From IMG/VR virus record IMGVR_UViG_3300048587_001133, positions 1 to 36,089 of that record: a stretch of DNA of 36,089 nt; one strand, written 5' to 3'. The notes under the pieces were generated by a model. It searched no databases, was not told the origin of the DNA, and worked only from the letters and a program-made list of their open reading frames with translations. Below, one piece after another: positions 1 through 36,089 of the stretch. The translations under genes were made by a program, and so were the position numbers. Source of the DNA: a virus. Position 1 is the first letter of the stretch. Every line of letters begins with the position of its first letter.

Positions 1-495
1 ATGGAGTCGAGCATGAACATGGAACTGGCTGCCCTGCGCCACATGACGCCGGCGGAACTGCGGGCCAAGTACCTCGAGGTCTACGGCGAGCCCAGCCGCA
101 CGGGCAACAAGGAGTTCCTGCGCAAGCGGATCGCATGGCGCATCCAGGCACGGGCTGAGGGTTCGCTTTCGGAACGTGCGCGACAGCGTGCCATGGAACT
201 GGCCAAGGATGCCGACATCCGCACGACCATGCCATGTCCGCGGAAGCCTGTGGGTGATGGCGAGCGGCACGTAATGGCCGTACCGCAGTCCCGCGACCCG
301 CGCCTGCCCATGCCCGGCGCCGTGCTGACCCGCGAGTACAAGGGCCGCACCATCCAGGTGACGGTCCTGTCCAACGGCTTCGACTACGACGGGCAGGTCT
401 ACCGCTCGCTCAGCGCCGTGGCCAAGGCCGTCACCGGCTCGCACTGGAACGGCCACCTGTTCTTCAACCTCACGACCAAGGCGAACGAACCATGA
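1..495 (+). CDS. DUF2924 domain protein
   Basis: This 164-residue protein has the look of the DUF2924 family: an N-terminal helical part with a MTPAELRAKYLEVYGEP-like stretch, a basic middle (KEFLRKRIAWRIQ) and a C-terminal part with REYKGRTIQV, YRSLSAVAKAVTGSHWNG. The family is commonly found directly upstream of large serine recombinases and is thought to help them or regulate them; its biochemical role is not established. Here its stop overlaps the start of the recombinase by 4 bases, so the two are translationally coupled. The ATG lies exactly at the window edge; a second in-frame Met at codon 5 or 7 is also possible and an upstream extension cannot be excluded. Confidence 0.8.
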   Translation: MESSMNMELAALRHMTPAELRAKYLEVYGEPSRTGNKEFLRKRIAWRIQARAEGSLSERARQRAMELAKDADIRTTMPCPRKPVGDGERHVMAVPQSRDPRLPMPGAVLTREYKGRTIQVTVLSNGFDYDGQVYRSLSAVAKAVTGSHWNGHLFFNLTTKANEP

Positions 496-2036
496 GCAAG
501 ACCAAGGCCAGGCCCGCCGACAGGCGTGGCATCCGCTGCGCCATCTACACCCGCAAGTCCACCGAGGAGGGTCTCCAGCAGGAGTTCAACTCGCTGGACG
601 CCCAGCGCGAGAGCGGCGAGGCGTACATCGCCGCGCAGAAGCACGAAGGCTGGACATGCCTGCCCGACCGCTATGACGACGGCGGCTTCAGCGGCGGCAA
701 CATGGAGCGCCCCGCGTTGCAGCGGCTGATGAAGGACATTCAGACCGGTCGCGTGGACTGCGTGGTGGTCTACAAGGTCGATCGCCTGTCGCGCTCGCTG
801 CTGGACTTCGCCCGGATCATGGAGACATTCGACCAGCACAAAGTCTCGTTCGTCTCGGTGACGCAGCAGTTCAACACGACCCACAGTATGGGCCGACTGA
901 CACTGAACATCCTGCTCAGCTTCGCCCAGTTCGAGCGCGAGATCATCTCGGAACGCACGCGCGACAAGATCGCTGCCGCACGCCGCAAGGGGAAGTTCGC
1001 CGGCGGCAAACCGGTGCTGGGCTACGACCTGCTCAGCAGCCCGGCAGGACCACGGCTGGTGGTCAATGAGGACGAAGCCGAACGCGTGCGGGCCATCTTC
1101 GGGTTGTACCTGCAGCAGGAGGCATTGATCCCAACGGTGACGGAGCTGACCAACCGCGGCTGGGTCACCAAGGTGTGGGAAACCAAGCGGGGCCGGCGCA
1201 TGGGTGGGAAGCCATTCGATAAGAACCTGCTCTACCTCCTGCTGACCAACGTCGTCTACACCGGCAAGGTGCGTCACCACGACGAGGTCCACCCGGGCGC
1301 CCACGAGGCGATCGTGGACGAGCAGACGTGGCAGCGGGTCCAGGCGCTGCTCGAACGCAACCGCCGCACGGGTGGCGCCCTTGTTCGCAACCGCTACGGC
1401 GCCCTGCTCAAGGGCATCCTGCACTGTGAAACCTGCGGCTGCGGCATGCTGCACACCTACAGCGCCCAGGGCCCGAAGCGCTACCGCTACTACGTCTGCC
1501 TGAAGGCTCAAAAGCGCGGCTGGCACACCTGCAAGACCAAGTCGGTGCCTGCGGTCGAGATGGAGAAGTTCGTCGTCGAGCAGATCAAGGCGGTGGGTCG
1601 CGACCCGGCGGTGCTGGCCGAAACACTCAAGCAGGTCCAGGCTCAGGCGAAGAAGGACCTGGCGGACCTGCAGTCACAGGAACGGGCCCTGCAGCGCGAA
1701 CTGGCGAAGCTGAATGCAGCACGCGACGAGGGCAGTGTCGTGGTTGACGCGGTCCGCCTTCGCGAGGTCGAGCAGCAGTTGACCAAGGTGCGCGAGGACA
1801 TCGTCAGGCTGGGCCAGAACACGGTGAGCGATGGTGACGTTGAGGCAGCCCTGGCCACGTTCAGCCCGGTCTGGGACACGCTTAGCCCGCGTGAGCAGGC
1901 CCGCATCATCCGGCTCCTGGTCGAGCGCGTGGACTACGACGGCAGCCCAGGCCCCAACGGCGGCACCATCGCGGTGACCTTCCGGCCCAACGGCATCAAG
2001 ACCCTGGCTGAGGAACTTCAGGAGGCAGCAGCATGA
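492..2036 (+). CDS. Large serine recombinase (integrase), helper phage
   Basis: 514-residue large serine recombinase that should catalyse site-specific integration and excision. The N-terminal resolvase domain (about residues 13-160) has the catalytic serine in YTRKS (Ser23) and the conserved KVDRLSR motif. A Recombinase domain follows (about 170-290), then a zinc ribbon with CETCGCG near 315 and a matching later Cys pair, then a long coiled coil (about 370-440). It ends with the usual FRPNGIKTLAEE-type tail, unlike the second recombinase in this window. It lies in an overlapping three-gene unit with the DUF2924 protein and the small HTH protein. It is probably the integrase of the larger prophage; its att sites are not recognisable in the window. 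Confidence 0.93.
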   Translation: MSKTKARPADRRGIRCAIYTRKSTEEGLQQEFNSLDAQRESGEAYIAAQKHEGWTCLPDRYDDGGFSGGNMERPALQRLMKDIQTGRVDCVVVYKVDRLSRSLLDFARIMETFDQHKVSFVSVTQQFNTTHSMGRLTLNILLSFAQFEREIISERTRDKIAAARRKGKFAGGKPVLGYDLLSSPAGPRLVVNEDEAERVRAIFGLYLQQEALIPTVTELTNRGWVTKVWETKRGRRMGGKPFDKNLLYLLLTNVVYTGKVRHHDEVHPGAHEAIVDEQTWQRVQALLERNRRTGGALVRNRYGALLKGILHCETCGCGMLHTYSAQGPKRYRYYVCLKAQKRGWHTCKTKSVPAVEMEKFVVEQIKAVGRDPAVLAETLKQVQAQAKKDLADLQSQERALQRELAKLNAARDEGSVVVDAVRLREVEQQLTKVREDIVRLGQNTVSDGDVEAALATFSPVWDTLSPREQARIIRLLVERVDYDGSPGPNGGTIAVTFRPNGIKTLAEELQEAAA

Positions 2037-2452
2037 CAGCGACGGAAACCAAGCTGACGGTCCGGTCCGCGGTTCACTTCAACCAGACCACCCACGGTCG
2101 GAAGCGCATGGTGATGGGCAAGGCGCCGGCGCCTGCATCGCTGCCGTCAGGTCGGGTGCCTCGCATTTCGAGGCTGATGGCGTTGGCGATTCGATTCGAC
2201 GACCTCCTGGCGCGCGGCGAGGTGCGCGACTACGCCGAGATCGCCCGATTGGGGCACGTCACTAGGGCGCGGGTGACCCAGATCATGAACTTGCTCAACC
2301 TCGCGCCGGACATCCAGGAGGCGATCCTGCACCTGCCGAGGACGGAGCACGGCCGAGATCACGTGCGGGAGCTGCAGGTCAAACCATTGACAAAAATCTG
2401 CTGCTGGCCTGAGCAGCGCCAGCAGTGGCGGAAGCTCACCGGGATATATTGA
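2033..2452 (+). CDS. Small HTH protein of the recombinase operon
   Basis: 139 residues, starting on an ATGA overlap with the recombinase and preceded by GGAGG. The centre (about residues 50-100) reads as a helix-turn-helix: RFDDLLARGEVRDYAEIARLG followed by HVTRARVTQIMNLLNLAP, a ParB/KorB-like recognition pattern, then a helical tail ending LTKICCWPEQRQQWRKL. Proteins of this kind are regular third members of DUF2924-recombinase cassettes. I infer DNA binding, possibly as a directionality or regulatory factor for the recombinase. No catalytic motif is visible. Confidence 0.75.
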   Translation: MTATETKLTVRSAVHFNQTTHGRKRMVMGKAPAPASLPSGRVPRISRLMALAIRFDDLLARGEVRDYAEIARLGHVTRARVTQIMNLLNLAPDIQEAILHLPRTEHGRDHVRELQVKPLTKICCWPEQRQQWRKLTGIY

Positions 2453-2522
2453 AACCAGTGAGCACAGGCCGGTCGGTCCGGACACGCTCCTTCAAATCAC
2501 CAGATCGGTGTTGACTTCATCC

Positions 2523-3542
2523 ATGGCACATTCACCATCGTCAAGTCGAAAGCATCCACCACTGGATCTCCTTGCCGGACAGATCAGTGAACTCGCAACT
2601 GAGATCGAGCAGTGGGCCAAACATCACATCATCGCAGAAGGTTCAACCGGTGGTCCCGCAACCTTCCGGCCAGAAGGGATTGACATTGAGTCGCTGCTGG
2701 ATGAGTTCCGTGAGGATCCCGACCTGAACTCCTATGGACCGGTATGGGTGAACGTGGCGTTTGCCACGAAGTTCGAGGATCGGCTCGATCGGATTCTGCT
2801 GGACCTGCCGTCCGGTCCACTCTCAAGGCAGTTCTCGAACGGACCCAGGTTGGACTGGCATCAGGTTTATAAGGTCGCGCGCCGTCTTGACGTGCTTCTG
2901 ATTCATGAGGTAACTGGCGAGGACAACATTCTTGGTCAAAACGTGAACAAGGACCACATTCCTGCGGCCGGCTTGTGGGCAGTCCTTCGCTACGAACTGA
3001 TCCGCTTTGCCCGCCGCCTTGGTTGGTTCGCCCATGAAGCCAGAAGCTACCCGAAGGATAGGCGGGAGCGCCGCATAAAGCGTGCTGAAGAGAGGCTTCA
3101 GAATTACGCCGAGGTGGCTGAAGACTGGGAGGAACTGTACGAGGATCTGAAGCATGGAAACATCTGTGGCCTTCGCAAGATGGACCGGATTGACCAGCTC
3201 AACTGGTTTCGATCGCTTCTGGAGTACGGTGCTGCGGCGATGCGATGTGCAGATCTGGGCATTCCAATCACGTCGGCTTGTGCCGTGGACTGGCGACGAC
3301 TGAAGGCGGCTTCGGCACGGGGGGACCGAACTGCTCCACGCACCGAGCTGCCCGCGTTGAATCCAGACCAACGCCGTGCACTGCACATCATCCAGACGGA
3401 AGGTCCCATTCCGGGCAAGGAACTTGCTGTTCGTCTCAAGATGAGCTTCGAGAATCTGCGGAGGTGGTTTACCGCTGATGGGCCGCTCACGGCTCATGGC
3501 GTCCGCAATCGGCGCGATGGGTCTGGCTATTTCATCGAGTGA
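2523..3542 (+). CDS. Hypothetical protein with C-terminal winged-helix-like segment
   Basis: 339 residues from ATG 2523. An in-frame GTG at 2508 would add five residues, and neither start has a convincing ribosome site. Unrecognised family. The body (about 20-250) is acidic and helical, with a basic patch (YPKDRRERRIKRAEERLQNY) and a WEELYEDLKHG stretch. The last 60 residues (NPDQRRALHIIQTEGPIPGKELAVRLKMSFENLRRWF) look like a winged helix-turn-helix. I infer a DNA-binding or regulatory protein. Lower GC than the structural genes suggests accessory DNA. It stands alone between the integration module and the repeat-bearing gap at 3543-3900. Confidence 0.6.
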   Translation: MAHSPSSSRKHPPLDLLAGQISELATEIEQWAKHHIIAEGSTGGPATFRPEGIDIESLLDEFREDPDLNSYGPVWVNVAFATKFEDRLDRILLDLPSGPLSRQFSNGPRLDWHQVYKVARRLDVLLIHEVTGEDNILGQNVNKDHIPAAGLWAVLRYELIRFARRLGWFAHEARSYPKDRRERRIKRAEERLQNYAEVAEDWEELYEDLKHGNICGLRKMDRIDQLNWFRSLLEYGAAAMRCADLGIPITSACAVDWRRLKAASARGDRTAPRTELPALNPDQRRALHIIQTEGPIPGKELAVRLKMSFENLRRWFTADGPLTAHGVRNRRDGSGYFIE

Positions 3543-3566
3543 TGTTGTGTGGCGACCATGGCAACG

Positions 3567-3645
3567 ATGTGACGGCAATGTGACCGATGTGAAGCGGATG
3601 TGAAGTGTGCTGGGGTGCTACATCCGCGCTGCATCAGCGCTGCAT
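3567..3645. repeat. ATGTGA direct repeats and a GCGCTGCAT pair in an intergenic gap
   Basis: The 358-bp gap 3543-3900 has no convincing gene. It holds four ATGTGA copies starting at 3567, 3578, 3587 and 3598, spaced 9-11 bp, which is close to one helical turn. These are followed by a directly repeated 9-mer, GCGCTGCAT, at 3626 and 3637 (11-bp period). This layout suits a cooperative protein-binding site such as an operator or small iteron. It sits at the border between the integration module and the early genes. The rest of the gap is AT-richer with no obvious structure. Confidence 0.5.
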
Positions 3646-3900
3646 ACCCCGCGGGCATTCCTCTGTTAAATGATTGGATTGCACGAGGACTTGGACTGAG
3701 TGGGTATTGAACAGCTAGAAAGTCGAATGATGTGGAAAACCTGTCCCCTGTAGTGGGTGAACCGCCAGGTCTTAGAGATCAGGATGCGATCGAGTATAAG
3801 AAGTGTGAAGAACGCAGTGACAGGAACGCCAAGGTTGCTGCCCAACAAGATCAGATGGCTCACCGCGTCGGTGACCGGAACTATCGGAGGTCATTTGCTT

Positions 3901-4257
3901 ATGGTGTATCGCGCTTCACGGCATGGAGGTCCTGAGGTCAAGGTCCGGCGGCTGTCGCCGGCACGCCGGCAACTGGTGGATCTGGTTCAACGCATCGGCT
4001 ATGGACAGATCTACTCGTTGCCGCTGATTGATCGTGAGCCCGTCATGAGTCCCCAGCCGCGTTTCACATGCACGCGCCTGTGCGGTGCGATCACTCGCGG
4101 CATGCATCGCTCCGTCTCCGACGACTACACCCTGAAGTCTCCTTGGGTCGAGTTCTTCCGCGATATTGACGTGCTGAACAACGGTGTCATCGAGAACCTG
4201 ACGATCGCGGCGGGTATGCCGCGCAAGTACGCGCTGAGCAACATGATCCCAGCCTAG
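3901..4257 (+). CDS. Hypothetical small protein
   Basis: 118 residues. I choose ATG 3901 because CGGAGGT lies about 10 bases upstream; the frame is open back to 3757, but those codons look non-coding. The protein begins MVYRASRHGG, then a basic segment VRRLSPARRQLVDLVQRIGYGQIYSLPLIDREPV. I have seen similar openings in small uncharacterised planctomycete proteins but know no function. The C-terminal half (DYTLKSPWVEFFRDIDVLNNGVIENLTIAAGMP) shows no catalytic motif. Probably an early phage gene. Confidence 0.55.
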   Translation: MVYRASRHGGPEVKVRRLSPARRQLVDLVQRIGYGQIYSLPLIDREPVMSPQPRFTCTRLCGAITRGMHRSVSDDYTLKSPWVEFFRDIDVLNNGVIENLTIAAGMPRKYALSNMIPA

Positions 4258-4423
4258 GCGATCCGCTTCGAGCACTTCACAACCGTTCCGCACCAGACAG
4301 CTGCCTGACCGCCAGACGGAAGCTGCTGTGGGTGACAAGGCCGAGAAGCGGCCACTCACAGCATTGAGCGCGATCACTGCGCTCACATTGTGGCTGCTTC
4401 CGTACAGACAGGATGTCTGAAGC

Positions 4424-4942
4424 ATGCGCCCGTTGTGGAATGAACGCTACATGCCAACTGATGACAGGATCGTAAGAGGTAAGGCCAGAACCCTGATCGG
4501 ACACTACGGCTATCGCAGTTCTGATCTTGACGACCTTCGTGGCGAGCTTGCGGCCCACGTCGTTGAACAAGCACATCGTCACGATCCGGCTCGTGGAACC
4601 CGAAACCAGTTCGTAACGGCCATCATCACTAACAAGGTGTGCAACATGATTGCGCACCGAACGGCCCAGAAGCGGAACGATAGGTTCACCATGTCATACG
4701 ACTCTCTGGGTGATGGCGTACTGGCTGATTCAGGCGAGTCGTTTTCACGAGTTGATGACATTCTTGACGTTGCAGCGATTCGAGCTGCTTTGCCTGCCGA
4801 GTTGCGTGAGGTAGCTGAGCTGTGGCCTGAGTTCAGGCCTCACGAGATCGAGCAGAAGCTTGGGCTGTCGCGCGCTGCGGTTCGCTGGCGCATCCAGAGG
4901 GTCATCGCGTTCTTTCGCGAAGCGATGCGTGACGACGAATGA
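4424..4942 (+). CDS. Sigma-70-like HTH regulator
   Basis: 172 residues with the two-part plan of a small sigma-70-like factor. A region-2-like segment (about 15-85) covers IVRGKARTLIGHYG, DLDDLRGELAAHVVEQ and FVTAIITNKVCNMIAHR. A region-4-like helix-turn-helix (about 125-165) reads LPAELREVAELWP, HEIEQKLGLSRAAVRWRIQRVIAFFRE. It overlaps the next gene by ATGA, so it heads the replication operon and could drive early or middle phage transcription. The similarity is by pattern only. A Met at codon 10 is an alternative start. The satellite element has its own analogue at 26106-26684. Confidence 0.65.
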   Translation: MRPLWNERYMPTDDRIVRGKARTLIGHYGYRSSDLDDLRGELAAHVVEQAHRHDPARGTRNQFVTAIITNKVCNMIAHRTAQKRNDRFTMSYDSLGDGVLADSGESFSRVDDILDVAAIRAALPAELREVAELWPEFRPHEIEQKLGLSRAAVRWRIQRVIAFFREAMRDDE

Positions 4943-5310
4943 TCGCAGCCATTTCCCTTGAGGGTTCTGTAGAGACAAGTATGGAAGCACCCACAGAGAA
5001 CCAAGTCATGAACTCTACCTGGACCGTCTTCAAGTTCGACCCGGCCGTCGCCATGGGTGAGGTTGAGGCGACGCTGCGGCTGGCCACCGTGGCTGCTGAA
5101 GGGCTGCACGGGGAAGAGCGCATCCGTCAAGAAGTGCGCACTCGGATCGAACCGCGTCCCCGGGCCTGCATCATCGACACCACCGCGGACTCCGGTCGCA
5201 CCCTGGCCGCGATCTTCGGTGAGTACGTGCGGCGCGAGTTCGGCGATCAGGCGGTTGAGGTGTCCCAGTTCGTGACGGAGGTTTGTATTCAGAGGGAGGT
5301 TGCCGGATGA
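4939..5310 (+). CDS. Hypothetical early protein
   Basis: 123 residues if started at the ATG overlapping the sigma-like gene (ATGA at 4939); the in-frame ATGs at 4981 and 5008 are alternatives, and the recognisable fold-like part starts near 5008. Beta/alpha pattern without known motifs (WTVFKFDPAVAMGEVEATLRLA; ACIIDTTADSGRTLAAIFGEY). It sits between a sigma-like regulator and the primase-helicase, with 4-base overlaps at both ends, so a role in replication control is possible but unproven. Confidence 0.6.
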   Translation: MIAAISLEGSVETSMEAPTENQVMNSTWTVFKFDPAVAMGEVEATLRLATVAAEGLHGEERIRQEVRTRIEPRPRACIIDTTADSGRTLAAIFGEYVRREFGDQAVEVSQFVTEVCIQREVAG

Positions 5311-7697
5311 GCACCCTCCAGCCTCCTCAACATCTCGCCGAGATTGTGCCGGCTGAACTGCGTGAGCTGCCGCAGTGGGTCTGCTGGGGCTATGTCATGC
5401 GGGACGGCAAGCAGACCAAGTGCCCATATGACCCGCGTACCGGCGCCGGCGCGGACTCGACCGAGCCGACGACGTGGGTGCCGTTCGACGACGCGGTCGC
5501 CGCCCTGGAGTCGAACGACCGCTACCAGGGCGTCGGCTTCGTCTTCTCCAGCGAGGACCCGTACTGCGGCATCGATCTGGACGACTGCATCGACGTCGCG
5601 ACGGGGCAGATGAAGGACTGGGGCCGCGACTTCGTGGAGCTCCTGGGCACCTACACCGAGGTCAGCCCGTCGGGCACCGGGGTGAAGGCGATCGTTCGCG
5701 GTCGTAAGCCTGGTCCACGCTGCAAGACCGCGTTCCAGGACGGCGAGGTCGAGATGTACGACCAAAACCGCTTCTTCACCATCACGGGCAACCATGTTCC
5801 CGGCACGCCCACGAGCGTGCAGGTGAGGCAGGAGGCGATCGACGCCATCTACACCAGGGTGTTCGGCCCCGCCAAGCCGACGGCACCACCGCCGCCGTCT
5901 CTGCCCGTGCCCACGATCGCTCGCTACGACCTGAGTGACGACGACATCATCACCAAGGCATCCAGCAGCCGCACCGGCGCCAAGTTCCGCGACCTTTGGG
6001 CGGGCAACTGGCAGGCCCACTTCGCGTCGCAAAGCGAGGCCGATTCGTCGCTGGTCTTCATGCTCACGTTCTACACCAAGGACACCAGCCAGATTGACCG
6101 CGTGTTCAGGCAAAGCGGGCTGATGCGGGCCAAGTGGGACGAGAAGCATGGCCAGAAGACCTATGGCCAGATGACCATCGACAAGGCGCTGCAGAACGTG
6201 ACCGAGCAGTACCAGCCGCACCGACCCTCGCAGCGCAGTGCAGTCGTGCCTGACGGCGACGATGGCGTGGAGCGTGATGGCCAGGGTCTGATCGCCCTCG
6301 GGCAGCGCGATCCGGAGACGGGGCGGATCGTGCTGTCGTCCAGGCGGACCCTGCCGACCGCGACGGCATTCATCGACGAGTTCCATGGACATCCCGAAGG
6401 ACGGACCCTGCACAGCTACGCAGGCATGCTGATGCAGTGGCGCGGGAATCGGTTCGCGGAGGTTGAAGAAGAGTCCATTAAGCAGCGGCTGCAGCCCTGG
6501 CTGCACGATGCCCTGCGCTATCGGTACAACCCCAAGACCCAGGCGATGGAGTTGGTGGACTTCGAGAGCAACCCGGGCACGGTCAACGCCGCCCTCGAGT
6601 CCATCCGTGCCTACGCCCACCTGCCCACCACGGTGACACCGCCGGCCTGGCTGGACGGGCGAACCCACGCCGCTGACCCGCGCAACCTGCTGGCCTTCCC
6701 CTCGGGCACGCTGGACCTGTTGAGCGGCCATGTGCACCCGCCAACGCCCGCGCTCTTCAACATCAACGCCATCGACTTCGACTACATGCCGCAACCCGAG
6801 GCGCCCGAGCGCTGGATCAAGTTCCTCGAGCAGTTGTGGGGCGACGACCTGGAGTCGGTGGAGCTGCTGCAGGAGTGGATGGGCTACTGTCTCGTGGCCG
6901 ACACCAGTCAGCAGAAGATGCTGCTCATGGTCGGGCCCAAGCGCTCGGGCAAGGGCACGATCGGCCGCGTGCTCACCCGTCTGGCCGGTGCCGGCAATGT
7001 CGTGGGGCCGACCATCTCGGGCCTCGCCGGCGCGTTCGGGCTGCAACCCCTCATCGGCAAGAGCCTGGCCATCGTGTCGGACGCCAGGTTCAGCGGCGAG
7101 AACGTGGGCACGGTCGTGGAGCGACTGCTATGCATCAGCGGCGAGGACACCATGACCGTGGACCGGAAGTTCCTGGGCAGCGTGACCATGAAGTTGCCCA
7201 CGCGGTTCATGTTCCTGACCAACGAACTGCCGCGCATGAATGACGCCAGCGGCGCCCTGGCGGGCCGGTTCGTCATCTTGCGCCTCACCAACAGTTTTTA
7301 CGGCAACGAGGACACGACGCTGACCCAGCAGTTGATGGCGGAACTGCCGGGCATCCTGGTCTGGGCCATCGAAGGTCTGAAGCGACTGCGTCAGCGCGGC
7401 CAATTCGTGCAGCCACAGGCGGTGGCGGAAGCCGTGCGCGAGATGGAGGACCTGGCCTCGCCGGTCATGGCTTTCGTGCGCGACTGCTGTGTCGTGTCGC
7501 CTGGCCACCGTGTCTGGGTGGACGACATCTACAACGCGTGGAAGCAGTGGTGCGAGCACGATGGGCGCAACACCGTCACGAACCGGCAGACCTTCGGGCG
7601 CGATCTGGCCGCCGCCGTACCTGGCGTCAACCGTCGTCGTGGCGCCGGGGATGTGCCGTTCTATGCCGGGATCGGCCTGAAAGGAGTCGAGCAATGA
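5307..7697 (+). CDS. NrS-1-type primase-polymerase fused to an SF3/D5-like helicase
   Basis: 796 residues from ATG 5307, preceded by GGGAGG; the frame is open from 5283. The N-terminus (about 10-190) matches the archaeo-eukaryotic primase-polymerase of the NrS-1 phage type: LPQWVCWGY, a lysine in KQTKCPYDP, the metal-binding GIDLDD (Asp90/Asp92), SPSGTGVKAIV and NRFFTITGN. A C-terminal P4/D5-like helicase has Walker A GPKRSGKGT near 545, SLAIVSDARFSG as the Walker B region, and LPTRFMFLTNELPRM as sensor. It should prime and unwind phage DNA. It closes an operon of overlapping genes and is followed directly by repeat DNA that looks like its origin. Confidence 0.9.
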   Translation: MSTLQPPQHLAEIVPAELRELPQWVCWGYVMRDGKQTKCPYDPRTGAGADSTEPTTWVPFDDAVAALESNDRYQGVGFVFSSEDPYCGIDLDDCIDVATGQMKDWGRDFVELLGTYTEVSPSGTGVKAIVRGRKPGPRCKTAFQDGEVEMYDQNRFFTITGNHVPGTPTSVQVRQEAIDAIYTRVFGPAKPTAPPPPSLPVPTIARYDLSDDDIITKASSSRTGAKFRDLWAGNWQAHFASQSEADSSLVFMLTFYTKDTSQIDRVFRQSGLMRAKWDEKHGQKTYGQMTIDKALQNVTEQYQPHRPSQRSAVVPDGDDGVERDGQGLIALGQRDPETGRIVLSSRRTLPTATAFIDEFHGHPEGRTLHSYAGMLMQWRGNRFAEVEEESIKQRLQPWLHDALRYRYNPKTQAMELVDFESNPGTVNAALESIRAYAHLPTTVTPPAWLDGRTHAADPRNLLAFPSGTLDLLSGHVHPPTPALFNINAIDFDYMPQPEAPERWIKFLEQLWGDDLESVELLQEWMGYCLVADTSQQKMLLMVGPKRSGKGTIGRVLTRLAGAGNVVGPTISGLAGAFGLQPLIGKSLAIVSDARFSGENVGTVVERLLCISGEDTMTVDRKFLGSVTMKLPTRFMFLTNELPRMNDASGALAGRFVILRLTNSFYGNEDTTLTQQLMAELPGILVWAIEGLKRLRQRGQFVQPQAVAEAVREMEDLASPVMAFVRDCCVVSPGHRVWVDDIYNAWKQWCEHDGRNTVTNRQTFGRDLAAAVPGVNRRRGAGDVPFYAGIGLKGVEQ

Positions 7698-8200
7698 CTC
7701 CTACCGCTGCACACCGTCGCGATACCGTCGCGATGATTGAGCCGACTGCGACGGTAGCCGGACGTTATCTGGCAAGGGTTTACGTGCTTACCGTCGCACA
7801 CCGCTGCGATGTCCCCCACCCACGCGCGCACGCGTACGCGCGCGCAGGAGACGAGTGGCGCACAATGGGAACCGTCGTGACGGTGTGCGACGGTTGCGAC
7901 GGTAGGTGGCTACAGCGAGCACCGTCATTCCGCCCAACTACCGGTAGCGTGCCCCCGCACTTGCTTCGCCCCGTCGCCACCCCGTTGGCCCACGTTGCGA
8001 CCTGCGCCACCACCTGGTCAACCACCGCCACCACCACGCCTCGCGGCCCTGTGGCCAACGTGGCGCGAATGTGGAGTTCCCCACAACCACCAGGACGGCA
8101 GTGGATAAGTCCTTAAGCAATAGATGGTTCCCCCCTGGCCAGATCGGCAGGAGATGGCCGTGGGAACGCCAGCAATCTAGCACTGTCTTTATTGACTGTG
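7698..8200. repeat. Origin-like repeat region after the primase-helicase
   Basis: This non-genic gap starts with a cluster of ACCGTCGC and its complement GCGACGGT. Exact copies start at 7713, 7724, 7748 (reverse), 7790, 7887 (reverse) and 7896 (reverse), with near copies at 7703, 7800 and 7871. That is about nine in 200 bp in both orientations. A CG-alternating stretch (about 7821-7845) and C/A-rich DNA follow. Position immediately behind the replication gene suggests an iteron-type origin or a binding array for the primase. An ORF from 7694 runs through, but its Thr/Arg/Pro-rich translation is explained by the repeats. Confidence 0.6.
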
Positions 8201-8235
8201 AGAAAAAAAACGGCTGCAGGCGTGTGCCCGCAGCC
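8201..8235 (-). terminator. Intrinsic terminator acting on the minus strand
   Basis: Read on the minus strand, a GC-rich hairpin (GGCTGC arms at 8212-8217 and 8230-8235, with an inner GGC/GCC) is followed by eight T. It is a strong rho-independent terminator by shape. No minus-strand gene precedes it, so it would stop antisense transcription coming out of the methyltransferase gene towards the origin-like repeats. On the plus strand the A run precedes the hairpin, so it would not act well in that direction. Confidence 0.6.
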
Positions 8236-8318
8236 ACATGGCCTTGCCCAGTCGCGTCGTGCCTTGCCTCGCCAGGCCAAGCCATGCCTAGGCCTGCATT
8301 CTAACCGTGGAGACCAAC

Positions 8319-9677
8319 ATGCAGATCGAAACTCGACCCATTGACAGTATCAAGCCGTATCCGGGCAACCCGCGCCAGAACGATGAAGCGGTGGACGCCG
8401 TGGTAGCGTCACTGCGCGAGTTCGGGTTCCGCCAGCCTATCGTGGTGGACCCCGACGGGGTGATCATCGTCGGGCACACTCGGTTCAAGGCGGCGCTGAA
8501 GCTCGGGCTCAAGCAGGTGCCGGTGCACGTGGCCACCGACCTGACGCCGGCGCAGGTGAAGGCCTATCGCATCGCGGACAACGCGACCAACGAGATAGCT
8601 CAATGGGACTATCAGTTGCTCCCCATCGAACTGTCGTCCTTGCAGGAGATGAGCTTCGATTTGGGCCTGCTGGGTTTCGACCCAGAGAAACTCAAGGAGT
8701 TGATGTCGGGCGACGTCACGGACGGCCTGACCGATCCCGACGATGTGCCGCTTCCGCCTGACGCGGCCGTCACGCAACCCGGCGACCTCTGGATTCTGGG
8801 CAACCACCGTCTGCTCTGTGGCGACAGCAGCAAGGCGGAGGATGTGGATCGGCTGCTCGACGGCGCCCCGATCCATCTGGTCAACACCGATCCGCCCTAC
8901 AACGTGAAAGTTGAACCGCGCAGCAACAACGCGATCGCCGCGGGGCTGTCCTCGTTCCAGGCGTCCAACACCAAGCCACAGAACCATCACCAGTCGTTCG
9001 ACGCGGCGCGGGGCGCGTTCAATCCTGCCAAGGTCGCGAAGAAGCTGCGGCCCAAGGATCGGCCCCTGGCCAATGATTTTGTCAGCGACGAGGCGTTCGA
9101 GCAGATGCTCGACGCGTGGTTCGGGAACATGTCGCGTGTGCTGCTGCCCGGGCATGGGTTTTACATTTGGGGTGGCTTCAGCAACGTCGCCAACTACCCG
9201 GGCCCGCTGAAGCGCTGCGGCCTGTACTTCAGCCAGACGATCATCTGGGACAAGCAACATCCCGTCCTCACGCGCAAAGACTTTTTGACAGCGCATGAAT
9301 GGTGCTTCTACGGATGGAAGGAGGGTGCGGCACACCGGTTTTTCGGCCCGAACAACGCCACGGATCTCTGGCACGTCAAGAAAATCCCGCCGCAGCAGAC
9401 GGAGCACTTGACGTCCAAACCTGCTGAACTCGCGGTTCGCGCGATTCAGTACTCATCGCTCGCAGGCGAAAACGTTCTGGACCTTTTCGGCGGCAGTGGC
9501 TCCACGCTCATCGGCGCGGAGCGGACTGGACGCCGTGCCTACCTGATGGAGTTGGACACCCTCTATTGTGATTTGATCGTCGAGCGCTACCAGCGGTTCT
9601 CCGGCAAACCGGCGGTGCTGGAGCGAACGGGAACGTCGCCCATTCCCGTCGGCGCTCGCGAGGAGAACATGCGATGA
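8319..9677 (+). CDS. ParB-domain DNA adenine methyltransferase
   Basis: 452 residues from ATG 8319 with GGAG six bases upstream; the frame extends back to a GTG at 8307. N-terminal ParB/sulfiredoxin-like domain (about 1-115) with IKPYPGNPRQND, GVIIVGHTRFKAALKLG and AYRIADNATNE. The methyltransferase follows: NTDPPYNV (motif IV, near 190), then SAM-binding DLFGGSGST near 388, so the order is the beta class and DPPY favours N6-adenine. No nuclease partner of its own is apparent. Such phage-borne orphan enzymes are usually read as protection against host restriction or as regulators. The stop overlaps the HNH gene by ATGA. Confidence 0.9.
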   Translation: MQIETRPIDSIKPYPGNPRQNDEAVDAVVASLREFGFRQPIVVDPDGVIIVGHTRFKAALKLGLKQVPVHVATDLTPAQVKAYRIADNATNEIAQWDYQLLPIELSSLQEMSFDLGLLGFDPEKLKELMSGDVTDGLTDPDDVPLPPDAAVTQPGDLWILGNHRLLCGDSSKAEDVDRLLDGAPIHLVNTDPPYNVKVEPRSNNAIAAGLSSFQASNTKPQNHHQSFDAARGAFNPAKVAKKLRPKDRPLANDFVSDEAFEQMLDAWFGNMSRVLLPGHGFYIWGGFSNVANYPGPLKRCGLYFSQTIIWDKQHPVLTRKDFLTAHEWCFYGWKEGAAHRFFGPNNATDLWHVKKIPPQQTEHLTSKPAELAVRAIQYSSLAGENVLDLFGGSGSTLIGAERTGRRAYLMELDTLYCDLIVERYQRFSGKPAVLERTGTSPIPVGAREENMR

Positions 9678-10150
9678 AAGCGGCGGCACGAGGTTACGTC
9701 ACGGAGTACGGCTACCGGCGCTTTCGGCTGCGGGATGGAACGATGAAGTTTGAGCACGTGCTGGTGTGGGAACGACATCACGGCCCGGTACCCGCGGGCA
9801 TGGAGATTCACCACATCAACGGGGACAAGCTCGACAACCGGATCGAGAACCTGCTGCTGGTCACCCGGCTGCAGCACAAGCGCATTGAGACGGGCTGCTA
9901 CCTGTTCAAAGGCGAATGGTGGAAGCGATGCCGTCGTTGCCGCTGGTACCGCCCGGTTGATTCCGAGTTTTACGTCTACCCCGGCAGAAATGGCGCGATG
10001 GGTATCTGCAAGCGCTGCGCGATCGAAGTTGCCGTCCGCAACAAGCAGCGCCGCAAGCGGCAACGTGCTGCTGCCCCCGGTTCCGGAGTCGCTTCTTCAC
10101 ACGAGAAAACCCCAACCGTCGTGGCTGGGGTAGAGGTGGAGTCGAACTGA
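9674..10150 (+). CDS. HNH endonuclease
   Basis: 158 residues beginning at an ATGA overlap with the methyltransferase. The core is an HNH nuclease of the phage type: GYRRFRLRDGTMKFEHVLVWERHHGPVPAGMEIHHINGDKLDN, with the HH pair near 45 and the Asn of NRIENLLLV. A Cys-rich knuckle (CRRCRWYR and CKRCAIEV) follows. HNH nucleases placed near terminase genes are often part of the packaging machinery, although the minus-strand block separates this one from the terminase. Its last codons overlap a minus-strand terminator, so the C-terminal tail (about residues 145-158) may be non-native. Confidence 0.85.
   Translation: MKAAARGYVTEYGYRRFRLRDGTMKFEHVLVWERHHGPVPAGMEIHHINGDKLDNRIENLLLVTRLQHKRIETGCYLFKGEWWKRCRRCRWYRPVDSEFYVYPGRNGAMGICKRCAIEVAVRNKQRRKRQRAAAPGSGVASSHEKTPTVVAGVEVESN
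10105..10130 (-). terminator. Terminator of the minus-strand small-gene operon
   Basis: On the minus strand, CCCCAGCC pairs with GGTTGGGG (one G-T pair) around the loop ACGAC, then TTTTC follows. It lies 34 bp past the stop of the HARE-HTH gene at 10165 and inside the 3' end of the convergent HNH gene. Confidence 0.75.
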
Positions 10151-10164
10151 TGTTGACTTGGCGT

Positions 10165-10677
10165 CTACTTGCCCGTGCTGGCGAAGAGCCCACGGTCGGT
10201 CTTGCGGAACCGGGCGTCGGCGCCCTTGGCTCCGGTCTCGCGCAGGATGGCGGCGTACAGCGTGGCGTGCGGGGTCTTGCCCTTGGGGCTGGACCACAGG
10301 CCCTTGGCGGTGACCGCGTCCACCATCTGCTTGGCGGTCATCGGCTCGGTGGACTCGGCCAGGACCTGCGCGGCGGCGTCGAGCAGGCTGAGCTTCCTGG
10401 GCTTGGCCGGGTCGCGCGGCTTGCGGGCCTTCTTCTCCACCGTCGTGGTGTTGGCCTCGGGCTTGCTGGGCTCGGCCTTTTCAGCCTGTGGCTTATTGCC
10501 AGCCTTGACTTCACCACGCAGGCGCTGGGCCGACTTGATCCGCACCTTCTTGTTGGTGGACATGTTCGTGGCTTCCCACCCGCCGTGGCGACTCTCGGCG
10601 TCGATGCGGACCGGCACGACTTTGTCGCTGACTTTGGCCAGGTAGGTCCCGCCGATGGTGATCTCGTTCTTTTTCAT
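10165..10677 (-). CDS. HARE-HTH domain protein
   Basis: 170 residues with AGGAG upstream of the start. The N-terminal 55 residues ([20 protein letters not shown] then [17 protein letters not shown]) form a small beta domain. A basic Lys/Pro-rich linker follows (about 60-95). The C-terminus (about 95-165) is a HARE-HTH winged helix: [58 protein letters not shown]. This domain is known from RNA polymerase delta, ASXL and restriction-linked proteins, and is thought to bind DNA. It ends a four-gene operon. The satellite carries a shorter relative at 31533-31823 that lacks the N-terminal domain. Confidence 0.85.
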
Positions 10678-10734
10678 GATGCAATCTCCTGTGGCCGAAT
10701 TTTGTTCCGGGGGGCTGGCCAGGCCTCTTGGGTC

Positions 10735-11016
10735 TCACTCGGTGAAGCGGTACAGCTCCTGGGCGTAGGCGTGGATGTCGCTGTTCGTCCCGCGGAAGCC
10801 CTCGGTGCGCTGGTGGAGGATTTCCGCCAGGTCGATGATGGTGGTGTCGTCGGCCCGGGCAGCGATCTCCCATGTCTTCCACGCGAGCTGGTCGCGTTTC
10901 GGATCTCGGATGATCGAGTCGATGCGGATGACGCTGCTGCGTTTGGCGTCTCGGCGGTCGCGCTCGATGGTGAGCGTGCCGGCCTGGCCTTCGATCTCGA
11001 TGCGCTTCGTCTGCAT
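10735..11016 (-). CDS. Conserved small protein, HARE-HTH partner
   Basis: 93 residues preceded by GGGAG. Beta-rich N-terminus (RIEIEGQAGTLTIERDRR), then RIDSIIRDPKRDQLAWKTWEIAARADD and a helical end (LAEILHQRTEGFRGTNSDIH, ELYRFTE). No known fold. A clear relative follows the same gene order in the satellite at 31872-32141, with shared TWEI, LAE-LHQRTEG, DIH and ELYRF positions, so the pair with the HARE-HTH gene is a conserved module. Function unknown. Confidence 0.8.
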   Translation of the reverse strand: MQTKRIEIEGQAGTLTIERDRRDAKRSSVIRIDSIIRDPKRDQLAWKTWEIAARADDTTIIDLAEILHQRTEGFRGTNSDIHAYAQELYRFTE

Positions 11017-11046
11017 GGTGTGCTCCCTGTAGGTGGTGCGTGCTGT

Positions 11047-11370
11047 TCAGCGTGCGGCCTTGACGGCGCGGCGCAGGCGTCGCCACTCGACGCTGGTGAC
11101 CATCTGGTTGTCATGGGCGTCGAGCAGGGTCTGGGCGGCGGCGAGGACCTCGTCCATAGCGGCGTTGCGCTTGGCGGCCCGGCGCTGGGCGTGGTCCTGG
11201 CCCGCGTCGAACGCGGCCGTCAGCGCATCACAGACGCCCCAGACCGATACCTCGTGAAAGTCGAGGCGGTCGGCCCGCTGTGTCTCGAGCGTTTCGATGA
11301 ACAGGTGCTTCCTGGCAATCTCGGCGAGCGTCTCGCCGGTGGTCTTGGCGGTGGGCTTCGGGCTGGTCAT
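11047..11370 (-). CDS. Small hypothetical protein, DUF6900-like
   Basis: 107 residues, AGGAG upstream, 30 bp from each neighbour in the minus-strand operon. The middle (LAEIARKHLFIETLETQRAD, RLDFHEVSVWGVCDALTAAFDAG) resembles the small family I recall as DUF6900, which is found in phage and plasmid early regions; that label should be checked. A basic helical C-terminus follows (SVEWRRLRRAVKAAR). No catalytic residues are apparent. Confidence 0.75.
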   Translation of the reverse strand: MTSPKPTAKTTGETLAEIARKHLFIETLETQRADRLDFHEVSVWGVCDALTAAFDAGQDHAQRRAAKRNAAMDEVLAAAQTLLDAHDNQMVTSVEWRRLRRAVKAAR

Positions 11371-11400
11371 GGCGTGCTCCTGGAAAGGGGTGCGTGGTGT

Positions 11401-11628
11401 TCAGGCCTGTCCGGGGGCGGGGGCGGCGGCGGCGGCGGGTACGAACAGGTCGCCGGCGTGCCAGACCTCCTGGCCGTTGGCGGTCTGGACCAGGTAGCTC
11501 CAGGCGGCGGTGCCGTTGCGGCGGAAGGTGTTGACCTCCACCACCCGGCCTGGCTCGCCGTCGAGCTTGGAAACCACCAGGGCGCCGTGCTCGAGGTTCG
11601 TGGTCGCGTTGGCCTTAGTCGTCGCCAT
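11401..11628 (-). CDS. Small hypothetical protein, first of the minus-strand operon
   Basis: 75 residues from the ATG at 11628, with AGGAGATACGAG directly before it. The frame is open further upstream, but the ribosome site and composition favour this start. Small beta-barrel-like sequence (HGALVVSKLDGEPGRVVEVN, WSYLVQTANGQEVWHAGDL) with an Ala/Pro-rich tail. It resembles short SH3-like proteins. Role unknown. Confidence 0.7.
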   Translation of the reverse strand: MATTKANATTNLEHGALVVSKLDGEPGRVVEVNTFRRNGTAAWSYLVQTANGQEVWHAGDLFVPAAAAAPAPGQA

Positions 11629-11761
11629 CTCGTATCTCCTTTTAAATGCCTTTCTTACATGCACATTGAGCCGGAACCGGCCATGAACATCAAGGCGATC
11701 CAGCCGCATGTGGGGAACTTTCCGATGCACGTAACTGGCGCCCCGGTTGGAGCTTCTGCAC

Positions 11762-12004
11762 ATGCCTGAGAACCCGCACGAGATTCCGCCGCAGGTCGCT
11801 GCCCCGGGCGGCAGTTCCGCGGTCAATCCGGCCTCCCTATCCATTGAGGACATGGCCCGGCTGCTGTCGGCGGCAGGTGGGCGGCGCGTCACGCCCGAGC
11901 AGGTGCAGGCGGATGTCGATGCCGGCGCACCGGTGGGACGGGATGGGCGCATGAACTTGGTGCACTACACGGCCTGGATGGTTCGAGAGGTGCAGGCGAA
12001 TTGA
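11762..12004 (+). CDS. Small DNA-binding-like protein before the terminase (possible small subunit)
   Basis: 80 residues from ATG 11762, with GGAG nine bases upstream; the frame is open from a TTG at 11747. After a Pro-rich start it has LSIEDMARLLSAAGGRRVTPEQVQADVDAGAPVGRDG, then MNLVHYTAWMVREV. The same pattern opens the large terminase that follows (LRVAEAVRMLNSTPLGEVV, DLLKYAAWLFHER), so the two probably share a domain. Its position and small size suggest a terminase small subunit or packaging co-factor. That is an inference. Its stop overlaps the terminase TTG start. Confidence 0.65.
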   Translation: MPENPHEIPPQVAAPGGSSAVNPASLSIEDMARLLSAAGGRRVTPEQVQADVDAGAPVGRDGRMNLVHYTAWMVREVQAN

Positions 12005-14277
12005 GGTTTGACCCACGCCAACTTCGGGTGGCCGAGGCGGTGCGGATGCTCAACTCCACGCCGCTGGGCGAGGTGGTGCAGCCTCATGTCGTCTATCGCC
12101 ACCAGAACCGCGCGGGCTATCGCATCGGTGATGGCAGGAAGATCGACCTGCTCAAGTACGCGGCCTGGCTGTTCCACGAGCGGCACAGCCGAAGCGACGC
12201 GCCTGTGACCGACGCCGACGCGTACGAGAAACACAAGGAGCTGATGAACGCCCGCAGCCGCGCGATGAGCGAATCGTCACGCGACATCGCGGCCGAAGGC
12301 TGGGTGCATCCGCCGGTCAACCCGGATCGCAAGGACGCCTGCCGCCGGAGCTTTCGGGGTTTCTGCGAAGCGTATTTCCCGCAGACGTTTCACCTGGCGT
12401 GGTCGCCGGATCACCTGAAGGTCATCCGCAAGATCGAAACGGCCGTGCTCGAGGGCGGATTGTTCGCCATGGCCATGCCTCGCGGAAGTGGGAAGACGAC
12501 GACCTGCGAGACCGCCTGCCTGTGGGCACTGCTGTACGGCCATCGCGAGTTCGTGGCACTCATCGGTTCCGATGAAGAGCATGCCGCCGACATGCTCGAT
12601 GCCATCAAGAGCGAACTGGAGAACAACGACCTGCTGGAGGAGGATTTTTCCGAGGTCGCTGGCCCGGTTCGTGCCCTGGAGGGCATCCATCAGCGTGCTT
12701 CGGGCCAACTGTTTCGTGGGGCCCGAACCCACATTGGCTGGACGGCCAAGGAGATTGTGCTGCCAACGATCGAAGGATCGGCCGCGGCGGGCGCCATCAT
12801 CAAGGTGGCCGGCATCACCGGTCGCATCCGCGGCATGAAGCACAAGCGGGCAGACGGCGTCACGGTGCGACCGTCGCTGGTGCTGCTGGACGATCCGCAG
12901 ACGGATGAGTCGGCTCGATCGCTGTCGCAGTGCGTGACGCGCGAGCAGATCCTCGCCGGCGCCATCCTCGGCCTGGCCGGACCCGGGCGCAAGATCGCAG
13001 GCCTGATGACACTGACGGTCGTGCGGCCCGACGACATGGCCGATCGCATCCTCGACCGCGAGAAGCACCCTGAATGGCAGGGCGAGCGGACGAAGATGGT
13101 GTACGCCTTCCCCAGCAACGAGAAGCTCTGGCAGCAGTACGCGCAGATTCGGGCGGAGGGTCAGCGCAACGATCGCGGCGTGGTCGAGGCCACCGATTTC
13201 TATCGCCAGCACCAGGCGGAGATGAACGAAGGCGCCCTGATCGCCTGGCCGCAGCGGTTCAACCCTGATGAACTTTCGGCCATTCAACACGCCATGAATC
13301 TCAAGCTGGACCAGGGCGAGGCGGCGTTCTGGGCGGAATATCAGAATGAACCGCTCGCAGATGCCGCGGATGGCGAGACACTGTCGGCCGACGTCATTGC
13401 CGCCAAGACCAACGGCATGAAACGATCCGAGGTGCCGGTGGGCGTCAACCACCTGACCGCCTTCGTGGACGTGCAGGGCAACCTGCTGTTCTGGATGGTC
13501 TGCGGTTGGGAAGACGACTTTTCAGGCTACGTGCTGGACTACGGCGCGTACCCGGATCAGAAGCGGGCATACTTCACGCTGCGCGACGCCAAGCGCACGC
13601 TCATGGCGGTGCATCACGGCACGGGCCAGGAAGGCGCCATCTACGCGGGGCTCGAAGCGCTGACGGGCAACCTGCTCACACGCAAGTATCGGCGCGACGA
13701 CGGGGCGGAGATGGCGATCGAGCGCTGCCTCGTCGATGCCAACTGGGGTAACAGCACGGACGTCGTGTACCAGTTCTGCCGCCAGTCAACCCATTCGGCG
13801 GTGGTCATGCCCAGCCACGGGCGCTACGTCGGCGCGGCCAGCACGCCGTTCTCCGACTACAAGCCCAGGCGCGGCGACCGCGTGGGCCTCCATTGGCGCA
13901 TCCCGAGTGTGCAGGGCAAACGCAACGTGCGGTACACGCTGATCGACACGAATTTCTGGAAAAGCTTCATCCACGCCCGGCTCGCGGTGCCCATGGGCGA
14001 CCCGGGCTGCCTGTCGCTGTTCGCCCCGGCACAGGGCGACCACCGCATGCTGGCCGAGCACCTGACTTCGGAGTACCGCGTCAAGACGCAGGGGCGAGGG
14101 CGGGAACTGGAGGAGTGGAAGCTGCGACTGGCAGGCGCCGACAACCATTTCCTGGACTGCCTGGTGGGCTGTGCTGTGGCGGCGTCGATGCAGGGCGCCA
14201 TCCTGTTCGGCACCGATGCCCGGCAGGCGGCGCGGCCGAGGCTCAAGCTTTCGGACCTCCAGGGGAGGCGGCGATGA
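12001..14277 (+). CDS. Phage terminase large subunit
   Basis: 758 residues from a TTG start that overlaps the upstream stop (TTGA). The N-terminal 60 residues repeat the domain of the preceding small protein. The ATPase part has Walker A MPRGSGKTT near 160, a Walker B SLVLLDDPQTDE near 291 and a TLTVVRPDD stretch as coupling region. The C-terminal nuclease (about 480-735) has AFVDVQGN, CLVDANWGN and DNHFLDCLVG as likely metal ligands. It packages DNA into the prohead. The sequence looks closest to the GpA-like/large terminases of lambda-type portals, which fits the portal downstream. Confidence 0.9.
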   Translation: MRFDPRQLRVAEAVRMLNSTPLGEVVQPHVVYRHQNRAGYRIGDGRKIDLLKYAAWLFHERHSRSDAPVTDADAYEKHKELMNARSRAMSESSRDIAAEGWVHPPVNPDRKDACRRSFRGFCEAYFPQTFHLAWSPDHLKVIRKIETAVLEGGLFAMAMPRGSGKTTTCETACLWALLYGHREFVALIGSDEEHAADMLDAIKSELENNDLLEEDFSEVAGPVRALEGIHQRASGQLFRGARTHIGWTAKEIVLPTIEGSAAAGAIIKVAGITGRIRGMKHKRADGVTVRPSLVLLDDPQTDESARSLSQCVTREQILAGAILGLAGPGRKIAGLMTLTVVRPDDMADRILDREKHPEWQGERTKMVYAFPSNEKLWQQYAQIRAEGQRNDRGVVEATDFYRQHQAEMNEGALIAWPQRFNPDELSAIQHAMNLKLDQGEAAFWAEYQNEPLADAADGETLSADVIAAKTNGMKRSEVPVGVNHLTAFVDVQGNLLFWMVCGWEDDFSGYVLDYGAYPDQKRAYFTLRDAKRTLMAVHHGTGQEGAIYAGLEALTGNLLTRKYRRDDGAEMAIERCLVDANWGNSTDVVYQFCRQSTHSAVVMPSHGRYVGAASTPFSDYKPRRGDRVGLHWRIPSVQGKRNVRYTLIDTNFWKSFIHARLAVPMGDPGCLSLFAPAQGDHRMLAEHLTSEYRVKTQGRGRELEEWKLRLAGADNHFLDCLVGCAVAASMQGAILFGTDARQAARPRLKLSDLQGRRR

Positions 14278-14438
14278 CCACACCATCAACACCGCCCGCG
14301 AAGGGTCTGACTTGCCCGCGATGTGGCTGTCAGCACTTCTCGGTGGCCTACACGCGCCCCCGGCCTGGTTTCATCCTGCGTGCCCGTGACTGCCGGCACT
14401 GTGGCAAGCGCATCATCACCCGAGAACAGGTCCACTGA
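14274..14438 (+). CDS. NrdR-like zinc-ribbon small protein
   Basis: 54 residues starting on an ATGA overlap with the terminase and preceded by GGAGG. The sequence CPRCGC, then a VAYTRPRPGFILRARDC segment, then CRHCGKRIITREQ matches the zinc ribbon of NrdR and of small phage activators such as Ogr/Delta. It lacks the ATP-cone part of NrdR. I infer a DNA-binding late regulator; this is unproven. Confidence 0.75.
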   Translation: MTTPSTPPAKGLTCPRCGCQHFSVAYTRPRPGFILRARDCRHCGKRIITREQVH

Positions 14439-14470
14439 ACCCGAACCGGGTGAATCGAACCGGGGGGGCT

Positions 14471-14488
14471 GGTTACACCGCTGTAACC
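14471..14488. promoter_or_regulatory. Perfect inverted repeat, operator-like
   Basis: GGTTACA and TGTAACC flank CCGC, a perfect 7-bp dyad, and a third GTAACC lies about 25 bp downstream. It sits in the 112-bp gap between the zinc-ribbon gene and the next small gene, with no T run, so a protein-binding site is more likely than a terminator. Confidence 0.5.
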
Positions 14489-14550
14489 ATTTCAGCCGGG
14501 ACCTGCCCGTCAGTAACCACCGCACCCATTCGATCTGTCCTTAAAGGGTG

Positions 14551-14787
14551 ATGACAACCCTCGCGCTTGATCCATCGACGTGGCCTCCGGGCCTGACCCG
14601 TGCCGCCATGCATCACTGCCCGCTGTCGCTGCGCGAAGACGCCGTGCAGGCCGCGTGGCTCGCCCATGCCGAAGGTCGCAAGCCCGACTCGGCGGTGCGG
14701 GCCCTGCTGCGGCACGAACAGCGTCACAACGCGGCCAAACCCAACTTCGACCTGTGTCCAACCGACCGGGTGCGACGTCGGTTCTGA
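14551..14787 (+). CDS. Small hypothetical protein
   Basis: 78 residues from ATG 14551 after an AAAGGG ribosome-like site (a GTG at 14548 adds one residue). It has WPPGLTRAAMHHCPLSLREDAVQAAWLAHAEGR and an Arg/His-rich end (LLRHEQRHNAAKPNFDLCPTD). Unrecognised. Such short genes between terminase and portal are common. Confidence 0.55.
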   Translation: MTTLALDPSTWPPGLTRAAMHHCPLSLREDAVQAAWLAHAEGRKPDSAVRALLRHEQRHNAAKPNFDLCPTDRVRRRF

Positions 14788-14821
14788 CCCCCCGGCCCCC
14801 GGAAGCTCGGAAGCTCAACCC

Positions 14822-15019
14822 ATGGCAGACGAACTGGACCAATCGATCCGTGAGAACGCCGCCGGCCCCAAGCGGGCCAAGGGTGACAGTTCCGAGATGG
14901 AGCAGCACTCGCTGCAGGACCAGATCGCCGCCGACCGGTATCTGGCCAGCAAGGGCGCCACCAAGCGCAAGGGCCTGGGCGCCATCTTCAAGAAGCTCAT
15001 TCCGCCGGGAACCGTCTGA
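14822..15019 (+). CDS. Small hypothetical protein before the portal
   Basis: 65 residues, ATG 14822, with its stop abutting the portal start. Acidic and helical (DELDQSIRENAAGPKRAKGD, HSLQDQIAADRYLASKGATK) with a basic end (RKGLGAIFKKLIPPGTV). This is the slot of gpW-like joining proteins, but the sequence is not clearly gpW. Function unknown. Confidence 0.65.
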   Translation: MADELDQSIRENAAGPKRAKGDSSEMEQHSLQDQIAADRYLASKGATKRKGLGAIFKKLIPPGTV

Positions 15020-16516
15020 ATGTTTCGTTGGCTCCGCAATCTCGCTGCACCGACTCAGCCGCAACGCGCTGCCGGCGCGGGGTTGCGCATCGTCCGCGCC
15101 GGTTCCACGCGCTCAATCAGGGCCCGCTACGACGCCGCTCAGACCAACAGCGACAACCGTCGTCACTGGGCCAACGCCGACGGCCTGTCCCCCAACGCCG
15201 CCATCAGCCCCGAAGTCCGGCGCGTGCTGCGGAATCGGGCCCGGTACGAGGTGGCGAACAACTCGTATGCCCGCGGCATCGTGCTCACCTTGGCGAACGA
15301 TGTGATCGGCACGGGCCCGCGGCTGCAGATGTTGACCCCCGACCCCACGGCGAACCGCACCATCGAACTGGCATTTGCCGAATGGGCCGACGCCGTGGGG
15401 CTTGCCTCCAAGCTCCGGACGATGCGCATGGCACGCGCCGACTCCGGTGAAGCGTTCGGCATTCTCACCAGCAACCCCGACGTGCGGGTACCCGTGCAAC
15501 TGGACCTGCGCCTGGTGGAGGCCGACCAGGTCGCCTCACCGCTGGTATTGACTCGCCAGGGCCAGCCGGTGGACGGCATTGTGTTCGACCGCTTCGGCAA
15601 TCCCATCGAGTACCACGTGCTGCGTCAGCACCCCGGTGACGGCGCCTCGCTGGCTCGATCGGCTGCCGACTTCGACCGCATCCCCGCCCCGGGAGTGCTG
15701 CACTATTTCCGGGGGGACCGACCGGGTCAGGCGCGGGGTATCCCCGACATCACGCCCGCTCTACCCCTGTTCGCGCAGCTGCGGCGCTACACCCTGGCGG
15801 TGATCGCCGCCGCCGAGACCGCCGCTGACTTCGCGGCCGTGCTCTACACCGACGCTCCGGCCAACGGCGAAGCTGATCCGGTCGAACCCATGGACCTGGT
15901 CGAACTCGAACACCGCATGGCCACCGTGCTGCCGGGCGGTTGGAAGTTGGGGCAGGTGACGGCCGAGCAGCCGGCGACCACGTACGGCGAGTTCAAGCGC
16001 GAGATCCTCAACGAGATCGCTCGCTGCCTGAACATGCCCTACAACATCGCCGCGGGCAATTCCTCGGGCTACAACTACGCCTCGGGTCGCCTCGATCACC
16101 AGACCTACTACAAGGCCATTCGCGTCGAGCAGCACCACCTGCAGACCACGGTGCTGGACCGCATCCTGCGCGCCTGGCTGGACGAGGCCACGCTGGTGGA
16201 AGGCCTGCTGCCGCAGTCGATGCGCACCCGTGACCCCGGCGCCCTGCACTTCGCCCACACCTGGTTCTGGGACGGCCACGAACATGTGGACCCCGCCAAG
16301 GAAGCGAACGCTCAGGCCACGCGCCTGTCGAACCACACCACCACCCTGGCCATCGAGTACGCCCGGCAAGGTCGTGACTGGGAAGAGCAACTGCGTCAGC
16401 GCGCCGCCGAGGTGGGGCTCATGCGTGAACTGGGCCTGACCCTCGCTGACGCGCAGCCCAATACCGATCCCAACCAGGAGGACACGGATGTCGAAGATCC
16501 GGCCCAAGCCGCCTGA
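15020..16516 (+). CDS. Portal protein, lambda family
   Basis: 498 residues. Typical lambda-type (Phage_portal_2) features: an N-terminal RYDAAQTNSDNRRHWANADG, RNRARYEVANNSYARGIVLTLANDVIGTGP, DSGEAFGIL, RLVEADQVASP, EYHVLR, VLHYFRGDRPGQARGIPDITPAL and LNMPYNIAAGNSSGYNYASGRLDHQ. It forms the ring at the capsid vertex through which DNA passes and to which the tail attaches. It overlaps the next gene by 29 bases. No portal is present in the inserted element. Confidence 0.93.
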   Translation: MFRWLRNLAAPTQPQRAAGAGLRIVRAGSTRSIRARYDAAQTNSDNRRHWANADGLSPNAAISPEVRRVLRNRARYEVANNSYARGIVLTLANDVIGTGPRLQMLTPDPTANRTIELAFAEWADAVGLASKLRTMRMARADSGEAFGILTSNPDVRVPVQLDLRLVEADQVASPLVLTRQGQPVDGIVFDRFGNPIEYHVLRQHPGDGASLARSAADFDRIPAPGVLHYFRGDRPGQARGIPDITPALPLFAQLRRYTLAVIAAAETAADFAAVLYTDAPANGEADPVEPMDLVELEHRMATVLPGGWKLGQVTAEQPATTYGEFKREILNEIARCLNMPYNIAAGNSSGYNYASGRLDHQTYYKAIRVEQHHLQTTVLDRILRAWLDEATLVEGLLPQSMRTRDPGALHFAHTWFWDGHEHVDPAKEANAQATRLSNHTTTLAIEYARQGRDWEEQLRQRAAEVGLMRELGLTLADAQPNTDPNQEDTDVEDPAQAA

Positions 16517-18518
16517 GGACGCCCAGCGTTCCCTGGCCCTGACCGCCCACGCCCAGATCGAGCTGGAGGCTGCCGGTGACGGATCTGATGCCGCGCCGCG
16601 CATCCCGCGCTTCCGCATGGTCGCCTACACGGGCGTGCCCATGCGCATTGCCGCCTGGCGGTACCCGGTGATCGTCGATCTGGCCGGCCTGCACATCCCG
16701 TCGCAGGCGCGGCCGATCCGATTCAGCCACGACCCCGGCGCCGGCATCGGGCACACCGACAGCATCCGCATCGAATCCGGCCAGCTCGTCGCCACCGGCC
16801 TGGTCTCACGCGACACGGCCATCGCCCGCGAGATCGTCGCCTCAGCCAAGAACGGTTTTCCCTGGCAGGCCTCCATCGGCAGCAGCGTGGAAGAGTTCGA
16901 GTTCGTCAAGGACGGGCAGAACGTGCTCGTCAATGGCCAGACCTTCCGGGGTCCGCTCAACGTGGTGCGCAAGGCCACGCTGGGCGAGATCAGCTTCGTG
17001 GACCTGGGCGCCGACGGCGCTACCACCGCCAGCATCGCCGCGCAACAGCGGCAGGAGTCTACTGACATGAGCGTTGCCTACGACAACAGCACCAACCCGA
17101 GTCAGGTCGCCGCCAGTGCGGAGGCCAGCGCCACGGCCACGGTGGAAGCCGCCCCCCCTGTGACGGCCACGGCGGACGATCCCGTCACCCAGATGCGTGC
17201 CCAGGCCGCCGCCGAGTCGGCGCGCATCGCCGCGGTGCGGAAGCTGTGTGCCAAGCACCCCGACGTGGAAGCCACGGCCATCGCGGAAGGCTGGGACGTC
17301 AACCGCACCGAATTGGAAGTACTGCGCGCTTCGCGTCCGGCGGTGCCGCACATGATCACCGGCGCCTCGATTGCCAGCGCGATGAGCGGGGGTGCCACCA
17401 GCCAGGTGCTGGAGGCGGCCTGCATGCTCACGGCCGGGCTGGGCAACCTGGACAAGCTGTTCGACGAGCAGACGCTGGACGCCGCGTCCAAGCGGTTCCG
17501 CGGCGGCATCGGGCTGCAGGAACTGCTGCTCGAAGCGGCCTGGGCCAACGGTTACAGCGGACGCAACTTCCGCGACAACCGCTCGGTGCTGCGCTTCGCC
17601 TTCGGCCATGACATTGCCGCTTCCGGGCAAAGCACCATCGACATCAGCGGCATCCTGTCCAACGTGGCCAACAAGTTCCTTCTGGAGGGCTTCTTCAGCG
17701 TCGAGCGCACCTGGCGCAACATCACCGCCGTCCGCAACGTGTCGGACTTCAAGACCGTGACCAGCTACCGGCTGATCGGCAAGGACCAGTACGAGAAGGT
17801 CCTGCCCGGCGGCGAACTCAAGCACGGCACCCTGGGCGAGCAGAGCTACAGCAACAAGGCCGACACCTACGGCCTGCTGCTGAGCATCGACCGCCGCGAC
17901 GTGATCAACGATGACCTGGGCGCCATCACCACCGTGCCCCGGAAGCTGGGGCGCGGCTCGGGCCTGAAGATCAACGACGTCTTCTGGGCCGAGTTCCTGG
18001 CCAACTCGAACTTCTTCAAGACCGCCAACAAGAACTACCTCGAGGGCGCCGACACCGCCCTGGGCATCGACGGGCTGACCAAGGCCGAGGTGGCGTTCCT
18101 GGACCAGGTCGATCCCGACGGCAAGCCCATCGGCGTCATGCCCGCCATCGTCCTGGTGCCCACGGCGCTCAGCGCCATCGGCACGCAGCTCTACAAGTCG
18201 CTGGAGCTGCGCGAGACCACGAGCAATGTGAAGTACCCCATTGCCAACCCGCACCAAGGCAAGTTCCGCGTCGAGGTCAGCCGCTACCTGGCCAACGCGC
18301 TCTACACCGGCAACTCGGCGAAGGCCTGGTACCTGCTGGCCGACCCCAACGACCTGCCTGTGATCGAGGTGGCATTCCTCAACGGGCAGGAGTCGCCCAC
18401 CATCGAAACCGCCGAGGCAGACGCCAATGTTCTGGGCATTTTTATGCGTGGATACCACGACTTTGGCGTCGCTTTGCAGGAACCACGCGGCGGCGTGAAG
18501 GCCAAGGGTGAGGCGTAA
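16488..18518 (+). CDS. Prohead protease fused to major capsid protein (helper)
   Basis: 676 residues. The N-terminal domain (about 1-185) fits a prohead serine protease: IRFSHDPGAGIGH (likely catalytic His) and WQASIGSSVEEFE (likely Ser), ending at ISFVDLGADGATTASIAA. An Ala/Thr-rich middle (about 195-245) may be scaffold. The C-terminus (about 290-676) is an HK97-fold-like major capsid protein with GGELKHG, LSIDRRDVINDDLG, NYLEGADTALGID, WYLLADPNDLPVIEVAFLNGQESPTIE and YHDFGVALQEPRGG. Self-cleavage after assembly is expected. A diverged relative is in the satellite at 26681-28579. Its start lies inside the portal gene, after AGGAGG-like sequence. Confidence 0.9.
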   Translation: MSKIRPKPPEDAQRSLALTAHAQIELEAAGDGSDAAPRIPRFRMVAYTGVPMRIAAWRYPVIVDLAGLHIPSQARPIRFSHDPGAGIGHTDSIRIESGQLVATGLVSRDTAIAREIVASAKNGFPWQASIGSSVEEFEFVKDGQNVLVNGQTFRGPLNVVRKATLGEISFVDLGADGATTASIAAQQRQESTDMSVAYDNSTNPSQVAASAEASATATVEAAPPVTATADDPVTQMRAQAAAESARIAAVRKLCAKHPDVEATAIAEGWDVNRTELEVLRASRPAVPHMITGASIASAMSGGATSQVLEAACMLTAGLGNLDKLFDEQTLDAASKRFRGGIGLQELLLEAAWANGYSGRNFRDNRSVLRFAFGHDIAASGQSTIDISGILSNVANKFLLEGFFSVERTWRNITAVRNVSDFKTVTSYRLIGKDQYEKVLPGGELKHGTLGEQSYSNKADTYGLLLSIDRRDVINDDLGAITTVPRKLGRGSGLKINDVFWAEFLANSNFFKTANKNYLEGADTALGIDGLTKAEVAFLDQVDPDGKPIGVMPAIVLVPTALSAIGTQLYKSLELRETTSNVKYPIANPHQGKFRVEVSRYLANALYTGNSAKAWYLLADPNDLPVIEVAFLNGQESPTIETAEADANVLGIFMRGYHDFGVALQEPRGGVKAKGEA

Positions 18519-18575
18519 ACACCCGCGCCTGATTGGACGCGTTCGCATCACCCCCATTGAAGAAGGATTCCTCCC

Positions 18576-18914
18576 ATGCCCGCAACGTTCGTTCAAGACG
18601 GCCGCTTCATCGACCACACCCCCGCCCCCGGCAGTGACCTGCCCAGTGGTGCTGTCGTTGTGCAGGGCGATCTGCTCGGCATCACCGTGCGGCCGATCCC
18701 GGCCAACACCGGCGGCAGCCTGGTGCTCGAAGGCATCTTCGACTTCCCCAAGGCGTCCGGCGCCAGCACTGCCATTGCTGTGGGCGTCAACGTCTACTGG
18801 CACGCCGACACCCAGACCGCCAACACCACCGCGTCCGGCGGCAAGCTCATCGGCAAGACCGTGAAGGCTGCCACCGATGCCGACACCACCGTCCGCGCCC
18901 GCCTCACGCAATAA
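18576..18914 (+). CDS. Capsid decoration protein (DUF2190)
   Basis: 112 residues, AGAAGGA upstream. Fits DUF2190: GAVVVQGDLLGITVRPIPAN, LVLEGIFDFPKASG, VYWHADTQTANTT, LIGKTVKAATDADTTVRARL. Members sit next to capsid genes and are thought to be capsid cement proteins. It follows the helper capsid gene; the satellite capsid gene has no equivalent. Confidence 0.85.
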   Translation: MPATFVQDGRFIDHTPAPGSDLPSGAVVVQGDLLGITVRPIPANTGGSLVLEGIFDFPKASGASTAIAVGVNVYWHADTQTANTTASGGKLIGKTVKAATDADTTVRARLTQ

Positions 18915-18919
18915 TAAGG

Positions 18920-19306
18920 ATGCGCGACGTGCCCGACCTGCTCGCCCACGGTTCCGCCTGGCTGGAGGACCAGCGTCATCGTCACCTGACGACGACGGTG
19001 ACCTACCGCCGCGGTGACCAGGGTGTGCAGGTGCAGGCCACGATCGGTCAGACGGTGTTCCGCATCGACGGCGAACTGGGGGCTGTGATTCACCACGTGC
19101 GCCGCGATTACCTGATCCGGGCGATGGACCTGGTGCTTCCGCCTGATACGACATCGACGCTACCGCAGCGTGGCGACCGGATCGTGGACAGCAATGACGT
19201 TGTACACGAGGTGATGGGGCCTGGGAGCGGTGAGCCGGACTGGCGCTACAGCGACCCGCAATATCAAACGCTCCGCATTCACACGAAGGAGATCACTTCG
19301 CCATGA
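18920..19306 (+). CDS. Head-tail connector / head closure-like protein
   Basis: 128 residues. Starts MRDVPDLLAHGSAWLEDQRHR, then beta-rich (TVTYRRGDQGVQVQATIG, DYLIRAMDL, LPQRGDRIVDSNDVVHEVM) and ends WRYSDPQYQTLRIHTKEI. This is the pattern of gpFII-like head-tail attachment proteins. The exact family is uncertain. It overlaps the next gene by ATGA. Confidence 0.65.
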   Translation: MRDVPDLLAHGSAWLEDQRHRHLTTTVTYRRGDQGVQVQATIGQTVFRIDGELGAVIHHVRRDYLIRAMDLVLPPDTTSTLPQRGDRIVDSNDVVHEVMGPGSGEPDWRYSDPQYQTLRIHTKEITSP

Positions 19307-19599
19307 GCAACAGCACGCCCGACAGCAAGGACACGAGCAACAGCGGCTTGATCAAGGCGATCGCGGGCTGGCCCTGGCCCGAAATCGTCTTCTTCATCGC
19401 CTGCATGATCTCGACGTTCACCATCGTCTCGGCGGTCAGCGGTGACTACCTGGACGTCCGCAGCCGAACCCGCGTGAACGCGGTGGTCGTCGAGGACCAC
19501 GAGCAGCGCCTTCGCCAGGTCGAGCAGCAACTGACTCGGATCGACGCCAACGTCGAATGGATTCGCAGCACGCTGGAGAGCAGGACCACCCACCCGTGA
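19303..19599 (+). CDS. Membrane-anchored coiled-coil protein
   Basis: 98 residues, ATGA overlap upstream. One membrane segment (about 26-48, IVFFIACMISTFTIVSAVSG) then a coiled coil (HEQRLRQVEQQLTRIDANVEWIRSTLE). The layout resembles i-spanins or holin-like accessory proteins, though it lies within the connector genes. Function unknown. Confidence 0.65.
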   Translation: MSNSTPDSKDTSNSGLIKAIAGWPWPEIVFFIACMISTFTIVSAVSGDYLDVRSRTRVNAVVVEDHEQRLRQVEQQLTRIDANVEWIRSTLESRTTHP

Positions 19600-20039
19600 A
19601 CTCGCTGATCACTGACATCGCGGACGCCGTCGCGGCGGAACTGAACACCGTCGCGCCCAGTCTCGTGCCGGGCGGTTTCGTGGCCGAGCGCCACTACCGA
19701 CCGGTGTTCGACCTCAAGGAACTGAACACCCTGCGGGTTAGTGTCGTGCCCAGGGGCACCGTGATCACGCCGATCCATCGCGGCAGCAATCAGCACGATG
19801 TGCAGATCGACGTGGCGGTGCAGCAGAAGATCACCGACCCCGACAACGCCGCGGTGGACATGTTGATGGTCCTGGTCGAGCGCATCGGCGACGTGTTCCG
19901 GCACCGGCGCCTGGGCGGGCTTCCGGGGGCGGCCGTGTGGACCAAGACCGAGAACAAGCCGATTTTCTCGGCCGAGCACCTGGAGCAGTACCGGACGTTC
20001 ACGAGTGTCATCACCTTCACGTTCAAGGTGGCGCGATGA
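19596..20039 (+). CDS. Tail completion / tail terminator-like protein
   Basis: 147 residues from a GTG at 19596 that overlaps the upstream stop (GTGA); the frame is open from 19557 but inside the previous gene. Sequence SLITDIADAVAAELN, VFDLKELNTLRVSVVPRG, HDVQIDVAVQQKI, MLMVLVERIGDVFRHRRL and FTSVITFTFKVAR fits gpU/tail-terminator-like proteins that cap the tail tube. The assignment is by pattern and position. Confidence 0.65.
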   Translation: MNSLITDIADAVAAELNTVAPSLVPGGFVAERHYRPVFDLKELNTLRVSVVPRGTVITPIHRGSNQHDVQIDVAVQQKITDPDNAAVDMLMVLVERIGDVFRHRRLGGLPGAAVWTKTENKPIFSAEHLEQYRTFTSVITFTFKVAR

Positions 20040-20296
20040 ACAACGTCATTCTTCGCAAGGTCGTGGTGACCACGGCGTGGCAGCCGCTCTCGGCGACCAG
20101 GCTGGTCGTGTCCGTGACCATCAGCACGCCGCCGACCAATGCGGCCACCGTGCTGTTCCGCACCAAGGGTGAGCCAGCGCACGAGGTGCCGTGGGTTCCG
20201 GGTGAGTGGCACGATTTTCAGCGGGTGAACCTCGCCGACATCGAGGTGAAGGGCGCGGCGAATGACTTGGTGAGTGTGACCGGTGGAACCTGGTGA
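20036..20296 (+). CDS. Small hypothetical structural protein
   Basis: 86 residues, ATGA overlap upstream and TGATG overlap downstream. Beta-sandwich-like (VILRKVVVTTAWQPLSATRL, VSVTISTPPTNAATVLFRTK, WVPGEWHDFQRVNLADIEVK). Many phage structural regions carry a small protein like this; its role is unknown. Confidence 0.6.
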   Translation: MNNVILRKVVVTTAWQPLSATRLVVSVTISTPPTNAATVLFRTKGEPAHEVPWVPGEWHDFQRVNLADIEVKGAANDLVSVTGGTW

Positions 20297-20556
20297 TGGG
20301 CTACTACGGCGGATCATCCGGTGGTTCCGAACCCGGGGGTCACACCCATCCAAACAAGGGTGTGCTCGACCAGCTCACCGCCCCAGGCAGCGGGCAGGTG
20401 ATCACCACGCAGGAACGAGCAGCCATCGGCGCGTATGCCGGTGGCGCGAGTGAGACGAGCAACTGGTCCGGCACGGTGCCGACCACCACGGATGAAGCGA
20501 TCGCACGCATCGCACGACTTCTGAAGCAACACCTCGGGACCGAGATTCCCGAGTAG
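20296..20556 (+). CDS. Small Gly-rich protein, fibre-associated
   Basis: 86 residues from ATG 20296 (a GTG at 20293 adds one). Gly/Ser-rich N-terminus with HTHPNKGVLDQLTAPGSGQVI, a motif often seen in tail-fibre or appendage proteins, followed by a helix (DEAIARIARLLKQHLG). It directly precedes the fibre gene, which repeats a similar helical end (AIDRLATQLAAHLGG), so both probably belong to the host-contact appendage. Confidence 0.6.
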   Translation: MGYYGGSSGGSEPGGHTHPNKGVLDQLTAPGSGQVITTQERAAIGAYAGGASETSNWSGTVPTTTDEAIARIARLLKQHLGTEIPE

Positions 20557-20573
20557 ATGACGGAGACCCAGTC

Positions 20574-22154
20574 ATGGCAGACCGCAAGGCACTCATCGGC
20601 GAGTTGGTGGACGGTGTCGTCCTGCACGAGCAGGATCAATGGACCCCCGGCAGTGACCGTCTGGCCGACCCCGAGGGTCGTGTGCTGGCGCTGCTGACGG
20701 AAATTCCCGCGGAAGGCGGAGGTTCCGGGGGCAGCATCCCGGCCACCCGCACGATCCACGTCGATCCCGATCGCACCGACACCTACACCGCCGATGGCTC
20801 GGTCAGCCTGCCGTTCAAGACCGCCCAGGCCGGTATCGACGCGCTCATGGCATTGACCGCCGTCAGCAGCGAAGTCAACGGCGTGTTGCGCCTCGCGCCC
20901 TCGCGTGCCTACGTCACCGAGACCAGTCAGCTCGTCATGACGCTGCCGACCGACGCTTCGGCAGCCCGTCGCCTGGCCATCGTGGGCGACTCGGTCAGCG
21001 CGGCGAACACCGTCATCCTGCCGCCCCTGCGGATCGACGCCCCCGGCAACGGGTCGGTCAACTTCATCGCCATGCGCGGCCTGTGCTTCGCCGGCATCAC
21101 CGGCGGCGCGGCCCAGGTGCTGCACGTGCAGGGCCACGCGTCGTTCACAGGCCAGATCCGGATGTATCTCAGCGACATGCAGTTCCACACCAACAGCAAG
21201 GCGACCGACGCCTTCTATGTGGACGCGGTCGGCGGCGGCTCGTTTGGCCTGTACGGCGTGGGCCACACCAACTTTGTCGTGCACAGTTCCGGTACGGGCC
21301 ATGCCATCCGCATGGAACGCGGCTGGATGAACCTGCGTGGCAGCAACGTCTGGGGCGGGTCGGCGGCCGCCATCAACCTCTCCGGCAGCGCGTCGGTGAC
21401 GCTGTGGAGCGGTGAGCTCACCGTCGCCGGCGGCACCGACACGAACCTGGTCACCCTGGCCGGCACCGCCGGTCTGCACCTGAACACGGTCTACGCCAAC
21501 CCCCGCGGCAACGGCCACATCGTGACGCACAGCGGCACCGGCGTGATCAGCTTGCGCGACGTGAACACCGGCCAGCTCCCTGGCGGTGGTACCGGCGGCA
21601 TCGACGCCGCGGCCGGCGCGACGGTGCTGCTGGGCGTGGTCACCAAGGCGGACGGCTCGCCGGTGCCCGTCACGGTGGCGAGTTCGGCCCTGCTGGGGCG
21701 CGTCGTGCCCTCGGCCCAGGTGGGCTACGTGAACACCACGTCGGGTCTGACCGCCGTCACCGCCCAAGCGGCCATCGACGAACTGGCGGCTGACCTCAGC
21801 GCCCTGGCGGCGGATGGCGTCAGCTTCGACAACACGACGTCCGGCCTGACCGCCACGAATGTGCAGGCGGCGATCGATGAGCTCAAGGGCCAGATCGTGG
21901 CGCTGCCGGCGTTCGAAGTGGTCGCCGGCGCGGGTTTGGCCGCCGATGGCTCGACCTGGAGCGTCGCGGTGGACGACACCACGATCGAGATCAACGGTTC
22001 GGGGCTCGTGGCCCTGAAGCCCTACGTGGACGGCTCCAGTGACGGGGCCTCGGGCAGTGCCTGGGCCACCTCCGCACCCGCGAGCCTGAAGGCTGCCATC
22101 GATCGCCTGGCCACGCAGTTGGCCGCGCACCTGGGCGGAGCCATCCCCGCGTAG
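20574..22154 (+). CDS. Tail fibre / beta-helix appendage protein
   Basis: 526 residues. A short N-terminal attachment part (about 1-45), then TRTIHVDPDRTDTYTADGS and a long beta-helix-like region (about 90-360) rich in short Gly/Ser/Val turns. Two tandem repeats follow near 390-440 (YVNTTSGLTAVTAQAAIDEL and FDNTTSGLTATNVQAAIDEL), a motif typical of tail fibres. The end is a helix (ASLKAAIDRLATQLAAHL), perhaps for trimerisation. It should recognise the host surface. Its place between tail completion and connector genes is unusual. Confidence 0.8.
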   Translation: MADRKALIGELVDGVVLHEQDQWTPGSDRLADPEGRVLALLTEIPAEGGGSGGSIPATRTIHVDPDRTDTYTADGSVSLPFKTAQAGIDALMALTAVSSEVNGVLRLAPSRAYVTETSQLVMTLPTDASAARRLAIVGDSVSAANTVILPPLRIDAPGNGSVNFIAMRGLCFAGITGGAAQVLHVQGHASFTGQIRMYLSDMQFHTNSKATDAFYVDAVGGGSFGLYGVGHTNFVVHSSGTGHAIRMERGWMNLRGSNVWGGSAAAINLSGSASVTLWSGELTVAGGTDTNLVTLAGTAGLHLNTVYANPRGNGHIVTHSGTGVISLRDVNTGQLPGGGTGGIDAAAGATVLLGVVTKADGSPVPVTVASSALLGRVVPSAQVGYVNTTSGLTAVTAQAAIDELAADLSALAADGVSFDNTTSGLTATNVQAAIDELKGQIVALPAFEVVAGAGLAADGSTWSVAVDDTTIEINGSGLVALKPYVDGSSDGASGSAWATSAPASLKAAIDRLATQLAAHLGGAIPA

Positions 22155-22179
22155 TCCCCCGGACCCCCGGAAACGAGCC

Positions 22180-22584
22180 ATGGTCGAGATGAAGGTCAAG
22201 TTGAAGCCGCGTGAGGGCCTCGACGCCAAGCGCGTGAAGTGGGCGGCAGACCGCTCCACCTTCAAGAACCTCGGCCATGCAGGAGCCGCGATCCGACTGA
22301 CCGCCAAGCGCAGCATCCGCAAGAGTAAGAAGCCCTCGCTTCCGGGGGCACCGCCGCACACGAGACAGGGCCAGCTCAAGCGGGCGGTGGTCTACGCGGT
22401 GGAGAAGAGCAAGCAGAAGGTCGTCATCGGTCCCACGCACGAGTTGGTCGGACCCTCGGCCATGGCCCACGAGTTCGGCGGGCGCTTTCGGAAGCAGATG
22501 TTTCCCAAGCGCCCGCTCATGGGGCCCGCACTGGAGAAGAACCTCGACCGATTGCCCAAGTTCTGGGCCGGGTCGGTTCGCTGA
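22180..22584 (+). CDS. HK97 gp10-like connector / tail completion protein
   Basis: 134 residues. Basic protein with HAGAAIRLTAKRSIRKSKKP, LPGAPPHTRQGQLKRAVVYA, KVVIGPTHELVGPSAMAHEF and FPKRPLMGPALEKNLDRLP, the usual C-terminal PFMGPAL-like pattern of HK97 gp10 / virion morphogenesis proteins. It helps to join head and tail and normally lies just upstream of the tail tube, as here. Confidence 0.75.
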   Translation: MVEMKVKLKPREGLDAKRVKWAADRSTFKNLGHAGAAIRLTAKRSIRKSKKPSLPGAPPHTRQGQLKRAVVYAVEKSKQKVVIGPTHELVGPSAMAHEFGGRFRKQMFPKRPLMGPALEKNLDRLPKFWAGSVR

Positions 22585-22616
22585 CCTCAATCTTCCGGGG
22601 GAAGGAGTAGATCGTC

Positions 22617-22898
22617 ATGGGCATCAAGCTCGGTTCAGAATGCAAGCTCTACCACGGTCCGGCGGGCACTACCGCCGACACCGTGATGGGCAACGTCAGG
22701 GACCTGACGCTCAACCTGGAGAAAGGTGAGGCGGATGTCACCACCCGCGCCAACCAGGGCTGGCGCGCCATCGTCGCCACGCTCAAGAGCGGCACGGTCG
22801 AGTTCGAGATGGTCTGGGATACGGATGACACGGGTTTGACCCGTCAGAAGGTCGTCCCGTTCGTCTGGCGGCGTGGAGCGGTGGTCGTCTACACCTAA
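22617..22898 (+). pseudogene. Tail tube protein, N-terminal half (interrupted by the inserted element)
   Basis: Codons 1-70 (22617-22826) are a phage tail tube start: MGIKLGSECKLYHGPAG, VRDLTLNLEKGEADVTTRAN, GWRAIVATLKSGTVEFEMVW, DTD. From 22827 on, the 23 codons to the stop (from DTGLTRQKV to VVVYT) belong to the inserted element and have no tail-like features. The missing C-terminal half lies at 34058-34276. Joined, they give 142 residues without a frame change. As it stands the product is 93 residues and should not form a tube. Ribosome site GGAAGGAG-like at about 22600. Confidence 0.9.
22812..22844. other. attL, left junction of the inserted element
   Basis: Tail tube coding sequence reads to GATACGGAT, then the presumed crossover dinucleotide GA (22827-22828), then the element arm CACGGGTTTGACCCGT (22829-22844). 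The arm is a near mirror (14 of 16 positions) of the arm at the right junction, as serine integrases require for the two halves of attP. Confidence 0.8.
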
Positions 22899-23920
22899 TC
22901 TCGCTTCACGCCGGTCGACAACTTCGCTGGCGTGTTCCGAATGCGAACAGGGCGAAATGGCGATGTATCCGGCGAACCGACGAGGTCGATGTCGGGTACG
23001 GGGCAAGACTTCTCAAATCGGAATTGCGAACCGGCGACGTATTGCTCATCAAGTTCCATCGCTAGCCAACGTCGCTGCGTATGTTCGCATGCCCACCCAG
23101 TCACATTGCTACCGGCAAAGATGTCCACAACAAGGTCGCCCGGATCAGTAAGCATGGAAATGAAAAATAATGGCAGGTCAAATGGAAAGCGAGCTGGATG
23201 AACGGGCACGGCCATTTCGCGACAGCGCCGTTGGTAGTAGTCATTTGAACTGGTGTGCGAGATCACGAGCAGGTTGGATGGAATGGCACCACCCCGATCG
23301 CGGCTAAACTTGGTGGAGATGTCGTGCCCGCTGGGGCGCTTTTTGGCCTTGTATCCGTTCTTGAGAAGACTGCGCATTGCAGCGCTGTACTCAACGCTTG
23401 TACGGTCGTTGCTGGCTTTTGGAAACGGAGTCTTCGAAAGCCACCATACTGTATTGATGGCGTCTTTCACGCGGATTTTCCGAACAGTAACCCACTCCGC
23501 GGGCGTTGGTAGTTTACTAGGGCTGTACCAGAAAAAATCCTGTGCCAGATGAAGTCGACCCGGACGCGTTAGTTCGATCAAGAGTTGGTAATGGTACGTC
23601 GAACGAACGGGCACGCCGGGCAACCAACTCCCCCCAATGTCGATTACAAAGCTCCCGGTAGGCTTGAGAACGCGCTGCACCTCATCGGCAAACCGCGTGA
23701 ACCAGGTGACATATTCGGACGCCGCCTCGTTCCCATAATCCTTTTTTCGCACCAGCGCGAACGGCGGCGAGGTGAAGACCAAGTCAACGGACCCATCTGG
23801 CATCGCCCGCAAATATTCCAGGCTGTCGCCGAGGAACATCGCGCCCAACTCGGTGCGGTAGGCTGGTGGCTTGGGAAACCCGCTCCATACTGCTTTCGTC
23901 ACCTGCGCCATTTCAGTCAT
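22895..23920 (-). CDS. Site-specific DNA methyltransferase (probably cytosine-N4), R-M system
   Basis: 341 residues. Motif IV TSPPF (about 50-54) comes first and the SAM-binding DIFAGSNVTGWACE (near 265) last, the beta-class order; TSPPF as in M.PvuII suggests N4-cytosine. Further motifs: GSFVIDIGGSWLPG, DFFWYSPSKLPTPAEW, DAINTVWWLSKTPFPKAS. It should protect the element and host DNA from the partner nuclease. Its start overlaps the nuclease gene by 8 bases. It converges on the truncated tail tube with a 4-base overlap of the two ends. The pair is clearly more AT-rich than the flanks, which suggests recent gain. Confidence 0.9.
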   Translation of the reverse strand: MTEMAQVTKAVWSGFPKPPAYRTELGAMFLGDSLEYLRAMPDGSVDLVFTSPPFALVRKKDYGNEAASEYVTWFTRFADEVQRVLKPTGSFVIDIGGSWLPGVPVRSTYHYQLLIELTRPGRLHLAQDFFWYSPSKLPTPAEWVTVRKIRVKDAINTVWWLSKTPFPKASNDRTSVEYSAAMRSLLKNGYKAKKRPSGHDISTKFSRDRGGAIPSNLLVISHTSSNDYYQRRCREMAVPVHPARFPFDLPLFFISMLTDPGDLVVDIFAGSNVTGWACEHTQRRWLAMELDEQYVAGSQFRFEKSCPVPDIDLVGSPDTSPFRPVRIRNTPAKLSTGVKRD

Positions 23921-25313
23921 CCAATTGCATGCGTTTTACGGTCATCGCGTTTTCAGCCTGATGGTTAAGAATCTCTACCAGCTTGGCCGGGTCAGTGGCA
24001 ATGGCATGCAAATCCTTGCCGGACAATAGGATAACGTATATCGCGGTGTTTTCCATCACCTTCTTGGCGAAGCCGCGGACGGCGTTTCCAACCTCGCCCG
24101 TCGAAATCAGCAGGATGACATTCGACCGCATCGTTGTGGCGACGCCCACTTCCTTCGCCAAATCCTCCGTGGAGACCTTTGTCGTGTTCTTGCATTGGAT
24201 CTGCCACCGGCGGAACAAGAGGCGGGTGCCCTCCACGATCATGTCGACCTCGGCACCACCGGTCGCATTACTGCGCAGCCGCCATTGCACGAAGGAAAGA
24301 TCGAGCCGCCTGCAGAAGTAGAACGCCAGAGCTTCAAGTGCGATGCCCTTTGTGTTCTTACTGTTGGAGCCCAAATCCTGGACGATTTGCGCAAGCGACA
24401 TGCGGGAGAGTCGCTTGTACCCTTGGCCCATGGTGTTTGCCAGCTGCTTGAGGATGGGCTCAAAGAACTCGCCCCGCAGCTTCTCTGTCGCACGTACCAA
24501 ATGTGCCTTGGCCCCGCGCCCACCAGTAGTTTTCTGCCACGTCAGGAGGCCAACTTCCTCAAGGCGATGCAAAACCGATTGGGGTAGACCACCTTCGGGA
24601 AACTCGGTGCCATAGAGCGCGATGGCGCTGTCGCGCACGTCGCTACTGGTGGCTTCGTCGCATCCCATAAGGGCAAACGCTCTCGCAAAGTCGTACTGCG
24701 CTTGGGTCAGGTCGCTCCACTGCTCAATGTCCCGGGCCGTAACGCCAAGGAGCACTTCTATACGGGCATCATCCGGCGTCCACAGTTCGGCACCGGCCGT
24801 CGCGCCCGTTCCATTCAGCACGCCAGCAAACGCCAGCCATTGGCGAAGTATGTTCAGGTGCTTCCCGTTATTCGGAACGTGCATCCCTTCTTCACGCAAA
24901 CGTTTTGCGATGTTCTCCTTCTTCAAAAGGATGCCCGCCTGCATCAGGTCGTGGATGCACGACACGAGTTTAAGCCCGTCGAGGCGGGCCAAGCAGTGCC
25001 GCCCCATGCGCTCTTTGAGTTCCGATGTCGATTCTCGTTGGTCGTAAAGCTCCTGGCCGAACTCAGTCAACGCCACGCTGGTTTTGTCGATCTTGTTCAA
25101 TAGCCCGTAGGCGATCATGGCCAGAATGGTGTTGTCGCCCAGCGTCTTCTTCGGGTCCGCATTCTTGCCTTTGCCAGCAAAGAACCTCGCGTCGATCGCC
25201 TGCTGCAATGCGTAGCGATCTGGTTGGTGGTTGTGGACCAGTTCGAGGAGTACCGGTAGGTCAATCACCGCTGGCGAGAATTCCGAGCCAAAGACAATGT
25301 CGCTCTTGGCCAT
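23913..25313 (-). CDS. Type II-like restriction endonuclease, PD-(D/E)XK
   Basis: 466 residues, AGGTGA upstream of the start. The N-terminal two thirds contain several winged-helix-like segments (VALTEFGQELYDQ, VLHRLEEVGLLTWQ), probably for DNA recognition. The nuclease core is near 350-375: GGAEVDMIVEGTRLLF then WQIQCKN, matching the D-X(n)-(E/Q)XK pattern with Gln before Cys-Lys as in Mrr-like enzymes. It is upstream of and coupled to the methyltransferase, so the two form one restriction-modification operon. The recognition site cannot be read from the sequence. Confidence 0.8.
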   Translation of the reverse strand: MAKSDIVFGSEFSPAVIDLPVLLELVHNHQPDRYALQQAIDARFFAGKGKNADPKKTLGDNTILAMIAYGLLNKIDKTSVALTEFGQELYDQRESTSELKERMGRHCLARLDGLKLVSCIHDLMQAGILLKKENIAKRLREEGMHVPNNGKHLNILRQWLAFAGVLNGTGATAGAELWTPDDARIEVLLGVTARDIEQWSDLTQAQYDFARAFALMGCDEATSSDVRDSAIALYGTEFPEGGLPQSVLHRLEEVGLLTWQKTTGGRGAKAHLVRATEKLRGEFFEPILKQLANTMGQGYKRLSRMSLAQIVQDLGSNSKNTKGIALEALAFYFCRRLDLSFVQWRLRSNATGGAEVDMIVEGTRLLFRRWQIQCKNTTKVSTEDLAKEVGVATTMRSNVILLISTGEVGNAVRGFAKKVMENTAIYVILLSGKDLHAIATDPAKLVEILNHQAENAMTVKRMQLDD

Positions 25314-25513
25314 ATCCGATCACCTGAAGTTTGACATCGGGGCCGCGCATCGTGCCCAAACGAGACATCTTACGGCAGCGCTGTTTCCCTCACAATGCGA
25401 CGAAGCGTGGTGCATCGATCACACCGGTTGACTAGCCCTACAGGTCGAGAGTCAAGAAAATCTTTCACGTCGCATTACGAATCGCCCCTCGTCCGGGAAA
25501 TAAGTGGGTATGG

Positions 25514-25533
25514 GGTGGGCATGGTTGCCCACC
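25514..25533 (+). promoter_or_regulatory. Perfect hairpin in the leader of the satellite operon
   Basis: GGTGGGCA and TGCCCACC pair perfectly over 8 bp around the loop TGGT. It lies 15 bp before the AGGAG site of the next gene, in the 246-bp gap between the divergent restriction genes and the capsid operon. With no T run it may be an operator or an mRNA leader element. The remaining gap shows only weak promoter-like sequence (TTGACT near 25430). Confidence 0.5.
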
Positions 25534-25559
25534 ACTGCGAATGGCTCAAGGAGACGAAC

Positions 25560-26105
25560 ATGACACGGATCGGGCTGACGTTTGACGAGTACGTGGACCT
25601 GCGGCTCAAGCCGCTGGCGGGCGCGGACCAGGCATTCGTTCGCGCCGCCGAGGCGCAGCAGGATGGGCTGTTCCCGATGAACCTGGCGACCGCCTCAAAC
25701 CATCTGCGGTCGCGGGGTTATGACTGCAGGCCGGCGATGCTCGAGGTGCTGGTCCGTGAGGGCGTGGTGACGCCCGCCAGCGCTGACGCCTGGTCGCAGG
25801 CCGATGTGGATGCTGCCGCCGACCATTTCGAGGACTGCGACATGCTCACGCCCTACTCCGCGATGTGCCAGACACTGGGGTGCCGGTACGCCGACTTCCA
25901 GCGGGCCCTGCGTGAGGCGGCCGAGCGCGAGTCCGCCAAGTACGGGCGTCGGGTGCCGGACGACGACCAGTACTTCGTCATGCACCGGGTTCCGCCGCGC
26001 GGCGTGACCGGGGCCGATGGCAAGGTGACGGTCAAGCCCTCGGTCATCACCTTTTCGCTCAGCGACGACATTCGGGAGCGACTCGAACGCGGCGAGGAGG
26101 TCTGA
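25560..26105 (+). CDS. Hypothetical satellite protein
   Basis: 181 residues from ATG 25560, chosen for AGGAG seven bases before it; the frame is open from 25395 and ATG 25521 is possible. No known family. Features: LTFDEYVDLRLKPLAGADQA, ASNHLRSRGYDCRPAMLEVL, VREGVVTPASADAWSQADVD (a MerR/plasmid-Rep-like helical look), YVGRR-like VPDDDQYFVMHRVPP and PSVITFSLSDDIRERLERG. Adjacent to the sigma-like gene (GAGGAGGTCTGAATG junction), it starts the operon that includes the capsid gene. Possibly a regulator. Confidence 0.65.
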   Translation: MTRIGLTFDEYVDLRLKPLAGADQAFVRAAEAQQDGLFPMNLATASNHLRSRGYDCRPAMLEVLVREGVVTPASADAWSQADVDAAADHFEDCDMLTPYSAMCQTLGCRYADFQRALREAAERESAKYGRRVPDDDQYFVMHRVPPRGVTGADGKVTVKPSVITFSLSDDIRERLERGEEV

Positions 26106-26684
26106 ATGGAGGACCTCACCCCGCGCGAGATCGAGTTGACCCCTGATCTGCTGGAGTACGCCAAGGCGGTGGCCTTGAAGGAGGCACCCAAGCACTGCGG
26201 GCCACGGGTCGATTACGACGACGTGATCCAGGAAGCGCATCTGGCCCTGCTGCGCAAGCCGCCGAAGTTTGACCCGTCACGCGGCGCGAACGTCAAGACG
26301 CTCATCTACACGATCGTGCAGCGAGCGGTCATCAAGTACGCCACCCGCGAAACCCATGCCCATCAGCGCTTCCGAGAGTTTCCCGACGCGTTGATGGCGT
26401 CGAAGGACGATGACGACGAGGACTCGCCGCTGCAACAGATGTCGGGCAGGCGGCAGGCGGAACTCACTCGCAGCCGCTGGAACCTGGACGACGTGCTGCA
26501 GTACATCGACAACGAAGCGAGCCGGGAAATGTGCCGGTTGGTGATCGAGTGCAAGGGGAACATCAGCGAGGCCGCGCGTCGGATGAAGTTGAGCGAGGGC
26601 GCGGTGCGGCACCGGTTGAAGTTGCTGGCACCCAAGCTGATCGCAGCCGGTTTCGACCCCTTCGAGCAAGGAGGCAAGACATGA
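26106..26684 (+). CDS. Sigma-70-like factor of the satellite
   Basis: 192 residues with GGAGG upstream. Region 2-like part (about 15-85): LEYAKAVALKEAPKHCG, VDYDDVIQEAHLALLRKPP, FDPSRGANVKTLIYTIVQRA, VIKYATRE. Acidic linker (SKDDDDEDSP). Region 4-like HTH (about 130-180): VLQYIDNEASREMCRLVIEC, ISEAARRMKLSEGAVRHRLK. This is more sigma-like than the helper protein at 4424-4942. It precedes and overlaps the capsid gene, so it may switch on satellite late genes. This is an inference. Confidence 0.75.
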   Translation: MEDLTPREIELTPDLLEYAKAVALKEAPKHCGPRVDYDDVIQEAHLALLRKPPKFDPSRGANVKTLIYTIVQRAVIKYATRETHAHQRFREFPDALMASKDDDDEDSPLQQMSGRRQAELTRSRWNLDDVLQYIDNEASREMCRLVIECKGNISEAARRMKLSEGAVRHRLKLLAPKLIAAGFDPFEQGGKT

Positions 26685-28579
26685 CCACAGCCCTCGACAA
26701 CATGCTGCTGACCGCGTCCGAGGTGGCGATCGAGGCCGGGGCCGGGGCCTCGGCCTCGGGCGATCGGCCCCGCATCAGCATCGTGGCCTACACCGGCGGC
26801 CTGATGAACGTGCCGGGCTGGGGCGCGGTGGCCATCAACCTGGCGGGCCTGGACGCCTCGGGCCAGGTGCCGCTGCTGGCCGACCATGACGCCCGCGTCA
26901 GCGGGGTCGTGGGCCACGGCCAGGCCAAGGTGATCGACGGCCGCCTGATTGTGGCCGGCGTCATGAGTGGTGCCGGCGACGCGGCGCGGCACATCGTGGA
27001 GATGACCGCGGGAGGGTTCTCGTTCCAGGCTTCGGTCGGCGTCGAGCCGGTCGAGCACGAGCAGGTGCAGTCTGGTGCCAAGGTCGAGGTCAACGGCCGC
27101 ATGCTGTCATCGCCGCGCGGCTTCGCGCTGGTGAAGGCGGGTCGGCTTCGGGAAGTGAGCATCACGCCGCTGGGTGCCGACGCCGGGACGAGCGTCGCCA
27201 TCGCGGCTTCACATCGCAACAGGGAGAGAGGCAACATGAGTACGGACGTTGTGAACATCGACGAGCAAACCATCCGGGCCGACGAGCGGCAGCGGATCAA
27301 CCAGATCGAGGGGCTGTGCAAGGCCCCGGCCCCGGGCTGGGGTTCGCTGCAGGGCCGGGTGGATGAACTGAAGGCCTCGGCTGTGGCGGGCGACCTGACC
27401 ATGCAGGACCTGTCGGCCGAGCTGCTGACCCTGCTGCGTGACTCGCGCCCCAAGGTCGGCACCTTCCACTCGGCGCAGCCGGTGGGCGGGGTGGCGACCA
27501 TCGAGGCGGCCCTGCTCAAGCGCCTGGGTCTGACGGCCCTGGGTGAGAAGATGCTGGGCCCCCTGGCGATGGAACACGGCGAGCGCATCCGCGCGACGCA
27601 TGCCGTGGACATCTGCCGGGCCGCGCTGATGCTCGACGGCGTGGATATCCCGCAGGGTCGTGAGCAGCTGGTCAAGGCGGCGCTCAGCACCACGTCGCTG
27701 CCGACTGCCTTGGGCAACCTGGCCAACAAGCTGCTGCTGGACGCCTACGACGAAGCGCCCGCTACCTGGCGTGCGTTCTGCTCGGTGCGGTCGGTGGCCG
27801 ACTTCAAGCCCAACACCGCGATCCGCCCGTCGTTCACCGGCCAGCTCGAGCCGGTGGCCCCGGGCGGCGAACTGAAGCACGGCCAGGTCGGCGAGTGGTT
27901 CGCGCAGTTCCGGGTGGACACCTTCGGCAAGGTGCTGTCGATCGACCGCCGCGACATCATCAACGACGACCTGGGCGTGTTCGACCAGAGCGCCCGGGCC
28001 TTCGGTCGCACGGCCATGCGGAAGATCAGCGACCTGGTGTACGAGGTGCTGCTGACCAACGAGGGCGGGTTCTTCGACGAGGCCAACAGCAACTACATCG
28101 AGGGTGCCGACTCGGCGCTGAACTTCGACTCCCTGGCCAAGGCCATCGAGGCGATGATGCTGCAGCGTGACGATGAGGGCAATGACCTGGACCTGCGCCC
28201 GGTCACGCTGCTGGTGCCCCCGGAGTTGCAGCCCACGGCCAAGGCGCTGCTGGAGTCGGAGTTCATCCAGCAGATCAACGAGCGGATGCCCACGGGCAAC
28301 TCGCTGCGTCGGGCGGTGAGCGTTGAGGTCGAGCCTCGGCTGAGCAACACCGTCAAGTTCAAGTCGAAGGCCAGCACCAAGCACTGGTACCTTTTCGCCA
28401 GTCCCAGCGACTCGCCGATGGTGGTGGCATTCCTCAACGGTCGGCAGCAGCCGACGGTGGAGTTCTTCGGCCTGGACCAGGACGTGAACAAGCTGGCGGT
28501 GAGCTGGCGCGTGTACCACGACTTCGGCGCGGCCCTGGTCGATCCCCGCGCTGCGGTCCATTCCAAGGGCCAGGCGTAA
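26681..28579 (+). CDS. Second prohead protease-major capsid fusion (satellite)
   Basis: 632 residues, GGAGG site, ATGA overlap with the sigma-like gene. Protease domain (about 25-180): ISIVAYTGG, PLLADHDARVSGVVGHG (likely His) and FSFQASVGVEPVEHEQ (likely Ser), then VSITPLGADAGTSVAIAA. The capsid part (about 340-632) shares GGELKHG, LSIDRRDIINDDLG, NYIEGADSALNFD, HWYLFASPSDSPMVVAFLNG and YHDFGAALVDPRAAVHSKG with the helper protein at 16488-18518 but is otherwise clearly diverged. It probably builds the satellite's own capsid. It lacks the Ala/Thr-rich linker of the helper version. Confidence 0.9.
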   Translation: MTTALDNMLLTASEVAIEAGAGASASGDRPRISIVAYTGGLMNVPGWGAVAINLAGLDASGQVPLLADHDARVSGVVGHGQAKVIDGRLIVAGVMSGAGDAARHIVEMTAGGFSFQASVGVEPVEHEQVQSGAKVEVNGRMLSSPRGFALVKAGRLREVSITPLGADAGTSVAIAASHRNRERGNMSTDVVNIDEQTIRADERQRINQIEGLCKAPAPGWGSLQGRVDELKASAVAGDLTMQDLSAELLTLLRDSRPKVGTFHSAQPVGGVATIEAALLKRLGLTALGEKMLGPLAMEHGERIRATHAVDICRAALMLDGVDIPQGREQLVKAALSTTSLPTALGNLANKLLLDAYDEAPATWRAFCSVRSVADFKPNTAIRPSFTGQLEPVAPGGELKHGQVGEWFAQFRVDTFGKVLSIDRRDIINDDLGVFDQSARAFGRTAMRKISDLVYEVLLTNEGGFFDEANSNYIEGADSALNFDSLAKAIEAMMLQRDDEGNDLDLRPVTLLVPPELQPTAKALLESEFIQQINERMPTGNSLRRAVSVEVEPRLSNTVKFKSKASTKHWYLFASPSDSPMVVAFLNGRQQPTVEFFGLDQDVNKLAVSWRVYHDFGAALVDPRAAVHSKGQA

Positions 28580-28711
28580 AGCTGAAGTGCTGTGCGGGCG
28601 GCGGGACCGGGTCAGTGTCATGGATGGCCCGGCCCGCCGTCCGCTTTGAGATTTCGAGCGGCGTCGAACGCGCGGCCTGCGCGATGGGTCCGCGCCTGCA
28701 AGGAGTGCGTC

Positions 28712-28921
28712 ATGAAGGCGACGACGGACACGGCGGTCCTGACCCATCGCGTGGGCCGGTTCGAGTTCGAGGTGGAGGCCGACACGCGGACGCCCGAGGT
28801 CGAGCAGCGTTGGGCGCGGCGCTCCGAGGCCATCGCCGCCTGGCTGCTGGCCGAGTGGCAGCGCGAGCAGGCTGCCCAGGGCCAGGTCGCCACCGCCAGC
28901 GAACTGGCCGAGAGGAACTGA
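28712..28921 (+). CDS. Small hypothetical satellite protein
   Basis: 69 residues, AAGGAG upstream of ATG 28712; the frame is open from 28592. Two parts: a beta-rich start (TDTAVLTHRVGRFEFEVEAD) and an amphipathic helix (SEAIAAWLLAEWQREQAAQG). Between the capsid and helicase genes. Function unknown. Confidence 0.6.
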   Translation: MKATTDTAVLTHRVGRFEFEVEADTRTPEVEQRWARRSEAIAAWLLAEWQREQAAQGQVATASELAERN

Positions 28922-28924
28922 CCC

Positions 28925-30718
28925 ATGGTGGCGATGAGCACGGCGGCGGCAGGGTCCGCCATCTTCGATTCGATCGAAGATGCGGGTCTGCTGCGCGAGT
29001 ACGACGACGGTGCCGACTGGCGAGCCGAGTCGCTGGCCAAGGAGCGTGCGTTCCGCCAGGGGTTTGTGGAGGAGGCCCGGCGCGTGGTGCGGGTGTGGGC
29101 GCACCCACCGGGGCCGCCACCGCCGCCTGACACCAAGCCGGTGTCGCTGCGCGAGCTGATGGCTAAGCGGCGTTTCGATCCGGACGTCGAGATCGAAGCG
29201 GCACTGAAGCTGCGCCGGCGCGTGCGTGAGCGTTACACGGTCTATGGTCGCGGCGATGCCGGGCGCAAGACCCATGTCCTGGGGTATCGCCAGGGTCACG
29301 ATGTCGCTGCCGCCCGGGTTCGTGGTCGCCATCACGCCCTGGTCTACGTGATGGAGCCGTGGTTCAACCTCGAAACCTCGGACGTGGACATTTTCGACCC
29401 GAGGTTGCTGTGCCCCTGGCTGCGTGCTGTGGAGGCCTGGGCCAGCAGGCCGATCCGACGGGGCAAGGTGATCCTGCCGCCGCCGCGCCCGCTGGAGGTG
29501 GTGCCGATGGAAGCGCTGGATGACGATTTCCTACTTCGCACGGCGAGAAGTGAGCCACCACTGGAAACGATTACCAGTGAGCCGCCGTCACTGGTGAATT
29601 GCACCAGTGAGCCCGCGTCGTCACTGAAAACCGTTATCAGTGAGCCGCCCTCACTTATGCAAAGCATGAGTGAGCCCGCGCCCTCACTTGGGAAAGTCCC
29701 AAGTGAGCCGCCTCCACGGCTGCGCCTGACCCGGGCCGACCAGATCGAGATGCGGCCGCCGCACTGGCTGCTCCGCGGCATGCTCGAGCGCGACACCCTC
29801 GCCCTGATCTTCGGCGATCCCGGCTGCGGCAAGTCGTTCCTGGCGATCGACTGGGCGTGCAGGGTGGCCACAGGGACGCCCTGGCGCGGGCAGGCGGTCA
29901 AGGCCGCACCCGTGGTCTACGTCGCGGGGGAAGGCCAACAGGGGTTCGGCAGGCGTATCCGGGCGTGGACCGAGCACCACGGCGTCAGCCTGGCGAACGT
30001 CCCGCTCTACCTGGCTCCGGCGGTGGCCATCCCGCTGCCCACCGACCTGGTGGCCCTGATCGTCGCCATCGACACCGGCGTCGCCAACGTGGGGCAGCCC
30101 GGACTGATCGTGCTCGACACCCTGGCCCGCTGTTTCGGCGGCGGCGATGAGAACAGCACCCAGGACATGAGCAAGTTCGTCATCGCCTGCGACGTGATCC
30201 GTCGGCGCTATGGCTGCACCATCCTGGTCGTGCATCACGCCGGGCATGGCGACAAGACCCGGGCCAGGGGCGCGATCGCACTCAAGGCGGCGCTCGACGC
30301 CGAGTACCGCCTGGCCAACGACGCGGGCATGCTTCTGACCGCCACGAAGATGAAGGACGCCGAGACGCCGCCGCCGCTGGCCCTGCAGTTGGTCACGGTG
30401 GACCTGCCCGGCCTGATGGACGACTACGGCAATCCGGTCACGTCGGCCGCGATCGAGGTGGTGGACGCTGACACCAGCGCCATCGAGGCGCAGGTCAAGT
30501 CGCTGCGCCCGCGCGGCAGGTGGCAGGAGGTAGGCCTGGCCATCGCCCGCAGCCTGATCAGTCGTGGTGACGATGGGCAGGTGGCAGTCGAGGCATGGCG
30601 CGAGGCGTGCCAGCGCGCGGGCATGGTCCGGCAGAACCAGCACCGTGTGCTCGACGCCCTGACCACCCATGGCGACCTCATCGTCACAGATGGGCAAATG
30701 AGCCTGCCAACACCCTGA
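28925..30718 (+). CDS. RepA-type AAA replication helicase of the satellite
   Basis: 597 residues. The C-terminal half (about 270-520) is an AAA_25/RepA-like hexameric helicase: IEMRPPHWLLRGMLERDTLA, Walker A FGDPGCGKSFLAID near 297, VVYVAGEGQQGFGRRIRAW, Walker B GLIVLDTLARC, and VVHHAGHGDKTRARGAIALK. The N-terminal 200 residues are unknown. Residues about 207-261 are an odd SEPPSL-repeat linker whose DNA forms five hairpins. The last 70 residues look like a winged helix. It should drive replication of the excised element, with the iteron-like DNA at 30720-30937 as the likely origin. It is unrelated to the helper primase-helicase. Confidence 0.88.
   Translation: MVAMSTAAAGSAIFDSIEDAGLLREYDDGADWRAESLAKERAFRQGFVEEARRVVRVWAHPPGPPPPPDTKPVSLRELMAKRRFDPDVEIEAALKLRRRVRERYTVYGRGDAGRKTHVLGYRQGHDVAAARVRGRHHALVYVMEPWFNLETSDVDIFDPRLLCPWLRAVEAWASRPIRRGKVILPPPRPLEVVPMEALDDDFLLRTARSEPPLETITSEPPSLVNCTSEPASSLKTVISEPPSLMQSMSEPAPSLGKVPSEPPPRLRLTRADQIEMRPPHWLLRGMLERDTLALIFGDPGCGKSFLAIDWACRVATGTPWRGQAVKAAPVVYVAGEGQQGFGRRIRAWTEHHGVSLANVPLYLAPAVAIPLPTDLVALIVAIDTGVANVGQPGLIVLDTLARCFGGGDENSTQDMSKFVIACDVIRRRYGCTILVVHHAGHGDKTRARGAIALKAALDAEYRLANDAGMLLTATKMKDAETPPPLALQLVTVDLPGLMDDYGNPVTSAAIEVVDADTSAIEAQVKSLRPRGRWQEVGLAIARSLISRGDDGQVAVEAWREACQRAGMVRQNQHRVLDALTTHGDLIVTDGQMSLPTP
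29559..29707. repeat. Five-hairpin array inside the helicase gene
   Basis: Five hairpins follow each other at about 30-bp steps: 29559-29579, 29588-29610, 29621-29643, 29650-29674 and 29683-29707. All share the outer CACT/AGTG stem (four of them TCACT/AGTGA), separated by GCC/GCG-rich spacers, while the inner stem bases differ but always pair (for example TCACTGGTG/CACCAGTGA versus CTCACTTGGGA/TCCCAAGTGAG). The pairing is conserved while the sequence is not, so the DNA or RNA structure is selected. In protein it encodes a repeated SEPPSL linker. Confidence 0.8.
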
Positions 30719-30719
30719 G

Positions 30720-30937
30720 CGTCACGTGCGTCACGTTCACGTTCGCCCCTATAGGGGGGCGAAACGTGACGTGACGGTGACCAGGAATCAGATGTGACGA
30801 ACGTGACGATGAAACGTGACGCATCAAGATGATGAACAGCAAGCACTTACGAAGATGGTCACATCAAGAACGTGACGCCGACGTGACAACGTGACGGAAC
30901 GAAACGTGACGAGCGTCACGTTTGGGCAAACGTGACG
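30720..30937. repeat. Iteron-like array, probable satellite origin
   Basis: The 350-bp gap 30719-31068 has no gene. It contains seven exact AACGTGACG copies (30763, 30800, 30813, 30869, 30888, 30903, 30929) and two in reverse (30729, 30914), plus further GTGAC cores. Near its left end a GC-rich dyad, TTCGCCCC-TATA-GGGG, lies among them (about 30742-30765). An array of one 9-mer directly behind a RepA-type helicase is the classic layout of an iteron origin. The last part (30940-31068) is AT-richer with no clear structure. Confidence 0.75.
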
Positions 30938-31068
30938 ATTGGACTGGTGGTTAAAACATGCGTAGGTACTTCCATGCCAAGCCTTTACGTGATGGCGTTG
31001 GAACGAGTCGCGATGGATTACAGAGTTTCTTTCCGCGTGCGCTATTTCAGCCGTAACGCGCCGAGGGC

Positions 31069-31266
31069 ATGGTGACCATGTGGACGCGCCAGTCGCTGCT
31101 GGAAATGTCGTGGCGGTGCTATGGCGACCAGGTCGGCTGCTACCGGCGCGTGTGCCGGGTCTGCGCCAGGCCATTCTTCTGCAGCCGACCCGAGGCCAGG
31201 TACTGCCGCGCTGCGTGTCGTCAGCGGGCGTATCGCCACCGGCGTCGCCGCTGCGCCTTCAAATAA
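31069..31266 (+). CDS. Zinc-finger-like small protein
   Basis: 65 residues; ATG 31078 is an alternative start. Cys pattern CRVCARPFFC, then YCRAACRQRAYRHRRRR: two Cys pairs and a basic end, as in small C2C2 proteins common in planctomycete genomes and mobile elements. Likely nucleic acid binding. It follows the iteron array and converges on the tRNA terminator. Confidence 0.65.
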   Translation: MVTMWTRQSLLEMSWRCYGDQVGCYRRVCRVCARPFFCSRPEARYCRAACRQRAYRHRRRRCAFK

Positions 31267-31292
31267 AAGAGCCTCGGCACTTGGGCCGAGGC
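31261..31292 (-). terminator. Terminator downstream of tRNA-Val
   Basis: On the minus strand GCCTCGGC pairs with GCCGAGGC around a 6-base loop and is followed by TCTTTTATTT. It lies 31 bp past the tRNA 3' end. The plus-strand reading also gives the hairpin, so it may also limit the zinc-finger gene. Confidence 0.8.
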
Positions 31293-31323
31293 TTGTATCA
31301 CTTCGCGGCGCTGGCCGCGTTTA

Positions 31324-31396
31324 ATTCGTGGCGGGACTCGAACCCGCATCTGTGCCTTCGTAAGAGGCGCGCTCTCTCCATTGAGCTACACGCATG
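31324..31396 (-). tRNA. tRNA-Val (UAC)
   Basis: The minus strand folds as a tRNA. Acceptor ATGCGTG pairs with CACGAAT (one mismatch at 3-70), D arm GCTC/GAGC, anticodon loop CTTACGA giving anticodon UAC, T arm GCGGG-TTCGAGT-CCCGC. There is a mismatch at 27-43, the discriminator base is T and CCA is not encoded. Read as Val by its anticodon, serving GUA codons, which are rare in this GC-rich DNA. The defects make it slightly unusual and charging is not assured. Confidence 0.85.
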
Positions 31397-31402
31397 ACGG
31401 CA

Positions 31403-31432
31403 GTATACGCGTTCGTCTTTCACATTTTTCAC
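31403..31432 (-). promoter_or_regulatory. Probable promoter of tRNA-Val
   Basis: On the minus strand a TATACT -10 box (31403-31408) ends 6 bases before the tRNA 5' end; the -35 region is weak (GTGAAA-like). It fits a housekeeping sigma-70 promoter transcribing only the tRNA. Confidence 0.5.
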
Positions 31433-31479
31433 GATTCCGAGGTTGCCACCAGTTTTTTCGGGATGCCTCAAGGCCAATG

Positions 31480-31506
31480 AAAAACGCCGACCTGCGGAGG
31501 TCAGCG
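31480..31506 (-). terminator. Terminator of the satellite HARE-HTH genes
   Basis: On the minus strand a CGC-GACCT/AGGTC-GCG hairpin (31485-31506) is followed by TTTTT, 26 bp past the stop of the HARE-HTH gene. Confidence 0.75.
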
Positions 31507-31532
31507 TCGTGAGGTGGAGGTGGTCGATGCGA

Positions 31533-31823
31533 TCATGCGGCGGTGAATTGGCCCCGCGCCACCTTCTTGAACCGGGCGTCGCCGCCCTTGGCCGCGATCT
31601 CCCTGATCATCGCGGCGTAGATCGTGGCGTGCGGTGTAGCGCCGCCGCTCTTCCACAGGCCCTTGGCCAGCGCGGCGTCCACGATCTGTTTGGCGTTCAT
31701 CGGTTCCTTGGAGTCGGTGAGCACCTTGGCGGCGGCGTCCAGGCCCGACATCGGCTTGGCGGCCTTCGTCTTGGGCTGCGGCTTGCTGGTCTTGGCGCTC
31801 TTGGTGGTGTTCTTCTTCGACAT
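31533..31823 (-). CDS. HARE-HTH domain protein, satellite copy
   Basis: 96 residues with AGGAGA upstream. A basic Lys/Ser-rich N-terminus ([20 protein letters not shown]) and a HARE-HTH winged helix ([55 protein letters not shown]). It matches the C-terminal domain of the protein at 10165-10677 closely but lacks that protein's first 60 residues. It is the second gene of a minus-strand pair. A DNA-binding role is inferred. Confidence 0.85.
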
Positions 31824-31871
31824 GACATGGTCTCCTTTGGCCGGTTTCGGGCGGGCCAGGCCCTGGTGGTG

Positions 31872-32141
31872 TCACTCCGCGAAGCGGTACAGCTCGCGGG
31901 CGTAGTCGTGGATGTCGTTGTCGGTTCCGGGCCTGCCCTCGGTGCGTTGGTGCAGCGTCTCGGCCAGGTCGATCAGCTTCGTGTCGTCGATGCGGGCGTC
32001 GATCTCCCACGTTTGCCAGGCCTGCTGACCGGGCTGCGGGTCGCGCAGCATCGAGTCGATGCGGATGGTCGCGCAGCCGGGCGTGCGTTCAATGGTGAGG
32101 CTGCCGGCGTCGCCTCGTAGTTCGATCCGTGTGGTTCGCAT
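31872..32141 (-). CDS. Conserved small protein, satellite copy
   Basis: 89 residues from the ATG at 32141 (AAGGAG upstream), though the frame is open to 32231. Relative of the protein at 10735-11016: RIELRGDAGSLTIERTPG, RIDSMLRDPQPGQQAWQTWE, DLAETLHQRTEGRPGTDNDI, ELYRFAE. It heads the HARE-HTH pair and is divergent from the recombinase, with 161 bp between them that must hold the promoters. Confidence 0.8.
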   Translation of the reverse strand: MRTTRIELRGDAGSLTIERTPGCATIRIDSMLRDPQPGQQAWQTWEIDARIDDTKLIDLAETLHQRTEGRPGTDNDIHDYARELYRFAE

Positions 32142-32302
32142 GGCGATGCTCCTTTCGTGGGACACATGGAGCCTCGTTTCGCAGCCGGAATCAAGGGAAT
32201 TCTGAGTTCCCCACAATCGCGCCGCAGCCACATGCCTTGATGTTCGGCGCGACCTGAGCGAAGGGTGGTGCGCGGCCCGCGCGGGTCGCCAAGGAGATGC
32301 AC

Positions 32303-34276
32303 ATGGCCAAGCGCAACCAGGGCACCATCATCGAAGCGGTGGGCTACGCCCGCCGCAGCACCGACATGCAGGAGCGCTCGGTGCCCGACCAGAAGGCCTA
32401 CGTCGAGAAGTGGGCCAAGGAGAATGGCTACCGCGTCAAGCGCTGGTACGTCGATGACGCCATCAGCGGCACCAGCGCGAGGGGCCGCGACGCCTTCGAG
32501 CAGATGATCGTCGAGGCCGAGGCCGGTTCGGATTTCCGCACCGTGCTCTGTTACGACATCAGCCGGTTCAGTCGCGGCGGCACCAACGAGACCGGCTACT
32601 ACCTGCACCGGCTCAAGCTCGTCGGCGTCGATGTCATCTTTCCCGCCGAAGGCATTCCCGATGGCGACGAAGGTGAACTGCTGCAGGGCGTGAAGTCATG
32701 GCAGGCCCGCCAGTACAGCGTGAAGCTGGCCCGCGACAGCATTCGCGGCAAGCTCTCGAACATGACCCAGCGCAAGAGCCGCCTCGGCAGCCAGGCACCG
32801 TTTGGGTACGACCGCCAGTTCGTCACCGCCGACGGGAAGGTGCTGCGCGTCCTGCGTGAGATGCCCGATGGCAGTCGCCAGGAGATCGCGCCCGACGGGA
32901 CGCTGCTGCGCGTGCTGCCCAAGGGCGAGCGCCTGCCCAAGGCCAAGTCGGACATGGTGCGATTGATCCCCAGCCTGCCCGAGCGCGTCCGCACCGTGAA
33001 GCAGATGTTTGAGTGGTGCGCCGGCGGCAGCGGCATCCGCACCATCGCCATGCGGCTCAACGCCGCTGGTGTCCGCACGCCCATGGGACGACTGTGGGAG
33101 CACACGTCGGTCGCCAGCATCCTGCGGAACCCCGTCTATAAAGGATCGCTGGTCTGGAACCGCATGACCAAGGCCAAGATCAACGGCCTGCTGCCGGACG
33201 GTACGCTGCGCCCGCCGCCGCGCAATCCCAACGGCGAACGCAACGGCAAGGACCAGTGGCTCGTGATGGATGGCATCCACGAGGCCCTGATCAGCGCCGA
33301 CCTGTGGCAGCGCACCCAGGACGCCATTGACCGGCGATCCAAGATGGGCGGCTTGGCCAGGCCGGTGAATCGCTACCTGCTCAGCGGCCTGGTGAAATGC
33401 ACCAGCTGCGGATTCAACCACGTCGGCCGAATGGGCGGCACCGGCGGCGCGATCCGCTACTACTACGACGGCGGGTACATGCGGTATGGTCGCCAGGTCT
33501 GCTCGCCTACCAGCATCAACGCCGCCGACCTGGACAGATTCGTCATCGAGCAGGTGCGCAATGTCATCGGCGGCGACCGGCCTGCGGTGGAGCGCGCTGT
33601 CGATCGCTTCATCAAGCAGATGAAGGCGCACGCCAAGCCCGACGACCGCCGCAGCCAGATCGAAGCCGACCTCAAGACGGTGCAGAAGCGAATCGAGAGC
33701 GTGGTGGCCCTGCTCACCGATGGCGACCTGGACGGCCTGGCGGAATTGAAGGCGACACTGATCACGCTGCGCAAGCGGCGCGCCGCGATGGAAGCGGAGA
33801 TGGCGACCGTTGGTGGCGACGCACCAGCGCCGACGAATGTGGGCGACCTGCGGACCTGGGCGCTGCGCCGCCTGGCCGAGATCGACAGCATGCTGACCAA
33901 CGGCACCGGCGGTGAGCCGCTTCGCCAGTTGGTCGCCGCCTACGTCGCCCGCATCGAGATCGACCCGCGCGAGCGTCGCGGCAAATTGGTGCTGGCCGCG
34001 GACGCGATGGCGGTGCTCGAACACGACATCGCTTCTATCTCACGGGTAAAGCCCGTGGACACCGGCTTCACGGCCCTGAAGAACGCGTACTTCAACAACA
34101 CCGCCATCGCCCTGGCCATCCTCGACGGTGAGAACGGCGAGGGTTTGGACGCTGACTTCAGCGTGACCAACTTCAGCCGCAGCGAGCCGCTGGAGGAAGC
34201 GGTGACCGTCAGCGTGACGGTGAAGCCGACGTACTCGACCCGCGCCCCGGCCTGGATTGAAGGAGGTACGCCCTGA
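32303..34276 (+). CDS. Large serine recombinase of the satellite, fused to the tail tube C-terminus
   Basis: 657 residues from ATG 32303, six bases after AAGGAG; ATG 32297 is too close to that site. Resolvase domain with catalytic serine in YARRS (Ser19) and LCYDISRFSRGG, then a Recombinase domain with GIRTIAMRLNAAGVRTPMGR and LRNPVYKGSLVWNR. A zinc ribbon (KCTSCG) and a coiled coil (about 455-500) follow. Residues 1-585 are the enzyme. Residues 586-657 are the last 72 residues of the phage tail tube, read in frame across attR. After excision the enzyme would instead end with the 23 residues encoded at 22827-22895, giving 608 residues. The fused tail may change its activity. Confidence 0.92.
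   Translation: MAKRNQGTIIEAVGYARRSTDMQERSVPDQKAYVEKWAKENGYRVKRWYVDDAISGTSARGRDAFEQMIVEAEAGSDFRTVLCYDISRFSRGGTNETGYYLHRLKLVGVDVIFPAEGIPDGDEGELLQGVKSWQARQYSVKLARDSIRGKLSNMTQRKSRLGSQAPFGYDRQFVTADGKVLRVLREMPDGSRQEIAPDGTLLRVLPKGERLPKAKSDMVRLIPSLPERVRTVKQMFEWCAGGSGIRTIAMRLNAAGVRTPMGRLWEHTSVASILRNPVYKGSLVWNRMTKAKINGLLPDGTLRPPPRNPNGERNGKDQWLVMDGIHEALISADLWQRTQDAIDRRSKMGGLARPVNRYLLSGLVKCTSCGFNHVGRMGGTGGAIRYYYDGGYMRYGRQVCSPTSINAADLDRFVIEQVRNVIGGDRPAVERAVDRFIKQMKAHAKPDDRRSQIEADLKTVQKRIESVVALLTDGDLDGLAELKATLITLRKRRAAMEAEMATVGGDAPAPTNVGDLRTWALRRLAEIDSMLTNGTGGEPLRQLVAAYVARIEIDPRERRGKLVLAADAMAVLEHDIASISRVKPVDTGFTALKNAYFNNTAIALAILDGENGEGLDADFSVTNFSRSEPLEEAVTVSVTVKPTYSTRAPAWIEGGTP
34042..34075. other. attR, right junction of the inserted element
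   Basis: Element arm ACGGGTAAAGCCCGTG (34042-34057), then the shared GA (34058-34059), then tail tube sequence CACCGGCTTCACGGCC. Left tail tube + GA + right tail tube reads in frame as ...VWDTDDTGFTALKN..., while left arm + GA + right arm forms the symmetric attP. Confidence 0.8.
34058..34276 (+). pseudogene. Tail tube protein, C-terminal half
   Basis: 72 codons and the stop: DTGFTALKNAYFNNTAIALA, ILDGENGEGLDADFSVTNFS, RSEPLEEAVTVSVTVKPTYS, the typical end of a siphophage tail tube of this type. It has no start of its own and is translated only as the tail of the recombinase. It continues codon 70 of the gene at 22617 exactly. Its stop overlaps the tail assembly chaperone start, as expected for the intact phage operon. 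Confidence 0.9.
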
Positions 34277-34806
34277 TGAAGACGTTCATAGACAACGCCG
34301 GCCGCACCTGGACCGTGGCCATCAACGTCAACGCTATCAAGCGGGTCAAGGGCCTTACGGGCGTGAACCTGCTGGATGTGGTCAACGGCGATGCCGACCC
34401 GCGCGATGGCGGCCTCCTGGGCAAGCTGAGCAGCGACCCCATTCTGCTCTGCGACATCCTCTACGCCGTGTGCAAACCGGAAGCCGACCCCCGGAACGTG
34501 AGCGACGAAGATTTCGGCAGGGCCATGGCCGGCGACGCCATCGATGCCGGCACCACCGCGCTGCTGGAGGAACTGGTGGATTTTTTCCCGCAGGCGAAGC
34601 GCCGCGTGCTCGACAAGGCGCTTCGCAAGCTGCGGTCGCTGGAGGCACGGGTGATCGACCTGGCGGAGCGCCGGCTGGACAGCCCGCAGATCGATCGAGC
34701 GATGGAGCAAGTCATGGGCGACCTCGAAGGCGACATTCCGGGGGCGACGCCGCCCGATTCATCGCCGAGCTCGCCGGGATCGCCGCGGTTGACCCTGGTC
34801 CGCTGA
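34276..34806 (+). CDS. Tail assembly chaperone (gpG-like)
   Basis: 176 residues, TGATG overlap with the tail tube stop and AGGAGG upstream. It has MKTFIDNAGRTWTVAINVNA, IKRVKGLTGVNLLDVVNGDA, DPILLCDILYAVCKPEADPR and FGRAMAGDAIDAGTTALLEE, with a helical end. The place directly behind the tail tube and the frame layout fit the short chaperone of the gpG/gpGT pair that organises tube assembly around the tape measure. A run of five G near its end allows a -1 frameshift into the next frame. Confidence 0.8.
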   Translation: MKTFIDNAGRTWTVAINVNAIKRVKGLTGVNLLDVVNGDADPRDGGLLGKLSSDPILLCDILYAVCKPEADPRNVSDEDFGRAMAGDAIDAGTTALLEELVDFFPQAKRRVLDKALRKLRSLEARVIDLAERRLDSPQIDRAMEQVMGDLEGDIPGATPPDSSPSSPGSPRLTLVR

Positions 34807-35069
34807 CCCTCCGCGAGTTGGTGTGGATGGCCGAGGCCCGCCAGCGCGAAGCCTGGGGCCGGACCTCCACACTGTTGGCCATGATCGCCAACGTCGCCCG
34901 GGCCCTGGGCGGCAAGTCCAGTTCGACTTCAACCAAAACTTTCAAGCCTTCGGACTTCGATCCCTTCGAGCAGCGGAAGCAGGCTGAGGCGGAACCGCTG
35001 CCGGGCAGCATTCGCCTGCTCAAGGACGTGTTCGTCAAGCCTCATCCCATTCCAGGGAGCAAATCATGA
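34743..35069 (+). CDS. Frameshift extension of the tail chaperone (gpT-like part)
   Basis: 108 codons in the -1 frame, without a good start or ribosome site of its own. It contains RFIAELAGIAAVDPGPLTLR, ELVWMAEARQREAWGRTSTL, LAMIANVARALGG and PSDFDPFEQRK, a pattern I know from the second part of planctomycete tail chaperones. A -1 slip on GGGGG (34740-34744, codon GGG at 34741) would give a 264-residue GT protein. Independent translation from ATG 34829 would lose the conserved TLRELVW segment. Its stop overlaps the next start. Confidence 0.7.
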   Translation, partial: GDAARFIAELAGIAAVDPGPLTLRELVWMAEARQREAWGRTSTLLAMIANVARALGGKSSSTSTKTFKPSDFDPFEQRKQAEAEPLPGSIRLLKDVFVKPHPIPGSKS

Positions 35070-35629
35070 AGCTGAGCACGTGGTTCATCATCGCGGCAGT
35101 GGTAGTGGCGCTGGTGAGTTGCTCGGGCTGTGTTCGAGCCGGCCGCATCGTCACCGAGACCCACGACCCCGCCCCCGGACGGGGTCTGATTCGCCGCGTG
35201 ATCGTCGAGCAGCCGGCGAAGGCGGTCGAGCCCGCCACGCTGCTGCAACAGGAGGATCGCGCCGAACCGATGGTGCCGATCATCCACGCATCCACCGGCG
35301 CTCGTCAGCCGATCGATCACGCCGCGGTGAAGCGGTCCGGCATCATCACCTGGTCCGGCGTAGCACTGTGCGTACTCGGTGCCGGCCTGTTGGTGGTGCG
35401 ATCGTGGGTGCCGGTGATCCCGATCGGCGCGAGCCTCGCGGCCATGGGCGTCGGATTGGTGCTGCTGTGGTTGCCGACGCTGTTCGAGCAGTACAGCTGG
35501 TTGTTCCTGGCCCTGATCGGCGGCGTGGCGATCCTGTACCTCACCAGCGGCATCGACAACATCGTGAAGCTGCGGGCCGCGAGGTCGAGCACGTCTGACT
35601 CGCGAGCGCCGCCTGTCATCCAGTCTTGA
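35066..35629 (+). CDS. Membrane lipoprotein
   Basis: 187 residues. Signal peptide with a lipobox (hydrophobic stretch then LVSC, Cys19) and two or three membrane segments near 110-165 (ITWSGVALCVLGAGLLVVRS, WVPVIPIGASLAAMGVGLVL, YSWLFLALIGGVAILYLTSG). No known family. Between the tail chaperone and the next gene, it may act in superinfection exclusion or lysis; neither is shown. Confidence 0.75.
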   Translation: MKLSTWFIIAAVVVALVSCSGCVRAGRIVTETHDPAPGRGLIRRVIVEQPAKAVEPATLLQQEDRAEPMVPIIHASTGARQPIDHAAVKRSGIITWSGVALCVLGAGLLVVRSWVPVIPIGASLAAMGVGLVLLWLPTLFEQYSWLFLALIGGVAILYLTSGIDNIVKLRAARSSTSDSRAPPVIQS

Positions 35630-35687
35630 GCCGCGCGTGACGTCGTGTTCCCTGCCCAATCACCTTCCTTTTCTGGAGGATTCCATC

Positions 35688-36089
35688 ATGACCGAAGCTG
35701 TTCTGGACCATCCTGTGACCGACACGCCGCCGTCCAGCCGACACATGGTTGTGGTCGGGCTGTACTGCGGTGACGCCCAGCACACCGACCTGACCGACGC
35801 GGGCAGTGCCGAGGGTGAAGCCCTCATCCTGGGCGAACTGACCAAGGCCGTGACGGCGACCAAGTCGATCGTGGCCGATCGGCCGGGCAGCCTGATCGCC
35901 ACCGTCAGTGTCGGCGAGCACGACCAGGCCATCGATGTGCATGACTGGATCGGCTACGCCGACCTGCAGGTGCAGCTGTTCGCGGCCTGGCAGCGCATCG
36001 CCCGCACCGCCGCGGTGGCCCATGCCATCGGCGACAAGGCGACGGTGGCCCCGCACGCGCAGAAGGTGGCCGAGTTCTTTCGCCGCTGA
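35688..36089 (+). CDS. Hypothetical phage protein
   Basis: 133 residues from ATG 35688 (TGGAGGA upstream), with the stop at the last base of the window. No motif recognised: VVVGLYCGDAQHTDLTDAGS, SLIATVSVGEHDQAIDVHDW, ADLQVQLFAAWQRIARTAAV. Probably a tail-region gene before the tape measure. Confidence 0.6.
   Translation: MTEAVLDHPVTDTPPSSRHMVVVGLYCGDAQHTDLTDAGSAEGEALILGELTKAVTATKSIVADRPGSLIATVSVGEHDQAIDVHDWIGYADLQVQLFAAWQRIARTAAVAHAIGDKATVAPHAQKVAEFFRR

Follow-up and report, generated by a model that had tools for sequence, protein, structure and literature searches.

The window (the whole stretch of DNA analyzed here, a virus record of 36,089 bases with 64.6% G+C) harbors two protease-capsid fusion genes. 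One of these follows the terminase and portal genes of the helper phage, in that order, and the other resides within a discrete element of about 11.2 kb (22827-34062, about 11,231 bp) that cuts the helper major tail protein gene after codon 71. From left to right, the element contains a restriction-modification pair, a signature gene, a sigma-like gene, its own protease-capsid fusion, a small gene, an AAA_25 ATPase gene, a tRNA-Val, a HARE-HTH gene, and a large serine recombinase gene (Table 1). The start codon of the element capsid gene overlaps the stop codon of the sigma-like gene (ATGA). Neither Pfam and PHROG scans nor homology to the helper gene set detected any portal, terminase, connector, or tail families inside the element. 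This absence had been claimed in the original prediction and held, whereas the proposed extent of the element held only in part, as its true span is larger, includes the restriction-modification pair and the serine recombinase, and lies inside the tail tube gene.

Table 1. Features of the helper phage and of the element embedded in it, with positions in the window. Element-type and helper-type capsids are defined in the text.
Feature	Position	Strand	Evidence or remark
Helper terminase large subunit	12001..14277	+	PHROG 15 and 38, E about 1e-37
Helper portal	15020..16516	+	PHROG 21, 9.9e-64
Helper protease-capsid fusion	16488..18518	+	Pfam Phage_capsid_4; PHROG 4523
Helper major tail (tube) protein, N-terminal part, codons 1-71	22617..22829	+	PHROG 1407 major tail protein, E 4.3e-7; uninterrupted homologue in L006, L007, L040
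attL crossover repeat GACAC	22827..22831	+	Same 5 bp at 34058-34062
Palindromic arm ACGGGTttgACCCGT, left end, on the inner side of the crossover repeat	22830..22844		Read from sequence; probable recombinase-binding arm, function inferred
Cargo type II DNA methyltransferase	22895..23920	-	Pfam N6_N4_Mtase 4.6e-34; PADLOC MTase_II 2e-120
Cargo Mrr-like restriction endonuclease	23913..25313	-	Pfam Mrr_cat 1.2e-6
Signature gene of the satellite family, 181 aa	25560..26105	+	ORF opens at 25395; no Pfam family
Sigma-70-region-2-like regulator	26106..26684	+	Pfam Sigma70_r2 1e-11
Satellite prohead protease-major capsid fusion	26681..28579	+	Pfam, PHROG, AlphaFold
Small conserved protein 3' of capsid	28592..28921	+	Profile matches near 38/62 element-type and 0/110 helper-type capsids; no PHROG match
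RepA-like AAA_25 ATPase (replicative helicase)	28925..30718	+	Pfam AAA_25 7.1e-45; PHROG 2850 2.8e-61; PHROG 906 DNA polymerase/primase 3.8e-54
tRNA-Val(tac) inside element	31323..31395	-	ARAGORN
HARE-HTH protein	31545..31808	-	Helper copy matches Pfam HARE-HTH 5.3e-10
Large serine recombinase (integrase)	32297..34060	+	Pfam Resolvase 1.3e-22, Recombinase 4.7e-23, Zn_ribbon_recom 1.3e-9
Palindromic arm CACGGGTaaaGCCCGTG, right end, on the inner side of the crossover repeat	34041..34057		Read from sequence; probable recombinase-binding arm, function inferred
attR crossover repeat GACAC	34058..34062	+	Same 5 bp at 22827-22831
Same tail gene, C-terminal part, in frame with recombinase ORF when integrated	34058..34276	+	92-93% identical to L006 16273 onwards

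The halves of the tail gene are contiguous in L006, a phage with about 92% identity in this region, as they are in L007 and L040, giving three relatives with an uninterrupted site. The empty site in L006 reads GACGC versus the GACAC repeats at the element ends. A second IMG/VR record (L004) is 100% identical over 22371-34667 and covers both junctions; together with the three uninterrupted relatives, this indicates that the junctions did not arise by misassembly of a single contig. Site-specific integration, with the virion function lost while the element is integrated, is shown by the insertion and its empty sites, and this recombination into the tail gene had been missed by the original prediction. 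It could still be argued that the window is an assembly chimera of two co-occurring phages, given its metagenomic source, its two homologous capsids in one contig, and the hybrid appearance of two other contigs (L098 and L103). However, the identical junctions in the second record, the 5-bp att repeat, the clean empty sites, and the same architecture in two complete chromosomes (CP054186.1, locus L193, and CP050848.1, locus L211) all but exclude this explanation. Excision would restore the helper tail gene, although this is inferred from sequence alone. In the integrated state, the recombinase ORF continues in frame into the C-terminal tail half (32297-34276), resulting in a 659-aa chimeric ORF.

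The two fusions had been predicted to be diverged but related, which held. Both are intact ORFs matching Pfam Phage_capsid_4 (E 8.5e-40 and 2e-42) and PHROG 4523, "major head and protease protein" (1.6e-73 and 2.8e-75), and they are 36% identical over their full length, with best segments of 43% in the capsid half and 39% in the protease half. Structure prediction, which had been proposed as a check, gave an AlphaFold model of the satellite capsid with a modest mean pLDDT of 72 that matches HK97-fold shells and encapsulins in the PDB, and the capsid profile matches the Mu gpT-type capsids of JBD30 by sequence. DNA matches between the element and the helper are confined to two places, the HARE module and a short part of the capsid gene, and no packaging signal common to both emerged from these matches. 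The minus-strand module encoding the HARE-HTH protein and a small protein (31569-32067) has about 77% nucleotide identity to a helper copy (10207-10930) that sits just upstream of the terminase; this common module could signal exchange, or else a regulatory or packaging region used by both. Plus-strand ORFs at 10150-11769 and 31443-32120 were rejected as antisense shadows of the minus-strand HARE genes.

Whether the same element exists in other prophages had been raised as a further check, and it was indeed found in a broad planctomycete family that the original prediction had not anticipated. A recombinase search returned 14 contigs, most with the same cassette inside helper-like phage genes, while an alignment of seven element capsids used as query returned about a dozen close viral loci and 66 genome loci. 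The cassette is present in about 60 loci, nearly all from Planctomycetota and many from Phycisphaerae, and consists of restriction-modification or other cargo followed by the signature, sigma-like, protease-capsid, helicase/primase, HARE-HTH, and recombinase genes. A cargo slot of ~3 kb differs among elements, with Eco57I-like and type I-like methylases plus their partners as well as other genes. It should be noted that these counts refer to loci rather than independent events, as some contigs duplicate one element (e.g., L090/L091).

Phage genes are targeted repeatedly by this family. Among the integrations whose right flank was identified, the targets are TerL at codon 297, which splits the Walker B motif (L016, L085, L087, L090-L092, L225, and others), TerL at 359 (L219), a phage methylase at 325 (L086, L216, and L218), the tail tube gene at codon 71 (the window and, independently, L228), the gpT-type helper capsid gene (L088 and L096), and, in nine loci, the SU10-type major capsid gene of a further kind of phage whose portal is SPP1-type. 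Other elements occupy tRNA-Met, tRNA-Pro, and tmRNA genes, and the tmRNA elements L191 and L193, which are bounded by tmRNA repeats, have a tyrosine integrase and a DUF3987 primase in place of the usual genes. The recombinase tree sorts by target, with support of 98% for the SU10-capsid group, 99% for the tRNA group, and 99% for the methylase group; the TerL297 recombinases form a 100% clade with one unassigned member, as does the tail-tube pair. Target labels require 10 changes on this tree versus 23 when shuffled. Given that essential virion genes are hit and that the empty sites are precise, the element might instead be viewed as a gene-interrupting regulatory switch kept for the phage or host, similar to the skin or comK prophages, with the capsid being incidental. 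We consider this very unlikely, as the many targets, including tRNA and tmRNA genes, the element's own replication gene, and its restriction-modification cargo indicate a selfish mobile element. Several loci without a serine recombinase in the profile scan (L189, L191, L193, L196, L199, L200, L226, L231, and L238) were suspected of being full prophages; of those read out, L191 and L193 proved to carry the same cassette. A search of the loci for circular, excised element contigs found matching ends only in L110, which is not a clear member.

We sorted 183 capsid ORFs by their neighbors: 110 have a portal within 3 kb upstream (helper-type), 62 have the cassette (element-type), 11 have neither, and none have both. 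The helper-type class is defined by the portal itself, so the informative figure is that 0 of the 62 element-type capsids have a portal within 3 kb upstream. The satellite reading would have been refuted by an occurrence of the element inside a complete prophage that has portal and tail genes of its own; this was tested and not found. The 62 capsids form essentially one clade (FastTree), with the exceptions of the long-branch L234 outside and the unclassified L105 inside. Their ORFs are intact in 61 of 62 loci, and the 25 closest capsid pairs have dN/dS values of 0.017-0.091, bar one pair at 0.29, demonstrating purifying selection. In more distant pairs dS is saturated, and their higher ratios are therefore uninformative. 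The capsid is the only late gene of the bounded relatives: homology searches with the helper genes detected no terminase or other packaging/head genes in 17 bounded elements, nor did Pfam or PHROG scans of the cargo of several of them. Despite their different cargo, these 17 elements measure 10.23-11.23 kb (mean 10.76, s.d. 0.31), with the ends of some placed by homology to within tens of bases. Thus, both a conserved capsid operon and a constant element size are shown. A degraded or deletion-derived prophage that retained a capsid gene would also have only one late gene, and decayed copies do exist (the capsid ORF of L230 is broken, and L236 has lost an internal segment). However, gene order and size are conserved in ~60 loci, the capsids and recombinases are intact, the capsids belong to one clade, and no full-phage member was found among the 62 element-type capsid loci, all of which makes a remnant very unlikely.

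The signature gene similarly separates the two classes, as it is found near 49 of the 62 element-type capsids versus 1 of the 110 helper-type capsids. Its product has a confidently predicted fold (AlphaFold pLDDT 94.8) with no PDB match at E<=0.001 in Foldseek. Two inferred helical modules resemble MerR/Xis domains; based on these, the protein could possibly serve as a directionality factor, which remains a guess.

Satellite genomes also tend to carry potential helpers. Helper-type portals co-reside in 10 of 14 satellite genomes, with full-length matches 61-74% identical and three such portals in the complete chromosome CP054186.1; the four genomes without a detected helper-type portal are mostly MAGs. 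A helper-type capsid was found in 8 of 11 satellite-bearing genomes versus 46 of 187 others (Fisher P = 0.0016), or in 7 of 11 if one weak match is dropped (P = 0.009). This sample comprised 198 genomes of the class, with satellite capsids called at >=55% identity, and is not fully unbiased because genomes already known to carry satellites were included.

From these results, it is very likely that the element is a phage satellite embedded in a gene of its presumed helper, and comparative sequence strongly supports both parts of this reading. It is a discrete integrative element without a full virion gene set (att repeats, empty sites, and no portal, TerL, or tail gene), and the family integrates within phage genes (tail tube, TerL, methylase, and capsid, with both halves or an empty site identified). 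We further consider it likely (probability of roughly 0.72) that this is a helper-embedded, capsid-encoding satellite that builds its own shell, which is filled by a borrowed motor and fitted with a borrowed tail. The shell, the borrowing of motor and tail, and the excision are all inferred, as there are no particle, excision, or packaging data, and mobilization in particles by a helper is inferred from the co-occurrence of helper genes alone; the original claim of a capsid-encoding satellite is likewise supported by comparative sequence, with the building of its own shell from that capsid still an inference. In the proposed mechanism, the large serine recombinase would integrate the satellite at a conserved site in a helper virion gene (codon 71 of the tail tube in the window). 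With one of its virion genes interrupted, the helper would be unable to finish particles before the satellite has left. Upon helper induction, the satellite would excise and the tail gene would be restored, after which the excised satellite may replicate via its RepA-like ATPase. The sigma-like/protease-capsid operon would be switched on, presumably under the control of the sigma-like and signature proteins, and the fusion would build and mature a small shell for a fixed genome of ~10.8 kb. The helper portal, terminase, connectors, and tail would then fill and tail this shell, with the restriction-modification cassette carried as cargo. By arithmetic only, a ~10.8 kb satellite versus a ~50 kb helper could suggest a T=3 or T=4 shell; the helper size is based upon the L006 contig (52.9 kb) and the L091 contig (61.7 kb including the satellite).

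An alternative is that the embedded satellite travels in helper capsids, while its own capsid protein interferes with, resizes, or poisons helper assembly through dominant-negative or mixed shells. In support of this, a capsid gene is present in 21 of 29 reference gram-negative PICIs and is reportedly not required for their transfer (PMC10111431), and mixed assembly is conceivable because the satellite capsid is homologous to that of the helper (36-43% identity). However, the protease domain has been kept and strong purifying selection acts on the entire fusion, consistent with a shell that matures. In addition, the phages in which nine elements are embedded have an unrelated, SU10-type capsid with which co-assembly would be impossible. 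This alternative is thus unlikely. The same nine elements also count against our preferred reading of an own shell with a borrowed motor and tail, as do the reported dispensability of the PICI capsid gene, the failure to identify a packaging signal common to satellite and helper, and the four satellite genomes in which no helper-type portal was detected. In the window and TerL groups, the capsid and terminase types of the embedding phage fit those expected of a helper, whereas in the SU10 group both the capsid and the SPP1-type portal are unrelated. These loci, which are difficult to reconcile with a shell matched to a single portal type, imply that unrelated portals are tolerated by the shell or that the helper is sometimes a phage other than the embedding one. 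A bolder reading, against which we lean slightly, is that the satellites are a planctomycete-wide lineage with no relation to PICIs. Its serine recombinases would have evolved repeatedly to insert it into virion genes of phages that are unrelated to one another, and its fixed ~10.8 kb genome would be packaged in a small shell of its own by portals and motors borrowed from at least two phage types.

The configuration does have a precedent, which the original prediction had missed. Helper-embedded PICIs (HE-PICIs) are 11 kb islands in the late genes of enterobacterial lambdoid prophages (Tommasini et al. 2023, PMC10111431). The genes they interrupt include those for terminase, portal, protease, capsid, and tail proteins, some of the islands encode their own capsid, among them the HE-PICI type element 11capE, their integrase subclades track the target site, and off-target tRNA copies exist (PMC10111431). 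All have tyrosine integrases, and excision on induction was shown, with particles not recovered (PMC10111431). The claimed difference from known PICIs was therefore overstated, since enterobacterial satellites that are embedded in a helper and have a capsid gene but not a complete packaging set had been described before. The planctomycete family is similarly embedded in phage genes with its own capsid gene, recombinase clades sorted by target, and tRNA copies. In contrast, HE-PICIs use tyrosine integrases with AlpA, whereas large serine recombinases are used here (tyrosine only in some tmRNA copies) and no AlpA-type match was found among the proteins searched. The planctomycete elements also have a gpT-type protease-capsid fusion in one obligate clade, sigma-like and unique signature genes, restriction-modification cargo, and some targets in phages with unrelated capsids, and they belong to a different phylum. 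The Bro-zone proteins of PICIs and HE-PICIs and the PICI primase module are lacking; the element instead has sigma-like, signature, and AAA_25 or DUF3987 genes. By the features tested, the family is not a PICI, yet by analogy it may work like an HE-PICI. What is new is the independent lineage, the serine recombinases, and the other phylum.

Other satellites are less similar. The element resembles cfPICIs (reviewed in PMC11389934) in having its own capsid gene with a protease, and possibly its own shell with helper tails. Unlike the element, however, cfPICIs encode a terminase and further genes for the head and for packaging, none of which is present here. P4-like satellites, SaPIs, and PLE similarly have a small genome fitting a small capsid and need a helper tail. 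These satellites resize the helper capsid and are not known to have a major capsid gene of their own (for PLE, see PMC10945586). In the Rhodovastum atsumiense plasmid RHOAph (L084, NZ_OW485609.1, 10690 bp), a small regulator-like gene directly precedes a protease-capsid fusion, which is followed by a DUF3987 gene, an order that matches the tmRNA-type satellites. The plasmid is also of nearly the same size (10.69 kb) and has no annotated portal, terminase, or tail gene. However, it is an alphaproteobacterial plasmid with ParA and toxin-antitoxin genes, its capsid is only 25% identical, and the relationship is unproven.

The parking of a satellite with a spare capsid gene in a helper virion gene thus arose a separate time, in a phylum far from the enterobacteria and with another class of recombinase. 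This suggests that satellites use the strategy more generally and that it is not a peculiarity of enterobacteria. The family offers dozens of natural pairs for testing capsid-portal matching and the filling of a shell by a foreign motor, and its recombinases are a set of serine integrases with conserved coding-sequence targets. Nothing relevant on planctomycete satellites was found in the open-access literature searched, and as far as this shows, it would be the first satellite family for Planctomycetota.

Several further observations were made on individual loci. A small endogenous plasmid of Synechococcus elongatus PCC 7942 (L241, NZ_CP130604.1, 7842 bp) has, adjoining a CyRepA1 gene, a prohead-protease-annotated gene (6063-7667) that aligns in both its protease and its capsid part with the RHOAph fusion; this could be another capsid-carrying plasmid satellite. 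The E. coli plasmid pZ1323HEC0475-3 (L240, NZ_CP148328.1, 10790 bp), recorded as circular at 10.8 kb, resembles a gram-negative PICI with its integrase, primase, protease/capsid fusion, tail assembly, and DUF1441 genes. In L098 (1-9424) and L103 (1-16093), the satellite right half is absent and helper genes follow directly, which in L098 include the C-terminal two thirds of a helper capsid; these are deletion hybrids or misassemblies. L228 (title NC_groundwater_1890_Pr3_B-0.1um), the independent satellite in a tail tube gene, comes from a groundwater MAG, and the name of this MAG suggests that it derives from a 0.1 micrometre filter fraction. In L217, related serine recombinases in the same orientation (1476-3164 and 12223-13920) flank one satellite, suggesting tandem satellites at a tRNA site, and L211 likewise has repeated recombinase sequence on its left side. 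The satellite capsid of L230 (9998-11884 in CP054186.1) is broken into four frames, and the other satellite of this chromosome, L193, is intact. Just outside the left att repeat of the latter, a tmRNA satellite, lies a DRT2-type defence reverse transcriptase gene (L193 3226-4539; PADLOC Drt2 2.4e-142).

Follow-up and report, generated by a model that had tools for sequence, protein, structure and literature searches.

Tandem dyads within a replication gene are known from phage lambda, whose ori lies in the linker-coding region of gene O. Palindromic coding repeats are also found among the Rickettsia palindromic elements, which are about 100–150 nt long. In Cluster O mycobacteriophage, 17-bp palindromes occur in 34 dispersed copies with invariant arms, some of them within coding regions (PMC4351075). 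For ParB-family proteins, specificity is set by few DNA-contact residues (PMC7383237). In pRN1, the replication protein contains a helicase and carries a winged helix at its C-terminus, and the origin lies downstream of the gene that encodes it; P4 alpha is discussed alongside as its analogue (PMC4234260). How does a viral helicase gene with a row of palindromes in its own linker compare with these systems?

The window, that is, the whole stretch of DNA analysed here, is a 36,089-base linear IMG/VR virus record. It contains an AAA_25 / RepA-like helicase gene (Table 1), whose product is laid out as an N-terminal domain, a variable linker, a RecA-type core and a C-terminal winged helix. An 11.7-kb locus was fetched, and a second contig carries a copy of it that is identical throughout. 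The AlphaFold prediction for the entire helicase was poor (pLDDT 51) and usable for the C-terminus only, where it places a helix-turn-helix (HTH) and strands at a pLDDT of about 77–89.

Table 1. Features of the helicase gene and its surroundings, with positions in the window.
Feature	Position	Strand	Basis or relation
AAA_25 / RepA-like helicase gene	28925..30718	+	597 aa; Pfam AAA_25 E 7e-45; RepA 1g8y profile match E 2.8e-7
YATCT-class palindrome CATCTTCGATTCGATCGAAGATG, 10-bp arms, perfect, CATCT ends	28960..28982		in frame close to helicase start
U0, degenerate sixth dyad ACTTC/GAAGT with GAGCC flank	29531..29556		ACT...AGTGAGCC ends as in U1–U5
U1 CCACTGGAAACGATTACCAGTGA	29558..29580		core matches ParB-like linker palindromes L315/L316, p 0.0035
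U2 TCACTGGTGAATTGCACCAGTGA, 9-bp arms	29588..29610		without close ParB-like linker palindrome match, p 0.38
U3 TCACTGAAAACCGTTATCAGTGA	29621..29643		core resembles L367/L302, p 0.013
U4 TCACTTATGCAAAGCATGAGTGA	29651..29673		22/23 nt identical to linker palindrome of ParB-like gene L344, p 0.0025
U5 TCACTTGGGAAAGTCCCAAGTGA	29684..29706		pairing reaches 29683–29707; core resembles L380, p 0.0025
C-terminal winged-helix segment of helicase, probable iteron reader	30518..30715	+	predicted secondary structure; covaries with downstream iteron motif
Iteron array, at least 11 CGTGACG, both orientations	30719..30937		inverted repeat 30729–30776; probable replication origin

The record holds several further features. 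An NrS-1-like primase-polymerase with D5/DUF5906 helicase domains is encoded at 5283–7697, and at 22895–25313 a DNA methylase adjoins an Mrr-type restriction endonuclease, likely as a restriction-modification pair. A tRNA-Val gene on the minus strand (31323–31395), downstream of the helicase, possibly marks an integration boundary. This one record has two capsid genes (16488–18518 and 26531–28579), two large serine recombinases (492–2036 and 32297–34276) and a small-gene pair that is repeated (10165–11016 and 31533–32231), a doubling that perhaps reflects two related elements side by side.

An earlier note on this DNA had described five tandem hairpins inside the helicase gene, and we indeed find five dyads at 29558–29706, in the part that codes for the linker. 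The outer CACT/AGTG pairing it reported is present in all five, extended to TCACT/AGTGA in four; the first unit ends in CCACT/AGTGA, which leaves its outermost pair unpaired, and the stem of U4 contains one T.G pair. The 23-nt units are separated by spacers of 7–10 nt, so that the dyads follow each other at 30/33/30/33 nt. When the degenerate U0 is also counted, AGTGAGCC occurs six times in register, and the ACT...AGTGAGCC ends are invariant across all six units. U1U2 and U3U4 represent a 63-nt dimer that has been duplicated, and none of the 14 differences between the two copies falls on any of the 25 outer and flank positions (P = 2.6e-4). Across the whole 36 kb, this array is the only cluster of at least four hairpins within 170 nt.

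The inner stems change together with pairing kept, again in agreement with the earlier description: the covariation score among the six units is 0.541 vs 0.166 after shuffling, and none of 500 shuffles scored as high. Folding of the array is strong as well (z of −8.85 as DNA and −8.2 as RNA, matched by 0 of 200 shuffles). AGT and TCA encode serine throughout the array, yet in the larger genes of the window they make up 8% and 6% of the codons for this residue. Since the ends are unchanged, the inner differences symmetric and the serine codons unusual, the constraint on the array acts on DNA: the ends are fixed, and the middle is free yet symmetric. The earlier note had gone further and read the covariation as selection for a fold rather than for the encoded SEPPSL peptide. 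The part concerning DNA-level constraint stands, given relatives that have neither peptide nor hairpins and the use of all three frames by related palindromes (see below), whereas folding itself does not follow, because a symmetric protein site yields an equal covariation signal.

To which extent is the array of this Planctomycetota phage shared with other helicases? The closest relatives of the gene are located in Planctomycetota genomes and keep the N-terminal domain and the linker flanks, without SEPPSL and without hairpins. A scan of about 100 helicase relatives revealed no second linker with a comparable hairpin cluster, so that conservation of the hairpins among relatives of the gene, as expected of functional hairpins, is not seen in this set. 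Nor did any of these relatives have the SEPPSL peptide without hairpins, the case that had been named beforehand as speaking against selection for the fold. The shared N-terminal domain in relatives devoid of hairpins and peptide identifies the array as a lineage-specific insertion at the DNA level, in which peptide and palindromes arrived together. Blastn searches of the array against annotated phages returned chance matches only. A dispersed host repeat was considered and rejected, as 294 Planctomycetota genomes contain neither a tandem TCACT..AGTGAGCC array nor TCACTGNNAACGTTNNCAGTGA. Linker repeats as a general helicase trait were likewise dismissed: other repeats were seen only in two more distant helicases, where hairpin tandem repeats of unrelated sequence lie in the N-terminal/linker region (L046:3524-3758 and L048:5482-5670).

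The linker of this helicase family is hypervariable and the array is present in one lineage only, which would also suit a neutral, functionless tandem repeat that the linker tolerates and whose arms are kept complementary by templated quasipalindrome correction. Template-switch mutagenesis can produce arm symmetry, and such a mutation bias could be at work here. What this scenario leaves unexplained are the constant TCACT/AGTGAGCC ends next to changed inner stems and the core matches to linker sites of ParB-like genes described below, and we consider it quite improbable.

Directly 3' of the helicase gene an iteron array begins, and a downstream array of similar layout is found in most helicase relatives with differing motifs (TTGGAAT, TTGGACA, AGTGGAC, GTACCGA, CATCCGA and others). 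Among 28 distinct relatives, the iteron motif follows the winged helix at the C-terminus (partial r 0.43, p 0.0005), and its correlation with the helicase core is about 0 once the C-terminus is given. The pair L131 and L128, from the same genome bin, illustrates this: their cores are 93% identical, their C-termini 27%, and their motifs differ, with L131 having the C-terminus type and iteron motif of the window. Winged helix and origin appear to have been exchanged here as one cassette. It is thus probable that the C-terminal winged helix reads the iterons, and the replication origin probably lies at 30719–30937, not at the hairpin array. Iteron arrays 3' of AAA_25 helicase genes, as in the window and in L045–L145, look like a general origin marker for this group of phages, and their covariation with the winged helix provides a means to find origins in many uncultured phages. 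The hairpin array as iterons of its own replicon was also tried and rejected; it has only GTGA in common with CGTGACG, and the relatives are without it.

These observations bear on two ways to connect the array with replication. Dyads repeated in tandem where a replication gene codes for its linker recall lambda ori, and the array might be an origin within the initiator gene, read as iterons by the N-terminal domain of the helicase. In such intragenic origins the iterons would be expected to be conserved in homologous initiators; the helicase linkers of L124–L131 showed no repeats, nor are there any at this place in relatives that share the N-terminal domain, and it is at the 3' end that iterons and a winged helix to match them lie. 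We regard a lambda-O-type origin as very improbable. The second possibility is a folded single strand of DNA or RNA, be it a single-strand origin, hairpins that serve priming or packaging, or a structure in the mRNA. Strong folding and covarying stems are what such a function would produce, and the earlier note had proposed a single-strand origin, a packaging or a primase site. This proposal is not supported, as the array is missing from the closest relatives and most relatives have iterons downstream. Together with the ambiguity of the covariation signal and the covariation of site and protein in the palindrome family described next, this makes a folded strand decidedly unlikely, and a folded origin is not favoured.

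A different perspective opened with a scan for TCACT..AGTGAGCC pairs, which led to L014, where two perfect tandem TCACT-class palindromes have the same form as the window units. The AGTGAGCC flank holds for the window and L014, and was dropped as a family-wide trait. About half of the TCACTGNNAACGTTNNCAGTGA palindromes in viral contigs lie inside one ParB-like gene, directly after the HTH. Since a search with TCACTGNNAACGTTNNCAGTGA is biased, ParB-like genes were gathered anew by protein only, which gave 73 genes. Inverted-repeat arms of at least 8 bp, our definition of a palindrome, occur in the linker of 60% of them; control segments reach this length in 2.4% of cases and shuffles in 0.5%. 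In L330–L409 a perfect palindrome stands between the HTH and wing codons of phage ParB-like genes (linker at about 2410–2450); that of L344 is TCACTTATGCAAAGCATAAGTGA. PHROGs labels the family, phrog_1033, as ParB-like partition protein, and at least 593 stretches of DNA encode a relative. The predicted structure (pLDDT 90) comprises a ParB domain, an HTH and a beta-hairpin bearing KHG, and matches the structures of ParB-parS, Noc-NBS and KorB. The libraries and open-access literature searched hold no earlier description of this palindrome family.

The palindromes can be sorted by their outer bases, and these classes go along with the peptide that follows the palindrome, the wing class: TCACT with KHG (32), ATACT with KTG (7) and YATCT, i.e. 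TATCT or CATCT, with NGTxY (10), with few exceptions. The association is also present in the unbiased set alone. With N-domain identity controlled, outer bases correlate with the wing (partial r 0.84) and inner bases with the recognition helix (partial r 0.38, p 0.0005), while the cross-terms are about nil (outer-helix −0.01, inner-wing 0.01). Inner GGCAACGTTGCC, for example, is paired with SHTFV or SHTYV helices across several wing classes. Because the wing codons lie next to the palindrome, co-inheritance could account for some of the association with the outer bases. That outer and inner bases each follow a segment of their own in the DNA-binding domain suggests dyad binding sites instead of hairpins, and the linker palindrome appears to be the ParB-like protein's own binding site, carried in its own gene.

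ParB-like genes are present in Planctomycetota genomes as well, and a few, such as L413 and L414, have one or two palindromes in the linker; in L414, two stand in tandem, GGTTCGGATTTCCGAACC / GGTTCGGAAATCCGAACC, at about 1950–2110. In the sampled alphaproteobacterial genomes ParB-like genes were too rare for use. In an AT-rich viral contig (L217:16-236), five TCACTTTTT...AAAAAGTGA hairpins follow each other in tandem, for the most part at a spacing of 30 nt.

The palindromes of this family use all three codon phases and encode unrelated peptides, and related ones are also found in protease, portal, tape-measure and collagen-like phage genes (names that are partly read from sequence); TCACTGGTGA palindromes related to U2 are likewise present in other phage genes. 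This spread over unrelated genes of other phages, the lineage-specific insertion into a variable linker and the visible duplication of the 63-nt dimer would fit a selfish or mobile palindromic coding repeat that spread in frame, was tandem-expanded here and has no function for the phage. Such a repeat would not be expected to have outer and inner bases that follow two separate protein segments in the ParB-like genes, the family is usually single-copy per virus contig, and the 14 dimer differences spare the outer bases. We hence see a selfish repeat as possible, if unlikely.

Do the array units belong to the family? U2–U5 have the TCACT outer class and the palindrome at 28960 has CATCT, with U1 being a CCACT variant. 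The cores of four of the five units (U1, U3, U4 and U5) match linker palindromes (sum p < 5e-5), with a summed core-match score that was never reached in 20,000 draws. The window units also agree with the subtype SL.....SE in their 23-nt length and codon phase. What differs is the location, in a helicase gene instead of between HTH and wing codons. The 36-kb window shows no ParB-like gene of the phrog_1033 family, and the record may be incomplete. In sequence terms, the array units are members of the ParB-like linker palindrome family.

Sites of the outer classes TCACT, ATACT and YATCT were also counted in 0.99 Mb of helicase relatives, which gave two vs five in the window. Both are in L129, beside the helicase: YATCT-class palindromes at 5953 and 8310, on either side of the helicase/iteron region. 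The one at L129:5953 is within the helicase gene, at a distance from the start codon that nearly equals that of the palindrome at 28960 in the window. The two sites indicate that class sites recur near this helicase; the tandem array does not.

On balance, and with moderate confidence, we favour the reading that the array consists of in-frame dyad binding sites of the ParB-like type near the origin, with differing inner half-sites. The wing of the ParB-like protein would read the outer five bases, TCACT corresponding to the KHG wing, and the HTH would read the inner half. ParB-like dimers would bind the units as duplex dyads, and because a dimer requires symmetric arms, the inner stems would covary. 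The TCACT-class array occupies an unconstrained helicase linker, roughly 1 kb 5' of the probable iteron origin, and is accompanied by one YATCT-class site close to the start of the gene. Its most likely role, though less sure, would be to load the ParB-like protein next to the origin and so serve partition or the control of replication, and the cognate protein would be encoded outside the fragment or by another element. The unmatched core of U2 speaks against binding sites of this type, as do the missing phrog_1033 gene in the 36-kb window and the fact that most related phages are without such an array.

The inner halves differ among the five units, so that one protein with a strict HTH would not bind all of them equally, and the self-sites that four of the units resemble come from different ParB-like lineages. 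The array may then combine cognate sites of several ParB-like proteins and act, in the helicase gene next to the origin, as a decoy or as a docking place for several specificities, which we judge rather unlikely. Such an array could titrate or sense the ParB-like proteins of co-resident phages or plasmids, or borrow them, which is just as doubtful. For the favoured reading as binding sites, the row of hairpins is an entry point to a phage protein-DNA recognition system. Its two-part code, with outer bases set by the wing and inner bases by the HTH, seems readable from sequence and makes the prediction of specificity and the finding of phage/plasmid partners testable.

How then does the locus relate to described systems? 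At its 3' end it resembles pRN1, as the window helicase also has a C-terminal winged helix and a candidate origin 3' of its gene, and the iteron motif at 30719–30937 tracks the winged helix above the core. It differs from pRN1 and P4 alpha in its RecA-type AAA_25 helicase, its short inverted iterons and the switching of the motif with the winged helix. Unlike lambda ori, the array is not conserved in relatives, its inner halves differ and a separate iteron array is present. PARCELs (PMC2996958) and the Rickettsia palindromic elements are likewise tandem or in-frame palindromic coding repeats. With 23-nt units and 7–10-nt spacers the array belongs to neither, and in contrast to PARCELs it is without a 25-residue amphipathic repeat, its peptide varies and its bases track a DNA-binding protein. 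The Cluster O palindromes share with the array that they are found in a phage and partly in coding sequence, but they are dispersed and not tandem. The closest likeness is to ParB-parS, Noc-NBS and KorB-OB, which have dyad sites and a ParB-fold reader with HTH, binding being predicted in our case. Unlike parS, NBS and OB, the family palindrome is 22–23 bp long, has another sequence, lies in frame in its own or a helicase gene and shows an extra outer-base code that follows the beta-hairpin wing. From these comparisons we infer that the array represents ParB-parS-like sites in an unusual location, with a readable two-part code.
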